64,000 bases of DNA. Source: Gymnopilus junonius (lineage: Eukaryota > Basidiomycota > Agaricomycetes > Agaricales > Galerinaceae). The DNA is taken from assembly GCA_015501075.1 (NCBI GenBank), contig JADNYJ010000010.1:434001-498000 (forward strand). Reading direction: 5' to 3'. The notes below the pieces were generated by a model. The model ran no database searches. It saw only the letters and a list, made by a program, of their open reading frames with translations, and was not told where the DNA came from. Within the stretch, counting starts at the first letter, position 1, and each line of letters opens with the position of its first letter. The translations under genes were made by a program, and so were the position numbers. Of the stretch, positions 1-64,000 are shown in pieces.

Positions 1-1335
1 GTTCCTGATGCATCCAACCTCTGACTCTGCATCCTCTGACACAAGCATGATCATATCCTTGCTGGACACCCTGGACAAAATAAGATGACTAGTCTTATCC
101 TTTATGAATACACCTGGCCTGGACTATGAGACTTTGTGAAGAAGTATTGCAAATCATATATGACATGTATGCATTCCAAACCTCAATGACACAAACCCTA
201 TGGATTGCTCAAACAGCTCCCAATCCCTGAATGTCCCTGGAATTCAATATCAATGGACTTTATCAAAATCCTTCTGATGTCTGACAGACATGACGTGATC
301 CTAGTCATTGTTGACTGACTCACTAAGCAAGCTATATTCATTCTGACCACCTCTGCTTGCACCTCTGAAGACCTCGCCATGCTTTTCATCATTCATGTGT
401 TCTTCAAGCATGGCATCCCCGAACACATCACCTCCAACTGCAAACCTGAATTCATCTCCCATTTCTTCCAATCCTTAGGAAAAGCACTTGACATGAAACT
501 TCATTTCACTTCCGGATACCATCCTGAAGGTGATGGCCAGACTGAACGCACTAACCAGACACTAGAGCAATACCTCTGAATTTATTGCAACTATCAGCAA
601 GATAATTGGTCAAGTCTATTACCTCTTGCAGAGTTTGCTTACAACAATGCTCCTAGTGCTACTACTGGCATTTCACTATTCTTTACTAATAAAGGTTACC
701 ACCCTAACATGGCTATCCAACCTGAACATGACCTCACCTCTGCTTGTACTCACAATTTTGTTGTTGATCTAGATGAATTGCACAAAGAACTCAAGAATGC
801 TATTGCTGAATCACAAAAGTGTTATCAAGTCTCCACCAACCTCCAATGAACTCCGCCCCCTGACTTCCAAGTTGGACAGCAAGCATTCATCAAAGCAAAG
901 TTCTTCTGCACCACACATCCCTCCAAGAAACTCTCTGAAAAATATTACAGTCCTTTTGATATCATCGCCAAAGCTGGTACACACTCTTTTACTTTATGAC
1001 TTCCTGACTCCATGCACAGTGTTCATCCTGTTTACCATGTTTCTATGCTGGAACCATTTACTCCAAATGATATTCTGAATCAGACTCAATCTCCGCCTCT
1101 GCCTGTTGAAGTTGAAGGTGAAATTGAATATGAAATCACTGAAGTCCTTGACTCCAAGCTTGATCAACAATGCAAGTGCAAGCTATTGTACTTGGTTCAC
1201 TGGTTAGGTTATAAAGGCACCAATAAAGAACAATCCTGGCTCCTAGCTACCAAACTTGAACACATGCCCGACCTCATCTCCAACTTTCACTCTGCTTACC
1301 CCGACAAACCTGGACCCCTTTCATCTCTCACTTAG
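1..1335 (+). pseudogene. pol fragment: integrase core and chromodomain (decayed)
   Basis: The translation shows the integrase core of a chromovirus. A segment near 379-579 contains the HGIPEHIT and GYHPEGDGQTER motifs typical of Ty3/gypsy integrases, followed by the VYHVSMLEPFTP region and a C-terminal chromodomain (KLLYLVHWLGY, positions about 1190-1220). The C-terminus ends at the TAG near 1333. Reading is interrupted by in-frame stops, for example TGA in the GACTGACTC segment near 310-320, and many sit where the related copy has or implies CG. The integrase would insert cDNA and the chromodomain would target histone marks, but this copy cannot make an intact protein. Confidence 0.9.
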
Positions 1336-1444
1336 CTTATGATTCACCAAAAACCATCTTTAACAAAAAAAAAGACAAGTATATAGAAAAACAAAAAAAA
1401 ACTACAAGAAAAGAAAAAATTTTAAAACTCTACAAAACCAATAT

Positions 1445-2646
1445 CTACTGATGAGCACGCTTTGCTGGTGCCTCATACATCCTCATTCCTTCCAATCCTC
1501 TATCATCCTCATCCTCCTCCTCATCCTCCTCCTCATCCTTATCCTCCTCCTCATCCTCCTCCTCATCCTCCTCCTCATCCTCCTCCTCATCCTCCTCCTC
1601 ATCCTCCTCCTCCTCCTCCTCCTCATCCTCCTCCTCATCCTCCTCCTCATCCTCCTCCTCATCCTCCTCTGAATCTGATGACTCATCCCTTTTCCTCTTC
1701 AACACCTTAACCTCTCCCTTGCTCTCACTCCTCATTTCCACATCTGACCTCTCCTCCTCCTGTCCACCTATCACTGCTCCAACTATCTTCTTCTCTGAAT
1801 CCTCTGACTCATCTGACTCATCCACCTCAACCTTCTTCCCTGCATCTAAGGCTGCCAAACCCTCTCATATCTTCCGTTCAAATACTCTGCCTCTGCATCA
1901 ATCTCCTCCTGGTCCGATAGTATGTACTCCAATGCACTCAGTTCTGACAGTGCATATGGGGGATCTTGAATCCAGGACATGTTTTCCAACAAGTCCCAGA
2001 TCTCCCTCAGGTATTGAATGACATGCTCGATACCCAGCCCCTTCTGTGCCTCTGCCATCATCTTGGAATTGGGCTTTGCTGCCCCCTTCACCTTGGCTGG
2101 TTGTACCTCTGATCCTGCCTAACCCTCTGACCTCACAGCTCCTCTGCTGATATTGCAACCCTTGTGCTGCATTTGGCAGCACTTGCACAATGCTGCCTTG
2201 CTGGTTCCCTCCCTAAAAACAAATCACAAGTCAATAATTAAATCATAACAAAGAAAAATAAGAACTGGGACTTACCTTGGCCATAGGCACTTCACCTCCG
2301 CCCACACACACTGATCACAGATGACTCTGATCACTGCCTCATACACTCCGGCCAACTCCCGTGTTGTGATCACTTTCTACTGTGTCACAGCTGCCTTCTT
2401 CTTTGGCTGCACCTTCTTCTTCTCCTTTGCAGTTTTACTCCGCTGTGCCTCTGCTGCCTCCTCTGCCTCAGCATCCCTCTATGCTTCTTCTGCCACCCAT
2501 TCTGCCTCTGCACACTCCTCTGCCTCCCTTCACTTCTGCTCCATCCATTCTCACTTCTGATTAAGCTCCTCCCACTGGAGTGCAAGTTTCTGCTCTTGCA
2601 CTTTGAGGTCTTCGAGATCCTCTGAGTCAGAATTGGTGTGCAACAT
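1445..2646 (-). pseudogene. antisense accessory gene of the chromovirus (copy 1, decayed)
   Basis: The gene is read on the strand opposite to pol, from an ATG at 2646 to a stop at 1445, between pol and the 3' LTR. It corresponds part for part to the gene at 10375-11464: an N-terminal D/E-rich start (DSEDLEDL), a charged region, a Cys cluster, a conserved GTAAGT...TTTTTAG intron at about 2214-2275, the SWIQDPPYA motif, then a long acidic tail. The tail is enlarged by a 9-bp repeat. Stops and frame breaks mark it as a pseudogene. Function is unknown; it is not a gag or pol product. Confidence 0.75.
1504..1669. repeat. 9-bp tandem repeat (CCTCCTCAT)n inside the antisense gene
   Basis: A near-perfect run of the 9-mer CCTCCTCAT, roughly 17 to 18 units with a short CCT-only interruption, reads as Glu-Glu-Asp repeats on the minus strand. 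The matching part of copy 2 (about 11370-11402) holds only a few units, so this tract expanded in copy 1. Its open frames on the plus strand (poly-Leu, poly-His-Pro) are artefacts of the repeat. Confidence 0.95.
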
Positions 2647-2776
2647 ATCAATGGGGGGGAGGTAGAATGATAATACTGAAGAGAGGACCAAACAAAAATT
2701 TCAAAACAACCAAAACCAACCAGCATGTGACCATTCCCATGCACAGGCCTCAAGGTTCAGCCTAAGGGGAAAATAC

Positions 2777-3260
2777 TGTTATATACATGCCTCCAACCAA
2801 CTCCAATCTCTGACTATATGAACTCTGATCTTATGATCTCCTCAAAATACTACAAGTCCTGGAATATGTAGACACTTAGATTACATGTAGCTAGAGAACT
2901 CTGAGTAGTGCAGAATAACTTACATGTCTGCCTGCTCACTAGTACATGTATAGTCTCTGCTTAGTTTCCTCCATAGTATAAAAACCTTAGAACTATTATT
3001 AGGTACCTTAGTTCATATATTGTTCATTAATCAATCCACACTCTCTACTCTGCTCTCTCATTCTGACCCAACTCCAAAATTCAAGACAACGTCCAGACAA
3101 CAGAGCACAACACATATGTTGAAGCTGAAGTCTCAACCCTACATCTACATATGTTATGCTAAGACCAACTCCAACACCAACATACTCCAATGTAGCTCCA
3201 ACATGGATCTCCTCTGCTTGCTCTGCCCTTCTCTTCATTTAGATCATCCAGAACTTAACA
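2777..3260 (+). repeat. 3' LTR of chromovirus copy 1
   Basis: The 484-bp repeat has TGTTA...TAACA ends and aligns with both LTRs of copy 2 (in reverse) and with 38241-38700. A purine-rich tract (AAGGGGAAAATAC) precedes it. The TATA motif TATAAAAACC near 2980 and the AGTTCATATAT block about 33 nt downstream match the predicted start of the element's RNA. Many ancestral CGs appear as TG or CA. Confidence 0.95.
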
Positions 3261-4312
3261 TCTCTGGCAGGTCACTACTATCTCCTATCAATCCTAGTGG
3301 ATGTCACTGGACCCGTCTCAGATGGTACAATGTACTAAATCAGCCCTCTCGTGTTAGCTGGTACATTGTTCTATTTTGGCTGCATCTGCTGGACCCATCC
3401 CCCATGACTACAATGTAATAGCCACTGTCATGTCACTATTGGTAACTAACTGACTGTTCTATCTGATTCTTCATGCTGAGCCCTGGCTTGGAACTCTGAT
3501 GTTCTGAGATCCTGTATAGATATTCAAGTTAGCCTTACAGAAAGTCTCCCAATGAAACCAGAGTACATGAATCAAGATACTGTACTAAACTGACTGACTC
3601 TTTGGTCACGCATCACAAAGCCAGCCGAAGAGAAGAGATTTCCCTGTTTGTCACACATCACTGAGGGCTCCAAAGAGGGTGACAGGCCAAAAAAAGAACA
3701 GCCAAAAATGGTAAAAAAACTCGAAAATTTTCTCCCTCTACCTGTGTAGTGTTGTATACAAATGACAGCAACAAAATTTATCAATTTCAAACCATCCACC
3801 ATGATTTGCAACCAGTCAAAGAGTTTTGCCTCTTTGTCACATGTCTCAGGCACCCCCGAAGAGCTGAAGAGATGGTTGAAACATGTCACACATCACCCTG
3901 CTGAAGAGTCGGTTGGTTTGGTACAGTATTAGAATCATTAGAAAGGCATTTGATGCTACATGACAGTCTTTCCTGCTACAAAACAATTTGACTTCTCTCA
4001 TCATTGAACAGTGGATGAAAGACACATGGTGTGCATATCTATAGACAAAAAATGGACCAAAATCACTAACAAGATGTGTCCTTTGGAAAGGTAGGTAAAG
4101 ACCAATTTGAACGAAGCGAACAGCTCCAGAATCATATCAGTGTCACGTGTGTCACGTGCCATGACTACACCTATGACCGGAGTTAACGTACCGACATCAA
4201 ATTCTATCTTTAGGCTTGGCGTTCATATAAATAGTATCCCCTCCCGAAAACATTCGAAGTTCCTTGCGCCGTTCCTCACCCATTCCCGTCTTCGCATTTG
4301 AGGTTTTATTTT
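3261..4312. other. Intergenic region, no gene recognised
   Basis: Short ORFs here show no recognisable motif. A loosely repeated TTTGTCACACATCA-like phrase occurs around 3640, 3835 and 3885. The last 200 bp are the likely promoter of the downstream DUF202 gene, with a GTCACGTG-type motif near 4142-4158. Confidence 0.6.
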
Positions 4313-5279
4313 ATGGCTTCGAAAGCGGGCTCACCCAATTGGAAAGATAATGAAGAATTATCACCCCCGACAAGTCATTTCGAAAACTCTGGAGGTCCGG
4401 ACGTGACAGAGCGTACACCCTTACTTGCAGGTCCGTCATGTATCCCGGTCAGCTCCTGTTGTGGCATGCCTCCGAAGAGCTCAGAATTGCACTCGTACGA
4501 CTCGTTAGATTCTTGTCAGTGCTTTGAGAGTAGTGACAGGAAAAGAGATGCGCTTTGCCGCAGCAGTCAAAGCCAGGGATATCATGACGATAGCGAGGGA
4601 AATTCCAGCACCAGTTCAACTACCATTCACACCCGCAGTGAAGTACGCGTCGGTTCTTCAGACTCTCTTACGATAGCCCCACGTAGCCGGCCTTTGTTGT
4701 TTTCTCTCCCACAGGGCATATCTTTACGTCTTGAGAATTCCGGAAGCGTCGCACGAGATCACTTGGCCTCTGAGCGCACTTTCCTGGCTTATATGCGTAC
4801 AAGCCTAGCAATAGCATCATCAGGTGTCGGTGAGTCCCCCTCGAAATATTCGGAAATAACATTATCCTCTTTCCTTGAAACTCTTTCTCTGTGATTGCTC
4901 TGATTCACTTTCCGTCCTTCATTTACGCAGCTCTGGTGCAGCTCTTTTCTGCTGCTTCCGCCGCGATGCCGAAAGGGTCCATTCATCGACTCCAACATTA
5001 TATTCGACCCCTTGGAGCTTCAACTGTTTTAATAGGTTTGCTAGTCCTCCTGATAGGTGCGCAACTACGTTGACTATTTGTCACACCGCTACAAGTCCTT
5101 GGATGCTCACCTCTCTTCCAGGGGTCGCGAGATACTTCACCATTCAAGCAGCGTTGATGAAAGGATATTTCCCAGTCGCTCATCTTACTACAGGCTTCAT
5201 TGCGGTCGTTCTCACAACACTTGTAACTTTGACATTCGCCATTTTGATCGCTGGGAAGCTGGAGGTCAAGCAAGCATGA
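4313..5279 (+). CDS. DUF202 domain membrane protein
   Basis: Three exons (about 4313-4829, 4931-5056, 5122-5279) splice through GTGAGT...CGCAG and GTGCGC...TCCAG introns into one frame. The first ATG is at 4313; an upstream TTG is not used. The N-terminal 130 residues are Ser-rich and probably disordered. The DUF202 domain follows, with the signature RDHLASERTFLAYMRTSLA, then a hydrophobic helix (STVLIGLLVLLIG), the RYF-x2-Q-x5-G-x-FP motif, and a last membrane helix. DUF202 proteins are small membrane proteins of vacuole or plasma membrane type; some relatives belong to the VTC family. The exact role is unknown. The family call is firm because all three conserved blocks fall in order after splicing. 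Confidence 0.88.
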
Positions 5280-5440
5280 TGAGGCACGATTCAATTACAT
5301 ATTTGTTTTCATATCTTCCTGCATCTCCCATATCATTTTCGCCTCTCAGCTTATATCCTCTTTGAATCAAGTCTATGGGATACCCTGTGAGCAATTGTGG
5401 ATACATTTTCATTAGTCAGTTGGTCATTGTACTCAATACA

Positions 5441-8365
5441 TCATATCAGCCCGGTCCAATCGAACTTTGCATACTTCTTCTTAAACTCTGCCACTCGATG
5501 GTTGTTTCTGTGTAAATCCACTCGCCTTGGCTTACGCCATTTTCGAGCTTCAAGTTCCAGTAAGTTCCCGACGATTTCCGTCGCAAAGTAGCTTGAAATT
5601 GACAAGTCAGCATATGCCCTTCATACAGAAGACATGAACAACTTACTATGGGAATTCTCCGCCACCTTTCTCGCCTTCTTCAAGGCCATATTCATCATCA
5701 TCTTGGGCAGTCGCGGCACCTTCAATGACATGTCCATAGCCTTTCTCTCCTTTATGGTCAAATTGGACCATGAAGTATGGAAGGTTTGGAACCATTGCTC
5801 GCCTGAACCCTCCGAGACGAGAAGAAAAGTCAATCAGTTTCTTGTGTTGTGACCACTCGGCTTCTGAAGACAAAATCGATTCCTAGTGTCCTTCAGTCAG
5901 TATTTTTTTATGAGACAAAGAGAACTGCACCTTGAAATAACCAGGTAGGATATCGAACTGTTCCCAGGGCACTGGAATACACTCGATATATGTATGGCTT
6001 TGCTTTCTGAATGAAATCACCGTCTCAAAGAAAACAACACCCTTATCTTCCTCGGCATACATGCGCATCAGGCTTTTCATGAAATTCTGCATAACATGCT
6101 TAGTAGAAATATTCGAAGAGACAAAATATTTACTTACCCGTGTCTCGTCCCAAACATCATCGTCACCTTCCAGCATATTTAAGTGATGTTGGATAGGTAC
6201 TATCAGGCAATGACCATCGACAAGTTCCTCTGTTAAGGTGCAGGACAAATAAACCCTAGTGCCCATTGCGACGACTGCTGCCTTCGGCGTCGAGTCGTCA
6301 TCACCATGGCAGAAATTACACGATGCCAGTGCTTTCTGGGTTTGCTTGTAATCTAAAAGGGAGGAATTAGTTTGCTGATAACTTGACTAAATACCTGCCA
6401 AAAAGATGCAGCTCACCATTGATAGCAAACTGACGTTTCATGGCGTCAGAGCGCATTTTCTGGCGACCAAGCTTCTCGGCGTTGTCATCAATATAGTCCA
6501 GGCCATTCTGGTCAAAGGAACATGATCAGTATTGTGTAGCACCAATGTCCAACCAATTACCTCGAACTTGCCGTCCCCCATGACAGCATTGGCATATTGC
6601 GCGTCCAGATTTTTCTGATCAGCCATTCCTCCACCCATTCGTTCTTGGCGCAACATTTCTCCCAAAGTCAGCGTGTCATCATCGGGATTGATTCGAATGA
6701 CTTCTCCAGTTTTTCGATCATGAGTTTCAAACTTGAAACACAATTTGAGATCCAAAAAAAAGAACGGAAGAGAGTAGAACAAGCGTACATTCCCCTTTTT
6801 TTTCCTGTTGCCCAGAGGCGGAGGTGTATCATCCTTCCCATGACCGACATCATACAATCGGCCTCTCGAATCAAGGGTAGGGAGAACTTCCACTCTCGTT
6901 CTAACACCACCTCCCTCACCCCCCTGAGCCTTCCGCGCTTCGGTTTCATATTCTTGCTCCAACTTCTCAGCATCAGGAGAATTCATAAGTTTGGCGCGAA
7001 TGACCCTTGCTTGAAGCTTATTCAGAGAGGATGGTGATAATGCTCTCTTTTTTGAATCACCACCCGAAGGAGGAGTCATAACAGACGGAATAGGCGTATG
7101 CGACTGGGCCAATGGCGAATTCATTTGGGACGGCAGCCGCAGGGAATCCAGTCGACGATTTACTAGAGCTCTGGACATATCTGCAGGAGAAGGCGTCGAT
7201 GGAGCACTTTCGGGCATGCCTCCAGGTCGGCGAAAGGATGAACTTCGACTGGACTGTGCACTACCCCCCACGTCTGTGAACATCAATCGCTTTTCTCCAT
7301 CTTTACCGTAGTGAGTCGGTCGCTCTGGAGGACGGCCACGCTCTCCACCACGGTCTGTACGACGTTTCCCTTCCCGTAGATCCAAAATACGTCTCTCTCC
7401 CTTGGCTTCCTCAAAGGCTTGTAAACTTCCAAACCTTTCCATGCCGACTTGTTCGACTGAGACACCCTCCTCCTCAGCAGTTTCGTACACGCGACGGAGG
7501 CGCATCATTCGCCATTGGGAACCAGGTCCACCAGGTGTGACTGAAGGTGGAGGCTGAGCCGGTTCATCGAAGTCAATCGTCCGGCCTTCCTTGAGATCTT
7601 GGTTAAGTTCCTTATGACTAATTTTGAGCTAAGACAAGCTTCATTAACACATTTTGAAAGAAAGAGGTATTAGAAATACCTTGTCTGGATCGGGCTTTTC
7701 TGGTCTCGGGGGTTTCTTCTTTTCTGTTCCAAGGCTTGAGAAGAAGTCGACCCCCCCACCGAGATTTCGTGAATCATTAGAGGGCTCCCCATATCCTTCC
7801 ATGTAAGGGTCGTCACAGGTATCCATCGACAATCGTGCACGAGAGTCAGTTAAGCGAGTATCTTCGACTGGCAAAACAGACGCAGAAGGAGGCATCATCA
7901 TCCATTCGTCCCGTTTGAGCACTGATTCTGTGTGCAGGGTTGGAGGTAGTGGAGGAGCGTTAGCATCTTCGGAAGTGGAGGTTATATTGAGGTCCTCGGC
8001 AGTGGGTATGTCTGTGGCAAGAACCTAACGTAAAAGGTGAAGAAGATAGTATGCTGAAACCATTGTGAACTCACGCGTTCACCATCCATGGTGATGTCTT
8101 TCTCTATCCACATATTCTCATTGTCAGTGTTCTCGTCCACAATCTCCGTTCTTGGCTCTACATCCCTGTCCCTCTTCCTCTCCTTGTCCTTCTTCCTGTG
8201 CTTGCGTTTTCGATGGCTGTCGTCGTCGCGATCCTCGTCTTCGTGTTTTCGACGTTTCTTTTGCTTTTGGTCGAGATCATCTCGATGTTTTCTGCCGTGG
8301 CTATCCTTGTGCTTGTCGTGCTTGGATTTATGTTTCGTAGAGTGCTTCTTCTTGTCGTCGCCCAT
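5441..8365 (-). CDS. CWF19-like spliceosome-associated protein
   Basis: The gene is read from ATG at 8365 to TGA at 5441 across several short introns (for example GTGAGTTCAC...GTTAG near 8030-8075 and one near 7630-7680). The N-terminus is a long Lys/Arg/Asp/Glu-rich region (MGDDKKKHSTKH...) typical of splicing factors. The centre is low complexity with basic stretches. The C-terminal third carries the two CwfJ domains: the first includes GHCLIVPIQHH (HIT-like) near 6200, and the second ends with WRKPRRVDLHRNN and FDWTGLI at the stop. In yeast and human, Cwf19/CWF19L1-2 proteins join the late spliceosome and help intron-lariat turnover. The full set of domains in order makes this secure; exon ends in the middle are approximate. 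Confidence 0.92.
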
Positions 8366-8899
8366 GATGTCAAGGACCAAGGTCCTGTTGGACCTCTTCT
8401 GTTGTGTCACGCTCACGGCTGGTCGCGTCTAGTCACGTGACTATTGTCTCACACGGCGGACAATCAAATGTCAAGTCGGCCGGAGACTTGTCAAGTTATG
8501 TGGAATCTGCTGCGCCAAGTGCTTGCCGGTCACCCTGGCATCTGTCACACTCTTTAAGCCGGGGCCCGATTCAGGCTCCTAAAACCAGCCTCTAGTATCG
8601 CTCGCAAGAGCTTCATCTGAGAGCGGGATGCATGTGTTTCATCAGAGAGCAAACACAGTCAAATATTTTGATGTACAAACAAAGCTAAGGGCTCAAGCTC
8701 GCGATATAGAGGCTGGCATTTTATAGATTCACGTGATCTGCATGGGCAATGTCAAGGCTGTTTTTACCAAGTTTTTACAGTGTGACACGCAGGCGCATCA
8801 CCAGAACCATGCCCAATTTGGAACTGCTGAATTTCCCCCCTTGTCCACTACAATTAGGAGGTAAACCCCTTTCCTCATGTCGATTTAGCCATGCCATTT
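8366..8899. other. Intergenic region upstream of the CWF19-like gene
   Basis: No ORF with recognisable content. It includes a TCACGTGAC motif near 8434-8442 and another CACGTGA near 8730. It serves as the promoter side of the minus-strand gene and ends at the 8-bp target duplication of the hAT-like element. Confidence 0.55.
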
Positions 8900-8907
8900 G
8901 TTCAAAC

Positions 8908-9612
8908 TAAGGCAGGGTTTGTTAGTTCCATGTTAGTAACATACCAGTATATCACGTGTTACTAACCTGTTAGTAACGTATCTCACATTGGTTGTCGAAA
9001 TTCCACTGTTATATACTGTGATATACCCCAAATTTCAATGGAGACCTTCCCAGCTCTATCCGACACCTCAGACATGATGTGTTTTCGCAGAAAAGCAACG
9101 GCAGGTAATATTCACATTAATTTCCATTTTCGGATGGCCAAGATCAATATCATATGATGTTGGAAATCGAAAAATTCACAAACGTCGAAATCCCTTCGAT
9201 TACTCAAACCACTATTGTGCTGCTCGCCATCCATGCTATCTCCACCACTTACATCAAGCTGGATGACAGCAAACTCAAAGCGCTCATCACGAACATTGAT
9301 ACAGCAGGACCGGGTGCATCAGTGATGGAAACACCGTTTGTTCAAGCAAAACTGGTCAGAAAGCCTGGCGAATGGAGTGTGGCGAGCTTTCTTGAGCCGG
9401 CATAGGTTTTTAACATAAATGTAACACATCTAACATGTTAGATACCTCGTTCGTGGGTTACTAACATGTTAGTAACCTGGAAAAAAATTAATTCTTTTTT
9501 ACCAATCACGTGATAAAATAACAGTTAGTAACTCAAGTATCTAACCTCACGGGCGACCCCCAACCAATCTAACGTTACTAACATAGCCCAATAGCAATCT
9601 AACCCTGCCTTA
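8908..9612. mobile_element. hAT-like non-autonomous DNA transposon with 8-bp target duplication
   Basis: The element is 705 bp with terminal inverted repeats TAAGGCAGGGTT / AACCCTGCCTTA (12 bp perfect). It is flanked by identical 8-bp copies of GTTCAAAC at 8900-8907 and 9613-9620. An 8-bp duplication is the hallmark of hAT transposases. Both subterminal regions carry repeated GTTAGTAAC / GTTACTAAC motifs (about 8950-8990 and 9460-9575) and a TCACGTG motif, as expected for hAT transposase binding arrays. No transposase is encoded; the interior holds a small spliced ORF. Confidence 0.9.
9038..9405 (+). CDS. Small spliced ORF inside the hAT-like element, unknown function
   Basis: An ATG at 9038 opens a short exon ending at a GTAATA donor near 9105. 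An acceptor in GGCCAAG near 9140 restores the frame of the second exon, which runs to TAG at 9403-9405 and gives about 110 residues. The product is not recognised: it has a hydrophobic stretch (TTIVLLAIHAIS) and ends RKPGEWSVASFLEPA. The second exon has no internal stop over about 90 codons. It lies wholly between the two subterminal repeat arrays, so it is cargo of the element or a remnant of a captured gene. Splicing is inferred. Confidence 0.45.
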
Positions 9613-9771
9613 GTTCAAACAGTTAAAGATAAATACAATTGGCACAATTAGCAATTATGCTGCTCGAATAAGTGAGAAACATGCAAGGTAACCTTCCCAT
9701 GGTGTTATTGTAATGAGTGCAAGTGAATGGGTTCACCTAATTGTACACAAAAATATGGCTCTCCTGCTCAT

Positions 9772-10245
9772 TGTTAAGTTCTCGATGAAAGGAAGGGCGG
9801 AGTAGGCAGAGGAGATCCACATCGGAGCTACGTCAGAGTACATCGGTGTCAGAGTTGGTCTTAGCGTAACATATGTAGACGTAGGGTTGAGACTTCAGCT
9901 TCAACGTGTGTGTTGTGCTCCATTGTCTGGATGTTGTCTCAATTTCGGAGTCGGATCAGAACGAGAGAGCGGAGTAGAGAGCATGGATTGATTAATGAAC
10001 AATATACGAACTAAGGTACCTAATAATAGTTCTAAGGTTTTTATACTACGGAGGAAACTAAGCGGAGACCGTACGTGTACTAGTGAGCAGGCAGACGTGT
10101 AAGTTACTCTGCGCTACTCGGAGTTGACTAGCTACGTGTAATCTAAGTGTCTACGTGTTCTGGGACTTGTAGTACTTCAAGGGGATCATGAGGTCGGAGT
10201 TCGTATAGTCGGAGATCGGAGTTGGTCGGAGGCGCGTATATAACA
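9772..10245 (-). repeat. 3' LTR of chromovirus copy 2
   Basis: 474 bp, starting TGTTAAGTTC and ending TATATAACA on the plus strand. The polypurine tract is immediately inside (GTATTTCCCCCTTAG on the plus strand). Compared with the other LTR of this element it has more CG-to-CA/TG changes and one missing base in CTCAATTTC (9940/9941) where the partner has CTCGAATTTC. Confidence 0.95.
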
Positions 10246-10374
10246 GTATTTCCCCCTTAGGCCGAACCTTGAGGCCTGTGCGTGGGAATGGTCATGTGCT
10301 GGTTGGTTTTGGTTGCTTTGAAATTTTCATTTGGTCCTCTCTTCAATATTGTCATCCTACCTCCCCCCGTCGAT

Positions 10375-11464
10375 ATGTCACACACCAATTCCGACTCGGA
10401 GGATTTCGAAGACCTCGAAGACCTCAAGTGCAGGAGCAGAAACTCGCGCTCCAGAGGGAAGAGCTTCGTCAGAAGTGGGAGTGGATGGAGCAGAGGCGAT
10501 AGGAGGCAGAGGAGCGTGCAGAGGCGGAACGGGCAGCGAAGAAGCACGGAAGGTGGCCGAAGCGGAGGCAGCAGCAGAGGCGGAGAAAGCGGCGGAGGTG
10601 GAGCAGAGGAAAACCGCGAAGGGGAAGAAGAAGGTGCAGAAGGCAGCTGCGGCACAGCAGCAGGTGGTCGCGACGCGGGAGTCGGCCGGAGTGTATGAGG
10701 CGGTGGACGGAGTCATCTGCATCTGGTGCGTGCAGGCGGGGGCGGAGTGCCTATGGCCAAGGTAAGTCCCATTTAATGTTTCTTTGTTATGATTTATTTT
10801 TTTGACTTGTGATTTGTTTTTAGGGAGGGTACCAGCAAGGCGGTGTCGTGCAACCGCTGCCGAGTGCAGTGCAAAGCTTGCAAGACTGGTGGAGGAGCTG
10901 CGAGGTCGGAGGGTCGGACAGAGTCGGAAGTACGACCAGCCAAGGCGACGGGGGCGGCAAAGCCCAAGCCCAAGACGACGGCGGAGGCGCAGAAAGGGCC
11001 GGGTATCGAGCACATTGCTCGATACCTGAGGGAGATCCAGGACTTGTTGGAAGACATGTCCTGGATTCAAGATCCCCCATATGCACCGTCGGAGCCAAGT
11101 GCATCGGAGTACATACCATCGGACCAGGAGGGAAATCAACCGGAGGCAGGAGTATTTGAACGAGAGGTATGAGAGGGTCGTGGCGGCCTTAGACGCGGGG
11201 AAGAAGGTTGAGGTGGACGAGTCGGAGGAGTCAGAGGAGTCGGAGAAGGAGGTAGTCGGAGCGGTGATGGGTGAACAGGAGGACGAGGGGTCGGATGCGG
11301 AAACGAGGAGTGATAGCGAGGGAGAGGTCAAGGTGTTGAAGAGGAAAAGGGATGAGTCGTCGGATTCGGAGGAGGATGAGGAGGAGGATGAGGATGAGGA
11401 TGACGGAGGATTAGAAGGGATGAGGATGTATGAGGCGCCAGCAAAGGTGCTCATCAATAGATAG
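10375..11464 (+). CDS. Antisense accessory gene of the chromovirus: Cys-cluster protein with acidic tail
   Basis: The gene runs opposite to pol, from an ATG at 10375 (130 bp inside the 3' LTR) to a stop near 11464, tail-to-tail with pol, whose stop is 80 bp away. A canonical intron (GTAAGTCCC...GTTTTTAG, about 10762-10823) separates two half-motifs: C-x2-C-x6-C (CIWCVQAGAEC) before it and C-x2-C-x3-C-x2-C (CNRCRVQCKAC) after it. The N-terminus is acidic, then Ala/Glu/Lys-rich and probably coiled-coil. The C-terminal half holds SWIQDPPYAPSEPS and a long Glu/Asp-rich tail with a KRKRDE basic patch. A single missing base at 10425/10426 (ancestral CpG) breaks the frame early. A nuclear or nucleic-acid-binding role is inference only; no known function. 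Confidence 0.7.
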
Positions 11465-11544
11465 TAGTTTTGTAGTGTTTTAATTTTTTTCTTTTTCTAT
11501 ATACTTGTCTTTCTTGTTAATGATGTTTTTTGGTGAATCGTAAG

Positions 11545-14500
11545 CTAAGTGAGAGATGAAAGAGGTCCGGGTTTGTCGGGGTAAGCGGAGTGAAAGTCGG
11601 AGATGAGGTCGGGTGCGTGTTCGAGTTCAGTAGCTGGGAGCCAGGATTGTTCTTCATCGGTGCCTTCATAACCTAACCAGCGAACCAAGTACAATAGTTT
11701 GCACTTGCGTCATTGATCAAGCTTGGAGTCGAGGACTTCAGCGATTTCATATTCGATTTCGCCTTCGACTTCAACAGGCGGAGGCGGAGATTGAGTCCGA
11801 TTCGGAATATCATTCAGGAGTAAACGGTTCCAGCATAGAAACGTGGTAAACGGGGTGAACACCGTGCATGGAGTCAGGAAGTCGTAAAGTAAAAGAGTGT
11901 GTGCCAGCTTTGGCGATGATATCAAAAGGACCGTAATATTTTTCGGAGAGTTTCTTGGAGGGCATGTGGTGCGGAAGAACTTTGCTTTGACAATGCTTGC
12001 TGTCCGACTTGGAAGTCGGGGGGCGGAGTGCGTCGGAGGTCGGCGGAGACTTGATAATGCTTTTGTGATTCAGCGATAGCATTCTTGAGTTCTTTGTGTA
12101 ATTCGTCTAGATCAACAACAAAATCGTGAGCGCGAGCAGAGGCGAGGTCGCGTTCGGGGTGGATAGCCATGTTAGGGTGGTAACCTTTATTAGCGAAGAA
12201 TGGTGAAATGCCAGTAGTAGCACTAGGAGCATTGTTGTAAGCAAACTCTGCAAGAGGTAATAGACTTGACCAATTATCTTGCTGTAGTTGCAATAAATTG
12301 GAGGTATTGCTCTAGTGTCTGATTAGTACATTCAGTCTGGCCATCACCTTCAGGATGGTATCCGGAAGTGAAATGGAGTTTCATGTCGAGTGCTTTTCCT
12401 AAGGATCAGGAAGAAGCAGGAGACGAATTCAGGTCCGCGGTCGGAGGTGACGTGTTCGGGGATGCCATGCTTGGAGAACACATGAATGACAAAAGCATGG
12501 CAAGGTCTTCGGAGGTGCAAGCGGAGGTGGTCGGAATGAATATAGCTTGCTTAGTGAGTCAGTCAACAACGACTAGGATCACGTGTGTCCGTCGGACGTC
12601 GGAAGGATTTCGATAAAGTCCATTGATATTGAATTCCAGGGACGTTCGGGGATCGGGAGCTGCTTGAGCAATCCGTAGGGTTTGTGTGTTGAGGTTTGGA
12701 ATGCATACATGTCGTACACGATTTGCAATACTTCTTACGAAGTCTCGTAGTCCAGGCCAGGTGTATTCACGAAGGATAAGACTAGTCATCTTATTTTGTC
12801 CAGGGTGTCCGGCGAGGATATGATCGTGCTTGTGTCGGAGGATGCGGAGTGGAGGTCAGATGCGTCAGGAACATAGATGCGTGATTCATGACGGAGGTAA
12901 CCATCTGGATCAAGGGACCAGTGTGGTTTTGGTTCCTTCATGTGAGCAAGGTAAACTGGGTCGGAGGGTAGTGCAGTGAGGATGTTATGTCGGAGTAGGT
13001 CGGAGTCCATGAGGGATACTGCACAGGAGGGTGGGTTCAAAGAGTTGGGTGGCACGGAGGGATGCGGAGAGTTGTTCTTGGGTGAAAATAGGTCGGAAGT
13101 TGCTTGGGTTAATGCTTGCATAGTCGCTATTTCCCCCTTTGGGATAGATGTCCCATCGTCTAGTTAAAGAGTCAGGTTTCGTACCGAGACGTCCAGGGCA
13201 GAAGCGGATGATGAGGTTGAATTGGCAGAGATATTCGGACCAGTGGGCTTGTCGGCGAGTAAGAACTTTAGTAGTTGCAAAGTACGTTAAATTCTTGTGG
13301 TCAGTGACGATGTCGATCGGAGCGGCGGAGCCTTCCAGATAATGTCGCCATACTTTAAACGCGTCGAAGATTGCTAGTAGTTCTTTGTCGTGGGTGTCAT
13401 AGTTGATTTCAGGACCTGTGAAAGTACGTGAGTGAAACGCAACAGGGTGAATCTCATCATCGGAGGTGCGGATGGAGAGGATCGCTCCAAGCGCATAGTC
13501 GGAAGCGTCAGTTTCCACAATAATCGGATGGTCGGGAACCCAGTGAGTAAGTATCGGAGCAGTTGTAAACGCTTTCTTGAGCTTGTTGAAGGCTTTTCGA
13601 GCAGCGTCGTTGAATTGCCAAGGGGTTCCTTTCCTAGTGAGTCGGGTGAGCGGAACAACGATGTCGGAGTAGTCAGAGATAAATCGTCGGTAGAAATTCG
13701 CGAAACCTAAGAAGGATTGAACATCCTTAATCTTCTTGGGTTCGGGCCAATCTTGGATAGTCTTGATCTTGCTTTCATCCATCTTGAGGCCTTCTGGTGA
13801 AAGAATGAATCCAAGGTAATTAACCGTGTTCGTAGAGAAATTGCATTTGTCGGAGTGGGCATACAGACCGTGTTGTCGGAGACGTCGGAGGACTTCGCGA
13901 ACGTGTTCCTTATGCTGGGTAGGATCATCGGAGTAGATCAGGATGTCGTCGAGGTAAACGATGACAGACACATCTAATAAATCACTTAGTATGTCGTTCA
14001 TGAAGCGTTGAAAAACGGCAGGGCATTGGACAGTCCAAATGGCATAACGTTCCATTCAAACGATCCATAGCGTGTTCGGAACGCTGTTTTCCATTCGTCG
14101 CCTTCCGCTATGCGGACTAGGTGATAGGCATGTCGGAGGTCGATAGCCGTATAGATGCGTGCTTTACCAGCAGTGGACAGGAGGTCGGAGATGAGCGGAA
14201 GCGGATATCGGTCTTTCTTCGTGATCTTGTTTAATCCTCTAAAGTCAACGCAAAGTCGTAGTGATCCATCCTTTTTGCGAACGAAAAGGATCGGAGCGCC
14301 ATGCGGAGAGGTTGAAGGTCGAATGAAACCGATTGGAGGTGCTCGTCGATAAATTCTCGGAGGGATTGAAGTTCGGATTGCGAAAGGGAGTACATATTTC
14401 CAACGGGAGGGGAAGTGCCAGGTTCGAGATTGATCTTGAGGTCGTAAGGTCGATGGGGTGCGAGCGTGTCAGCTTTAGATTTACTGAAGACATCCGCAAA

Positions 14501-16563
14501 GTCATGGTATTCAGGAGGAATACTAGACAGATCAGGCGCTTCGTCGGAGACGGAAGCGGCATGAGCGGAGATGGCGGGATCGGAGAGGTGAACTGTGAAA
14601 CTTTGAGCGCCAGGTAACTTGCATGCTCTTGCGAAAGCAGCTGCGTTGATTAGCGAGACGCGAGGTGCATCAGAAGATGCTACAGAGGTCGGAGGGGTCG
14701 GAGGTGTAACCGTAGGGGTAGTCGGAGGAAGCGGAGGGGTCGGAGGTTCCAATAATGGAGGTGTAGGCAGCAGAGCTGGCCTATGGGATGACGTCGGAGC
14801 CGGGTTGTCAAGTAGTTCGGAACGGAAGTCGATACGGCCCAATTTCCAGTCAATCAACGGATTGTAGCGGAAGAGCCAGTTATATCCTAGAACCAGAACA
14901 CAGGAGGAGTCCAGCGAGGTTACGAAAAAGTCAATAGTAATAGTTTCACCGGAGGGAAATGTAATCGGAATGGAGAGGGTTTCAGTAATCATGTTGCCGT
15001 AGGAGCCATCAATCAGTTTGAGCTTAACCGGATCGATCGGAGAAGGGAGTAAATTATTAGAACGGATAAAACGGGTATCAACAAAACAATGGCTAGAGCC
15101 AGAGTCAATTAACGTTAGTGACTTAAGGTCGGGTCGGAGCGGAGATGTTAACGAGAGTCGGAGAGAGTCGGGGTCAGAAAGAGCGGACGCATTGAGCCTT
15201 ACTTCCTTCGTATGCACACAGCCAGTGTCAACGCGATCCCCAGTGTGTGCGAAGGGATGAGGACCGCTGACTATTTTTTTGAATCCTCGGTGCTGGGATT
15301 CGAAACTTTGGCGGCGCGTGCTTTTGCCTTGGAGGCGGAGGAAGTGGACTTCGGACACTCGCTAGCTCGGTGTCCAAGCGACCCACAGAAGAGACAGAGA
15401 TTGTTGTCGAAGCGGCGTTTGCGTTCTTCGGCGGTCAGCTTGCCATCCTTGCCAAGTTTGTCGGAGATGGAGTCGGAGGTTTTCGAGCCGGAGGAGTTGC
15501 CCGAGTTGTTCTTGCGGTAGGAAGAGGATTGCGAGGACTTATTGTTGTTGTTGTTATTGCCGTGGTTGTGGTTTGAACGTTTGTCGGAGGACTTGTCGGA
15601 GGTACGATCGGACGGTTTGTCGGAGGACCTTTGCGCATTCTTGTCCTGTCGTGGCTTCTCGCGACGCGTTCCCAGTAACGAGTGTCGATATCCTGGGCGA
15701 GCTCTCGAAGGTCTTCGAGAGTTTGTGGCTTGCCACGGCTAGCCATAACGTCCTTGATGCGTTCCGCCAGACCGGAGTAGTAGCGGTGTCGGAGAGCGAC
15801 GCTGTCCCAGCGCGAGCGAATAGACAAGCGCTTGAATTCCACGTTGTACTTGATGATCCTTTGGTTTTCAGGCATCTTCAAGTTTTCGAGGGCTACAGCG
15901 GCGTCGGAGGTCGGATCGAACGGACCAAATTCGGACTTCAGCACGCCATAAAGGCTTGCCAGTTGTCCATCCACGGTTCAATAGTTGTTGAGTCCAGTAT
16001 TGCGGGCTCAAAAAATTCCATCGCAAGGCCGCGAAGATAGGAGAGGGCGAACGTGACCTTGTCTTCATCGGCGGTGTAGGCGCGGTTGTTTCGGAAGTAA
16101 AGGTTACACTGTAAAATAAAACCGTTGAGTTTCCGGGTGTCGGAGCCGTCGAAGGTGTCGGGCTCGCGGGCTTTGGTCTTGGTAACCTTAGGGCTATCGC
16201 GACGCCTGAGCTCTTTTGTCATGAGCATCATGGCTTCAGCGAGATTCGGAGTGGGGTCGTGGTCGGAGTTGTGATCGGAATGATCGGAGTGATCGGAGTG
16301 GTGGGGGTCAAAATCGTCGCCATCATCGTCGGGGTGGGTTCACCACCAGGGGAACCAGGAGCAGGAGGTGGCAACGGGTTGGGACTGGGTTGTCTCGTTG
16401 ATGAAGGTCCCGAGGGTAGGGGAGTCAGAGTGCTGAGGCTGGACGGAGGTTGTGTGTTCGGACGGTCAGGGTAGTCTCTGACATTCTGAATCACAATAGT
16501 GCGGGATTCATTTTGTCCAGCTGCACGGGAGTTGGCAGTAGTACGGGATGTTGTGGTGGGCAT
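11545..16563 (-). pseudogene. gag-pol polyprotein of chromovirus copy 2 (frameshifted)
   Basis: The ORF starts at ATG 16563 and ends at 11545. Gag spans about 15350-16563 and ends with the zinc knuckle CLFCGSLGHRASEC near 15360-15400. Protease shows IDSGSSHCF near 15085; reverse transcriptase shows [10 protein letters not shown] and VYLDDILIYSDD near 13950-14050; RNase H has ETDASDYALGAIL; integrase has the zinc region and GYHPEGDGQTE; the C-terminus is a chromodomain (LYLVRWLGYEG). Frame changes occur at about 16334, 15947, 15280, 14334, 14022, 12687, 12584 and 11991, each explained by one missing base. TGA codons at about 12567 and in the chromodomain (about 11712) sit at former CGA codons. 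The protein parts are complete but this copy cannot be translated as written. Confidence 0.93.
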
Positions 16564-16587
16564 AGTCGGGAGTCCAGAAGCGGTATG

Positions 16588-16598
16588 AGTTCGTATAT
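16588..16598 (-). other. Self-complementary primer-binding site of copy 2
   Basis: Two bases inside the 5' LTR the minus strand reads ATATACGAACT. This is the exact reverse complement of AGTTCGTATAT at 16831-16841, the predicted 5' end of the element's RNA. An 11-nt match of this kind is the arrangement used by Tf1-type elements, which prime reverse transcription from their own RNA end and not from a tRNA. No match to a tRNA 3' end is evident at this position. Confidence 0.75.
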
Positions 16599-16600
16599 AC

Positions 16601-17074
16601 TGTTAAGTTCTCGACAAAGGAAGGGCGGAGTAGGCAGAGGAGATCCACGTCGGAGCTACGTCGGAGTACGTCGGTGTCGGAGTTGGTCTTAGCGTAACGT
16701 ATGTAGATGTAGGGTTGAGACTTCAGCTTCAACGTGTGTGTTGCGCTCCGTTGTCTGGACGTTGTCTCGAATTTCGGAGTCGGATCGGAACGAGAGAGCG
16801 GAGTAGAGAGCGTGGATTGATTAACGAACAATATACGAACTAAGGTACCTAATAATAGTTCTAAGGTTTTTATACTACGGAGGAAACTAAGCGGAGACCG
16901 TACGTGTACTAGTGAGCAGGCAGACGTGTAAGTTACTCTGCGCTACTCGGAGTTGACTAGCTACGTGTAATCTAAGTGTCTACGTGTTCCGGGACTTGTA
17001 GTACTTCGAGGGGATCATGAGGTCGGAGTTCGTATAGTTGGAGATCGGAGTTGGTCGGAGGCGCGTATATAACA
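16601..17074 (-). repeat. 5' LTR of chromovirus copy 2
   Basis: 474 bp with the same ends as the other LTR. It keeps more CpGs than the left LTR. It lacks one base in TCGACAAAGG (16615/16616), where the left LTR reads TCGATGAAAGG, so the ancestor was probably TCGACGAAAGG. Confidence 0.95.
16841..16874 (-). promoter_or_regulatory. TATA box and predicted RNA start in the 5' LTR
   Basis: On the minus strand TATAAAAACC (16865-16874) lies 33 nt upstream of AGTTCGTATATTG (from 16841). The spacing fits a polymerase II start at the A of AGTTCG. The same pair is present in the LTRs at 2777-3260 and 38241-38700. The start point is inferred from spacing and from complementarity to the primer site. Confidence 0.65.
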
Positions 17075-17765
17075 CCACCTCATTGCAGCTCACGCCTGGG
17101 CCCTAGGCAGAGTAGCCTATCCCAACGTGCCTATCAAGCAGCCTGCAAGATCTGCGAGCTTCCTGTATGTGTATTTATGCTCAATGTGCCATCTCACAAC
17201 ATGATCACGCAAGTCTTTAGAAAGCTGAGGAGCCATTGAGGACGAACAAGAGATGAGCGTCGTTAAGCCCTTGCTTATCTAGCCGATCACCAAAGCCATA
17301 TATAACCTTTGTTTGGTTGTGGGAAGTTACACGTGACCCTCAAAAAAATTCGGTTCCAATTCCAATTCAAACTAATATGCAAAACCCTGTATAATTTTTT
17401 GGAATTTCTGGTGAATACTGTCACCGACGTGCACGTGGCAAGCTCATCACAAAAACAGGAAAAATGTATAGGGGTATTACTTTGCGGTCTAAGAACAATA
17501 ATTTTGAACTGCTTTTCTACGTTCTTAAGACAGGAATATGAGTGTATACGAGTGTATATATTATAAGTAAACCAACCATTTCCGGACAAAATCCCCAAAA
17601 CCGGCCATTTTGTGGAACGTCCCTTTGGTCTAATGTCAGGGGTCCTGACAAAACCCTCTCTCTGTCACTACGTGACTACGAGTCGGGGAATTCAATTGTA
17701 AGCGGTTTATTGTGAATTGAGATTCTACGAAAATTACATTGAGATATAATATAATATTATACATC
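17075..17765. other. Intergenic region, no gene recognised
   Basis: Between the chromovirus end and the stop of the helicase gene there are only short ORFs without recognisable motifs. The stretch near 17700-17765 is A/T-rich, as is usual for a 3' end. Confidence 0.55.
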
Positions 17766-20700
17766 CTAATCTATCCTCCAAATCTCAGCAACTTGCGACA
17801 GATATTCATGGCCTTCGACTCGGAAGACGGTTAGGAGTTCCCGGTCGTGACCGGAAAAAGCTGTTGGGCGTTGAGTAGCCAGAGAAGGAACCCCGCCTCC
17901 AGGTAGCCGAGTCGTGGAAGAGAATGGCGAATCTATAGGTGTAGCTGCTCTCGACTGTTGGCGGGACTGGCTGGCGAGCCGCTCATCGTTATATCGGTTG
18001 AGAAGGGCCACAATTTCCCTCGTCATGATGTCCAGTTCCTTGATCTCTTGGCTAGAAAGGGTGTAGTCCTTATCCAAGTATTCGTCGCCAGATTCAAATT
18101 CATCCTCTTCCTCCCGGGGCAAAACAGGTAGCTTGTGTCCCCGTCGCTGACGGCTCATCGTAATACCCTCAAAAACACGAAGTAAACACGCTTCCATGGA
18201 TTTCTTCAGACGCTGAACGTCGTCCAAAACCCTCACCTCTCCGACAACTGGAAGCCACTCATCACACTCCAGACCCCGCTCGACTACTTCCACCTCATAC
18301 GCGCCGAACAAGATGTATGATAATGGGTCCAAACGGGTTGTCGTCACTAGGTATGTTTGGGAAGAGCCTGGCGTCGATAACGATTCATTCCTTCTTTTAT
18401 CAATGAATGCCAACAGTTGCTTCTCTTCAGGAGGGACGTCAGTCTGGTCCATTTCGCGCTTCCGGTGATTGACACTCGATGGATGGATAAGAGCATTCTA
18501 TTCAACGAGTCCCTAAGAAAGACAGCCAGCAAGAGAAAAAAATTGGCTGGCGTACCTTATCAATCGATGTTCGGTAGGTCCGTACACCAGAACGAACACC
18601 GAACTTGGGTTGACAAGCCACAGCAATCAACGCTGTCAGGAGAGGAAGAGAATTACCGTTCGCGTTTAAAGCACTTGGAACTATCAAGTTTCTTGGTGCG
18701 CCATCCGTATTCATGGAGCCACTAAATTGACCTCCTGCTGAAACCTCGATGACACCTGCACGATAAAGGGAGGCCAGCAAATGCCCCTTTACCTTTTGAA
18801 TCAAGAGTAAAGTCGGCTTCGATAAGAAGTTATCGACACAGAAACGATTTGCACTAATGTATTCACCGCGCGATTGCATAGCCCACCAGGCATTGTAGGC
18901 GCGTAGAGTCGCCAGGGCATCTGACCTGAATCCTTCTGGTGTCCATGAATTTTTCTTCTGTTGTGCTACTTCTTTAAGGTGCATTGGAGATAGGAAAGGA
19001 TCGCGATTCGTTAATATTGCGGCCAGCGTTAACGCATTATCTAAGCAACGGAAGAAACTGCCGAAAAGCACCAAGCGTCCCATCTGTGCGTCCACAGGCA
19101 GCTGTAAAAGCACTCGGCCGAGGGACGTCAAATTTTTCTCTGCATCGAGGGCTCCCGCCATTTGCAGGTCTTTTATGGCAGCGTGGACACGCCCAGGATC
19201 CGGTGCTTCGATGGCAGCGGCAAGAACTCCCTCTACGGTCATGCCAGTGAGACCCAGTGCCTTCACATGCATGACGACGTTGCTGAGGTCAACACGCTTC
19301 ATTTCTACAGTCTGGTAAGGACTAAGTGATTCCGCATGCGATTTGCTGAGGATACCGAAATATTCGCCTGATCGATGACGACCTGCACGACCTGCTCGTT
19401 GGTTCAGATTCGAAGTCCCTACCCAAGCGGAGACCAGCGACGACATATGTCTGTCAGGATCGTACCGTTGCTCTTTAACTTTGGCGGTATCGATGACATA
19501 TACGACATCAGGAATAGTAACAGAGGTTTCTGCTATATTCGTTGCTAAAATGATTCTGCGGACACCAGGGGCTGGGGGGTCAAATATAGCTTGCTGTTCT
19601 GCCAAGGGAATAGTTGAGTGCAAGACGTGTACCGAGTATTTGGGTGAATTGAAGTTGACAGTCAGAGGCCCAAGAGGCTGTTGTAGTGCCTTTTGGGTGG
19701 CAACGATCTCCTCCCATCCAGGAAGAAATACCAGCACATGTCCATCATCAGAAGTCTCGAGGACGTGCGCGATAGTTGCAGCGATAAAGGGATAAGGTAA
19801 CTCGAGATCATCCAAACGAACTTCGGCTTTGGGTGGACGGACACCCAGCTTCATGGCTTCTGGCTGGCCTAGTTCCTTGAATAGATACCTCTCAACATTC
19901 TCCTCTGCTACCACCCAACGCATGGGCCCGGTCAACAACTTGGGAGCAAAATCGTCCATGAAATATTTGGCGACAGGGAAGGACCGTCCTGGAACGTTTA
20001 TCACCCCGGCAGGATTGCCCGATTCATCGGCAAAGTAACGTTGGAAGAGGGTAGGGTCAATGGTAGCACTCATCAAGATAATCTTCAGCGTTTGATTCTT
20101 CGCCTTCTTCTGTGCCAAAATTTGTTTGAGAACGACCAAGAGTAGATCCGTGTCGACGTCGCGTTCGTGAACTTCATCCACAATTATATGTGTAATCTTA
20201 TCAAAATTAGCCTTCCCGTCCTGACCTGAGAGTACCGTATGCAGACGCTTCAAAAAGACACCAGTCGTGCAAAATGTGATCGAGCCATCCGGTTCAGGAT
20301 GCTTTGCGTCGAAGCGGACTTGGTAACCGACTGACTGTCCGACAGCCTCGCCTCGCTCGTTAGCGACACGATGGGCAACACTGATAGCAGCTAGCCTCCG
20401 AGGTTGTGTGCATATAACGTTACAGTTTGCACCTTCTCCTCGTTCTATGTAATCGTCTAAAATCATCTGCGGGATTTGCGTCGTCTTTCCTGAACCAGTG
20501 GCAGCCATACATATCGTTATATCATTATTCTCGATGTGTGACAAGACCTCCTTGGCCTGTGTATACACAGGCAATGATGCTCGGGTAGAACGCATGCGCT
20601 CCAGATTTGGATCAGCCAAATACGCTTTCCGTTTCTCAGACAGTCGATTCGACTTGGTTTCTAAGATGTGCTGGAAATTCTTTCCATGCCTAATGTTATA

Positions 20701-22023
20701 TGCCTCGGCGGCTGGGGTTTCTTCTGGAGGGGCTACGGCATTTTTCGAAGGCCGGTTCCGATATAAATTTGATTTCCGAAGATCGTCACTGAGGTCGGCA
20801 ATCGAGTCTTCAAGGGCAAAGCTTACCCTGAAAGCGACCTTTGGAGCTAAACCAAGATCTTTACCGGTCTTCGCAGCCTCTGCATACTTCTTCCACAGCT
20901 CGGGATCGCAGCTTTCTAAGTACTTGGTGACATCTAGATAGCATGCCGTTTGGGCTACCTTCTTGCTGTGCCCAGAACCAAGTCCAATTCTCCTTCCACC
21001 AACAGTCATGACGGCTTCCCAGTCTCCAGAACGAGCTAGCACAAAGTCGATTTCGGGTTGGCCAAAGTTGAATGTCCGACAGTAGTAGTCCATGAAACTG
21101 CGTGCTTGTTCGTAATGGACAACTGTGCCGTCCGACAACGTAACTTCAGTTACCTCTGTTCGGGAAGGGATCAACTTTTTAGGATCATCAAGCTTCAGGA
21201 ATTCATCAGCTTTAGAGGGTGTCGTTGACCAAAACTAGAACTCACCACTCCCAGCTCTTGTAATTGGTATATGGCAGATAGTGCAGACAACGCGACCGAT
21301 TTATTCTTTTCTGCATGATCCCCTACACCAATTATTGGGGGCTCGATGTCAATTCGGACGGTCGTTCTGCATTGAATCACATTTAATAATGAAAAGATCA
21401 TAGCCGAGGAAGCTAAACTTGCCTCCAGACACGAACAGGGTTGTTTCCGTCCATTACCGTGCCTTCCTCAGACACATACATTGGTAGCGTGCCCTTGACT
21501 GTTTGATGGAAGTTGTTGAGGGGGCTCTTAGGTGCTTCTTTATGGACGGTTTCAATGGTATTGGCGACTTGTGGTGTTCTTGTTCGATGTATCGTTCGGT
21601 ATGATATGGTCCATCCAGCAAGTCCCGCTGCATGCCACCTTTCTTTCCACGTTTTGTATTTCTTAAGGTTTTGAAGGAACCTGGAAGCCCGCGATGGGTT
21701 TGGGTGGAAGGACCGACATCGGATGAAAATCTGGATTGCTTGCGATGACTGAATGACGACATGGCAGGCTTTGAAGTATGGCCTCTTGCTGCAGAAAAGG
21801 GAGAAGAGTCAAGAGGAAGATCAGCGGCACGAGGAAGTTTTGCAGGAGTTGTGTGGACGGTTGAAGAGGGAGAAATGGCCTGGGCGGCCTGTTGTGCAAA
21901 GGAACGCTTAGCGGTTGAACGGGAATCCGAGGGGCCTTGAGAAGACGAAGCGCTGAGAGACTTTGCTGCAGAGTCGAATTGCATGAGGCAACGCCTTGAG
22001 CGAAGAAGGAGAGCAAGTCTCAT
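17766..22023 (-). CDS. dsRBD-containing DEAH-box RNA helicase (DHX9/DHX36/DHX57-type)
   Basis: The main exon (about 18500-21174) encodes dsRNA-binding-like regions, then a full DEAH helicase: Walker A AATGSGKTTQIPQ, DEVHERD (a DEVH variant of DEAH), motif III SAT, ATNIAETSVTIPDV, and motif VI NQRAGRAGRHRSG, followed by the HA2 and OB-fold domains. A last exon after a short intron (about 18450-18500) starts ALIHPSSVNHRKRE and ends at 17766. Upstream exons hold another dsRBD-like segment, joined by a probable GC-AG intron (GCAAGT...TGCAG, about 21372-21430). The N-terminus from ATG 22023 (MRLALLLRSRRCLMQF) resembles a mitochondrial presequence, but its frame does not join the dsRBD frame directly. 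The enzyme unwinds RNA with ATP. Domain call is certain; the N-terminal exon structure is not. Confidence 0.9.
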
Positions 22024-22140
22024 ACGGAACAGTACAAGTCGCGAGTGGGCCTAACCAATGTCCAATAGCTTAATCAAAGAGCTAAGTCCAAAAAAAATTA
22101 TATTTTCGGCAATATCCGAACGATCTCTAAATACAAGCGG

Positions 22141-22901
22141 CTAATGTTCCTCCATCCACTTCCCCGCCGCCCTCTGGATGCCCTGCAGATATCGGAGTCT
22201 AATGGCGGCAGCCTTGACTTGTTGCCAGTCGTGTTGTTCTATGAGTAAAGTCAAGTCCTGGATGGTAGTTTCTATTTTGGCTGCAAGAGAACGTTAGACC
22301 GCCGGTGTATCTGCTCATTGACACGCACCATCATTGGCTTCCACAATTTGTTGCACCCTATCGGGGTCCTCAGCGCCAGCTTCCTCGATGGCTTCTCTCT
22401 GTTCCATGATGTCCACCATGAATTCCATGTCTTCGACTTGGTCTGCTTCCGAGATATGTACACCATTGCGTTCTAGTATGTACTCTGCGCGTGATAGAGG
22501 GTTCAAGAGACATTGGTATGCTTCATTTAGACGGGAAGAAAGGGTATGAGCGAGGTCCTGGTCTTTCTGTGGGAGGGTTGAGTGCAGAAGGCGGGAATGG
22601 CAGGGGGAAAGGAACGGACAGGAGACTTAGTGGCCCAGGCATCAGGATGACATGCAGCTTGTGCCTGACGAAAGCGCTGCTTGAGGGTGGGGAGATGGAT
22701 GAGAAAAGGATTGGGCTGTTCTTCAAGGCTGAATAGCTGGTGGTGCGAGACGTTGGGGGGCAGTGGACGGATAGACCAGCAGGAGGTGCACGCGGGGAGG
22801 TCGGCAGGGAGAGGTCGAGAACAGGAGGGACAGCGAGAGAGGAGTCGGGCAAGTCGGAGACGGGGTAAGAACAGACGCAGTGGTGAGAGTAAAGATGACA
22901 T
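22141..22901 (-). CDS. JAC1: Mitochondrial HscB/Jac1-type J-domain co-chaperone
   Basis: From ATG 22901 the product begins with an Arg/Leu-rich presequence, then a C-x2-C...C-x2-C metal site (CPSCSRPLP, CTSCW). The J domain follows, with HPDAWATK holding the HPD motif that stimulates Hsp70. A 60-nt intron (GTCTCC...CCACAG, about 22577-22636) joins it to LNEAYQCLLNPLSRAEYIL, and a second intron near 22270-22330 leads to the C-terminal helical domain ending KWMEEH at 22141. HscB/Jac1 delivers the Fe-S scaffold protein Isu to mitochondrial Hsp70 during iron-sulfur cluster biogenesis. The order of cysteines, HPD and LNEAY...L.RA.Y makes the assignment strong. The start codon lies 66 bp from the divergent dysferlin-domain gene, so a shared promoter is likely. 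Confidence 0.92.
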
Positions 22902-22967
22902 CCTGCACGATGACGTAAATATCAAAAATCATATACTTAAATCACCCTTTTCCTCATCCATCATGAC

Positions 22968-24368
22968 ATGGAAACCCTTCAGCCTCCTCCCCCGCTTGCC
23001 CTCGTAAAGGATGATGATCCACAGTTCCTCCAGGCTGCCAACAAGAAACTCCCAAAAAAGTCTCGTCTCTCCCGCTTATTCTCTCTTCCTGACCTGCGCT
23101 CTCGGCACCAAGCACTCGATACTGAAGATAACCGTGCCCCTCCTCTCGAGTTTCATGTTTCCGGCGTTGATGCGACACCCATCAACTTGGACAACTCTGC
23201 CCTCCTTGCTCAAGATATCCACAACGACCGCTATGAATGGGCCGTTCTCTATGAGAACCAGAGAGGGTCTCTCGTTTCCACTTCTAATACCCGTACACTT
23301 GCTGACTTGCAGTCTCCCAGATTGACCTTTTTCTCCATCCCTTATTACTCTAGTCTTTCTTTGTTGCCAACCGATCCTTCGCCTTTCACAATTCCCGAAG
23401 CCTCTCTCAAGCGCTCAAAGCAGCCCCCCCTTTCTCTCGAGAACTACCCTCTCCCAGACGGTAATTGGAAATGGGTGTCACGCTGTTGGATGATAGACAT
23501 GCGCAGCGATAGTGGTGAAGTACAACACGATGGCTTCGAATATAATTGGCTATTTAGGCGCCATAACTGGCGCGCACAGATTGGTTCTTTCAACGCTGGA
23601 GGTTGGGTCAGGAGGCGACGTTGGATTCGCCTTATGGTCCGTCCAGCCAAGCCAAGGAAAGAAGATCTAGAAGTCAATGGGTCACCTACAACCTCCCCTA
23701 ACCCTAACTTGACTCCCTCCACCAGGCCATCTTATCGTCTTTCTGCAATCTCGACATTTTCTCCGTCAATGAGTACCAATCTCACGGGGAGTTCCTCTCG
23801 CTGGTCCCAGATAGAGCCTGACGAAGTCTGGCAAGGTGAACTGGAAAGCGACTGGCAGAGATGTCTCTTTCTTTTGAAACATATAGACAGAGATGGTCGT
23901 AAACTTGAATTATGGAAACTCTGGCTCGGATTCTATCATCCAGAGCACAAAGATGATTTTCAAGAAAAGGACAAGGGGAAGCAGCGACAAAAACAGTGGA
24001 CGGAAGATAGAGACCTTCTACCTCTACCTTCAGAGCTCGCCCCAGCAGAAATTATCTCAGCGGAGACAGTGGCTATTGCTCCTAAAGAACACGTTGTTTC
24101 TGTTCTGCGCGTTCATGTGGGTCATGCATCCCATGTATTTTCATGAATGCCCCACTCATTTATTATCCCACAGGGCCAGGATATGTTACACCTTTTTGTG
24201 TTTCCGGAGTCACGCGTCCAATTTATCAAGCTTTTAGGTCAAGCAGGTATTTTGTCAGAACTGAATGCCGGTCTCAGCGTGGATTTCTGGAGTTATACCG
24301 TTGGCCTTCGGGAAATTCTGGGTCCTAGTAACCCTGAGCTTCCCATTTCCTCTAGGCCTTTTGTTTAA
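22968..24368 (+). CDS. Dysferlin-domain (Pex24/TECPR/Spo73-like) protein
   Basis: ATG at 22968 opens a large exon. The dysferlin pattern starts at YEWAVLYENQRG and continues with W-rich blocks (GNWKWVSRCWMIDM, DGFEYNWLF, NWRAQIG) and the closing GGWVRRRRWIRLM. A Ser/Pro-rich linker precedes a C-terminal helix region. An intron near 24112-24175 ending in TATCCCACAG joins the last exon (GQDMLHLFVFPESRVQF), which stops at 24368; its donor is GTTCAT or, a few bases on, GTGGGT. Proteins with this domain act at peroxisome, autophagosome or prospore membranes. No transmembrane segment is obvious, which is more like Spo73 than Pex24. The family is secure; the membrane is not. Confidence 0.85.
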
Positions 24369-24726
24369 TTCAAGGGACTTTGGACTTACTTTCGTTGTTT
24401 TATATTGTCTATTGCTTAAAATCACTGGTCTACGAACACTTATACCCTCATATCACATTACACCATGAAGCACTCTTTATATTGATACTACATATGTTTT
24501 CGTCTTTTAGCTTTGCAGATAATGGGCTTATTTTTTGAATATCTTTCGAATATCTGAACTTGATGATGAATTGAAGGTTGGTGGCAACTTGCACATTGAA
24601 TATATATCACATGCACTCCAAAGATATTGCGGCTGTGGAAACCACCGCCTTACCATCACCATTCATCGAAGATGAAAAAGACTGGGTGAAACCTACTCCC
24701 AAACTCAAATTCACCAGACTGCCACC
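24369..24726. other. Intergenic spacer between two plus-strand genes
   Basis: No gene recognised. It carries the 3' end of the dysferlin-domain gene and the promoter of the TMEM135-like gene, whose ATG sits in a GCCACCATG context. Confidence 0.55.
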
Positions 24727-26821
24727 ATGCCGAGCAGCCAGCAGGGAAAGCGTGGAGGGGCCAGTCAGAGAACCCAATCCTGGTTCGACCAAACCCCATC
24801 TCTTTCCGACGACTCTACGCACCCTGCTCAAATTGCATTCCGTACATATGCTCTCGCCCTTTCACTCTCTCTCGGCCCTTCTCTCCTCCCTTTCACAGTT
24901 GCCCTTTTTTCACGAAAAGCAAGATCATCACCACGAACTAGTTTGAAGGCTCTCAAGGCCATTCTTCGACGCGAACTCGGCTACGATGCATTTGCATTCG
25001 CCGTAACCTTCGCCGTAGCAGGAGGAGCCGCCCTCAGGCGGTATCTCTGGAACCTGTCGAATGAAGTAGAGAAGGTAAATCCCTTTGTAGAGGAGCCCAC
25101 TCTGCGCAACGTCTTTAGTTATTTGAAGACTCGCATCTCAAGATTATCTCCAGCTCAGCAAACCTTCATCTCCAATGTCACTTCTTCATCCATCGGTATC
25201 CTTCTCATACAATCAGGAAGAGAACGGGTGCTACACCGGCGATTAGCGCGTCGTACGCCTTCATACCCAAGCACTGAGCATGCTTCTCCAACCTTGGACC
25301 TAACACTGCTGCTCTTTGTACGCGCTGTAGACTCTATTCTGCAAGCATTTATCCTGCGGAAACCTCTTCCTGCCTCTGACTTAGATGACGATACCCAGGC
25401 TCATTTAGCTGACCCACGGCTTGTGTTGGATAGATTGACAAAAGAAAAGGTTAAAAGGGAGAATAAAATGAGGCAAAATTTAACCTCCCAAATAGATGCC
25501 TTAGTATTCTGGGCCTGCAGTGCTAGGTATATGCTTTTCTCTTTTTCCTTTAGTAGGCTTTTGAAGCATCATTGATTGACCCGCTTACTTTATTTAGGAT
25601 AATGTGGTGCTTCTTCTATGAACCGCAAAGGTAATTTGTTGCAGCTGATATACATGTCAAATTTCAAAATCGTTTTCGCTTTGGCTTATAGGCTTCCTCG
25701 ATCCTACGTGAAATGGATCAGTACACTCGCTAACCTCGACAAACGAATAATTCTGGCCCTTCAGCACATTAGAACTGGTAAATGGTCATATGTGTCCGGT
25801 TCCCCTCTCTATTCTGGCCTTCTTCAAGACGCTGCAAGAGACGTGGATTTACCTGTCTCATGGGGCGATCCGAATCTGCTTCCGGCATATGGACGAGCTG
25901 TGGCCGATGAAGCTTGGAAGAAGCTTGGTGTGAGCAGCAGATCGGGAGTAGGTGGCATTCCGTGCGAAGTCCTCCACAGAAGGGTAGGATTTAGCATGGG
26001 TTTAACACAGAGCTGCACTGCAAATGCAGTATTGAGAACTCTTAAAGGATTCACAGAAGCGTTGGTTATCTATCTTCCTGTCTGCGTTCCTTTAATCGGA
26101 CAACAAGAACATACGTATACTGACGCATCTCTTATGTGTTGTAGGTCCATCTCTTACCCGTCCTTCTCACTCGGCCACAATCTCTCTTACGTCCAGTTCG
26201 CCTCTTACAAACGTTTATAGGCGCATTCCGCAGTGCAACATTCCTCTCGTCTTTCATTGGCCTCTATTGGTATTCCGTCTGCTTTACTCGTTCACTTGTT
26301 CTTGCGAAGCTCTTTCCCTTTATTTCGCATGATTTTTGGGATGGCCCATACGGGTGCATCATGGCCGGCTGTCTGATGTGCGGCAGCAGCATTTGGATTG
26401 AAAGCGGGAGGAGACGAGGCGAAATGGCGCTATATGTACTGCCGCGTGCAGTCAGAGCGTGCTTACCCGACGCTTGGGTGAAAAGCGGTAACAAGGCAGC
26501 GAGATTGGCTGAGCGGTAAATAACTTCCTATCCTAATTTGACTCAAGGGTGGTGAAGCTGATTTCCTGTAAAAGTCTCATGTTCGTCCTATCCTTCTCCA
26601 CTCTACTCACTGCTGCTATCCACCGTCCGGATTCTCTCCGCGGCTTGTCTCGCTGGACATTGGCCTTCGTAACCAAGGGGCCCAATGCAGGCTTTTGGAA
26701 ACGAAAGCGACGTGATCCAACCATACCTCCGACACCAAGTGTGCCTCCTACACCTTTCAAGCCGCCTGATGTAGACATTAGTGGAAGTGTTCATGCACAT
26801 ACCCCAGAGATTGGACAGTAA
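24727..26821 (+). CDS. TMEM135-like multi-pass membrane protein
   Basis: ATG at 24727 is in a strong context. The exons join through short introns (GTATATGC...TTTAG near 25527-25597, GTAATTTG...TATAG near 25632-25690, one near 26079-26143 ending TTGTAG, and one near 26517-26548). Hydrophobic segments occur along the protein (ALALSLSLGPSLLPF; SSFIGLYWYSVCF). The C-terminal half carries the conserved FRSATFLSSFIGLYW, GPYGCIMAGCLMCGSSIW and YVLPRAVRACLPD blocks seen in TMEM135-like proteins. TMEM135 relatives sit in peroxisomal or mitochondrial membranes and affect lipid and mitochondrial dynamics in animals; the fungal role is unknown. The tail after 26540 is Pro/Thr-rich. The stop at 26819-26821 is 150 bp from the convergent DPH7 stop. 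Confidence 0.82.
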
Positions 26822-26971
26822 AATATTATACCACAAATTAATGACATATCTGTACAATTCTAGGCTCGGGTACGGATGCTGAATGTATGTATATAAATTC
26901 TTGATTCCACCAATTTGGTGGCACTTTTCGACTGGCTGTGGGCTTGGGCAGAACATGGAACATATGAGGTC

Positions 26972-28421
26972 CTAAGCTGACCAGACGCTCATTTTATGAT
27001 CATAAAATGAGCATCCAGCAATGAGTGTTTCCTCATGCTTGAGAGAAGTATACGACCAATCGACGCCATATGCCATCGACTCATGCTCATCATTACGGTT
27101 CAATATTTGAGGATTGCTTGTATTAGTAAACGTCGCATCGAAACGGATCACTTTGAAACCGTCGTGCATGCAGGCAACAAGGAGGTCACTGCTGCGCATT
27201 TCAGACGGATGCCACTTTACTCGCCAAGCACCACCGCCAACATCAGCTTGCACCACAGAGGTCGTCATTTTCCGGGTGTCAAAAATTTGCACTGTCCCAT
27301 TATAGCTGAAAGGTATGGGTTTTAAATATGCAGGAACCTCATAAGGAATACCATTGTAACATACCTCCCGACAGCTAAGATGTGTTCTGTGTGTGGATGA
27401 TTCTGTATGGAAGTGACTCCGGCTTCAAATCTCGAAGTTACGGATCAGGATGAGGCGACCTGCAAAATGGCAAGAGATAATTCACCTCTTGTTGACAAAC
27501 GTTGGGTGAACAAAACCTTGACGGATATCCCATACCTTCAATTTTAAATCGTCCCCGCCTAAACATTAGGCATTTCAGAAGCCAAAAGGGGAAGGATTTT
27601 TTGAAAGTAAGACCTGAATAAATGACATTTGGATCCCAATAATTCCATGCAGCAATCCAAGGTTCGAAGTCGTGAGCGTGCCAGACCTGTGTCAAGCCTA
27701 AACTAGACCCTTCGGTTGGAGTCAAAAGGCATAAATAGCCATTCGAAAGCGATACAACAAGAGAGCCGACGTTTCTGTTTGTAGTCTCGTAAGACAATAA
27801 ATATTCAATAGATGAGGAAGTCTCAGAAATACGTTTCGCCCCTTAACCGATTGGACCAGTCCAGAGAAAGGCATAAGGTGTCTGATGGTCCGCATTTTAT
27901 TGAATCGATTTGATTGAAGGATTGCTGATGAAGGACGATGTTAAAAAAGATATTTCAAACGTAACTTGGAGATTGCTGTTTTAACCTCTTGCCATGCATG
28001 AAGACTAACGTTTCCTTCAGAGTCAGCAATACCAAGTAAAGGAGTCGAGTTTGATCTATGACACCTTTCCACCTTCAATGAGAGCTTGAAGAAAGGGAGA
28101 TGTCGCCTACCATTTCATGTCTGGTATGGCAGGTAGATTAAATGAATGAATCTTCCGGCTGATAAAAAATATTATGGGTGGTACTATTTGATAGTGGATA
28201 AGCTGTAATTACCAGGAGAATCCACCTTCCTCATCTGCGGTCACTTGGAACGTCAAGCATTGGCCTATGCGGATTTGAGGTGATTTTGGCGTGTTGTCTT
28301 GCTCCACAGTGGGGGACTGTTCCAGTAGCTTATAAGTTCCACATACAAATATATCCTGGTAGCCATTTGAAGGACAAAATTCGAGGCTATCAGCGGGGAA
28401 TACGGTATCGACAGAAATCAT
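26972..28421 (-). CDS. DPH7: Diphthine methyltransferase, WD40 protein (DPH7/WDR85)
   Basis: The gene starts at ATG 28421 (MISVDTVFPADSLEFCP) and ends at 26972 (VWSA stop), with several small introns. WD40-type segments include LTQVWHAHDFEPWIAAWNYW with NVIYSGGDD, VTSIQNHPHTEHILAVGSYN followed by DTRK, and GGGAWRVKWHP and AYGVDW near the C-terminus, which are family signatures of DPH7. The enzyme removes a methyl ester from methylated diphthine on elongation factor 2, so the last amidation step of diphthamide synthesis can proceed. Cytosolic. Length and motif order fit; exon ends between 27440 and 28210 are approximate. Confidence 0.9.
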
Positions 28422-28610
28422 TGTAATTGTGTGGTGATTACCCGTTGGTCAGCCGCGTTCAGACGAAGTTCACCGGGCCGCTCAAACCCTCGCGACCTTG
28501 ACTTCCGTGACGCCCAGTGCGACGTGGGTTACATACAAGTTGAACTCACCTACTTCATCCTGTTACCAACTCAGTCCCAGTCACTCATTTCCTTAATTCA
28601 GCGCATCAGG

Positions 28611-29356
28611 ATGGATTTTATTCAAACCTTAGACCCCTCCAAGCTCGTATTGGCAGGCACAGTGCGTCCAATGATACTCCAAATTCCTTGGCAGTGACGT
28701 CTAAGCCTTCAACTTGGTTGTGTACAGGGCCTATCTTTCGTTTTGTCCATTGCTGCTTCCCCGCCTTATAACCTACCTATACTTCTTTTCGGATGTTATG
28801 TTCAAGAGACCGCCGAAGCTACTCAGTCCCTGCAGACTGTACGTCCTGTCTCAGAAATGACGAAGCTCTGACATATTCATATCCACAGTTCACAGCATTG
28901 CTGGGGATCTCTACTTTCTTTGATATAGCTTGGATGATAAAGAATGAACAGCACGGTTTCTTCAAATTCTTGACTGTTTGCCTCCTACTTCTCAAGGTAT
29001 TGACAATTCTAATGCCTCTGGTGTCTAACGTCTGACAAGCTATCTTTAAAGATACCTACAACCTTTGCTTTCGTCAATGCCCTCCGCCAACGAGGTGCTC
29101 AGTTTGGTGGTCTCGGATCAGCTAATTTGAGTGGCCCCACAGGTATGTCTCAGATCAATGTTCAACCCCTCTGCTCATATAACATAACGCTATAGTCTGG
29201 TCTATGCCTGGAGGCTTTACCTCAAATGCAAGGGAAGGTTACCAGACCGTAGAGGACGATTCATTTGTTCGAAATATACGACCAGCACCATCTGTACCCC
29301 ATAAATCTGCACCGGCCACTGAACCTGCAGCGCCAGGGGCGTATCAAAATGTATAA
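28611..29356 (+). CDS. AGTRAP-like small membrane protein
   Basis: Five exons splice into one frame (ATG 28611, TAA 29354-29356). Introns are GTGCGTCC...GTACAG, GTACGTCC...CCACAG, GTATTGAC... and GTATGTCTC...TATAG. The product is about 170 residues with hydrophobic segments SFVLSIAASPP, NLPILLFGCY, FTALLGISTFFDIAWMI and FLTVCLLLLKIPTTFAF, then a polar tail of about 70 residues ending QNV. The hydrophobic pattern and the FLDI-like/FFDI motif resemble the AGTRAP (type-1 angiotensin receptor-associated) family. Function in fungi is unknown. Another small tetraspan family cannot be excluded. Confidence 0.65.
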
Positions 29357-29447
29357 ATCTTACTCTACCGGACTTTACCTATGGCCAAAGCCCGTGCAAC
29401 TTTTTTTCCGTTTGTCTGCCTGTCCATTGCCTGAGTACAACGTCCAT

Positions 29448-32400
29448 CTATTCTTCCATGTAGTTATCTGAGTCGTAAGACAGGTGTTCATCCGTGTCAG
29501 AGGCATGGATTTCCACCTGGTCATTTAGATTTTCTTCCGAGGCAATTATTTGAAGCTCTTCTATTAGCTCAGCCAGTGTAGGGACGAGTTCGATGGCTGC
29601 TTCCGCCTTTCGCTTCGTATAAAACCATTGACAGTCAAGGGATTCACATTGTATTCCGTCTGAAATGGGTGCCCCAGTGCAAGAAGCACAAACACGATGG
29701 GCATTTCTCAGGCGTTCTTCCCTGGTCCTTATTCGAAAACCAAGGTTGGCTATGGTGTCCTCCGGTGAAAGGATGCAGTCGTCGCATAGACCTATGTAAT
29801 TAATGCAGATAAAAAGGTTGAATAGATAAAGGTGAGAGCTTTACTTTGTGACGCTGATCCCCACAGGATAGGCATTGAGTGCTCGGAAAATGTTCATCGA
29901 TATTGAATCCATCAGGACTATAAGACGCCTGTATGTTCTTCGGTTTTCGAGGTGACACTAGTTCAGGTACCAACGTCTTCGGCATTTCGTTAAACCACTG
30001 TTTGACATCTGCACCGACGAGGTTAAAAATCCTCTCCAAAGGCGGGATAAGAACCCTATTAATATAATAGAGCGCATCCAGGCGAAGTTGACTGTCCAAG
30101 AATAAGATACACAGAAGGATTCATCCAAGAATCTACCGACCTGTCGTTCATGAACTCAGTGGATCCATAGCTCTATCTACCAACCTGTCGCCAGAAGTAC
30201 TTTGCGTTATAACGTACGGAATCCTATCTCCGTACTGGGGTTCGTCATTGGGATCGAGAATCATCCTGCGAGCGGCTACAACAACGCCCGGTGGCGGGGG
30301 GCCTTTGTCGCTGCGAATGTCTCTTGTCACTATTTGCCGGACAATTCGAAGAAAAGATCGCTCGCCTGTATGTACCCATCCTGACCTCCTTCGCAAAGAT
30401 GAAGTCTTGGACAGAGGCCTTGTTATCAAGTAACTTTGTCCATGAACGGCAGCAATAATCCTTAACCTCGCTGAGGTCTTGTGTGCGAAATAAAATCCTG
30501 GCGAGGTTTAATAATATCGACCACAAAACAATAATAAAATGTCTGACTTAAGGCAATTTTCTACCATTTTACGTTGTGCAAGAACGCCATCTCGCCGAAC
30601 GGTTTCGATCCCTTTCGCATCAAAAACGGGTACAGTGTCATCAATGCTCTCGTACTTGAATCCCACATATCGTTTCTTTGCCATTAGGACGCAGGGGAAA
30701 TATACCTATTAAACAGTACGTAAGGACCAAAGGTTTGGCTACGAATTCCAAATACCTTCTCAAATTTAAGTTTTATTGGGGCTGGATTTATGGCTGTGAT
30801 CGTCTCAGCTATTTCGTGTCCAATTGCAAACGCTTGTTCTTTGCTCTTTCCAGGAAGGTATCTGCGCATCATTACATACAGATTGGATGGTTGTATTGAT
30901 GAACTTACACGAAAACGCTGTCCGTATCGCCGTAAACTACCTATACAAAAATGATGAATTTTTGGGAAGACTACATGCTAAAGCAATTATCATACCTTTG
31001 CACCCCACTTTACTGTGCTATCAATGACGTCGATCGCCTTCGGAAGTATGTCAGGTTCAAATCATCGCATGATTGATGAGTGTCTACCTTTTCTAACGTT
31101 TCCCGTCCGCTCTGCACAATGCTATCCGCTATCTCGACAGCCGGCATTCTCCCGGAGAAGGACGCACTGGTGTATCCATATGTTACATTAGCGATATACT
31201 TGAGACCCAACTGGCGAGCATCGAGGACCCTTCTGCGAGCCTAAGCGGGAACGTTAATCTGAGAATCTATTTGATCAATGCTACTCACTTTGTCATCACC
31301 CAGTTTCATGGCTTGTTTCACCATGACCCGCGTGTCAAGGAGTTCAGTCAACATCCTACCAAGAAGACCCTTGCGTACGATAGGCTTGACATACATGATT
31401 CCATTAGGAGCAACTAGAGTGCATTTAGTGTTTCCCGAATTCGGATCGTAAAGACATGGTTTTACTAGTGATGTGATTCTGAAGCTTCTCCAACACATCG
31501 GAGGGTACATCCAAATTTTCAAGGACACCAAATTTATAGGCTCCTTGAAATGCACATATCCGGCCAAGACATGTGGAGTAGCAATAATTATAGGCGATCA
31601 TGATTGACGGATAGAGTGATTGAAAGTCAAGCACCAGGAGTGGGCTCGTGTAAAAGGCAGATGCAGGTTCCATAATGAGAGGCATACACTCGGCCGCATT
31701 TTGTTTACCGACCTTAAGACGATATGATCTCAAAGATCTATGACATGGCATTCATGAAGGACTCACATCGTTTTTGCTGGGTGAGATAAGAACAAAACAC
31801 TCTGGCTTCGCGATTCGGAACATGAAAGACTCCACCTTGAATTGAGATCCCCGGCTCAGGACTGAGAAGAAATCAACACCAAAAACACGAGCAAATTCAC
31901 TATACACAATATTGAGATAGATTGTCGAAAAAAGAAGATGGCCTACGCTGTTTTGGTAATCGTTTCGGTTTCTTCAAGCAGTTCGAGATTCGAAACAACT
32001 CGCATGGAGAGATACTGGATGAGCATTGATGCATACACAGGCGCCGGACTGTGATACCACTCTGTCAACGTGCCGTAACTATACTTCGGAACTCTTTGTC
32101 GAATGTATGAGGTTAAATTTGACCAGATGATAAATAGTAATAGCCCGCACCGTCTGCTTAGCACTTCGAAGACCACATTTTCAAACGTATACATTGTCAG
32201 CGTCTTCTCGGACCGCATGACCCTCCATAAATTCAAGACATGACGTCCCACGACTTTGAAAGTAGACGTTTTGCGATATGCCCACTGGTCGTTCTCAGAT
32301 GTCTTTGAAAGTCTTGAAGGAGCACGAGATACCAGGTCCGACAAAGCCAAACCTATGTGTAACATGAGCTTGGAAGCACTCGAAGATGCCAACTTTGAAA

Positions 32401-35400
32401 CATACTGTATGTATGGCTGCGGGCATCGAGGTAACCCCATGAGCTGAGCTGAAGTTCCCAGCCTGTGAGAATATCGGGATCCAGCTCAATAACCAAATCC
32501 ACAAATCTGTTGAGCATATCAAGTTCTGTATGAAATATTTCAACTTTGACTTGTTGTAGCCTCTCTCGGTGAATCTGGGGATTCTGGATGGTGAGCATAC
32601 CCCTGTTCGTAATTTCTGTCCCAGATATATGACTTGCGTAGAAAATGGCAACAATTTGATCTAATGATGGGTCGGGGACCATTTCAGCTCGCGTTGGTAC
32701 TAAATTATCGGTTTATAGGACTTCCAGTCTCTGGCTATGAAGGCGTAGGCACCTACCGAAAATTTCTACCGACATAATGGACATGTTTGCGCTTTCGCGA
32801 AAAGCAGACATGTTCACTACCGGTGATGTCTTGAATCCGTATATATTTGCCTGAGTAGGACCTTCGATCTACGATTGCATTTAATGTCGGACGGCAGTTA
32901 ATATAATATAAATTTTCTTCACTTGGGACCGAAGTTTTTTTCGGAAATATTCTTCCTTTTGAATTGGAGGAATTTCGAGGCGAACTTGTTTTACACTAGG
33001 AGGATGTCCTGCATATTCCCAACCACCAATTCCAGCAGGATTTAAGTAAAATTGCTGTGGTAGGGTCAGACCGGAGGTACCGGACGGTCCTGTTGACCAT
33101 TCATCCAATGTTGCTATACCTTCCCCTCCCTTGATACGATATGTAAGCCCAGCAAATTCCTTGCTACTTTCTGGTATATCGATATCTTTCGAATAAAAGG
33201 GTGCTCGATAAATTCTTGTTGGTAATCCGAAATTTTTCAATTCAAGTTGTAGTTCGGTGATGGTCGGCGGTTGAAGTGAATAAACATATTGGTTCGCATT
33301 TGCAGTCTTGCAAGTAGTGAAGGCTTTTGACAACTCTACTGCGCGGGCGGCTATGAGAGAAGCACGCTCCGTTACACTCAAACTTGCTGAAAGGTTTTCA
33401 TGTCCTTGAGCCGCAACAAAAGAATTCTCATCCCTGTTTTTGTCTGCTAGCAGCGAACGACTACGCGTAGCAGCCAAACACTCATCTCGAGTAGTTTCAG
33501 GATAGCGTGCATTCAATTGAGCAGGAGCTAACTCTAGGCCATCGTTATGGTCAAGATCTCTTGGGGATTGCTCATTCAGACTTGAAAAAATTTACTATCA
33601 GACATACAAAAAAGTACCAAATATATATTCAGCTCACCCATGTAGTTCTTGAATCATTGCATCTAATTTTGTCTCAGATAATCTATGGTACATTAGCCAT
33701 AGTGGAGGTGTCGAATTACGGACTTACTTTGAGGGCGTGGGCGAGTTGCGTCGGTCTTGCGAAACAAGTAGACGTGGTGACGGAGGACTAAGCTCTAATT
33801 CTTAGTTTTATTCGTTTGCATGAAAGTCGTCCACTCAATGACACTTACCTATTGAGCTTATATTCGAGGACTTTTGTTTGTGGTTTTGCGATTCCCTGAA
33901 AAAAAGGGTCCGACAGACTACGAAAGAATTAACGCACTTCCCTGAGATTGAAGTACATTATCAACCTTGGTTCACGCTTCGCTTCATCATCTATGGGCAC
34001 ACTCTGCACATCTTCTTCCAGTTCTTCTTGGTCCTCAAACAAATTGTCTTCAGAGTCGTCTTCATTCTCTTGTTGCTGAAGAAAGTCGTTTATTTCCTCC
34101 TTATTTTGGCCATGTACTTCATGTTGATCAGGGTGATCCATGTCCTGGTTTGTTAACAATGAGGTGTCAACGTCCACCTGGCGTTCATTGTCATCGATGT
34201 TTGAATGGTCAGTCTCATGCCACACATAATCCTGAGAGATTCTTTCGTCCTGGTCATCGACGGATTCAATCCCTGTACCACGTGCTTGCTTCGGCTTCCA
34301 AGTTCTATATTTCTTGTCCCATATAGCTTCAATACTTTCGAAAGTCGTCATCACCAGGCGCTGCCAACCCTCTTGTTCTCCCTGTAATATAGGTTCGTGC
34401 TGATCTTGACCATTTTCAATCCGCTTCCTTAACTCATCCCACCACCGAGCTTCAGCTACCCAGTCCCCTCCAATACCTCGGGAGGACTCACTGGGATCCT
34501 TGGGTAATTCCGGAGAAGGATTGAGACCAAGGGCCTGCCTGTGCTGTCTTTCTTCTTCCCACAGTTCTCGGACTCCAAGGACAAGAGGCTCGGGTGGCAA
34601 GGATGGTGCTGGTATTTCCAAACGGTGGTACAGATTCCTTGCTACTAGCCTATTTCTGTTGAGAATGCAAGGGGCGATGGCATCAACTTCCAGGGGAACG
34701 CGAGATTCGCGAAAGTACGAGGATACACCGAAGCTGGTGCTGCTCTTACTCGGGGACCCTTCCGGTTCTTCTTCGCTGCAACGCTCAGAGACTTGCTCGA
34801 GGTCGATAATGCCGCATCCATACAGACCAAAGTCGCATAGAAATTGCAGAATGAAGCTTAGGTGAGTCTCATACACAGCGAAACGGGTTGCCATAACGGA
34901 ACCAGATTGAAGAATCGCTGCAACACGAGCCACAAATGAAGGATCGGCCACTAATATTTTGAGAAATGGCGTATATGATGCATGAAACCCATAGAAATCG
35001 ACACCTTTGACCAATAAGATCGCACGGATAAATTGTGACTTAGATGAATGCGGGTTTTTCTTGAGAGACAGAGCAATTGCATGATTTAAGGACTGGAAGA
35101 GGGTAGATGTATAAGCTTTTACTGCAGGGAGTTCAGTTTGAATACGTAGCTTTAGATAGTCGATAGACATGAACTCACCGTGGTTAGGGTCTAACTTGCC
35201 TAAGTACTGGACAAAAAGATATGGGTAAACCTGGTGAACGTGGACACAAGCCGTTTTCCCAACTGAAGATGAACCAAATATCCTGAGCACTGGTACATTT
35301 GGAAGAGAGGAATTATCCAAATGACCTGGAGGTACAAGGGTGTAGTCGATCTGGCTGATGCGAACCTGTAACTGGGCAGAGCTTTTGGCTGTATCAACGG

Positions 35401-35419
35401 ATACCATTTTGTATTTCAT
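29448..35419 (-). CDS. REV3: DNA polymerase zeta catalytic subunit REV3
   Basis: A multi-exon gene from ATG 35419 (a second ATG at 35404) to TAG at 29448. The first exon (to about 33930) holds the N-terminal domain of family B polymerases, with VHQVYPYLFVQY. The exonuclease-like region is near 32400-32560 (LDPDILTGWE). Polymerase motif A/II DFQSLYPSIMIAYN is near 31577-31630, KYIANVTYGYTSASFSGR (motif B region) near 31150-31200, and motif C YGDTDSVF near 30911-30934. The C-terminus has two cysteine clusters (CLSCGDQ...CDDC; CASC...CESLDC), the zinc and Fe-S sites that bind REV7-independent partners. REV3 extends mismatched ends in translesion synthesis. The REV3-specific C-terminus and N-terminus exclude POL3 and POL2. 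Its stop is 91 bp from the convergent AGTRAP-like gene. Confidence 0.95.
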
Positions 35420-35891
35420 GCGAACGTGTCAGCTCATCCTAAGGTTTCAATGATGAGAGTATTCTTCGTAGAAAAGGGGGGCCAATGTACGAGCGGTCAC
35501 AGACGAACGTCGAACGTTTAACCGCGATCAACTGGAATTGGAATTGGAATTATTTGTGACTGACTACGTTACATAGAGCAAGTGCAAAATGGGTTGTTGT
35601 ACGGTGCAGCGCGGGCCGCCTCGAACATGCACTCTAATTTTCACAGCTTTCAACCACCACCAGCACCACCACTACTGTCTGTTTTAAGAGGCTTTTCTGT
35701 GGTGAGCATTACTACTCTAACTAATACCATAACTATACTCTGTTACTATTCTCCTTCACATCAAATCATTGCTCAAAATTATTGAAAATTCCCAAAATCT
35801 GCCTGTTTCACCTCATCTCACTTTCACTACCGACTATGACTAGAGAACCACCACCCTTTTCCTGTGACATGCCACCCCATACTCGAAGGAT
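35420..35891. other. Intergenic region upstream of REV3
   Basis: No gene recognised. It includes the promoter side of REV3, with a repeated GGAATT phrase near 35532-35551, and a short proline-rich ORF without family resemblance. Confidence 0.5.
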
Positions 35892-36313
35892 ATGGATGTC
35901 CAGACCCTGCAGATTGTGCTGCATGCACTCGGTTCCGACTTCGATGGAAAGCTCTCAAAACTGCATGATCTTCGAGTCCCCACTCATGTCAGGCAAAATT
36001 GACCAATTTACCACTTCAAGCTCTTCTGGAACAAACCAATCAACAGTTACAAAATTGTCAGAGAATATTATGTGAACAAGCAAGACTTTATCATGACAAC
36101 ATGTCAATGTTTATGGCCATGATGAAGGAAATGACGAGTCTTGTTGTCAATCTTGCACTCATTTCATCATCTCTTATGGCTTCATCCTCAACTCAAAATT
36201 CAATTTCCGAGAAGCTCTCAACTCTTTCAAGACCTCAAGCTGAATATTCAACTGCTGAGTTTTTGTTTTATGATCCTTCGCATTCTAGTCCATCAAAGAA
36301 TGGTGTTACTTAG
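35892..36313 (+). pseudogene. Possible small orphan gene, frame-broken
   Basis: An ATG at 35892 opens MDVQTLQIVLHALGSDFDG and reads to a TGA near 36000. One base out of frame the reading continues as LPLQALLEQTNQQLQNCQ with a helical, Met-rich stretch (MSMFMAMMKEMTS), and stops at 36311. The two parts could be one gene with a single-base break or an unrecognised short intron. No family is recognised. This could also be chance open frame. Confidence 0.3.
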
Positions 36314-36790
36314 GATGGTTTTATTTTCTTGGCTTTTCCTTTCTTTTGTGTTCTCCTTTCCTCTATCTGCAACCTCTTATTTCATAACAGCATTGTGCCA
36401 CTGGTGGTCTGCTTTTGCAGCTGGGGAGTGCTAGTCTGGCCAACATCCCCTTGCAATACTACATATCCGCTTATCTTTTAACACCATCAAAGGCTGACAA
36501 TGTACTTAGTTACCTGAGTTCTTGTAATGTAGTCAGCTTATAAATATTACCATTACCACACACTGGAAGCTTAGTAATATAAAGGGCATTCTAATCTGAA
36601 TGAAAGATTTCAAGCATGGATTCAGCTGTGAAATTTCTTCCTAGTTGACATATTCAACTTCATAAAAAGACCCCTTATATTTTTATAAATAAATTTAAAG
36701 GGTCTTTAAATTTCAAATACAAAAGAAATCTCGCAGCAGAATCAGGATTTCAAAGCTTTTGTTCAAATTTAGGGCTGGATAGCAGTGTTG
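36314..36790. other. Noncoding stretch, no gene recognised
   Basis: A short palindrome AAAGACCC...GGGTCTTT lies near 36667-36705, just outside the left arm of the larger inverted repeat. No coding content was seen. Confidence 0.5.
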
Positions 36791-37306
36791 GTGAGACAAA
36801 AAGAAAAAGAAAAAGAAAAAGAAAAGAAAAAGGAAGGAGGAAGGAGGAAAGGAGGAAGGATCAAGGGGGTGCCGGAAACTGAAAAAAAGACCCAATGTCA
36901 AAAATGGGGGTAAATGGGGATGGGAAATCGATTTCTGAAGGTTTCAGTGTATCAAAATAAAAATTGAGGAAGATATTAGACGTTTTGTGGTCCGTGAGAA
37001 CTTTTTTTCTCCTTAATTTTTTTTCGACATATTGGCTCATTGCGCATCTTTTTCAAAAAATGTCGCCAAGATTTTTGGACTAACTATCATGTGATATTGC
37101 CTTATATGGATGAATTTGATCTATATATGGTAATCCATGCCTAGATTCCAAAATGGCCATACCTCAGCCAATTTTCATCGTACTGCCCTAAAAGTGTCAG
37201 AAATCGATTTCCCAGCCCATGTTACACTAACTTTTGAGATAGGGTCTTTTTTTCAGTTTCCAGCACCCCCTTGGGAAGGATCCCTTTCCTTCCTCCTTGT
37301 CTCAAC
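36791..37306. repeat. Imperfect inverted repeat of about 110-155-bp arms
   Basis: The left arm (about 36791-36940) reads GTGAGAC, an A/G-rich stretch, AAGGGGGTGCCGGAAACTG, AAAAAAAGACCC, then GGGAAATCGATTTCTGA. The right arm (about 37198-37306) is its reverse: TCAGAAATCGATTTCCC, GGGTCTTTTTTTCAGTTTCC, AGCACCCCCTTG, then GAAGGAAGGA-type sequence and GTCTCAAC. The spacer is about 250 bp. The left arm is lengthened by GAAAAA and GGAGGAA microsatellites. It looks like a MITE or foldback element; no clear target duplication was found. Confidence 0.7.
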
Positions 37307-37834
37307 TTCATCAATAACCCTCTCTGACCTACCCAATCAAGGCTGTTGCATGCCTTGAGCCTCCAAGGCTGTAATTTTAGGTATGGAAGCTGACTATTTT
37401 TAATTTTCATGCCTGCAGCACTGGATACTCACATAGATGATCAGAATGACCCTTTTCTTATGCCTTTTTTCTAAATCTTATTTGCTGTGCAGTCCAGATA
37501 CTCGCTTAGATACACTATGTGATTTCGGGATCTAGGCCCTACTGGTAATAGCATGATCATGACTTCAAGTTGAGTCTCAGTTGATTTTCTTGAGAGTACA
37601 TGGACTAGTGCATTCAACCATTTAATTGCAATGTTATATATATATATATATATATTTCCTGTGATGCCATGCCTCGACAATGCTACAGTAGCTACTAATT
37701 TTTGCCATTGGTGGCATTCTGAGGCAATGGCTTCGCAAGGACTCAGAGTGCTGGCTTCTGGAATGACCAGTCATGTTCTTTGCTTACATGATATTATTTT
37801 CAAACTCAGAGTCAGAATCAGTATCCATCACCAA
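37307..37834. other. Noncoding stretch with a short (TA)n run
   Basis: No gene recognised. A TATATA run of about 20 bp sits near 37634-37655. The stretch ends at the first LTR of the inverted pair. Confidence 0.5.
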
Positions 37835-38240
37835 TGTTAAGTTCTTGATGAAGGGAAGGCAGAGGGGATCCACATCAGAGCTACATCGGAGTATGTCGGT
37901 ATCGGAGTTGGTCTTAGCATAACATATGTAGACACAGGGTTGAGACTTCAGCTTCAACGTATGTGTTGTGCTCCATTGTCTGGATGTTGTCTTGAATTTC
38001 GGAGTCAGATCGGAATGAGAGAGCAGAGTAGAGAGCATGGATTGATTAATGAACAATATATGAACTAAGGTACCTAATAATAGTTCTAAGGTTTTTATAC
38101 TATGGAGAAAACTAAGCAGAGACCATACATGTACTAGTGAGCAGGCAGATGTGTAAGTTATTCTGCGCTACTCGGAGTTGCCTAACTATGTGTAATCTAA
38201 GTGTCTATGTGTTCCGGACTTGTAGTACTTTGAGGGGATC
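37835..38240 (-). repeat. Truncated LTR of the same chromovirus family, minus orientation
   Basis: It begins TGTTAAGTTC like the copy 2 LTRs and follows them to TTTGAGGGGATC, then stops. The last roughly 60 bp (ATGAGGTCGG... to TATATAACA) are missing. It abuts the plus-orientation LTR directly, so the two form a large hairpin. CpGs are mostly TG/CA. Confidence 0.9.
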
Positions 38241-39674
38241 TGTTATATACGCCCTCCAACCAACTCCGATCTCCAACTATATGAACTCTGACCTCATGAT
38301 CCCCTTGAAGTACTACAAGTCCCGAACACATAGACACTTAGATTACATATAGCTAGTCAACTCCAAGTAGCACAGAATAACTTACACGTCTGCCTGCTCA
38401 CCAGTACATGTACGGTCTCTGCTTAGTTTCCTCTGTAGTATAAAAACCTTAGAACTATTATTAGGTACCTCAGTTCATATATTGTTTGTTAATCAATCCA
38501 CGCTCTCTACTCTGCTCTCTCATTCCGATCCAACTCCGAAATTCGAGACAACATCCAGACAACAGAGTGCAACACACACATTGAAGCTGAAGTCTCAACC
38601 CTACATCTACATATGTTACCTAAGACCAACTCTGACACCGACATAGCTCGACGTGGATCTCCTCTGCCTACTCTGCCTTTCCTTCATCAAGAACTTAACA
38701 GTATATATGAACTCATACTGCTTCTGGACTCCAGACTATGCCCACCACAACATCCCATACTACTGCCAACTCCCGTGCAGCCAGAAAAATGAATCCTGCA
38801 CCATCATGATTCAGAATGTCAGAGACTACCCTGACCATCCAAACACACAACCTCTGTCCAGCCTCAGCACTCTGACTCCCTTACCCTCGGACCCTCATCA
38901 ATGAGACAAACCAGTCCCAACCCGTTGCCACCTCCTGCTCCTGGTTCCCCTGGTGGTGAACCCAACCCCGATGATGATGGCGATGATTTTGACCCCCACC
39001 ACTCCAATCACTCTGATCACAACTCCGACCATGACCCCACTCTGAATCTCGCTGAAGCCATGATGCTCATGACCAAAGAGCTCAGGCTCACAATAGCCCT
39101 AAGGTTACCAAGACCAAAGCCCACAAGCCCGACACCCAGAAACTCAATGGTTTTATTTTACAGTGTAACCTTTACTTCCGAAACAACCACGCCTACACCG
39201 CCGATGAAGACAAGGTTATGTTTGCCCTCTCCTATCTTCGCGGCCTTGCGATGGAATTTTTTGAGCCTGCAATACTGGACTCAACAACTATTGAACTGTG
39301 GATGGACAACTGGCAAGCCTTTATTGGCATGCTGAAGTCTGAATTTGGTCTGTTTGATCTGACCTCCAATGCCGCTGTAGCCCTCAAAAACTTGAAGATG
39401 CCTGAGAACCAAAGGATCATCAAGTACAATGTCGAGTTCAAGCACTTGTCTATTCACTCACACTGGGACAGCATCACTCTCTGACACTGCTACTACTCCA
39501 GTCTGGCGGAATGCATCAAGGACATTATGGCTAGCCATGGCAAGCCACAAACTCTCGAAGACCTTCGAGAGCTTGCCCAGGATATTGACACTCATTACTG
39601 GGAATGCGTCCATGAGAAGCCCTGACAGGACAAGAATGCACAAAGGTCCTCTGACAAACCATCCAATCATACCT
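38241..39674 (+). mobile_element. Chromovirus copy 3: LTR plus partial gag
   Basis: A 460-bp LTR (38241-38700, TGTTATATAC...GAACTTAACA) is followed by the primer site ATATATGAACT at 38703-38713 and by gag. Similarity to copy 2 ends at about 39674, within the gag region, and no 3' LTR follows. In this copy both the RNA-start block (AGTTCATATAT, 38472-38482) and the primer site changed by CG-to-CA/TG yet stay perfectly complementary. Confidence 0.92.
38710..39674 (+). pseudogene. Partial gag of chromovirus copy 3
   Basis: The reading matches gag of copy 2: a Pro-rich N-terminal part (PPPAPGSPGGEPNPDDD), then FALSYLRGLAMEFFEPAIL, WMDNWQAF and KSEFGLFDL, ALKNLKMPENQRIIKYNVEF. It is truncated before the zinc knuckle. 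Stops such as TGA near 39482 sit at former CGA codons. It lacks an 18-bp segment near 39138 relative to copy 2, between two GACACC direct repeats, and one base at a former CpG near 39087. Non-functional. Confidence 0.88.
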
Positions 39675-40130
39675 CATCAGGAAAAAGGGTCTTGTCTCTC
39701 AGAATAGACAAGAGTTGTGAGAAGAACAACAGAGAAAGCAAGAGAGCCTCAGAGCAGCTAGAGCTCCAAAGGGTGCCAGACAGCCACAGAGCAAAGTCTT
39801 GACCGTGGGTCCTGAGGCCAATTTCTCTGAGGTGCTCTAAGATGCTTCTGCAAGCCCTCTAACAGTCTGGAGATCCCTCAAGACTCTTTGACAGATTGGG
39901 AATTTTTTGTTCTCCATTGCTCTGACAGGCTCTGACACTCTCTAGGACAACATGTGGGAGGCAAATAGAATATATTTTTATTGCAATTAGGAAAGAATGT
40001 ATGTAGTGTGCTCTTTAAAGTAGTGAGGCCCAGGGAACAAGGAGCACATGAGGCAATAGAAGACAGGAAAAGAGATAGTAAAGTAGTACCCATCTAATAT
40101 GTGACCAGAAATGAAGCATCAATGACGTTG
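39675..40130. other. Noncoding stretch, no gene recognised
   Basis: Sequence between the truncated gag and the stop codon of the DUF6532-like gene. Short ORFs have no recognisable content. It includes the 3' end of the minus-strand gene. Confidence 0.5.
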
Positions 40131-42294
40131 CTAGAACACCTCAGCCATCCCATTGTCGGCAATACTGTCGAGGTCCTCTGGTTTGACATCCTTGATCTCT
40201 TCTTCATTCACTTCCTCTTCTTCCATCAGCAGATAGCTCAAGTCACCGCAAGTGAGACTGCATTGAAAGGAAAGATAAAAGTTAGAAATAAAAAATGAAC
40301 CGACTGAACTCAATTTCTCACATAATTGACTTATACACTGCCGCTGGGTATGCATCAGACCATTTCTTCGACTTCTGAACCAGGCCCCTCCACGTACTCG
40401 AATGGTGCATAAATCTAAAGCAATCCATTAGCTGTGAATCATCTTCATAAGAGCAGGACCTTGCACCTATTCCATACAGAATTTTCACGGAATTGGGTAA
40501 TAGATAGAGTTCCTGGACGATACTCCCCTATGCTGTGTTCAATCTAATGAATAGATAAGAACAAGGCTCACAGAAAAAAAATTGATACTACTGCAGTGAC
40601 TACCAGAAGAATAATTGTCAATGGAACTTCTTTGTTTTGAATCATCTTCTTGGTGGTCATTGCTTCTGCCTTGGAACCGTTCTTGGAAGTGTTGAACCAG
40701 ACGGTCTGGATAAGGTCCTTGATGAATGGGTTTCCAAAGGGCTTACTACTGTTGAATGTCCTCTCCTGGGTCAAGGCATTAGCAATGAAAGAGAGGCTTG
40801 AACAAAAACATACCTTGACATTTAGGTCTCCGTACAGAAAGTTCGATGCTTGTAGTAACCAAGTAACTTTGTCCGTTACATCTTGCACAGATCCATGAAG
40901 GCTCAGATACCCTGCAACCTTGCTACGGGCTTTAGTGACAATTGTGTTGAAGAGAACGGTCTTCCCGTAACCAACCTAAAGATGACAACTAAATGAGATG
41001 ACCAGATAGAGCACACAACATGTACATAAGTCATGACTTTCTCTTTCTCTGCATTGTCATTGAGAAGTTGCTTCAGTCCCTCTGTGGCCCTAGGGTGTGA
41101 GCTGACACCAAGAGCAGAAGGCGTCTCAGCAATTATGGTCCAGATCCAGTCAGGCTTCTCAGGATCAGAGTCGAGCTTCCAGTTTCCAAAGCATATCTGT
41201 GTATGGAGATGACTTTTGGCCGCATCTGCAAGGGCAAGGACTTCAGGGCTCGAGAACTGTTCACGTACAACTTTGGTACCTCCAGAACTCTTTGGAGGAA
41301 CTGCCTTCTTTGCGGTGGATGCGGACGACACTTCGGTCTTGGTAGAAGACAATGACGGGGATACTGAGGCATGTTCAAGCTTCGGCGCACTTGAATTCTT
41401 GGAACTTGGCTTTTGATATGCCTTTTCCAATGCTGGTGTTGAGATTTCCATCTAAAGACAAAGGGCATCAGTTGATTGTGAGTTGCAATAATATAGATAC
41501 AATACCCCATTATCTGCCAGGGCATCTCCAGCCGCACTAGCCTGAGATTCAGCGGGAGATCCTTGACCATCTTGCTCCTTGACTTCAACTTCTTCCTCAT
41601 CGTCGGTATTGTCTTCACCATTCTGAATGCCTCCCTGTGGTTCATCCTCATCTTCTACATCCTCTTCAGTCACATTAGTAAAATCTGGAAGACCAGGTAC
41701 TGTTGTGGTACTGCCCAGTTCTTTGGAAAGCTCTGCCTCGTTATCACTCAAGATGGTGTGCGATGGCTTAGACTTCTTAGCAGGCAGAGCATTGTCCTCG
41801 GTGTCGTCGTCAGAGTGGTCTTCTTTGTCTCTCATAGCCCTGTTACATTCTTGAATAGCTATATAGAAGGGAAAAATGTGTCATTAGAATATAATTTTGA
41901 GATAAAAGCGTACCAAGGTTTTCCTGAGCCTTTCTCTTCTTTTCTGCAATCTTCTGCTGAGCAGGACTATTACTCTGGTCCTGGCCCTGTTGAAACTTCA
42001 AAAATGCCTGATAATCCTCCCCCAACAGAGTCACAGAGCCTCCTTTCTCTTTCTTCTTTGACTTCGGGGCTGCGGTCTGACTTGCGGACGTGGGCTTGCT
42101 TGCTAGAAGGGTAGTCACTCAGATTATCAGTAGTCTACTGCTAGATGAAACAAAAAAAAGCCACCTTTACCAGCAGTACGCTTGGCGTTTCCTGAGCTGG
42201 CAGCTTTCCATTTTGCAGGCACAGTTGTTTCATTCTCCGGAGCATTTACACTGGCAGATTCAGCAGCAGCAGCTTTTCTAGTAATTGTGGGCAT
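40131..42294 (-). CDS. DUF6532-like Agaricomycete protein
   Basis: ATG at 42294 (MPTITRKAAAAES) opens a short exon; introns such as GTAAAGGTGG...TTCTAG (about 42103-42168) and others join exons to a stop at 40131. The N-terminal half is Lys/Glu/Asp-rich and disordered, with a coiled stretch (QKIAEKKRKAQENL) and a long acidic segment. The C-terminal half has HTQICFGNWKL, PDWIWTIIAE, KVMTYVHVVCSIWS, GYGKTVLFNTIV, and FNSSKPFGNPFIKDLIQTVWF, a pattern like the DUF6532 domain found almost only in Agaricomycetes. The last exon ends with an acidic tail (EEEEVNEEE). The function of that family is unknown; members are often repeated and variable between strains. The family assignment is from memory of the pattern. 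Confidence 0.6.
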
Positions 42295-42509
42295 GAGAGG
42301 CAAAGCAAACCCTTGTTGTGTAGCAAGCCAATGAGAGATGGAAGTGGATGACAAGAATTATGAGGTCATTTTCATTTTCGGGACAATATAGGTACCACGT
42401 GACAATAGACATTATAAACGAAAAGGTAGGATACTCATATATTTGACAAGGTACAGAATGTAATATGGAAGAGATGACGAGAAATTAGACCTTTGACAGA
42501 GTAGGAAAT

Positions 42510-45500
42510 CTACCTATGGCCACTGTAATGGTCATCATCATCCATGACAAATCGAAATGTCGCATTGTCAAGCCATCCATTTCCATTTTTCTCCCAACCT
42601 TTCATGCATTTGTCAGTATGAAGGACCAAAGAAATGCGCTTCCCTTTGAAGTGAAGGTTCAGGTGGGTAAAAGCTTTGGAGGGAAAGACCACCACATCCC
42701 CACTCCTCATTCTCAAAACGACACCGGGTTCGACCAAGACCAGCTCTCCGCCTACGCAGTCCGAGATGATGAGTACCAGGCAGATGTCTTTGTCCCCAGT
42801 GTCTCTGTGCATGCGGGTAGAGACATTGACATTGAGAACGAAACCAGCGAATGGGTACACGGGGGACGTAGTGCTGTTCGGAAGGAACTGCACGCTGATG
42901 GACAGGGAGAGAAATGTGTCTGGGAAAAGGCGTTTTAACTATATTGAAGACATCAGCATTGGCCTGCGAAGTCATTGGCAATTAGCTTACAGTTGCATAG
43001 ATCCACTCAAAGACCGGACACAAAGCATCCAACAGCATTTGATAGACCTCTTGATTATCTTTGATTTCTTTGCTAAGCCTGGGGACATTCAGGCTTGTGT
43101 TGACAGGTCTTCGGCCATCCCTCTGTAGTGTAGAAGGATCTGCAGTAGAAGGAGCTCCGTACCCCTAAAGACAAACATTCATTAAGCTGACTGACGAGGA
43201 AGACCAATCCGGGTTTTAAACTCACATTCTTGGCAAATCTGGGGTACCATGAGGCATGAAGAGCACCGAATATGTTGTTGATGCCTTCAGATTCGGTGTC
43301 GACGTATTTGACTTGGCCGGAGAGGATATATTCCATCTTATGCAGCAATGTATCCCTCATAGAATCCTTCATATGATCCCAAAACATTAGAAGGAGGTTG
43401 CCGTTGGCATCGTTGATATGCAACATTTGCCTGAACACCCTTAGTCAGACAGAGATGTCATTGAGAATTGGGAAAGCAAGAACATACCCTTCTATAATTC
43501 TGTAATCAAGACCCAGAAAAGTCTGGCGATTGGGTCGCTTGCCACTGGTGAGTTGCTTTCGATACTATATGAGTGTGGTGGTCAGTTTAAGTCCAAGTTA
43601 GATAACAGGGAAATGATAATGTACCCGCTTCTCAAACTCTTCAAGAGTCTCCGGGTAATCTGCTTTTGCAGCAAACCCCCTTTGGCGCTCTGTTTCTTCA
43701 AACCTTCCTTCAAAATCAGTCAGATAAAAAACCCTAGTATTGTAGTCGAGCTGAGGCTTGAAGTTGACTTTGAACATGTATAGCAGTTCATCATCCATAC
43801 TTGAGTTCCAGTCCAGAGGAGTCACCTCGTCATCAGATTCTGATACATCATCCTCTTCTTCGCCAGCAAGAACATGACTGCTGCTCTGTGGGTGACCAAT
43901 AGGCTGCTGGGCTTGAGGAGTGGTCATGGGAGTGGCCATCATCATGGGGGTAGCAGGTGCAGTGGGCCTAGACGGAGTGGCAGGTGAGGCATCTCTAGGA
44001 GGAGTAGGGAGGTAGTTGTTGTTGTCTGAGAGCATATGGCGACCACAAGGACCAGCTTCTCTGGCAGCTTTGATTGCAGCTGAAAAGTCGACAGGCGTAA
44101 AAAGGCTGGTATTCAGCAGATCAAGAGATGGACCTCCTGGAAGTTCAACTTGCAGCTGACATTCCGCCCAAGCATCCCAGTCCCTGGCCTTGATGAAGTC
44201 ACTGTTCAAGCAAATAAACCCAATGCACATGGAGAGATTTAAGGCCTACTTACTTGAATAGCTTGAAGCTATCGAATATGGTGTCTGTCATAACCAGGTT
44301 CGTGCAATTGACATCCTGGGTGACATAGAAGGACTGCAGGAATTCTGTCGGAAAGAAGCAGGTCATGCGAAGGGGATACTTCTGTTGAAGCATGGCAATG
44401 GCAGGAATGACATTCTTCCTTATCAGCATTCCGAGAGGGGACTCTATAAACGGAGTCAACTGGTGGACAGATTGACAATTGTAGCAATGGACTTACTGCT
44501 AGGAAAGCGTATGAAATGCGCAATCACTCCAATAGTTGCTGCATCAATACTGAGCAACTTTGTCTTGAGTTTTGCGCATGCAATCATTACAAGAAGGTAC
44601 ATAGACCCTATTTTCTAGTCAGCCTTTAGATATTCACAAGAAAGAATAGAGACTGACCAGCACTAGCCATTCTGATGGCTACCAGCCCATGAAAAAGGTA
44701 GATCCTTAACTTCCATCGAGGTAGTTTTGTTCGGGTTCAAGGTCATTCCAAACATCACTGATTAAGTATCCATGGTGAGCATTCAGAAACCTACAATAAT
44801 ACATTAGATTGGTGCCATCATGAATCGAAGTGGAAGTTGAACATACCGCTGTATCAGGCAGGCAAGTTTTATTGCATTTAAAAAATAAACAAGCTGAAGA
44901 AGAGCTTCAGTCTGCTCTGCCGCATAGCATGCATCTGCAAAATGGCTGATCCTCCCTAGAATATCGTCGGCTGAAGGTGCATTGCTGACGCCATTGAAAA
45001 ATGCCAACAGCTCTTCAACTGAGGACTTCCCACAAATGAGTTGTAATAGTTGCTCCGGCTGGCCAATGAACATCACTTCCTTCTCTTTCCTCTTCCCCTT
45101 CCCCTTCAGCTTCTTTCCTGGGCTAGGATGTAGGCAGATGTCCCCGAGGGAGTCCAATGCAATGAAAAACTGACGAACAGTCATGTCAGGAGGAGGGTCT
45201 TCTGCAATGGGCATAGCACTTGCATTCGAATATGTGGGTGGTCCTCTCGGCCTGTTGCGCTGTCGTCCATCTCCTGGTCCAGATTCAGGTCAGTCGCTGG
45301 CAAGAAAAGCATCTAGATTTTTGTCTCTTGGGGCGTCGTTTTGAATCAGAGCATTGGCGGTTCTGCAAGGGCGGTTGGGCTCGCGAATAGTGTTTGCACT
45401 TGCTCGAGGACAATAGTTGGGGAATGCCACACCCCATCCACCCCATCCACCACCACCACCACCACCACCACCACCTCCTCCTCCACCACCACCACCACCA

Positions 45501-46381
45501 CCACCACCACCACCTCCTCCTCCTCCTCTTCCTCCACCACCTCCACCGCTGCCTCCTCCACCACCTCCACCTCCAGGGCCAAGACCGCCATTTCCACCAG
45601 CCAGAGGATCGTACCCAGCCATCTGAACAAACTTTCAGTACTTCCACGGTGTTGGCGATTGGCCCCCCCGCCATCATTGTCTCCGTTGTCACCATTGTCG
45701 TCCTCACTGTCACCAAGATCGTTGTCGCCCATGGGGTCATCATGATGCTCATCGCTATCCCAATTCATATCAAAGGATGCGTGGGCAGGTCCAGCTGCGG
45801 ATGGATCTGGAGCATGGAGTCGAGGTGCTGGAGGAATGATGACCTCCTCCATGTCCTCGTTCTCTTCCTGATCCTCATCAACTGCCAAGAATCCATGGCT
45901 GGAAGGCTGACAATCGATTCGCTGGAGAGGTCGCATTGGCGATGTGAGGTCTCGAGGGTCAACACAAGGAGTCGGATCGCCCGGATTCGAAGAAGACGGC
46001 ATCAACAGATGGGGTGGGTAGGTTTGCGCCGCAATTAGAGGATCATTGGTGACCATATTGAAGGAATATACACCGCATTGCCCAGGCTGTACAATAGAAC
46101 TCTGAATAATGATATGGAGATTAGCAACTCATACGCTCGTCTCAAAAGATGAGGACATACGCAAGGTAAGGGGATCCAGCATCTTGCAGAGTGGGAAGAG
46201 GTTTAGGTGTCCCAGATCCTACAGGAAAGGAGGAGCTCGAGAGGTCTGGAAAGGCGACCGGGTGATCGGAACGGCTGGAACTGGATTTTGCACATCCGAA
46301 GTCGATAGATAACCCAAAAGTATTATTAGGCCTGAAGTCAAAGCCTGATGACCTCAAGTCAGCCAAAAAAGGCATTGCCAT
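42510..46381 (-). CDS. TET/JBP-like 2-oxoglutarate/Fe(II) dioxygenase family protein
   Basis: A multi-exon gene ending at 42510. The C-terminal domain is clear after splicing: GYGAP near 43158, RRPVNTSLNVPRL, EVYQMLLDAL, then across a GTAAGC...TATAG intron (about 42941-42992) the double-stranded beta helix. This has HRDTGD (H-x-D iron ligands, near 42800), GGELVLVEPG, SGDVVVFPS, THLNLHFKGKRISLVLHTD (distal His and 2-OG-binding Arg). Mushrooms carry many such TET/JBP-type genes; characterised members oxidise 5-methylcytosine. The upstream part (to ATG 46381) is weakly constrained: acidic stretches, a Gly-rich tract from a CCACCA microsatellite, Pro/Thr repeats. Whether all upstream exons belong to the same gene is uncertain, and a second gene boundary near 45300 is possible. 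Confidence 0.72.
45437..45600. repeat. CCACCA/CCTCCT microsatellite tract
   Basis: About 165 bp of CCA and CCT triplets. On the minus strand it reads poly-Gly in one frame and a Val/Glu-rich or Trp/Arg-rich product in the others. All three frames stay open, so the coding frame through it cannot be decided from the sequence. Confidence 0.92.
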
Positions 46382-48974
46382 GCCAGGATTCGAACCCCTT
46401 GTCTATTGCAATCACACTGTCAAACCTTGTTTTAAAAGAGATGCCGCAAAGATCACATACCTGCAAGGAAGCCGGTGGAAGGTGAGGACTGGCAGCAAGA
46501 AATGAGAGTGTTGCTGAAGGTATTCCCCAAGGGCCAGAGGTTGACTGAGCAGAGTTGAGGGCACCCTGCAGTTTCAGAGCAATTGCTGCTCATTCAAATT
46601 CATCAACGACATCCTCTCCAGGAGTGCCGGAGAGGGCAGCACGATACGGGCAAGCTCAGACGGGGAGAGGACTACGTTCGACATCGACGACGACAGAAGA
46701 GTGGGAGGTCCGGAGGGCACGAGGATGTGACATGGTCGATGTCGAAGTCCGAACTTGCAGGAGCGACAGTCACGTGCAACGTCACCAAACCTATGGACGC
46801 ATCCAAGTCGCGTCTGCTTGTTGATCCTCACCCTCATTGTTGATACCTGCCTCTGGGAAAGTGCGAACTCAAATCGACCTTCGAGTTTGCACTTTCCCAC
46901 CTCCATACCCACCTCGACCCTGCCTTGAACGACCGATTAACGCCTCTGCACCACTCCTCAGCCACCTCCTCATCCCCATCGCTTTCCCAATGCAATCGAC
47001 GATATTGGTCCAAGACGAACCGAACCGTATGGTGGCACATTACCTGGAGGCCCGCAAGATGGCCGGTGATGGCGGTGGGAGTCTTTGAACTCTGTCGTGT
47101 GAGTCTATAGTCAAGGTAAGTATCACAGGATCAGGTACCTCTGCGAGTATGACTACTGACTTATCACTTACTATCTTTGATCTTAGGATCTCAGTTCTTA
47201 TCTGGTGTCATATCGACCTTACATTCACCATGATCAATGCGCACCGGCGCCAGCTTCATACATGCATCAGTTCATTTCAAGCTATCTACAGCCAGCTCCC
47301 TTCTTGTGGACCTCCTCCAACTGATTGTGGATCCACATCCTCCCCACCTCACGACGAGTCTGACAAGCAATCGCAACTCGGCCATCATCCCATCCCCTCC
47401 TCACCTTCTTTGACCCTACTCCCCACTGTACAGGTATAGAGATGATCGATGGCATCGATGGAGACTGGATGAGAAGATGAGGTCGACTCGGTCTCTTGGC
47501 AAGCTGTCGCAGCCATTCTTGTTGCTCATCGGAGATGGGCAGTAGCAGCAGCTACCTCTGTGTACCCCATATCTGGACCTTTGTCGTGCCTCGGCCGCAA
47601 CCCTCATTGACCTTCCTATGTCCAGCCAGACCCAGCTACCACAGGTCCACACATGTACAGTGAGATCGACGTCCTCGTCCTCTTCCTCCCCCCTCATCCT
47701 ACCCTTTCTTCTCCCTGTTCCTCTTTTCCATGATGTGCGGCGATGACGACTACCACAGGACCCGGAAACATCACTTCATTCCTCCGTCCTTCTTCACTGG
47801 CACCCTGCACCCTGCACCAACAGCTCTCCGGTCGTCCCCCACCCCCACACTAGTACCTCCTGCCTTCGAGAAGCACTCAAGTACTCAGGCTCACTGACAA
47901 GCACGGCTTGCTGCCATCATTCCACCTCCCAATCTCAGTACGGAACTCGCCGACCTACCCACCGGACGTTGGACGGAACATTGGTCTTTCTTCCCCTCCG
48001 CACCACTGCACTTTCATCCAGAGTCTAGCGGCCTCTCCTCCCTCCCATTCAGCGCCGCCACCAGCACCCACACAGCTCGAAATCGCTTTCCTACACCCTT
48101 TGACTCGCACTGTGTGATGACTTTGTCTTCAGCAGCCCCTTCTAGCGACTCGAAGCTCCTTTTCCGGCACCCCAGACACCCCAGCTCAACAATTCTCTTC
48201 TGTAGCCCTTGATTCGCACCCTGCACCGTCATTCGTCGTCGTCCTCAGCAGCCAACCACCTCGTGAGCATGATGTGAGCGTGATTTCCAACGCGTCCATC
48301 CTCAACAACCCGCACATGATGGGCGGTAGCTGAGCTCTCGTCGTGTTTTGGGACTCTCCCATCTCTGCACGGCAAGGGGGTGGGCGGTCGCCCTGCTCAC
48401 CGTCTCTTTGTTAGGTCAGCATTAATACCTTCCGACCCTCAATTTCTCCACTGCTCCGTCCCACTGTCACCAGCAGCACACGCAATCGACAGAATGCAGC
48501 AAGGGCAGCGCCGTCCCACTCGTAGGCGAGCCGCAAACGACATTCACACCCATCTACAAGCAGACAGAGAGCTTCCAGACAAAGCTAGAGCTTGGCACGA
48601 GGTGAGTACGCACCTCTATCATGTGGACTTGGGTCGAATACATACTGATTTGTAGTTTGGTTTCTTCAGCCCTTGGAATCCCTGGCACCCAGCCATTCCG
48701 CCGCCGCCAGCATCGACAAGATAACTGGCTGCGTTGATGCGCGCAGAGCTGGAGTGAGCTTCATCGCCTTCATCCTCGCTGCCGTCTTGTCGGCTCATGC
48801 TCTCCCCATAAGTGGTCTTGTGCACCTGTAACCAGCTCTGTTGTTCATGCTGACATCGTTGATTTTTAGACCACTATTCCGGGTGTTGAGGTGGCCGCTC
48901 ACGACGTCATTCATGGTGCAGTGGATGTGCCCTTGAAGCTCGTAGGCATGGCTCAGGTTCCCGTCATGCTTCTC
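46382..48974. other. Gene-poor region, no gene recognised
   Basis: Only short, C-rich ORFs without family resemblance. One possible two-exon reading starts MQQGQRRPTRRR at 48494 and crosses a GTGAGTACG...TTTGTAG intron to FGFFSPWNPWHPA, but it has no known relative. A hydrophobic run FIAFILAAVLSAHALPISG is open near 48760-48820. A tRNA B-box-like GGTTCGAATCC lies on the minus strand near 46388-46398. Confidence 0.5.
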
Positions 48975-49470
48975 GCAGTTGGAAGCTCATCGCCACGGTT
49001 CGGGTTGTCGCCACAGCTCTCACAACAGGCGTGATTTGGATGCTCACTGCCATGAGTCAAGCTCCCGCCATAACTCTCACAATGGGCGCGATTGGGAAGC
49101 CCGCCGACATGGTTCCGGTTCTCGCCACAGACGCGAATTGGATGCTCGCCGTCATGGCTCCGGTTCTCATCGCAACTCCCAAAATGGACGTGGCTTAGAG
49201 GCCCACCACCATGGTTCTGGCTCTCGTCACCGACGTGAGTTAGATACACGCTGCCATGGCTCGGGTTCCCGCCACAACTCTCACAATGGGCGCGGCTTGG
49301 AGGCTTGCTGCTACGGTTCTGGTTCTCGTCACAGATGCGAATTAGATGCCCGTCGTCATGCCTCGGGCTCTCGCCACAATTCTCACAACAGGCATGGTTT
49401 GGATGCTCATTGCCACAGGCGCGAGTTGGATGCTCGCCGCCATGGGTCTGGTTCTCGCCAATGGCTCTCG
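48975..49470. repeat. Minisatellite of two alternating unit types (about 45 and 57 bp)
   Basis: Units share the core GGTTCTCGCCAC and the phrases GCGAATTGGATGCTCGCC (shorter unit) or CTCACAATGGGCGCG (longer unit). Units alternate and diverge moderately over about 500 bp. Because unit lengths are multiples of three, at least three frames stay open, including a 216-residue minus-strand ORF with repeated HPNHACCESCG-like segments and a plus-strand ORF with HGSGSRH repeats. None is supported as a gene. Confidence 0.8.
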
Positions 49471-50279
49471 CTCTGAACGAGCACTTGAAGCCGTCGACAT
49501 GGTGACTCTCACGGATGTAATGGTTCGGAGAGAGCGTTTCTGCAAGTTTAATGGCCCAGTTTTCAGTCTCTGGATGAGGAATGAGGGCTCTCATCCTCAC
49601 CAACTTCGAAGTTCACAAGCTCCCCTCTGTCTTCTCCCTCATCGACCGCGAATGTCTCTCCATAACTGCAGTCAAGGCCGCCAAAACCTTGCTCCTCACC
49701 CGACAAGCTCAAGCTACTCGCATGCGGGAACACAAAGATAGACAGCCTCCGTGACCAGGACAACATAGATGAATTCAAAGACCTCATGTCTTGACGAAAA
49801 CCTGACAATGCTGTCGTTGGTGTTTTCACTATTGCCACACTCTGGCCGAAACTCTCTGGCAAAGGGCCAGACCATATTGGGTGTCGTCATTCGTATGGGT
49901 TTCCAACTCGAGCAAGACCACTTTGTCGACCTATCGGCAAGACTGTGCGATCTTCCAGAAGGTGACAGTCTCATCCGGAAAGTCAAAAAGGATGAGAATT
50001 GGGATGAGTTCCACCATGAAAAGGACCAAGAGCTGTTGGCGAGGATGAAGCGCGCTCAGACCGACTGCACTTGTCGTGTTATCAAGCACCCTAACTTCCA
50101 TAATTTCAACACTGCTCAAGCAGAGGCATACCTCAAAAACGGCAACATGGAGTTGTTGTCATACGGCCGTCTTCCAAAGGCATCAATCACTTGGCAGTAA
50201 CATGGAAGGTTGATGATAAGCTATATCAGCATATTGGTGCATCTTGTCATCCATCAAAGAAATACTTGACTCAATGTTG
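49471..50279. other. Short unrecognised ORFs downstream of the minisatellite
   Basis: An ORF at 49769-50200 (+) reads LEQDHFVDLSARLCDLPEGD and HEKDQELLARMKRAQTDC; no family is recognised. Another frame near 49590-49750 reads ALILTNFEVHKLPSVFSLI. They may be exon remnants of the broken gene that follows. Confidence 0.35.
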
Positions 50280-50860
50280 CAATAGATGTTACGGAAATGA
50301 AGGACACTGAGGATATATGGAAGGCTGATTTGACTGAGGAGAAGAAGCAGGCGTTATGGATAAGATGAGGGCTTTCCGAGTAAGTTGGCGAGGTTCCATT
50401 CTGGTGACTTGGTCTGACTTCATTTTCATAGGATGAAATCCCTGATCATATTCCTCACCAACACAAGGACAAGGCTTCCGACACTTACAACCACACCATG
50501 ACCTTCCTTAGCGAGGAGTACTTCCCTGAGGAACATCGTGACCAGTTCATCTTCCGCGGAAAGAAGGTTCGTTCAAAAATTTTCTGAACTCTGTGAAACG
50601 TCACTTACGCTTTATTCTACAGGAATGCCAGAAGCATGACGACTACCAGAACTCCGTCCGCTGGTTCTTCGGCTACTTTGAGGAGTATGCCAAGCACCCT
50701 CGCAAGGCAGTTGATATCACCGAGAACCGCACTCTCTTTGAACGTATCGCCAATGGCCAGTATCTTCCGCCGTTGATGCTCTCATTGACAACGGACAACG
50801 CCAACCGTGATGAGGCCTCTACTACACTGGCTTGCCTCTTGGCACTTGTTTCGGTATGAT
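50280..50860 (+). pseudogene. HAM1-like (DUF5923-type) gene fragment
   Basis: Exon-like pieces read DIWKADLTEEKKQALW, then after a GTAAGTTGGC...CATAG intron DEIPDHIPHQHKDKAS and EEYFPEEHRDQFIFRGKK, then after a GTTCGTTC...CTACAG intron ECQKHDDYQNSVRWFFGYF and RTLFERIANG. This resembles the N-terminal region of fungal HAM1-like proteins, which are linked to hyphal fusion in Neurospora. A stop (TGA) near 50367 and the abrupt loss of similarity after 50780 mark it as a fragment. The family call is tentative. Confidence 0.4.
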
Positions 50861-53800
50861 ATGTTTTCTCTCTTGAGTCTCAGATTCCTCTGACATCATT
50901 TTCAGGCTATCCATACCACGGCCACGAATTTCTTGCAAAGACGGCTGCAAGCTCTCATCCCTTCTGCCTGTGGCTAATCCAGTCTCTGGCTAGTCATCTT
51001 GGCTTATAAGCTTGTAACACCCTGACTGACAGCAGTGCTCACACTTCCTTTGTTTGTGAGGAGCTGAGCGCACTTCGTCGTGGTCAGTGCCGACGCCATT
51101 GGCCGCTCCTTCTGCTCGTCACTTCATGTTCACCAAAGCCAGGATCACAAGTATGGCTCAGCTCGTCGCTAGTTCATGTGCATGACCCATTGAGGCCCAA
51201 GAAGCTGCCACCTCCTGCATGGAGTCGGACATGGGCGGGTGGTGATACCTCAGCTGGTTGCTCGCGCTTTCTTTAGACGATCTCCAGGCAATTTATACCT
51301 TCTTTCTTGCTGCTGAACTATGGAACATTGTTGAATCCGACACCCAGCTACGTGAGTCCGATTTGGCGATGTTTTTGGCCTGGTTCATCGGAAATTTTTG
51401 CGGTGCTGATCAGCTTGAGCTGAGTGGTGGTGGTGCAGAGTGCTGACCTTTAGATTATATTTTGTAGGGATACGCTCTTACTTCGCAAGCTTCATATGAC
51501 ATCTATGACCCTGGCATTACTTCGGTTTTTGGATGACGCCCCCTCAACAACTGCCGATTTCTCGGGATACAGCATTATCACCGCTGTGAATGTGCTTGTC
51601 ATTGCAGGCACCCTCATCATTAGCGCAGTTCCATTTGGAGAGCCTTCGTAACTTTTCTACAACGATTCAACAAACCACGATAGTGATCTGAGGCTCCATC
51701 TGTCACTGTTATCGCTGTATTGCAGCCTCCAACCACCGCTGCACGCATTTTTTGACAAGTCCCATGCCTCCAAGCCCTACCAGCCCAAACAACAGCCATA
51801 CTCAACTTTTCTCGATGACTTAGGATGCCGCTGGTCCATGTGCCCAGAGTTGGTGATACTGATCTGGACGACGACCGCAGTGTGCTATCCCTGTCATTTT
51901 CGTCTTCAATGTTGTCTTCTTCTTTATCGCCTCCTTTTCCAGATTCATCTGAGTTAAGTCGAGGAGGACAAGGATGATGTGGATGAAGTTCTGGCAATTT
52001 CTACACTGGAACTTTTGCCTCCACTACCGATGGCGACACTGACCTCGATAGATTGGGAGCATCACGACAAGCACCAAGGATACGAAACTCGATACCACCT
52101 CATATACCCTCCGCAATTGTACAACATACCAACAAAATGTCATTCACAACCACCACCCTTGGAATTTTCATCACCGACATCACATGTCTTGCATTTACCG
52201 CCACTTGGTGACAACATCCCCACTACGGATTCCTTGCCACTGGACCCTTTGCAACCACCATCGCCCCTGGATTTTTCGTCATGTCATCTGACTGAACACG
52301 AACCCACAGAGACAGCTCACCCTCAGCGGGCATGTGGCGGCAAGTTGCCTTCGCTGCTATCACCCTTGGATCGGCCACCATCTCCTTCACCGCCCACGTC
52401 GGTATCATCCTCGCTCGCATGGCAAGCATCAGCAATTTTATCACCTGCTGTTACGCCACTCCCGTCTTCGGATCCGCAATGAGTGCGATTTACAGATGAG
52501 CCTGGTCTGGATGACCTGGGCCTAGGATTCCCCTCTCCTTCGGTCTCAACCGTCGACCTGCCCCCTCTCTTCTCCTCATCTTCGCCATTCTACGATTTGG
52601 TGATGGTCCAGCCCCCAAGTCCTTCATCATACAAAATTACAACTCTCTGTCACCTTTGCCGCACTTGTTCTCCTCCAACAGCTAAAAGCATGCTTTCTGT
52701 CTCCTCTTGGTTCATCCGGCCACCGGCTTTCCATCTGGCCTACATGATACATGTTTATGCTGAGGGAAGTCAATCAGATGGAGAGGGAAATGTCCACATA
52801 TATCTAGACTGGGAGCTCACTGTCGACAACCCTATACTCTCAAACTTCAAGGACGTGATCAAGGTGGATTTTGCAGAGGACAAGGAACATCGCTCATACC
52901 CTGACTATGTCACCACCTTTGTCTTGAAAAATGCTGCCCAAGCCAAGCTCTCGAAGTTGAACATGCCTTTCAATGTAGAAAAGTCAAGTCCGGTGCCAGG
53001 TTTCTCCGGCCATGGCTCTTTCCTCCAGGAACCCTCATGAAGACCCCTTGAGATCCCAACACACCTGAGACCCCATCACCGACATATTCCAACGCCACCT
53101 CACCCGCTTCTTCTGGCTCATCAGCAAGCCGGTTGGTGGACCTTGCCTCATGATTCATCATGGATCTCTTCGCATGTCCTGATTCATCTTTCACCTTTGC
53201 TGCACTTGTTCTTCTCCTGCCCTTCATGGCCCAAAATCACATTTCATCATCATGTTTGCTTTGTTTGTCCTCCTCCAATGGCTGAAAGCTGGCGTCTCTG
53301 CCTTCTTTTACCTCACAGTCTCACTGATTGACATGTTTTTCAAGTTTTTGATAATACATGATCATTTAACATCCACGTGACATCCTCTCACTTTCAACGC
53401 GCCTCGCGTCTTGTTTGTTGATTCTTTCCATCTGAGAAAGTGGAAAGGTAAAACAGCATTTCTGTTTCTACTTTCCCACAAGGTATCTCTTGTTGAAGAT
53501 CTTGACCAACATCACTAGTCCAGCAACTTGCACCCCTGCCTACATTCTCCCTCCAATTCCGACCAGTCACATTCTTCAAAGACATCAGCTCTGTATGTCT
53601 GCCAGATGCTCCAGTCCCTACTCTGCTGTTTCTCGCCGCTCCGCCGTCTCTCATGAAGATGAGTGGGGATCGATGTCACCGCGGAGGTGGCACTACCCCA
53701 ATTCTCAAGAATACCTATGATCCCGGAATAGAGACACCTATCCAGGGTATAAAGTAAGTCTCTGGTATGCCCACAAACCCAGCTATGCTCATTCTGTTCT

Positions 53801-55234
53801 TTTAGCCCATCCCAAACTTTCGCCCACACCCAGATATAATCTACTCATCTTCTATCTACTATGGCTCTGATGACGAGGTACTAGTCAATGTCAAGAGTAA
53901 TCATGAAGAGACGCAAGGTGCACAACTGGTTCTTTGCATGATTCTGAAATATGTCTGAGCTGTACTACTAGATCACCATGTCATAATCATTTCTGATTCA
54001 TCGTCCAGACCGCCCAGTCCCATCCCAGTCCCTATCACTCCTCCAGCTGTCCAGACTCCTCCTCCCCTGCTTAGTCCAATTCATGAACCTCTAGCAATCG
54101 ACCTTCTGAAGATAAGGCTGCTACAGAAGCTGAAGGCAGTGAAGGCGGCAAAGGCAAAGTCAAAGTCAAGGCACATCTCATTGAAAAGGCAGGCAAAAGC
54201 GAGGTGGCAAGACAAAAGGTCTTGCAAAGAAATGGCTCTCAGGTTAAAAGCAGGATTAGGAGGGTCAGCTCCAAGAAAAACAATTCACGTTAGATACAAG
54301 TTAGATATATAGAGGTAGTACTCTATTAATTTTATTTTAATTGGAGAGATAATAAGTTTGTGGGTGACTGAGGAAGATTGTCGAAGATCATGACTAAAAT
54401 AGCAACTTCAAAGCTTTCTTTATTACCTCATGCTCTCTCAGTGTCCCCTCTTTTGCTGCAGGGCCTCGTCTTCTTTCTTCTGTCTCTGGGACATTATATG
54501 TTTATCGAGCTCTTTCCTCTCCAGAGATCGACCAGATAATCCTCCAATACTACCAAGAAAAGCATGAGCAAGAGTCAAATCCCCAGTAGTCGGTGGTCGA
54601 TGGACTCTGGAACTTCGGAGACTCCTACAGTGGTCCTGCTAGACTGGGAGACAGAGGAGGGTGAGCATGGCAGTCTCTCTGATCTTGTGTTTACTATTAA
54701 CTCCATTTTGGACCTCTTATAGTTGAGACAACAGTAGCTTATACTGGCTGGATTGCCTACCGGATGGCTATTCAACGGTTGTGGTTACTGCTTAGAGGCA
54801 AAAGTAAGCAGCCATCTTCTTAATGTTACCAAAGCATTGTGAGCTTATGAATAGGTACCTCAGTCTACCAGAAAAATGGTCAACCACTAGTTGTATGGAA
54901 GCATGTCAAGCATCACCACTGTCAGACAACCAAGCACTGAAGTTACTTATCGCTTTCCTACTTATATATACCCCATGCTCGCTCTCCTGCTATCTATTCT
55001 GCTATCACAGTTCACTCATTTTGCTGTCACTCATTACTATTACACACATTCATTTGACAAGCTCACTCTGAATGTCACTATATGTGAGTAACTTGGCTTT
55101 CATTGCATGTACGAGACTAAAGGACGTCATTTATAGACTGTCTATATATAACTGTTGTGCAATAACATCAATCTTTATTGCGATAACCACTACCTGCTCT
55201 CTCTATTGCGCTGTAGTTTGGATTGCTGGACATT
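50861..55234. other. Gene-poor region with unrecognised ORFs
   Basis: Nothing recognised with confidence. The longest candidate is 52483-53040 (+), which ends with a plausible polar domain (DGEGNVHIYLDWELTVDN ... FKDVIKVDFAEDKEHRSYP) after an unlikely Pro/Ser start. A basic ORF near 54095-54310 reads LLQKLKAVKAAKAKSKSRH. Neither has known relatives. The last few hundred bases are probably the 5' region of the Plavaka-type element. Confidence 0.4.
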
Positions 55235-58200
55235 ATGCCACATTTCCCAGATGATGACTTCCCTGGCTGCCCTGCTTGCTCCAAGATCTTCAAGACCTTC
55301 CAAGGACTCAATGCACATCTCTCCTCTGCAAAATCTTGTGAGTGGTATAGAAAGGGCAAAATCAAAGCCTTTGGCCTGGACGACGTACAGCCATTGCCGG
55401 ATCCAACGCCATCCCCGTATAATCTAGATCAACCTATACTGCAGCAACAACTTGCTGAAGAGGCAGCTTCTTCATTTGACTGGGATTCGTCAGATTGGCC
55501 TGACTTGGAAGAGGGAAATATTGATGTCCTGCCATCAGAGGATATCGATCGAGATGAGTTTATCCTCTTACCCAATGAGCCACAGGCAGGACCTTCCCAA
55601 CCCAACAGATCCCATCCTAACATGCACAGGTCTCTGGATGATGATGAGGATACTAGAGAGGAAGCTCCTTATCCTGGTGCGGTCAGATCTTCGGCATGCA
55701 GACCAGCAATTCATAACAACAGATCCAGAGGCGACACTAATGCAAGATCCTTTATCTGAGCATCATCCTTTCAACTCAGAGCTGGACTGGAGATTTGCCG
55801 AATGGGCTGTGAAGGATGGACCTGGCCATAATGCTGTAAATCGCTTGCTCGCTATTCCTGGAGTACGCCGTCTTTATTATTGTTGAAAGAATATTCTCAC
55901 TGCATTAGGTCAAAGAAAAACTTGGATTATCATACAACAATGTTCGCGCCTTACATCAGAAAGTTGATTCAATCCCTGAATGCTGGAGATTGGCAAACAT
56001 GACACCTCTCATTCCGAGACCGACCAGAGGAAGTGTACACTATACGTTTCAGAGATCCTGTTGAGGCTGTCAAGAGTCTTTTTGCCAACCCCGCATTTGA
56101 GAAAGAGAGAGTCTATTGTCCAAAAAAGTCTTCACTGATGAAGGGAGGAAGTCCAGAATATTCTCCGAGATGTGGACAGGTAAATGGTGGCATGCAGTTC
56201 AGGTGATCAATCACTTTGGTGATGAATTGCTTGGTCGCTCATTTTGTTGATGCCTACTTAGAACCTCCTGCCCAAGGGTGCCACCATTGCTCCTATCATA
56301 TAGCAACAGACAAGACACAGCTCACCCAGTTCTCTGGTGGAAAATCAGCATATCCAGTGTATCTGACATTGGAAATCTGCCAAAAGCGACACGGAGGAGG
56401 CCCAGTCAACATGCGTGCATCTTAATCGCTTATCTCTCTGTGACAAACTCAATCGATCAGAGATGACTGAGGCAGAACACCGCTCAAAGGTCCAGCATAT
56501 ATTCCATGAAGGATGAGCATTGTGCTTCACCCTCTGAAGAAGGCAGGAAAGGAGGCATCCGAATGACTTGCAGTGATGGAGCAGTCCGGCTGGTCTTTCC
56601 AATCCTTGCATGCTATGTGGCGGACTACCCTGAACAATGTCTCGTTGCCTGTACTAAGTACGGCACTTGCCCCAAGTGCCGTTGTCCAGCCAAGGAACTT
56701 CAGGATCCTGCCGTATCACCTCCTAGGACTAAAACATGGACTCAGCAGATCATCAATGATGCAAAGGCCCAAGCTCAAGGGTCTCCTCAGGTGTTCCACA
56801 AGGAGTGCATGGCCAACGATGTTGCAGGTGGAGTCTTTACCCCGTTTTGGCAGGATCTTCCATTTGCCGACATCCATAAAGCAATTACGCCAGACATTCT
56901 TCGCCAACTTTATCAAGGCATCTTCAAACACCTGGTTGGTTGGTGTCAAAGCATCGTGGGTGAAAAGAAACTAGACCAAAGAATTCAATCTCTTCCTTTT
57001 GGCAATGGGCTCCGGCATTTCAAGAACGGCATTTCCAATCTCTCACAGATCTCAGGATCAGAACAAAAGAATATGGCGAAGATACTTCTAGGTTGCTTGG
57101 TCAGTGTTATGGCCACTCCTGGAATCAAGGCCATGAAGGCACTGCTTGACTTCATATACCTTGCGCAGTATCCAACTCACAATAACGAAACTCTGGGCTA
57201 TTTAAGAACTGCTCTGAAGGAATTCCATGATAACAAAAGCTACTTTGTCAACGTCAAATGCCGAGAACATCTGAATCTTCCCAAATTACATTCTCTTTCC
57301 CACTACATTGAAAGCATTGAGCTCTTCGGAACAACTGACAACTACAACACTGAAATGTTCGAACGTCTTCACATTGACTTTGCTAAGCATGGTTGGAGGG
57401 CCACCAATCAATGGGATGAATTTCCGCAAATGATTCATTGGCTCTGTCGGCAGGAGAAGATCACATTTTTCAATATGGTTATCCAGCTACGAACCACAAA
57501 GCCCCAGTCTACAGGCTCTCAGATACCCAGCTTATCCCAACCTCTTCGGGCAATTGCTAAACGCCCTGACTACCCTAGGCAAGCTATCACCCACATTGAA
57601 ACTCTTCATAATGCCCCTCATTTTTCCTTCCACCTGAAGAAATATTTAAATACCTTTTTGGATCCTTCACCACTTCGTCAACGTGCTCTGGAGACTGCAG
57701 CTTTGCCAATCACCCATCTTGATGTCTACAACATGTTTCGCTTTCACCGGGTGGCTTTACACGATGAAATTGAAGGTGAAAAGGATATTGTCAGGGCCAT
57801 GCCAAAGTCTGCAAAGCTTCCAAATGGCCGTTTTGATACAGTTGTTGTAATGACTACTGATGAAGCAGAATCACATGGTCTTGCAGGTGCGTAGGCAAGG
57901 TTCTTCTCTGAGTTTCAGTACTCTAATTTGCACTTAGGGACAAGAATAGGCCAGTTGAAAGTCATTTTCTGCCTTCCGGATTTGATACCTGCACCTGGAG
58001 CACCAATCCCAGCACCGGAAGCCTGGCCTAAAGTTCCACTTGCATATGTTGAGTGGTATACCCGCTTACCATCTGAACCTTCTGTCCAGCATGGTATGTA
58101 TAGAATCTCTAAGCCCAAACCAGAGGCTAGTGGGCACCTACTAGGTGAAGTTCTCCCAGTAACCAGCATCAGGCAAAGTTGTATGCTCTTCCCTGTATTC

Positions 58201-58311
58201 AAGGAAGCTGCAGACCAAAATCAGTGGAATTCAACGAATGTTCTTGACACCGCAGAGAGCTTTTTAGTCAATAACTGGGTTAGTAAATATTGTTATCAGA
58301 CAATTTGGTAG
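55235..58311 (+). pseudogene. Plavaka-type transposase (frame-broken)
   Basis: The N-terminus has a C2H2-like finger (CPACSKIFKTFQGLNAHL). The middle carries transposase blocks: ATDKTQLTQFSGGKSAYPVY, GNLPKATRRRPSQHA, DGAVRLVFPILACYVADYPEQ, GTCPKCRCPAKEL, and a 462-residue open frame (56506-57894) including DIHKAITPDILRQLYQGIFKHL and a C-terminal LAYVEWYTRLPS and HGMYRISK. These are the marks of Plavaka DDE transposases of basidiomycetes. Frame breaks occur around 55650, 56100-56300 and 56510. Terminal inverted repeats were not identified. A complete, working transposase is not encoded here. Confidence 0.82.
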
Positions 58312-59273
58312 AATGTAGACAGTCTTTATTATGTACACTACACTGGCTGAAGGCCTTCTAATAATTTATGCTTGTTGTAAATTTAATCTACCATGATGTT
58401 GACAAAGTTCTGTATTGCAGAGAAGCTCAGAGTAACACAGAGCCACCGAAAGTGCTCTGATAAGCTTCCATGTGACCAAAGATCATGGGATTTTCCTAGT
58501 CTGCTCATGGTCAGGTGCAGAGCTAAAAACATGTTTTCCTGATATGAACATACATGCTCAACATGTGGCAAGAGCTTCCATGCACACTGGCTTTTCTCAA
58601 AGTGCGACTGGACCCTTATTCGGCTTGCACCGTAAAGCAGCCACCTGGGTGATGAAGCAAATGTGATGGCCAAGTTGGAACCAAACCATAAGGAGGTAAT
58701 CTTCAGAATTGGGTGCAGTCTCTTTTCATATGATGAAAAGTTTGATGCCATTCAGACATATATGCAAGTGGCGGTGGACTTGAAAATGCTTGACAGCAAG
58801 ACACCTTTACCTCATGAACTGATCTGACATATAAGAAGACAGATGAAGTGGACCAGCAGCAATCACATTTGGATTGTGTATGTTCTAAATAGCCAATAGA
58901 TGTAGAAAGTTGTTGAGTACCCAACCGCAGAATTATTCCAAGTGATTAAGCACTGATCACTACTGAGTTCCTGAGTCACCCCTGATTGTGGTGTGTTCCA
59001 AGTCATGGAAAATCCATAAGAATGGCAGATGCTTTTGCAGAGTGGAGTGAGACTTGTGCCAAGAGTGCTTAGACCTAGCCATGATCAGGTGCCCTGTTGG
59101 CTCAGTGCTAGAAGCACTGCAGTTCCTGAGTCATTAGAAGCACCAAACTATCCATCAGAATATTCCCAAGTTAGAGCAGTAGCACCGACAAACTTCCGAA
59201 GCTTATCACATGCCATTGAATGAGCAACGGCTTCTTCTAAATAATCAAAGAGGTTCAGTGCGCTCTCAGCTCC
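58312..59273. other. Noncoding stretch, no gene recognised
   Basis: Short ORFs only, on both strands, without recognisable motifs. It lies between the Plavaka C-terminus and the MYND-finger gene. Confidence 0.5.
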
Positions 59274-60059
59274 ATGGCCAACAATGCTCTCCTCTTTTCT
59301 CCCACTGCAGGGCATCCGTTTCTTTCCCCTCAGTCACCAGAAGTCTTGGACCTTTGTATACAGTGCTGCAGTAAACCCCGAGCAGGTACTAGAGTAAGAA
59401 GGTGCCACCAGTGTGCAAAGGCAGTCTATTGCGTTCATGTTTTGTCTTGTCTATTCAGTACAGCACTAACTCTGTTGTAGAAAAACAGCTGCCGATCAGA
59501 GGCACTCCCCATCCACCACTTTGTCTGCAATGCGGATCTGTGTCCAGTGGATTTTTGCCTGGCAAATGCATGGCTTGAAAAGTATCGCCACATTGTTGGC
59601 CTCTTTATCATTGCAATGCTCAACATTCCTCCAATCACATCCATTCCATCCATTCAGGCCCTCGCTGATTGCTATGTGTTTACATTCACCCTGGCCATGA
59701 CTCAGGGTCGCCCATGTGCACCCGATTATACCAAGGTTCGCTTGGACATCTCCTCCCAGTTCATGATGCCTGCTGATATTCTGCCAGTGGAGTACTTCAC
59801 CTACCCAGGCCTGATCACTCCAGGACCCAACCAGGTCTTTTTTAAGATTGGTTGCAAGATATTCTCTTTCGACCACCGCTGTGAGCCAGTTATGGCCTTT
59901 CAGACTTTGAATGTTGACAAGGAAATCTTTTCCTTTGATTATGGTGTACCTAGTGCCCAGAATCATTGTGTAGAGCTTCTGAAGCTCTTGGTTGTATGGA
60001 ATGAACATGAGTGGCATAGAGCAGCAGGAACAGCCTGTGCTTGTCATCCAGATATGTAG
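59274..60059 (+). CDS. MYND-type zinc-finger protein
   Basis: Exon 1 (ATG 59274 to about 59431) ends within C-x2-C...C-x2-C-x4-YC (CIQCCSKP, RCHQCAKAVYC). A 48-nt intron (GTTCATG...TTGTAG) joins the rest of the finger (KNSCRSEALPIHHFVC), completing the MYND spacing. Exon 2 continues about 180 residues to TAG at 60057 with no recognised domain. MYND fingers bind proline-rich partners. The donor GTTCAT is unusual. The gene sits between two broken mobile genes but its own frame is intact. Confidence 0.65.
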
Positions 60060-60666
60060 ATGTGTTTTCTGTATATGCAGCTCCATTGATTAGTACTTGA
60101 ATTATATGTGTTATGTTACACACTCTCAATTGTCTCGCCCTCAGTGTTGGCCCATTTTGTCAATTATGCAGTCTGGCTTTAACTTAAAGAGTGGTCTGAA
60201 AGTGACCTGCCTCAAAGCTGACCTGTAAAAGAGCAGACTGTTGGAATATCAAAATTATGCAAGCATGCACAATGCAGCTCCATTTCCCAAGTAGACTCCA
60301 TTCTGCATGTTAGGTACTTTATTCAGGTCTTATTAACTATATAGGTACAGAATTTGTATGTAGATAGTCATCTGTTTGCCTCTTGGCTTCCATCTGTCTC
60401 TGAGGTCAAACATGTGCTCCACCTTGCCTACAGGCTGTTTTGCAGAATGTCAGTCAGCCTCCCCTCACAAAATTTGTGTGCATTAAAGTCCTACTTGGTG
60501 CTTGTTCAAAAAGCTCTTTATGGACATGATTTGAGGTGGACATGCCACATTTAATTAATGTATATTCCTTCTCAAATACATTCTGTGACTTGCATATTTA
60601 TCTGTGTTTGCATCTCTGAGATATATAAGAGGACTCAATAATCAGCCAACCTCCAACTTGCTTCTC
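60060..60666. other. Noncoding stretch, no gene recognised
   Basis: A/T-rich, short ORFs only. It probably contains the promoter region of the helicase-like gene that follows. Confidence 0.5.
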
Positions 60667-63600
60667 ATGGCTCTCTGCTCTCTCTGTCAGATGTCATTTT
60701 CCACTGTAGAAGAGCTTCAAGCTCACAAGCAAAGCACTCATGTGGGATCTGTTGATTTTGTGCTTGGTGGGAAGCACTATCGTGTCCCTCGTGAGGCTGA
60801 TGGAGGCTTCAAGTGTCCCTGCCCTCATCATCCTCTCAATGTCATTTATCCTGATCCTCAACAGCTGTGCACACATTAAAATAGTCTGCAAGTGGATCAA
60901 TCCACTGGTGTGTTCCACTTTGTTCTTCTTTTTCCTTGCACTCAAGCTATAGTGTTACAGGACCCTATCCATGTAGTGTCTGACCAGCTTGTTGATACTC
61001 CAATGCTCTCTGACTATTCTTTAGTCATAAACATTGCCTATGGTCTTCTCATTTGCACATCCTGCTCTGTTGTTGTGCTCCCTTCTCAGCTTAATGCTCA
61101 TTTTCAAAACAAGCATAGCACCAATTTAAATTCACAACATCTACCCTTGCTTCAGGCCATTTACAGCTACTTCAATGTTGCTGATAACCTTCCTACTTTG
61201 TCTGCTCCCATCAAAGAAATTGATGGCTTGCTTCTTTTTGAAGGCATGCAGTGTACAGCTTGCAGCAACTGCTACACTTCTGCTGCACAGCTCCAGTGAC
61301 ACTTTACAGCCAAGCATTACCCCGCTTTGTCTGTTCCATCAACTTGGCCATCAGCACATGTCCAGCATCTCACCAATGGTGCAGGCTCTGGCCATTCTTA
61401 TTTTGCAGTCATTCCAAAGCTCAGTGTTCAAAGCTCACTCAATGACATGCTTTTGGCCATTGCTCACTGCTACCCAATTCCCAAGGTGTCTGAAAAGGAT
61501 GTTCAGTCAGAGGCATGCCTAATTAGTCCCTGGCTAAGGCATACACAATGGCATGAGTTGCTTGTGGGAAAAAAAATGGAAGATCTGCAGGTGCTTGCTG
61601 CTCATCCAAAAGCAATGAGCTCCCCTCCCTTCAGCCGGCTGTGCTTGAAGTCTTTGTTCGAGCATCCAGCCTGATGAATGAAACCTCTACACTTGTTCTC
61701 CAAAAGATTTATTCTCCTCAGCCTCAAAAGGAGTGAGTGCTATTGCCTCACACAGCATTTGAGACCATAACATGTTGAAATTTTTCCTCTGCAGAATTAC
61801 CAACTTGCCTTTTCATCATTTGCAGAACCTCATGACTGAAATCAAAGGTTACATTAGGCCTGTGACATCCCTGATTGCCATGCTTCTTCATGGGCCTTCT
61901 GTACCTCTTCCAGAGGTTATTGAGAAGGCTATCAAGGCCCTGCAGACCTCATTTGGAAATGGGACTCTGGATGAAGCTGTATCTGATCTGGAGGTGCTTT
62001 TGGTCCAGCTTTGGACACAACCTTGGCTTCCCACCAAGGATCATCACATCACTGATCCCACCATTCTGTATTTGGTCTTTTCCAGCATTCTCCCTGGTGG
62101 TTCATTCAAAGAACCCAAGCTCATTACCAACATCATTGCATGTTTTGAGTACTGCATGCACCTCTTTTCAATCAGCCAAATTCACACACATGTTACCCAA
62201 GATGCCGGCTTTGAAGAATGGGAACCCTGGCTGCAGGAAAAAGTTGAGTCCACCTTCAACTCACTTCGCACTCTTCAGCATCTTGCATCTTCCATTGCTT
62301 TTGGAACCATGAGCCCCCCACGCATATATTGGACACATTGCAAGACATTCTGCTCAATGCTTTACAAAGGGGATCCTGTTTCATTTGATTGCATTCAAGC
62401 TATGCTAAGTGACAATGAAAAAATGCTCAAGGATGTTTGGGAGCAAGAGCTGCTTTTCTCTCTTGACCTGTCTGTCCAATATGAATCCATCAAAGATGAT
62501 TTATCAAACATCACCCCAGGTTATGGTTTTGTAACAGATCACCACAACTCTTGCTTTTCAGACTCAAACCTGCTGTTATCTTCTATCCTCAACATTTCTC
62601 AGCTCAAGGATCGTTTTATTGCTTTGGAGCACAAGGGCATCATGGTTTGGAAAGCTCATGAGCTAAAAACATGGCTCAGCTCTTATGCCAAGTTTCATCT
62701 GGCATTGATCACCCGTGTCAATCTCACTGCAGGTGCACCCAGTTGTATCACTGAGCTCACTGGCATGCAGATCACCAACACACCAGAGTATCCACTCAGA
62801 AATTTAGTGGCCATGGCCATCACATTGTTCTCTTGGTCACCTACCTGAAGACAAGCTCCATGACAGGATTTGATCATCTGATCCCTCATTCCCTTGATGC
62901 TTTTTCTTCCAATTTGCTTATCCAGGACCTTGCCATTGCTCGCCTCTTTGCTCGTTTGGCAGCCCGCATTTGTCATCAGACCAATGCCTCTGTTCATTGC
63001 CTGTATGACAACTATATTTTTGTCAATCACACCACTTCCTTCAAGACTGATGACATTACCAATGCATTGAGAAGAATGTCTGCTCATCACTTTGATCATC
63101 CCTTTGGTGTCAATGGTTGGCATCACATCAGCACAGCCTTTCAGTGCATGAACTGCAGTTGCATTCTGGAATTGGTAGAAGACAGTGGGAATGACACCAT
63201 TCAGGCTCTTCAGAGTGGCCACTGCTGCAAAACTGAGAACTGGGTCTATGGCCTTAGTCCCGATGTTTTGGCAGGTGCATCAGAAGATGTTCTTCCACTT
63301 TTTCTTGATGCTAGCACTGATTGGCAGATGGAGTGTAAGGTCATTCCTGGAGGGCTGGTTCTGTCTTATCGCTCTGCACTCATGAGCTCTTTTGATAAGC
63401 TGGTTGCAAAAGAAAAGGTAGCAGATGTGGAGGCCCCACTCAAGCATGTTACTAAGGACTATGTGGATGCACAGATTTGCACCCTTTGAGAAGATATAAA
63501 GAGCCACTTTGATGATCTCTTCCTGAAGCTGAACAGCCAACCAAAGGGTCAATCTCAATCTGCACTGTTGGCAGAAAGTGCAAGCTTGGAGGAGCCTGAA

Positions 63601-64000
63601 AGTTCTCAGCCATCAACCTTGGTAGAAAGGGGTAAGCTAGATCACTATCTTCAAGCTCCTGTTGATAACTCCTCATGAGTAGATTCACCACTGGTGCAGG
63701 ATGGCCTTGAATGCGGTCTGAGGCCATTTCAAGAAATTCCTTCCAATGAACAGTGTTTAGCTATGCTCTGACAAGTCCTCCATAAACCAGATGCAAATTG
63801 GACTTGTTCTGAACAGCTGGAAGAAATCAAGGCCATGTTGAGGCTCAAGAAGGATGTGTTGGCTATTCTGCCAACAGGTGCTGGAAAGACAATGCTGGTC
63901 ATTATCCCAAGCCTATTGGAAAAGGACCAGATTACTGTTGTGATACTTCCCCTCTGAGCGCTTATGATGGACTACACTCACAAACTTCATCATATGAAAG
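60667..64000 (+). pseudogene. RecQ/telomere-linked-helicase-like gene, frame-broken and cut by the window edge
   Basis: The N-terminus holds C2H2-like pairs: CSLCQMSFSTVEELQAH, then YGLLICTSCSVVVLPSQLNAH and CTACSNCYTSAAQLQ. A long helical region follows (61772-62848), then GMQITNTPEYPLRNLVAM, LLVTYLKTSSMTGFDHLIP and GWHHISTAF, seen in large fungal RecQ-like proteins. Helicase motif I (LAILPTGAGKTMLV, about 63855) begins just before the right edge, preceded by a SEQLEEIKAMLRLKKDVL Q-motif-like stretch. Stops (for example TGA near 61297, 63487 and 63958) and frame breaks show decay. Such genes occur in subtelomeres and as repeated mobile-like families. The type of element is inference. Confidence 0.65.

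Follow-up and report, generated by a model that had tools for sequence, protein, structure and literature searches.

How a retrotransposon copy that looks young comes to carry a series of one-base gaps, most of them at CpG sites, is the question raised by this locus of Gymnopilus junonius. The window, that is, the whole stretch of 64,000 nucleotides analyzed (C2:434001-498000, in an assembly of 58.0 Mb and 898 contigs), holds a copy with both long terminal repeats (LTRs), here copy 2, and parts of two others. A preliminary description had placed every one-base deletion alignable in copy 2 on an ancestral CpG. At issue are how far this bias extends and whether the bases were lost by the organism or by its assembly.

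The element and its copies

The following features of the window are referred to below; the CpG class of gaps is defined in the next section.

9772..17074, minus strand: copy 2, a Ty3/Gypsy-type LTR retrotransposon (self-alignment, reverse transcriptase [RT] and RNase H domains, weak protease)
16601..17074, minus strand: 5' LTR of copy 2 (assembled length 474 bases), with a CpG-class gap at 16615/16616
15435..16600, minus strand: gag-side piece of copy 2, used for the family search (41 matches listed, including itself)
12985..14055, minus strand: RT/RNase H open frame of copy 2, used for the family search
9772..10245, minus strand: 3' LTR of copy 2, with one CpG-class gap, at 9940/9941
1..3260, plus strand: copy 1, truncated by the left edge of the window (CpG observed/expected 0.12-0.19)
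37835..39675, plus strand: copy 3, fragmentary, its two LTR pieces inverted relative to each other

Among the hallmarks of Ty3/Gypsy elements, an LTR pair, RT and RNase H were found in copy 2. Integrase (rve) matches adjoin the RT piece in other copies, for example on contigs C856, C457, C149 and C896; among the 150 of 331 genome candidates that were scored, none was listed for copy 2 itself. The CpG observed/expected ratio of copy 2 is 0.99-1.26 across 10001-17000 in the CpG profile, by which the copy is apparently young. Its LTRs are 96.2% identical and differ by 2 gaps and 16 substitutions, 15 of which are CpG transitions. The RT/RNase H piece has 40 listed matches including itself, the other 39 at 88-98% identity, and identity to both search pieces is mostly 88-99%. 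Copy 1 is CpG depleted, and one-base gaps are few in its aligned parts. At 37835-38700, copy 3 consists of adjoining inverted LTR copies (84% over 872 bases, 91% over 321).

Same-locus duplicates or alleles were considered and set aside, the flank at 17075-18600 having only short matches elsewhere. Likewise, the 5' flanks of 28 of the 30 gag-side loci gave partial matches only and no same-site pair (two loci are cut by a contig end).

CpG bias across the family

The best 30 of 40 listed matches to the RT piece and the best 30 of 41 to the gag piece were cut out with their flanks; this choice under-represents badly broken copies and leaves the two query pieces with fewer gaps. Seven pieces, making up the first 5.56 kb of the element, were aligned separately (31, 30, 34, 35, 30, 27 and 22 copies), giving 209 piece-copies and 164 kb. 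We excluded matches covering less than 85% of a piece or differing from it by 60 bases or more in length, gaps at most six columns from a piece end and, for the 377 gaps reported below, those with another gap at most five columns away. Columns gapped in more than 30% of copies were treated as insertions (40% for the 3' part of copy 2 and the LTR pairs, 35% for copy 3). A CpG-type site is a column pair where CG, TG or CA is read in at least 85% of copies and CG itself in two or more, and a gap that falls on one, if need be after sliding within a run, is of the CpG class.

Such an alignment, with deletions counted by site type, was the check put forward with the preliminary description, and the CpG enrichment holds family-wide. 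The seven pieces contain 377 isolated one-base gaps, 268 of them at CpG-type sites, compared with 76 expected from random deletions; this amounts to 71% observed against 17-23% per piece for random deletions under the same sliding rule. Without sliding, 216/377 (57%) are still of the CpG class, against 13-17% for random deletions. The same holds when distinct gap columns are counted (210/300) and for events in columns with no other gap (128/192); against a null of about 20%, the binomial p is below 1e-40 for each of the three sliding-rule counts, the events being not quite independent. Per kb of bases, one-base gaps occur at a rate of 8.26 for CpG, 2.29 for GpC that is not part of a CpG, 1.76 for other C/G and 0.69 for A/T. 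The main column letter at CpG-class gaps is C in 118 cases, G in 113, T in 28 and A in 9, and both strands are hit. The CpG bias of the one-base gaps is thus real and statistically strong.

A second family (seven copies, 3.3 kb) gives a similar picture: 34 of its 49 isolated one-base gaps are of the CpG class, while CpG sites make up 9.9% of columns. Here, a CpG site is one with at least one CG, the baseline is the column share rather than the sliding null, and the partial copy L005 was dropped. Individual copies of this family carry from 0 to 16 such gaps.

Gaps in copies 2 and 3

Copy 2 was examined over 7.0 kb, with 11201-11514 outside coverage, against 21-34 other copies per piece in the 5' 5.56 kb and nine others in the 3' 1.43 kb. 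It has 18 isolated one-base gaps, of which 14 are of the CpG class (11 of 15 in the 5' part and all 3 in the 3' part), compared with about 20% expected; the bias described for this copy therefore stands, while the claim that every deletion lies at a CpG does not. Of the 11 sites that had been named firmly, 10 proved to be gaps (16615, 16334, 15947, 14334, 14022, 12687, 12584, 11991, 10425 and 9940), two of them shifted by one base in the alignment, since runs make placement ambiguous. Nine of these 10 are of the CpG class; at 12687, only one of 26 family copies reads CG, short of the two-copy threshold, and the other 25 read TG. The remaining site, 15280/15281, had been read as a deletion, but copy 2 is ungapped there, and the frame change must have another cause. 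Eight further gaps were found, five of the CpG class (15663, only after sliding, 12850, 12490, 12299 and 10537) and three outside it (12736, 12284 and 11962). A deletion near 12743 that had been called less clear is probably the gap at 12736, one of the three outside the CpG class.

The LTR and gag part of copy 3 (plus strand) has seven one-base gaps, five of them at CpG-type columns, near 38252, 38323, 38619, 38888 and 39087. Of four places that had been pointed out before, the three near 38325, 38619 and 39087 are borne out as one-base gaps by the alignment.

Independence from transitions and age

Basidiomycete transposable elements are subject to RIP-like CpG hypermutation, a substitution process. 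The repeats studied here undergo rapid CpG-directed decay (window 9772-17074; L040/L069 and L043/L072) and resemble that system in that CpG to TpG/CpA transitions dominate the LTR differences in six of six pairs (CpG transitions to other substitutions, 15:1, 6:1, 5:2, 21:0, 7:3 and 31:20). One pair of copies differs at 0 of 897 non-CpG positions and at 41 of 167 CpG columns. RIP-like hypermutation is substitutional, however, and the one-base gaps are independent of it.

Across 51 copy groups, CpG transitions track private non-CpG substitutions (rho 0.63, p 9e-7). The same substitutions correlate neither with CpG deletions (rho 0.04) nor with non-CpG deletions (rho 0.04), and between groups CpG deletions do not correlate with CpG transitions (rho 0.07). 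Across 43 copies, a grouping that differs from the 51 groups in that 15-kb binning splits some copies in the latter, CpG deletions are likewise unrelated to the decayed fraction (rho 0.06). Within copies, they do not follow transitions either (z -1.6). Deletions per CpG transition are highly uneven between copies (chi-square 221, 50 df): at extremes picked from the table, eight groups together have 1348 transitions and 5 CpG deletions, and copy 2 has 48 transitions and 11. An early impression that deletions accumulate with the age of a copy, as the biological reading would have it, was not borne out by these wider correlation tests.

Imbalance, coupling and patchiness of the gaps

One-base deletions outnumber one-base insertions by 377 to 10 (13 insertions by a looser rule). 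Copies rich in CpG deletions also tend to be rich in non-CpG deletions (correlation of the two rates, rho 0.73 for 43 copies, 0.51 for 51 groups), and the two kinds co-cluster within copies, to a degree reached by 25/2000 permutations in one run and 56/5000 in another. Each kind is also patchy by itself: the clustering sum is 656 versus 494 +/- 21 for CpG deletions (0/2000 simulations) and 183 versus 149 +/- 8.5 for non-CpG deletions (1/2000). The copy on C524, for instance, has about 1.9 kb without CpG deletions and then 35 in 3.2 kb, and that on C856 has 1 in 5.56 kb and then 6 in the final 1.4 kb. Copies on C199 and C57 are further gap-rich examples, and those on C668 and C445 are gap-poor. 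Non-CpG deletions reach 4.09 per kb in runs of at least 5, based on seven events, versus 0.5-1.3 in shorter runs.

Longer host contigs have lower deletion rates (rho -0.36, p 0.016, 43 copies). As a simple predictor of gaps, however, contig size was abandoned, the effect being real but weak and non-monotonic: CpG deletions per site in rising size classes are 0.032, 0.017, 0.013 and 0.018, and exceptions include the gap-rich long contigs C57, C446 and C346 and the gap-poor short contigs C414 and C189.

Closely related copies can differ sharply. The sisters L006 and L007 of the second family are 18 CpG and 16 other substitutions apart, yet every one of the 21 gaps of 1-3 bases belongs to L007; L006 has two longer gaps, of 7 and 22 bases. 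Five of the 29 letters missing from L007 lie opposite a CG of L006, CG letters making up 3.9% of the sequence. Duplicate pairs of 1.4 kb each on C545 and C112 show no gaps within pairs and, across the pairs, none over about 870 bases despite 29-30 CpG transitions. Both pairs are integrase bearing and in opposite orientation, with L079 (C112:141900-143300) and L080 (C112:160500-161900) lying about 19 kb apart and L077 and L078 on C545 about 12 kb apart; the identities over about 1.4 kb are 100% and 99.8%, respectively.

Origin of the gaps

The preliminary description had named two explanations, one technical and one biological, of which the former is favored by our results and the latter fits badly. 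We consider it likely that most gaps are deletions in the consensus of a long-read assembly that was not fully polished, an error that CpG methylation probably aggravated. The missing bases would mostly be present in the organism and would have been lost in the assembly consensus where polishing was incomplete. Poorly polished stretches would suffer a general deletion bias, which is seen also at non-CpG bases and in long homopolymer runs, and a stronger bias would be added at CpG, where 5-methylcytosine in retrotransposon copies may be mishandled by the base caller or the consensus model. We prefer this technical account to the biological one because the gaps show no tie to transitions or to a mutational clock, are coupled to non-CpG deletions, are patchy and come with few insertions. 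The CpG bias, the deletion excess, the patchiness, the link to non-CpG deletions and the independence of age are all observed here; we infer the use of long, noisy reads, the methylation of the CpGs and its role in raising the error.

Long-read consensus deletions, including modified-base errors, are similarly deletion dominated, patchy, present at homopolymers as well and independent of age. The usual cases concern bacterial Dcm/Dam sites and homopolymers, whereas here the sites are CpGs in fungal transposons. A minority of the gaps may nevertheless be real, for example some of those common to two or more copies. Carriers of the same gap column tend not to be closely related: their non-CpG distance is 0.86 of the average (median 0.76), and 26% of 99 such pairs are at less than half of it.

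Two simple predictions of consensus error, a constant rate per intact CG and an excess where short reads cannot be uniquely placed, are at odds with the data. The number of deletions per intact CG increases with decay, from 0.015 in the best preserved copies to 0.076 in those most decayed. The error model then requires lower methylation or higher coverage in young copies; uneven methylation or coverage could mask a constant rate. Among model fits, a constant rate per site is best (logL -379), ahead of proportionality to transitions (-423) and to intact CG (-433). Along copies, CpG deletions are not tied to the intact CG count (z 0.7). Nor does decay alter the proportion of deletions that fall at CpG (slope -0.03, with an interval spanning zero), and the drop suggested by raw bins (19:5 to 30:19) was not significant once copies were resampled.

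As for short reads, whose failure to polish repeats had been part of the technical explanation as first worded, no trend with distance to the nearest copy was seen (rho -0.03), and CpG deletions are lowest, at 1.06 per kb, in stretches with a near-identical counterpart in another copy. That gaps are no commoner in near-identical copies speaks against failed short-read placement, an argument relevant to hybrid polishing alone. Context dependence is frequent among systematic base-calling errors. Here, the NCGN context has no strong effect (0.015-0.073), and at gap sites a median of eight other copies retain CG although all ten neighboring bases match; an error would therefore have to be stochastic, as thin coverage would make it, and not dictated by context.

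The main biological alternative, which we regard as unlikely, is that deaminated or oxidized 5-methylcytosine is excised and that bypass of the abasic site, or its repair, slips by one base. Base-excision repair of these bases with such a slip would act at methylated CpG on both strands, and the gaps share this strong CpG specificity and strand symmetry, occur in old and young copies alike and lie in a genome whose six LTR pairs display CpG-directed decay after insertion. In copies more than 60% decayed, a C or G is left at 97/112 gap sites, so that the gaps fell on CG or removed the decayed base, and the fit per transition is somewhat better than that per intact CG. In addition, four DNA methylase-family and 20 Tet_JBP matches occur in the genome (of the Tet_JBP matches, 11 are above the cut-off and several have internal stops); they make CpG methylation plausible and are silent on the gaps. 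A repair slip, however, predicts deletions in proportion to transitions, and these ratios are as uneven as reported above, with no rise of deletions with transitions between or within copies. It further predicts no coupled non-CpG deletions, contrary to what is seen, and offers no account of the scarcity of insertions or of the sisters L006 and L007. The TET/JBP-like gene reported in the window corresponds to a weak match (42618-42863, minus strand; 25.7 bits against a cut-off of 34.9), and nothing was found to link it to the gaps.

Real deletions might also arrive in bursts on particular copies, for example by a repeat-directed premeiotic process, and so be decoupled from the count of transitions. 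Bursts would equally give patchiness and overdispersion between copies, and CpG decay can far outrun other substitutions, as in the copy pair whose differences are confined to CpG columns. Yet a CpG burst should not carry non-CpG deletions along and should add CpG transitions to the same stretch, neither of which is the case, and we deem this variant very improbable. Deletion directed at CpG in vivo, with bursts included, is thus doubtful as a whole. We hold to the assessment of the repair slip as unlikely, rather than lower still, partly because a simple artefact would predict another dependence on intact CG than the one seen. Chance or misalignment, with gaps sliding onto variable CpG columns, has a negligible probability: placement is ambiguous in runs, and for 52 of the 268 CpG-class events the assignment depends on sliding, but the random-deletion null refutes it (17-23% against 71% with sliding, 13-17% against 57% without).

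Implications

If the gaps are errors, the disruption of transposon frames in such assemblies exaggerates the death of elements, and dating by indels or calling "pseudogenes" in methylated repeats is unsafe. The combination of CpG-biased gaps, independence of age and a large excess of deletions over insertions would then provide a cheap check that needs the assembly only. If, on the other hand, the gaps are real, they would represent a new way of silencing repeats: methylated transposon CpGs would lose single bases in vivo, in bursts apart from CpG transitions, as a frame-breaking counterpart of RIP-like mutation, a proposition that we think improbable.

Other features of the window

Some long host frames in the window are uninterrupted, such as that of an 890-codon helicase. 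An Rfam scan of the window gave nothing at gathering thresholds. A fragment of a Plavaka transposase, a type that points to a basidiomycete host, lies with a DUF6830 match at 56506-57894, in a low-CpG region. An open frame of 358 codons, lacking any Pfam match, is located at 60001-64000, where the CpG depletion is the strongest of the window (observed/expected 0.06-0.17 per kb).
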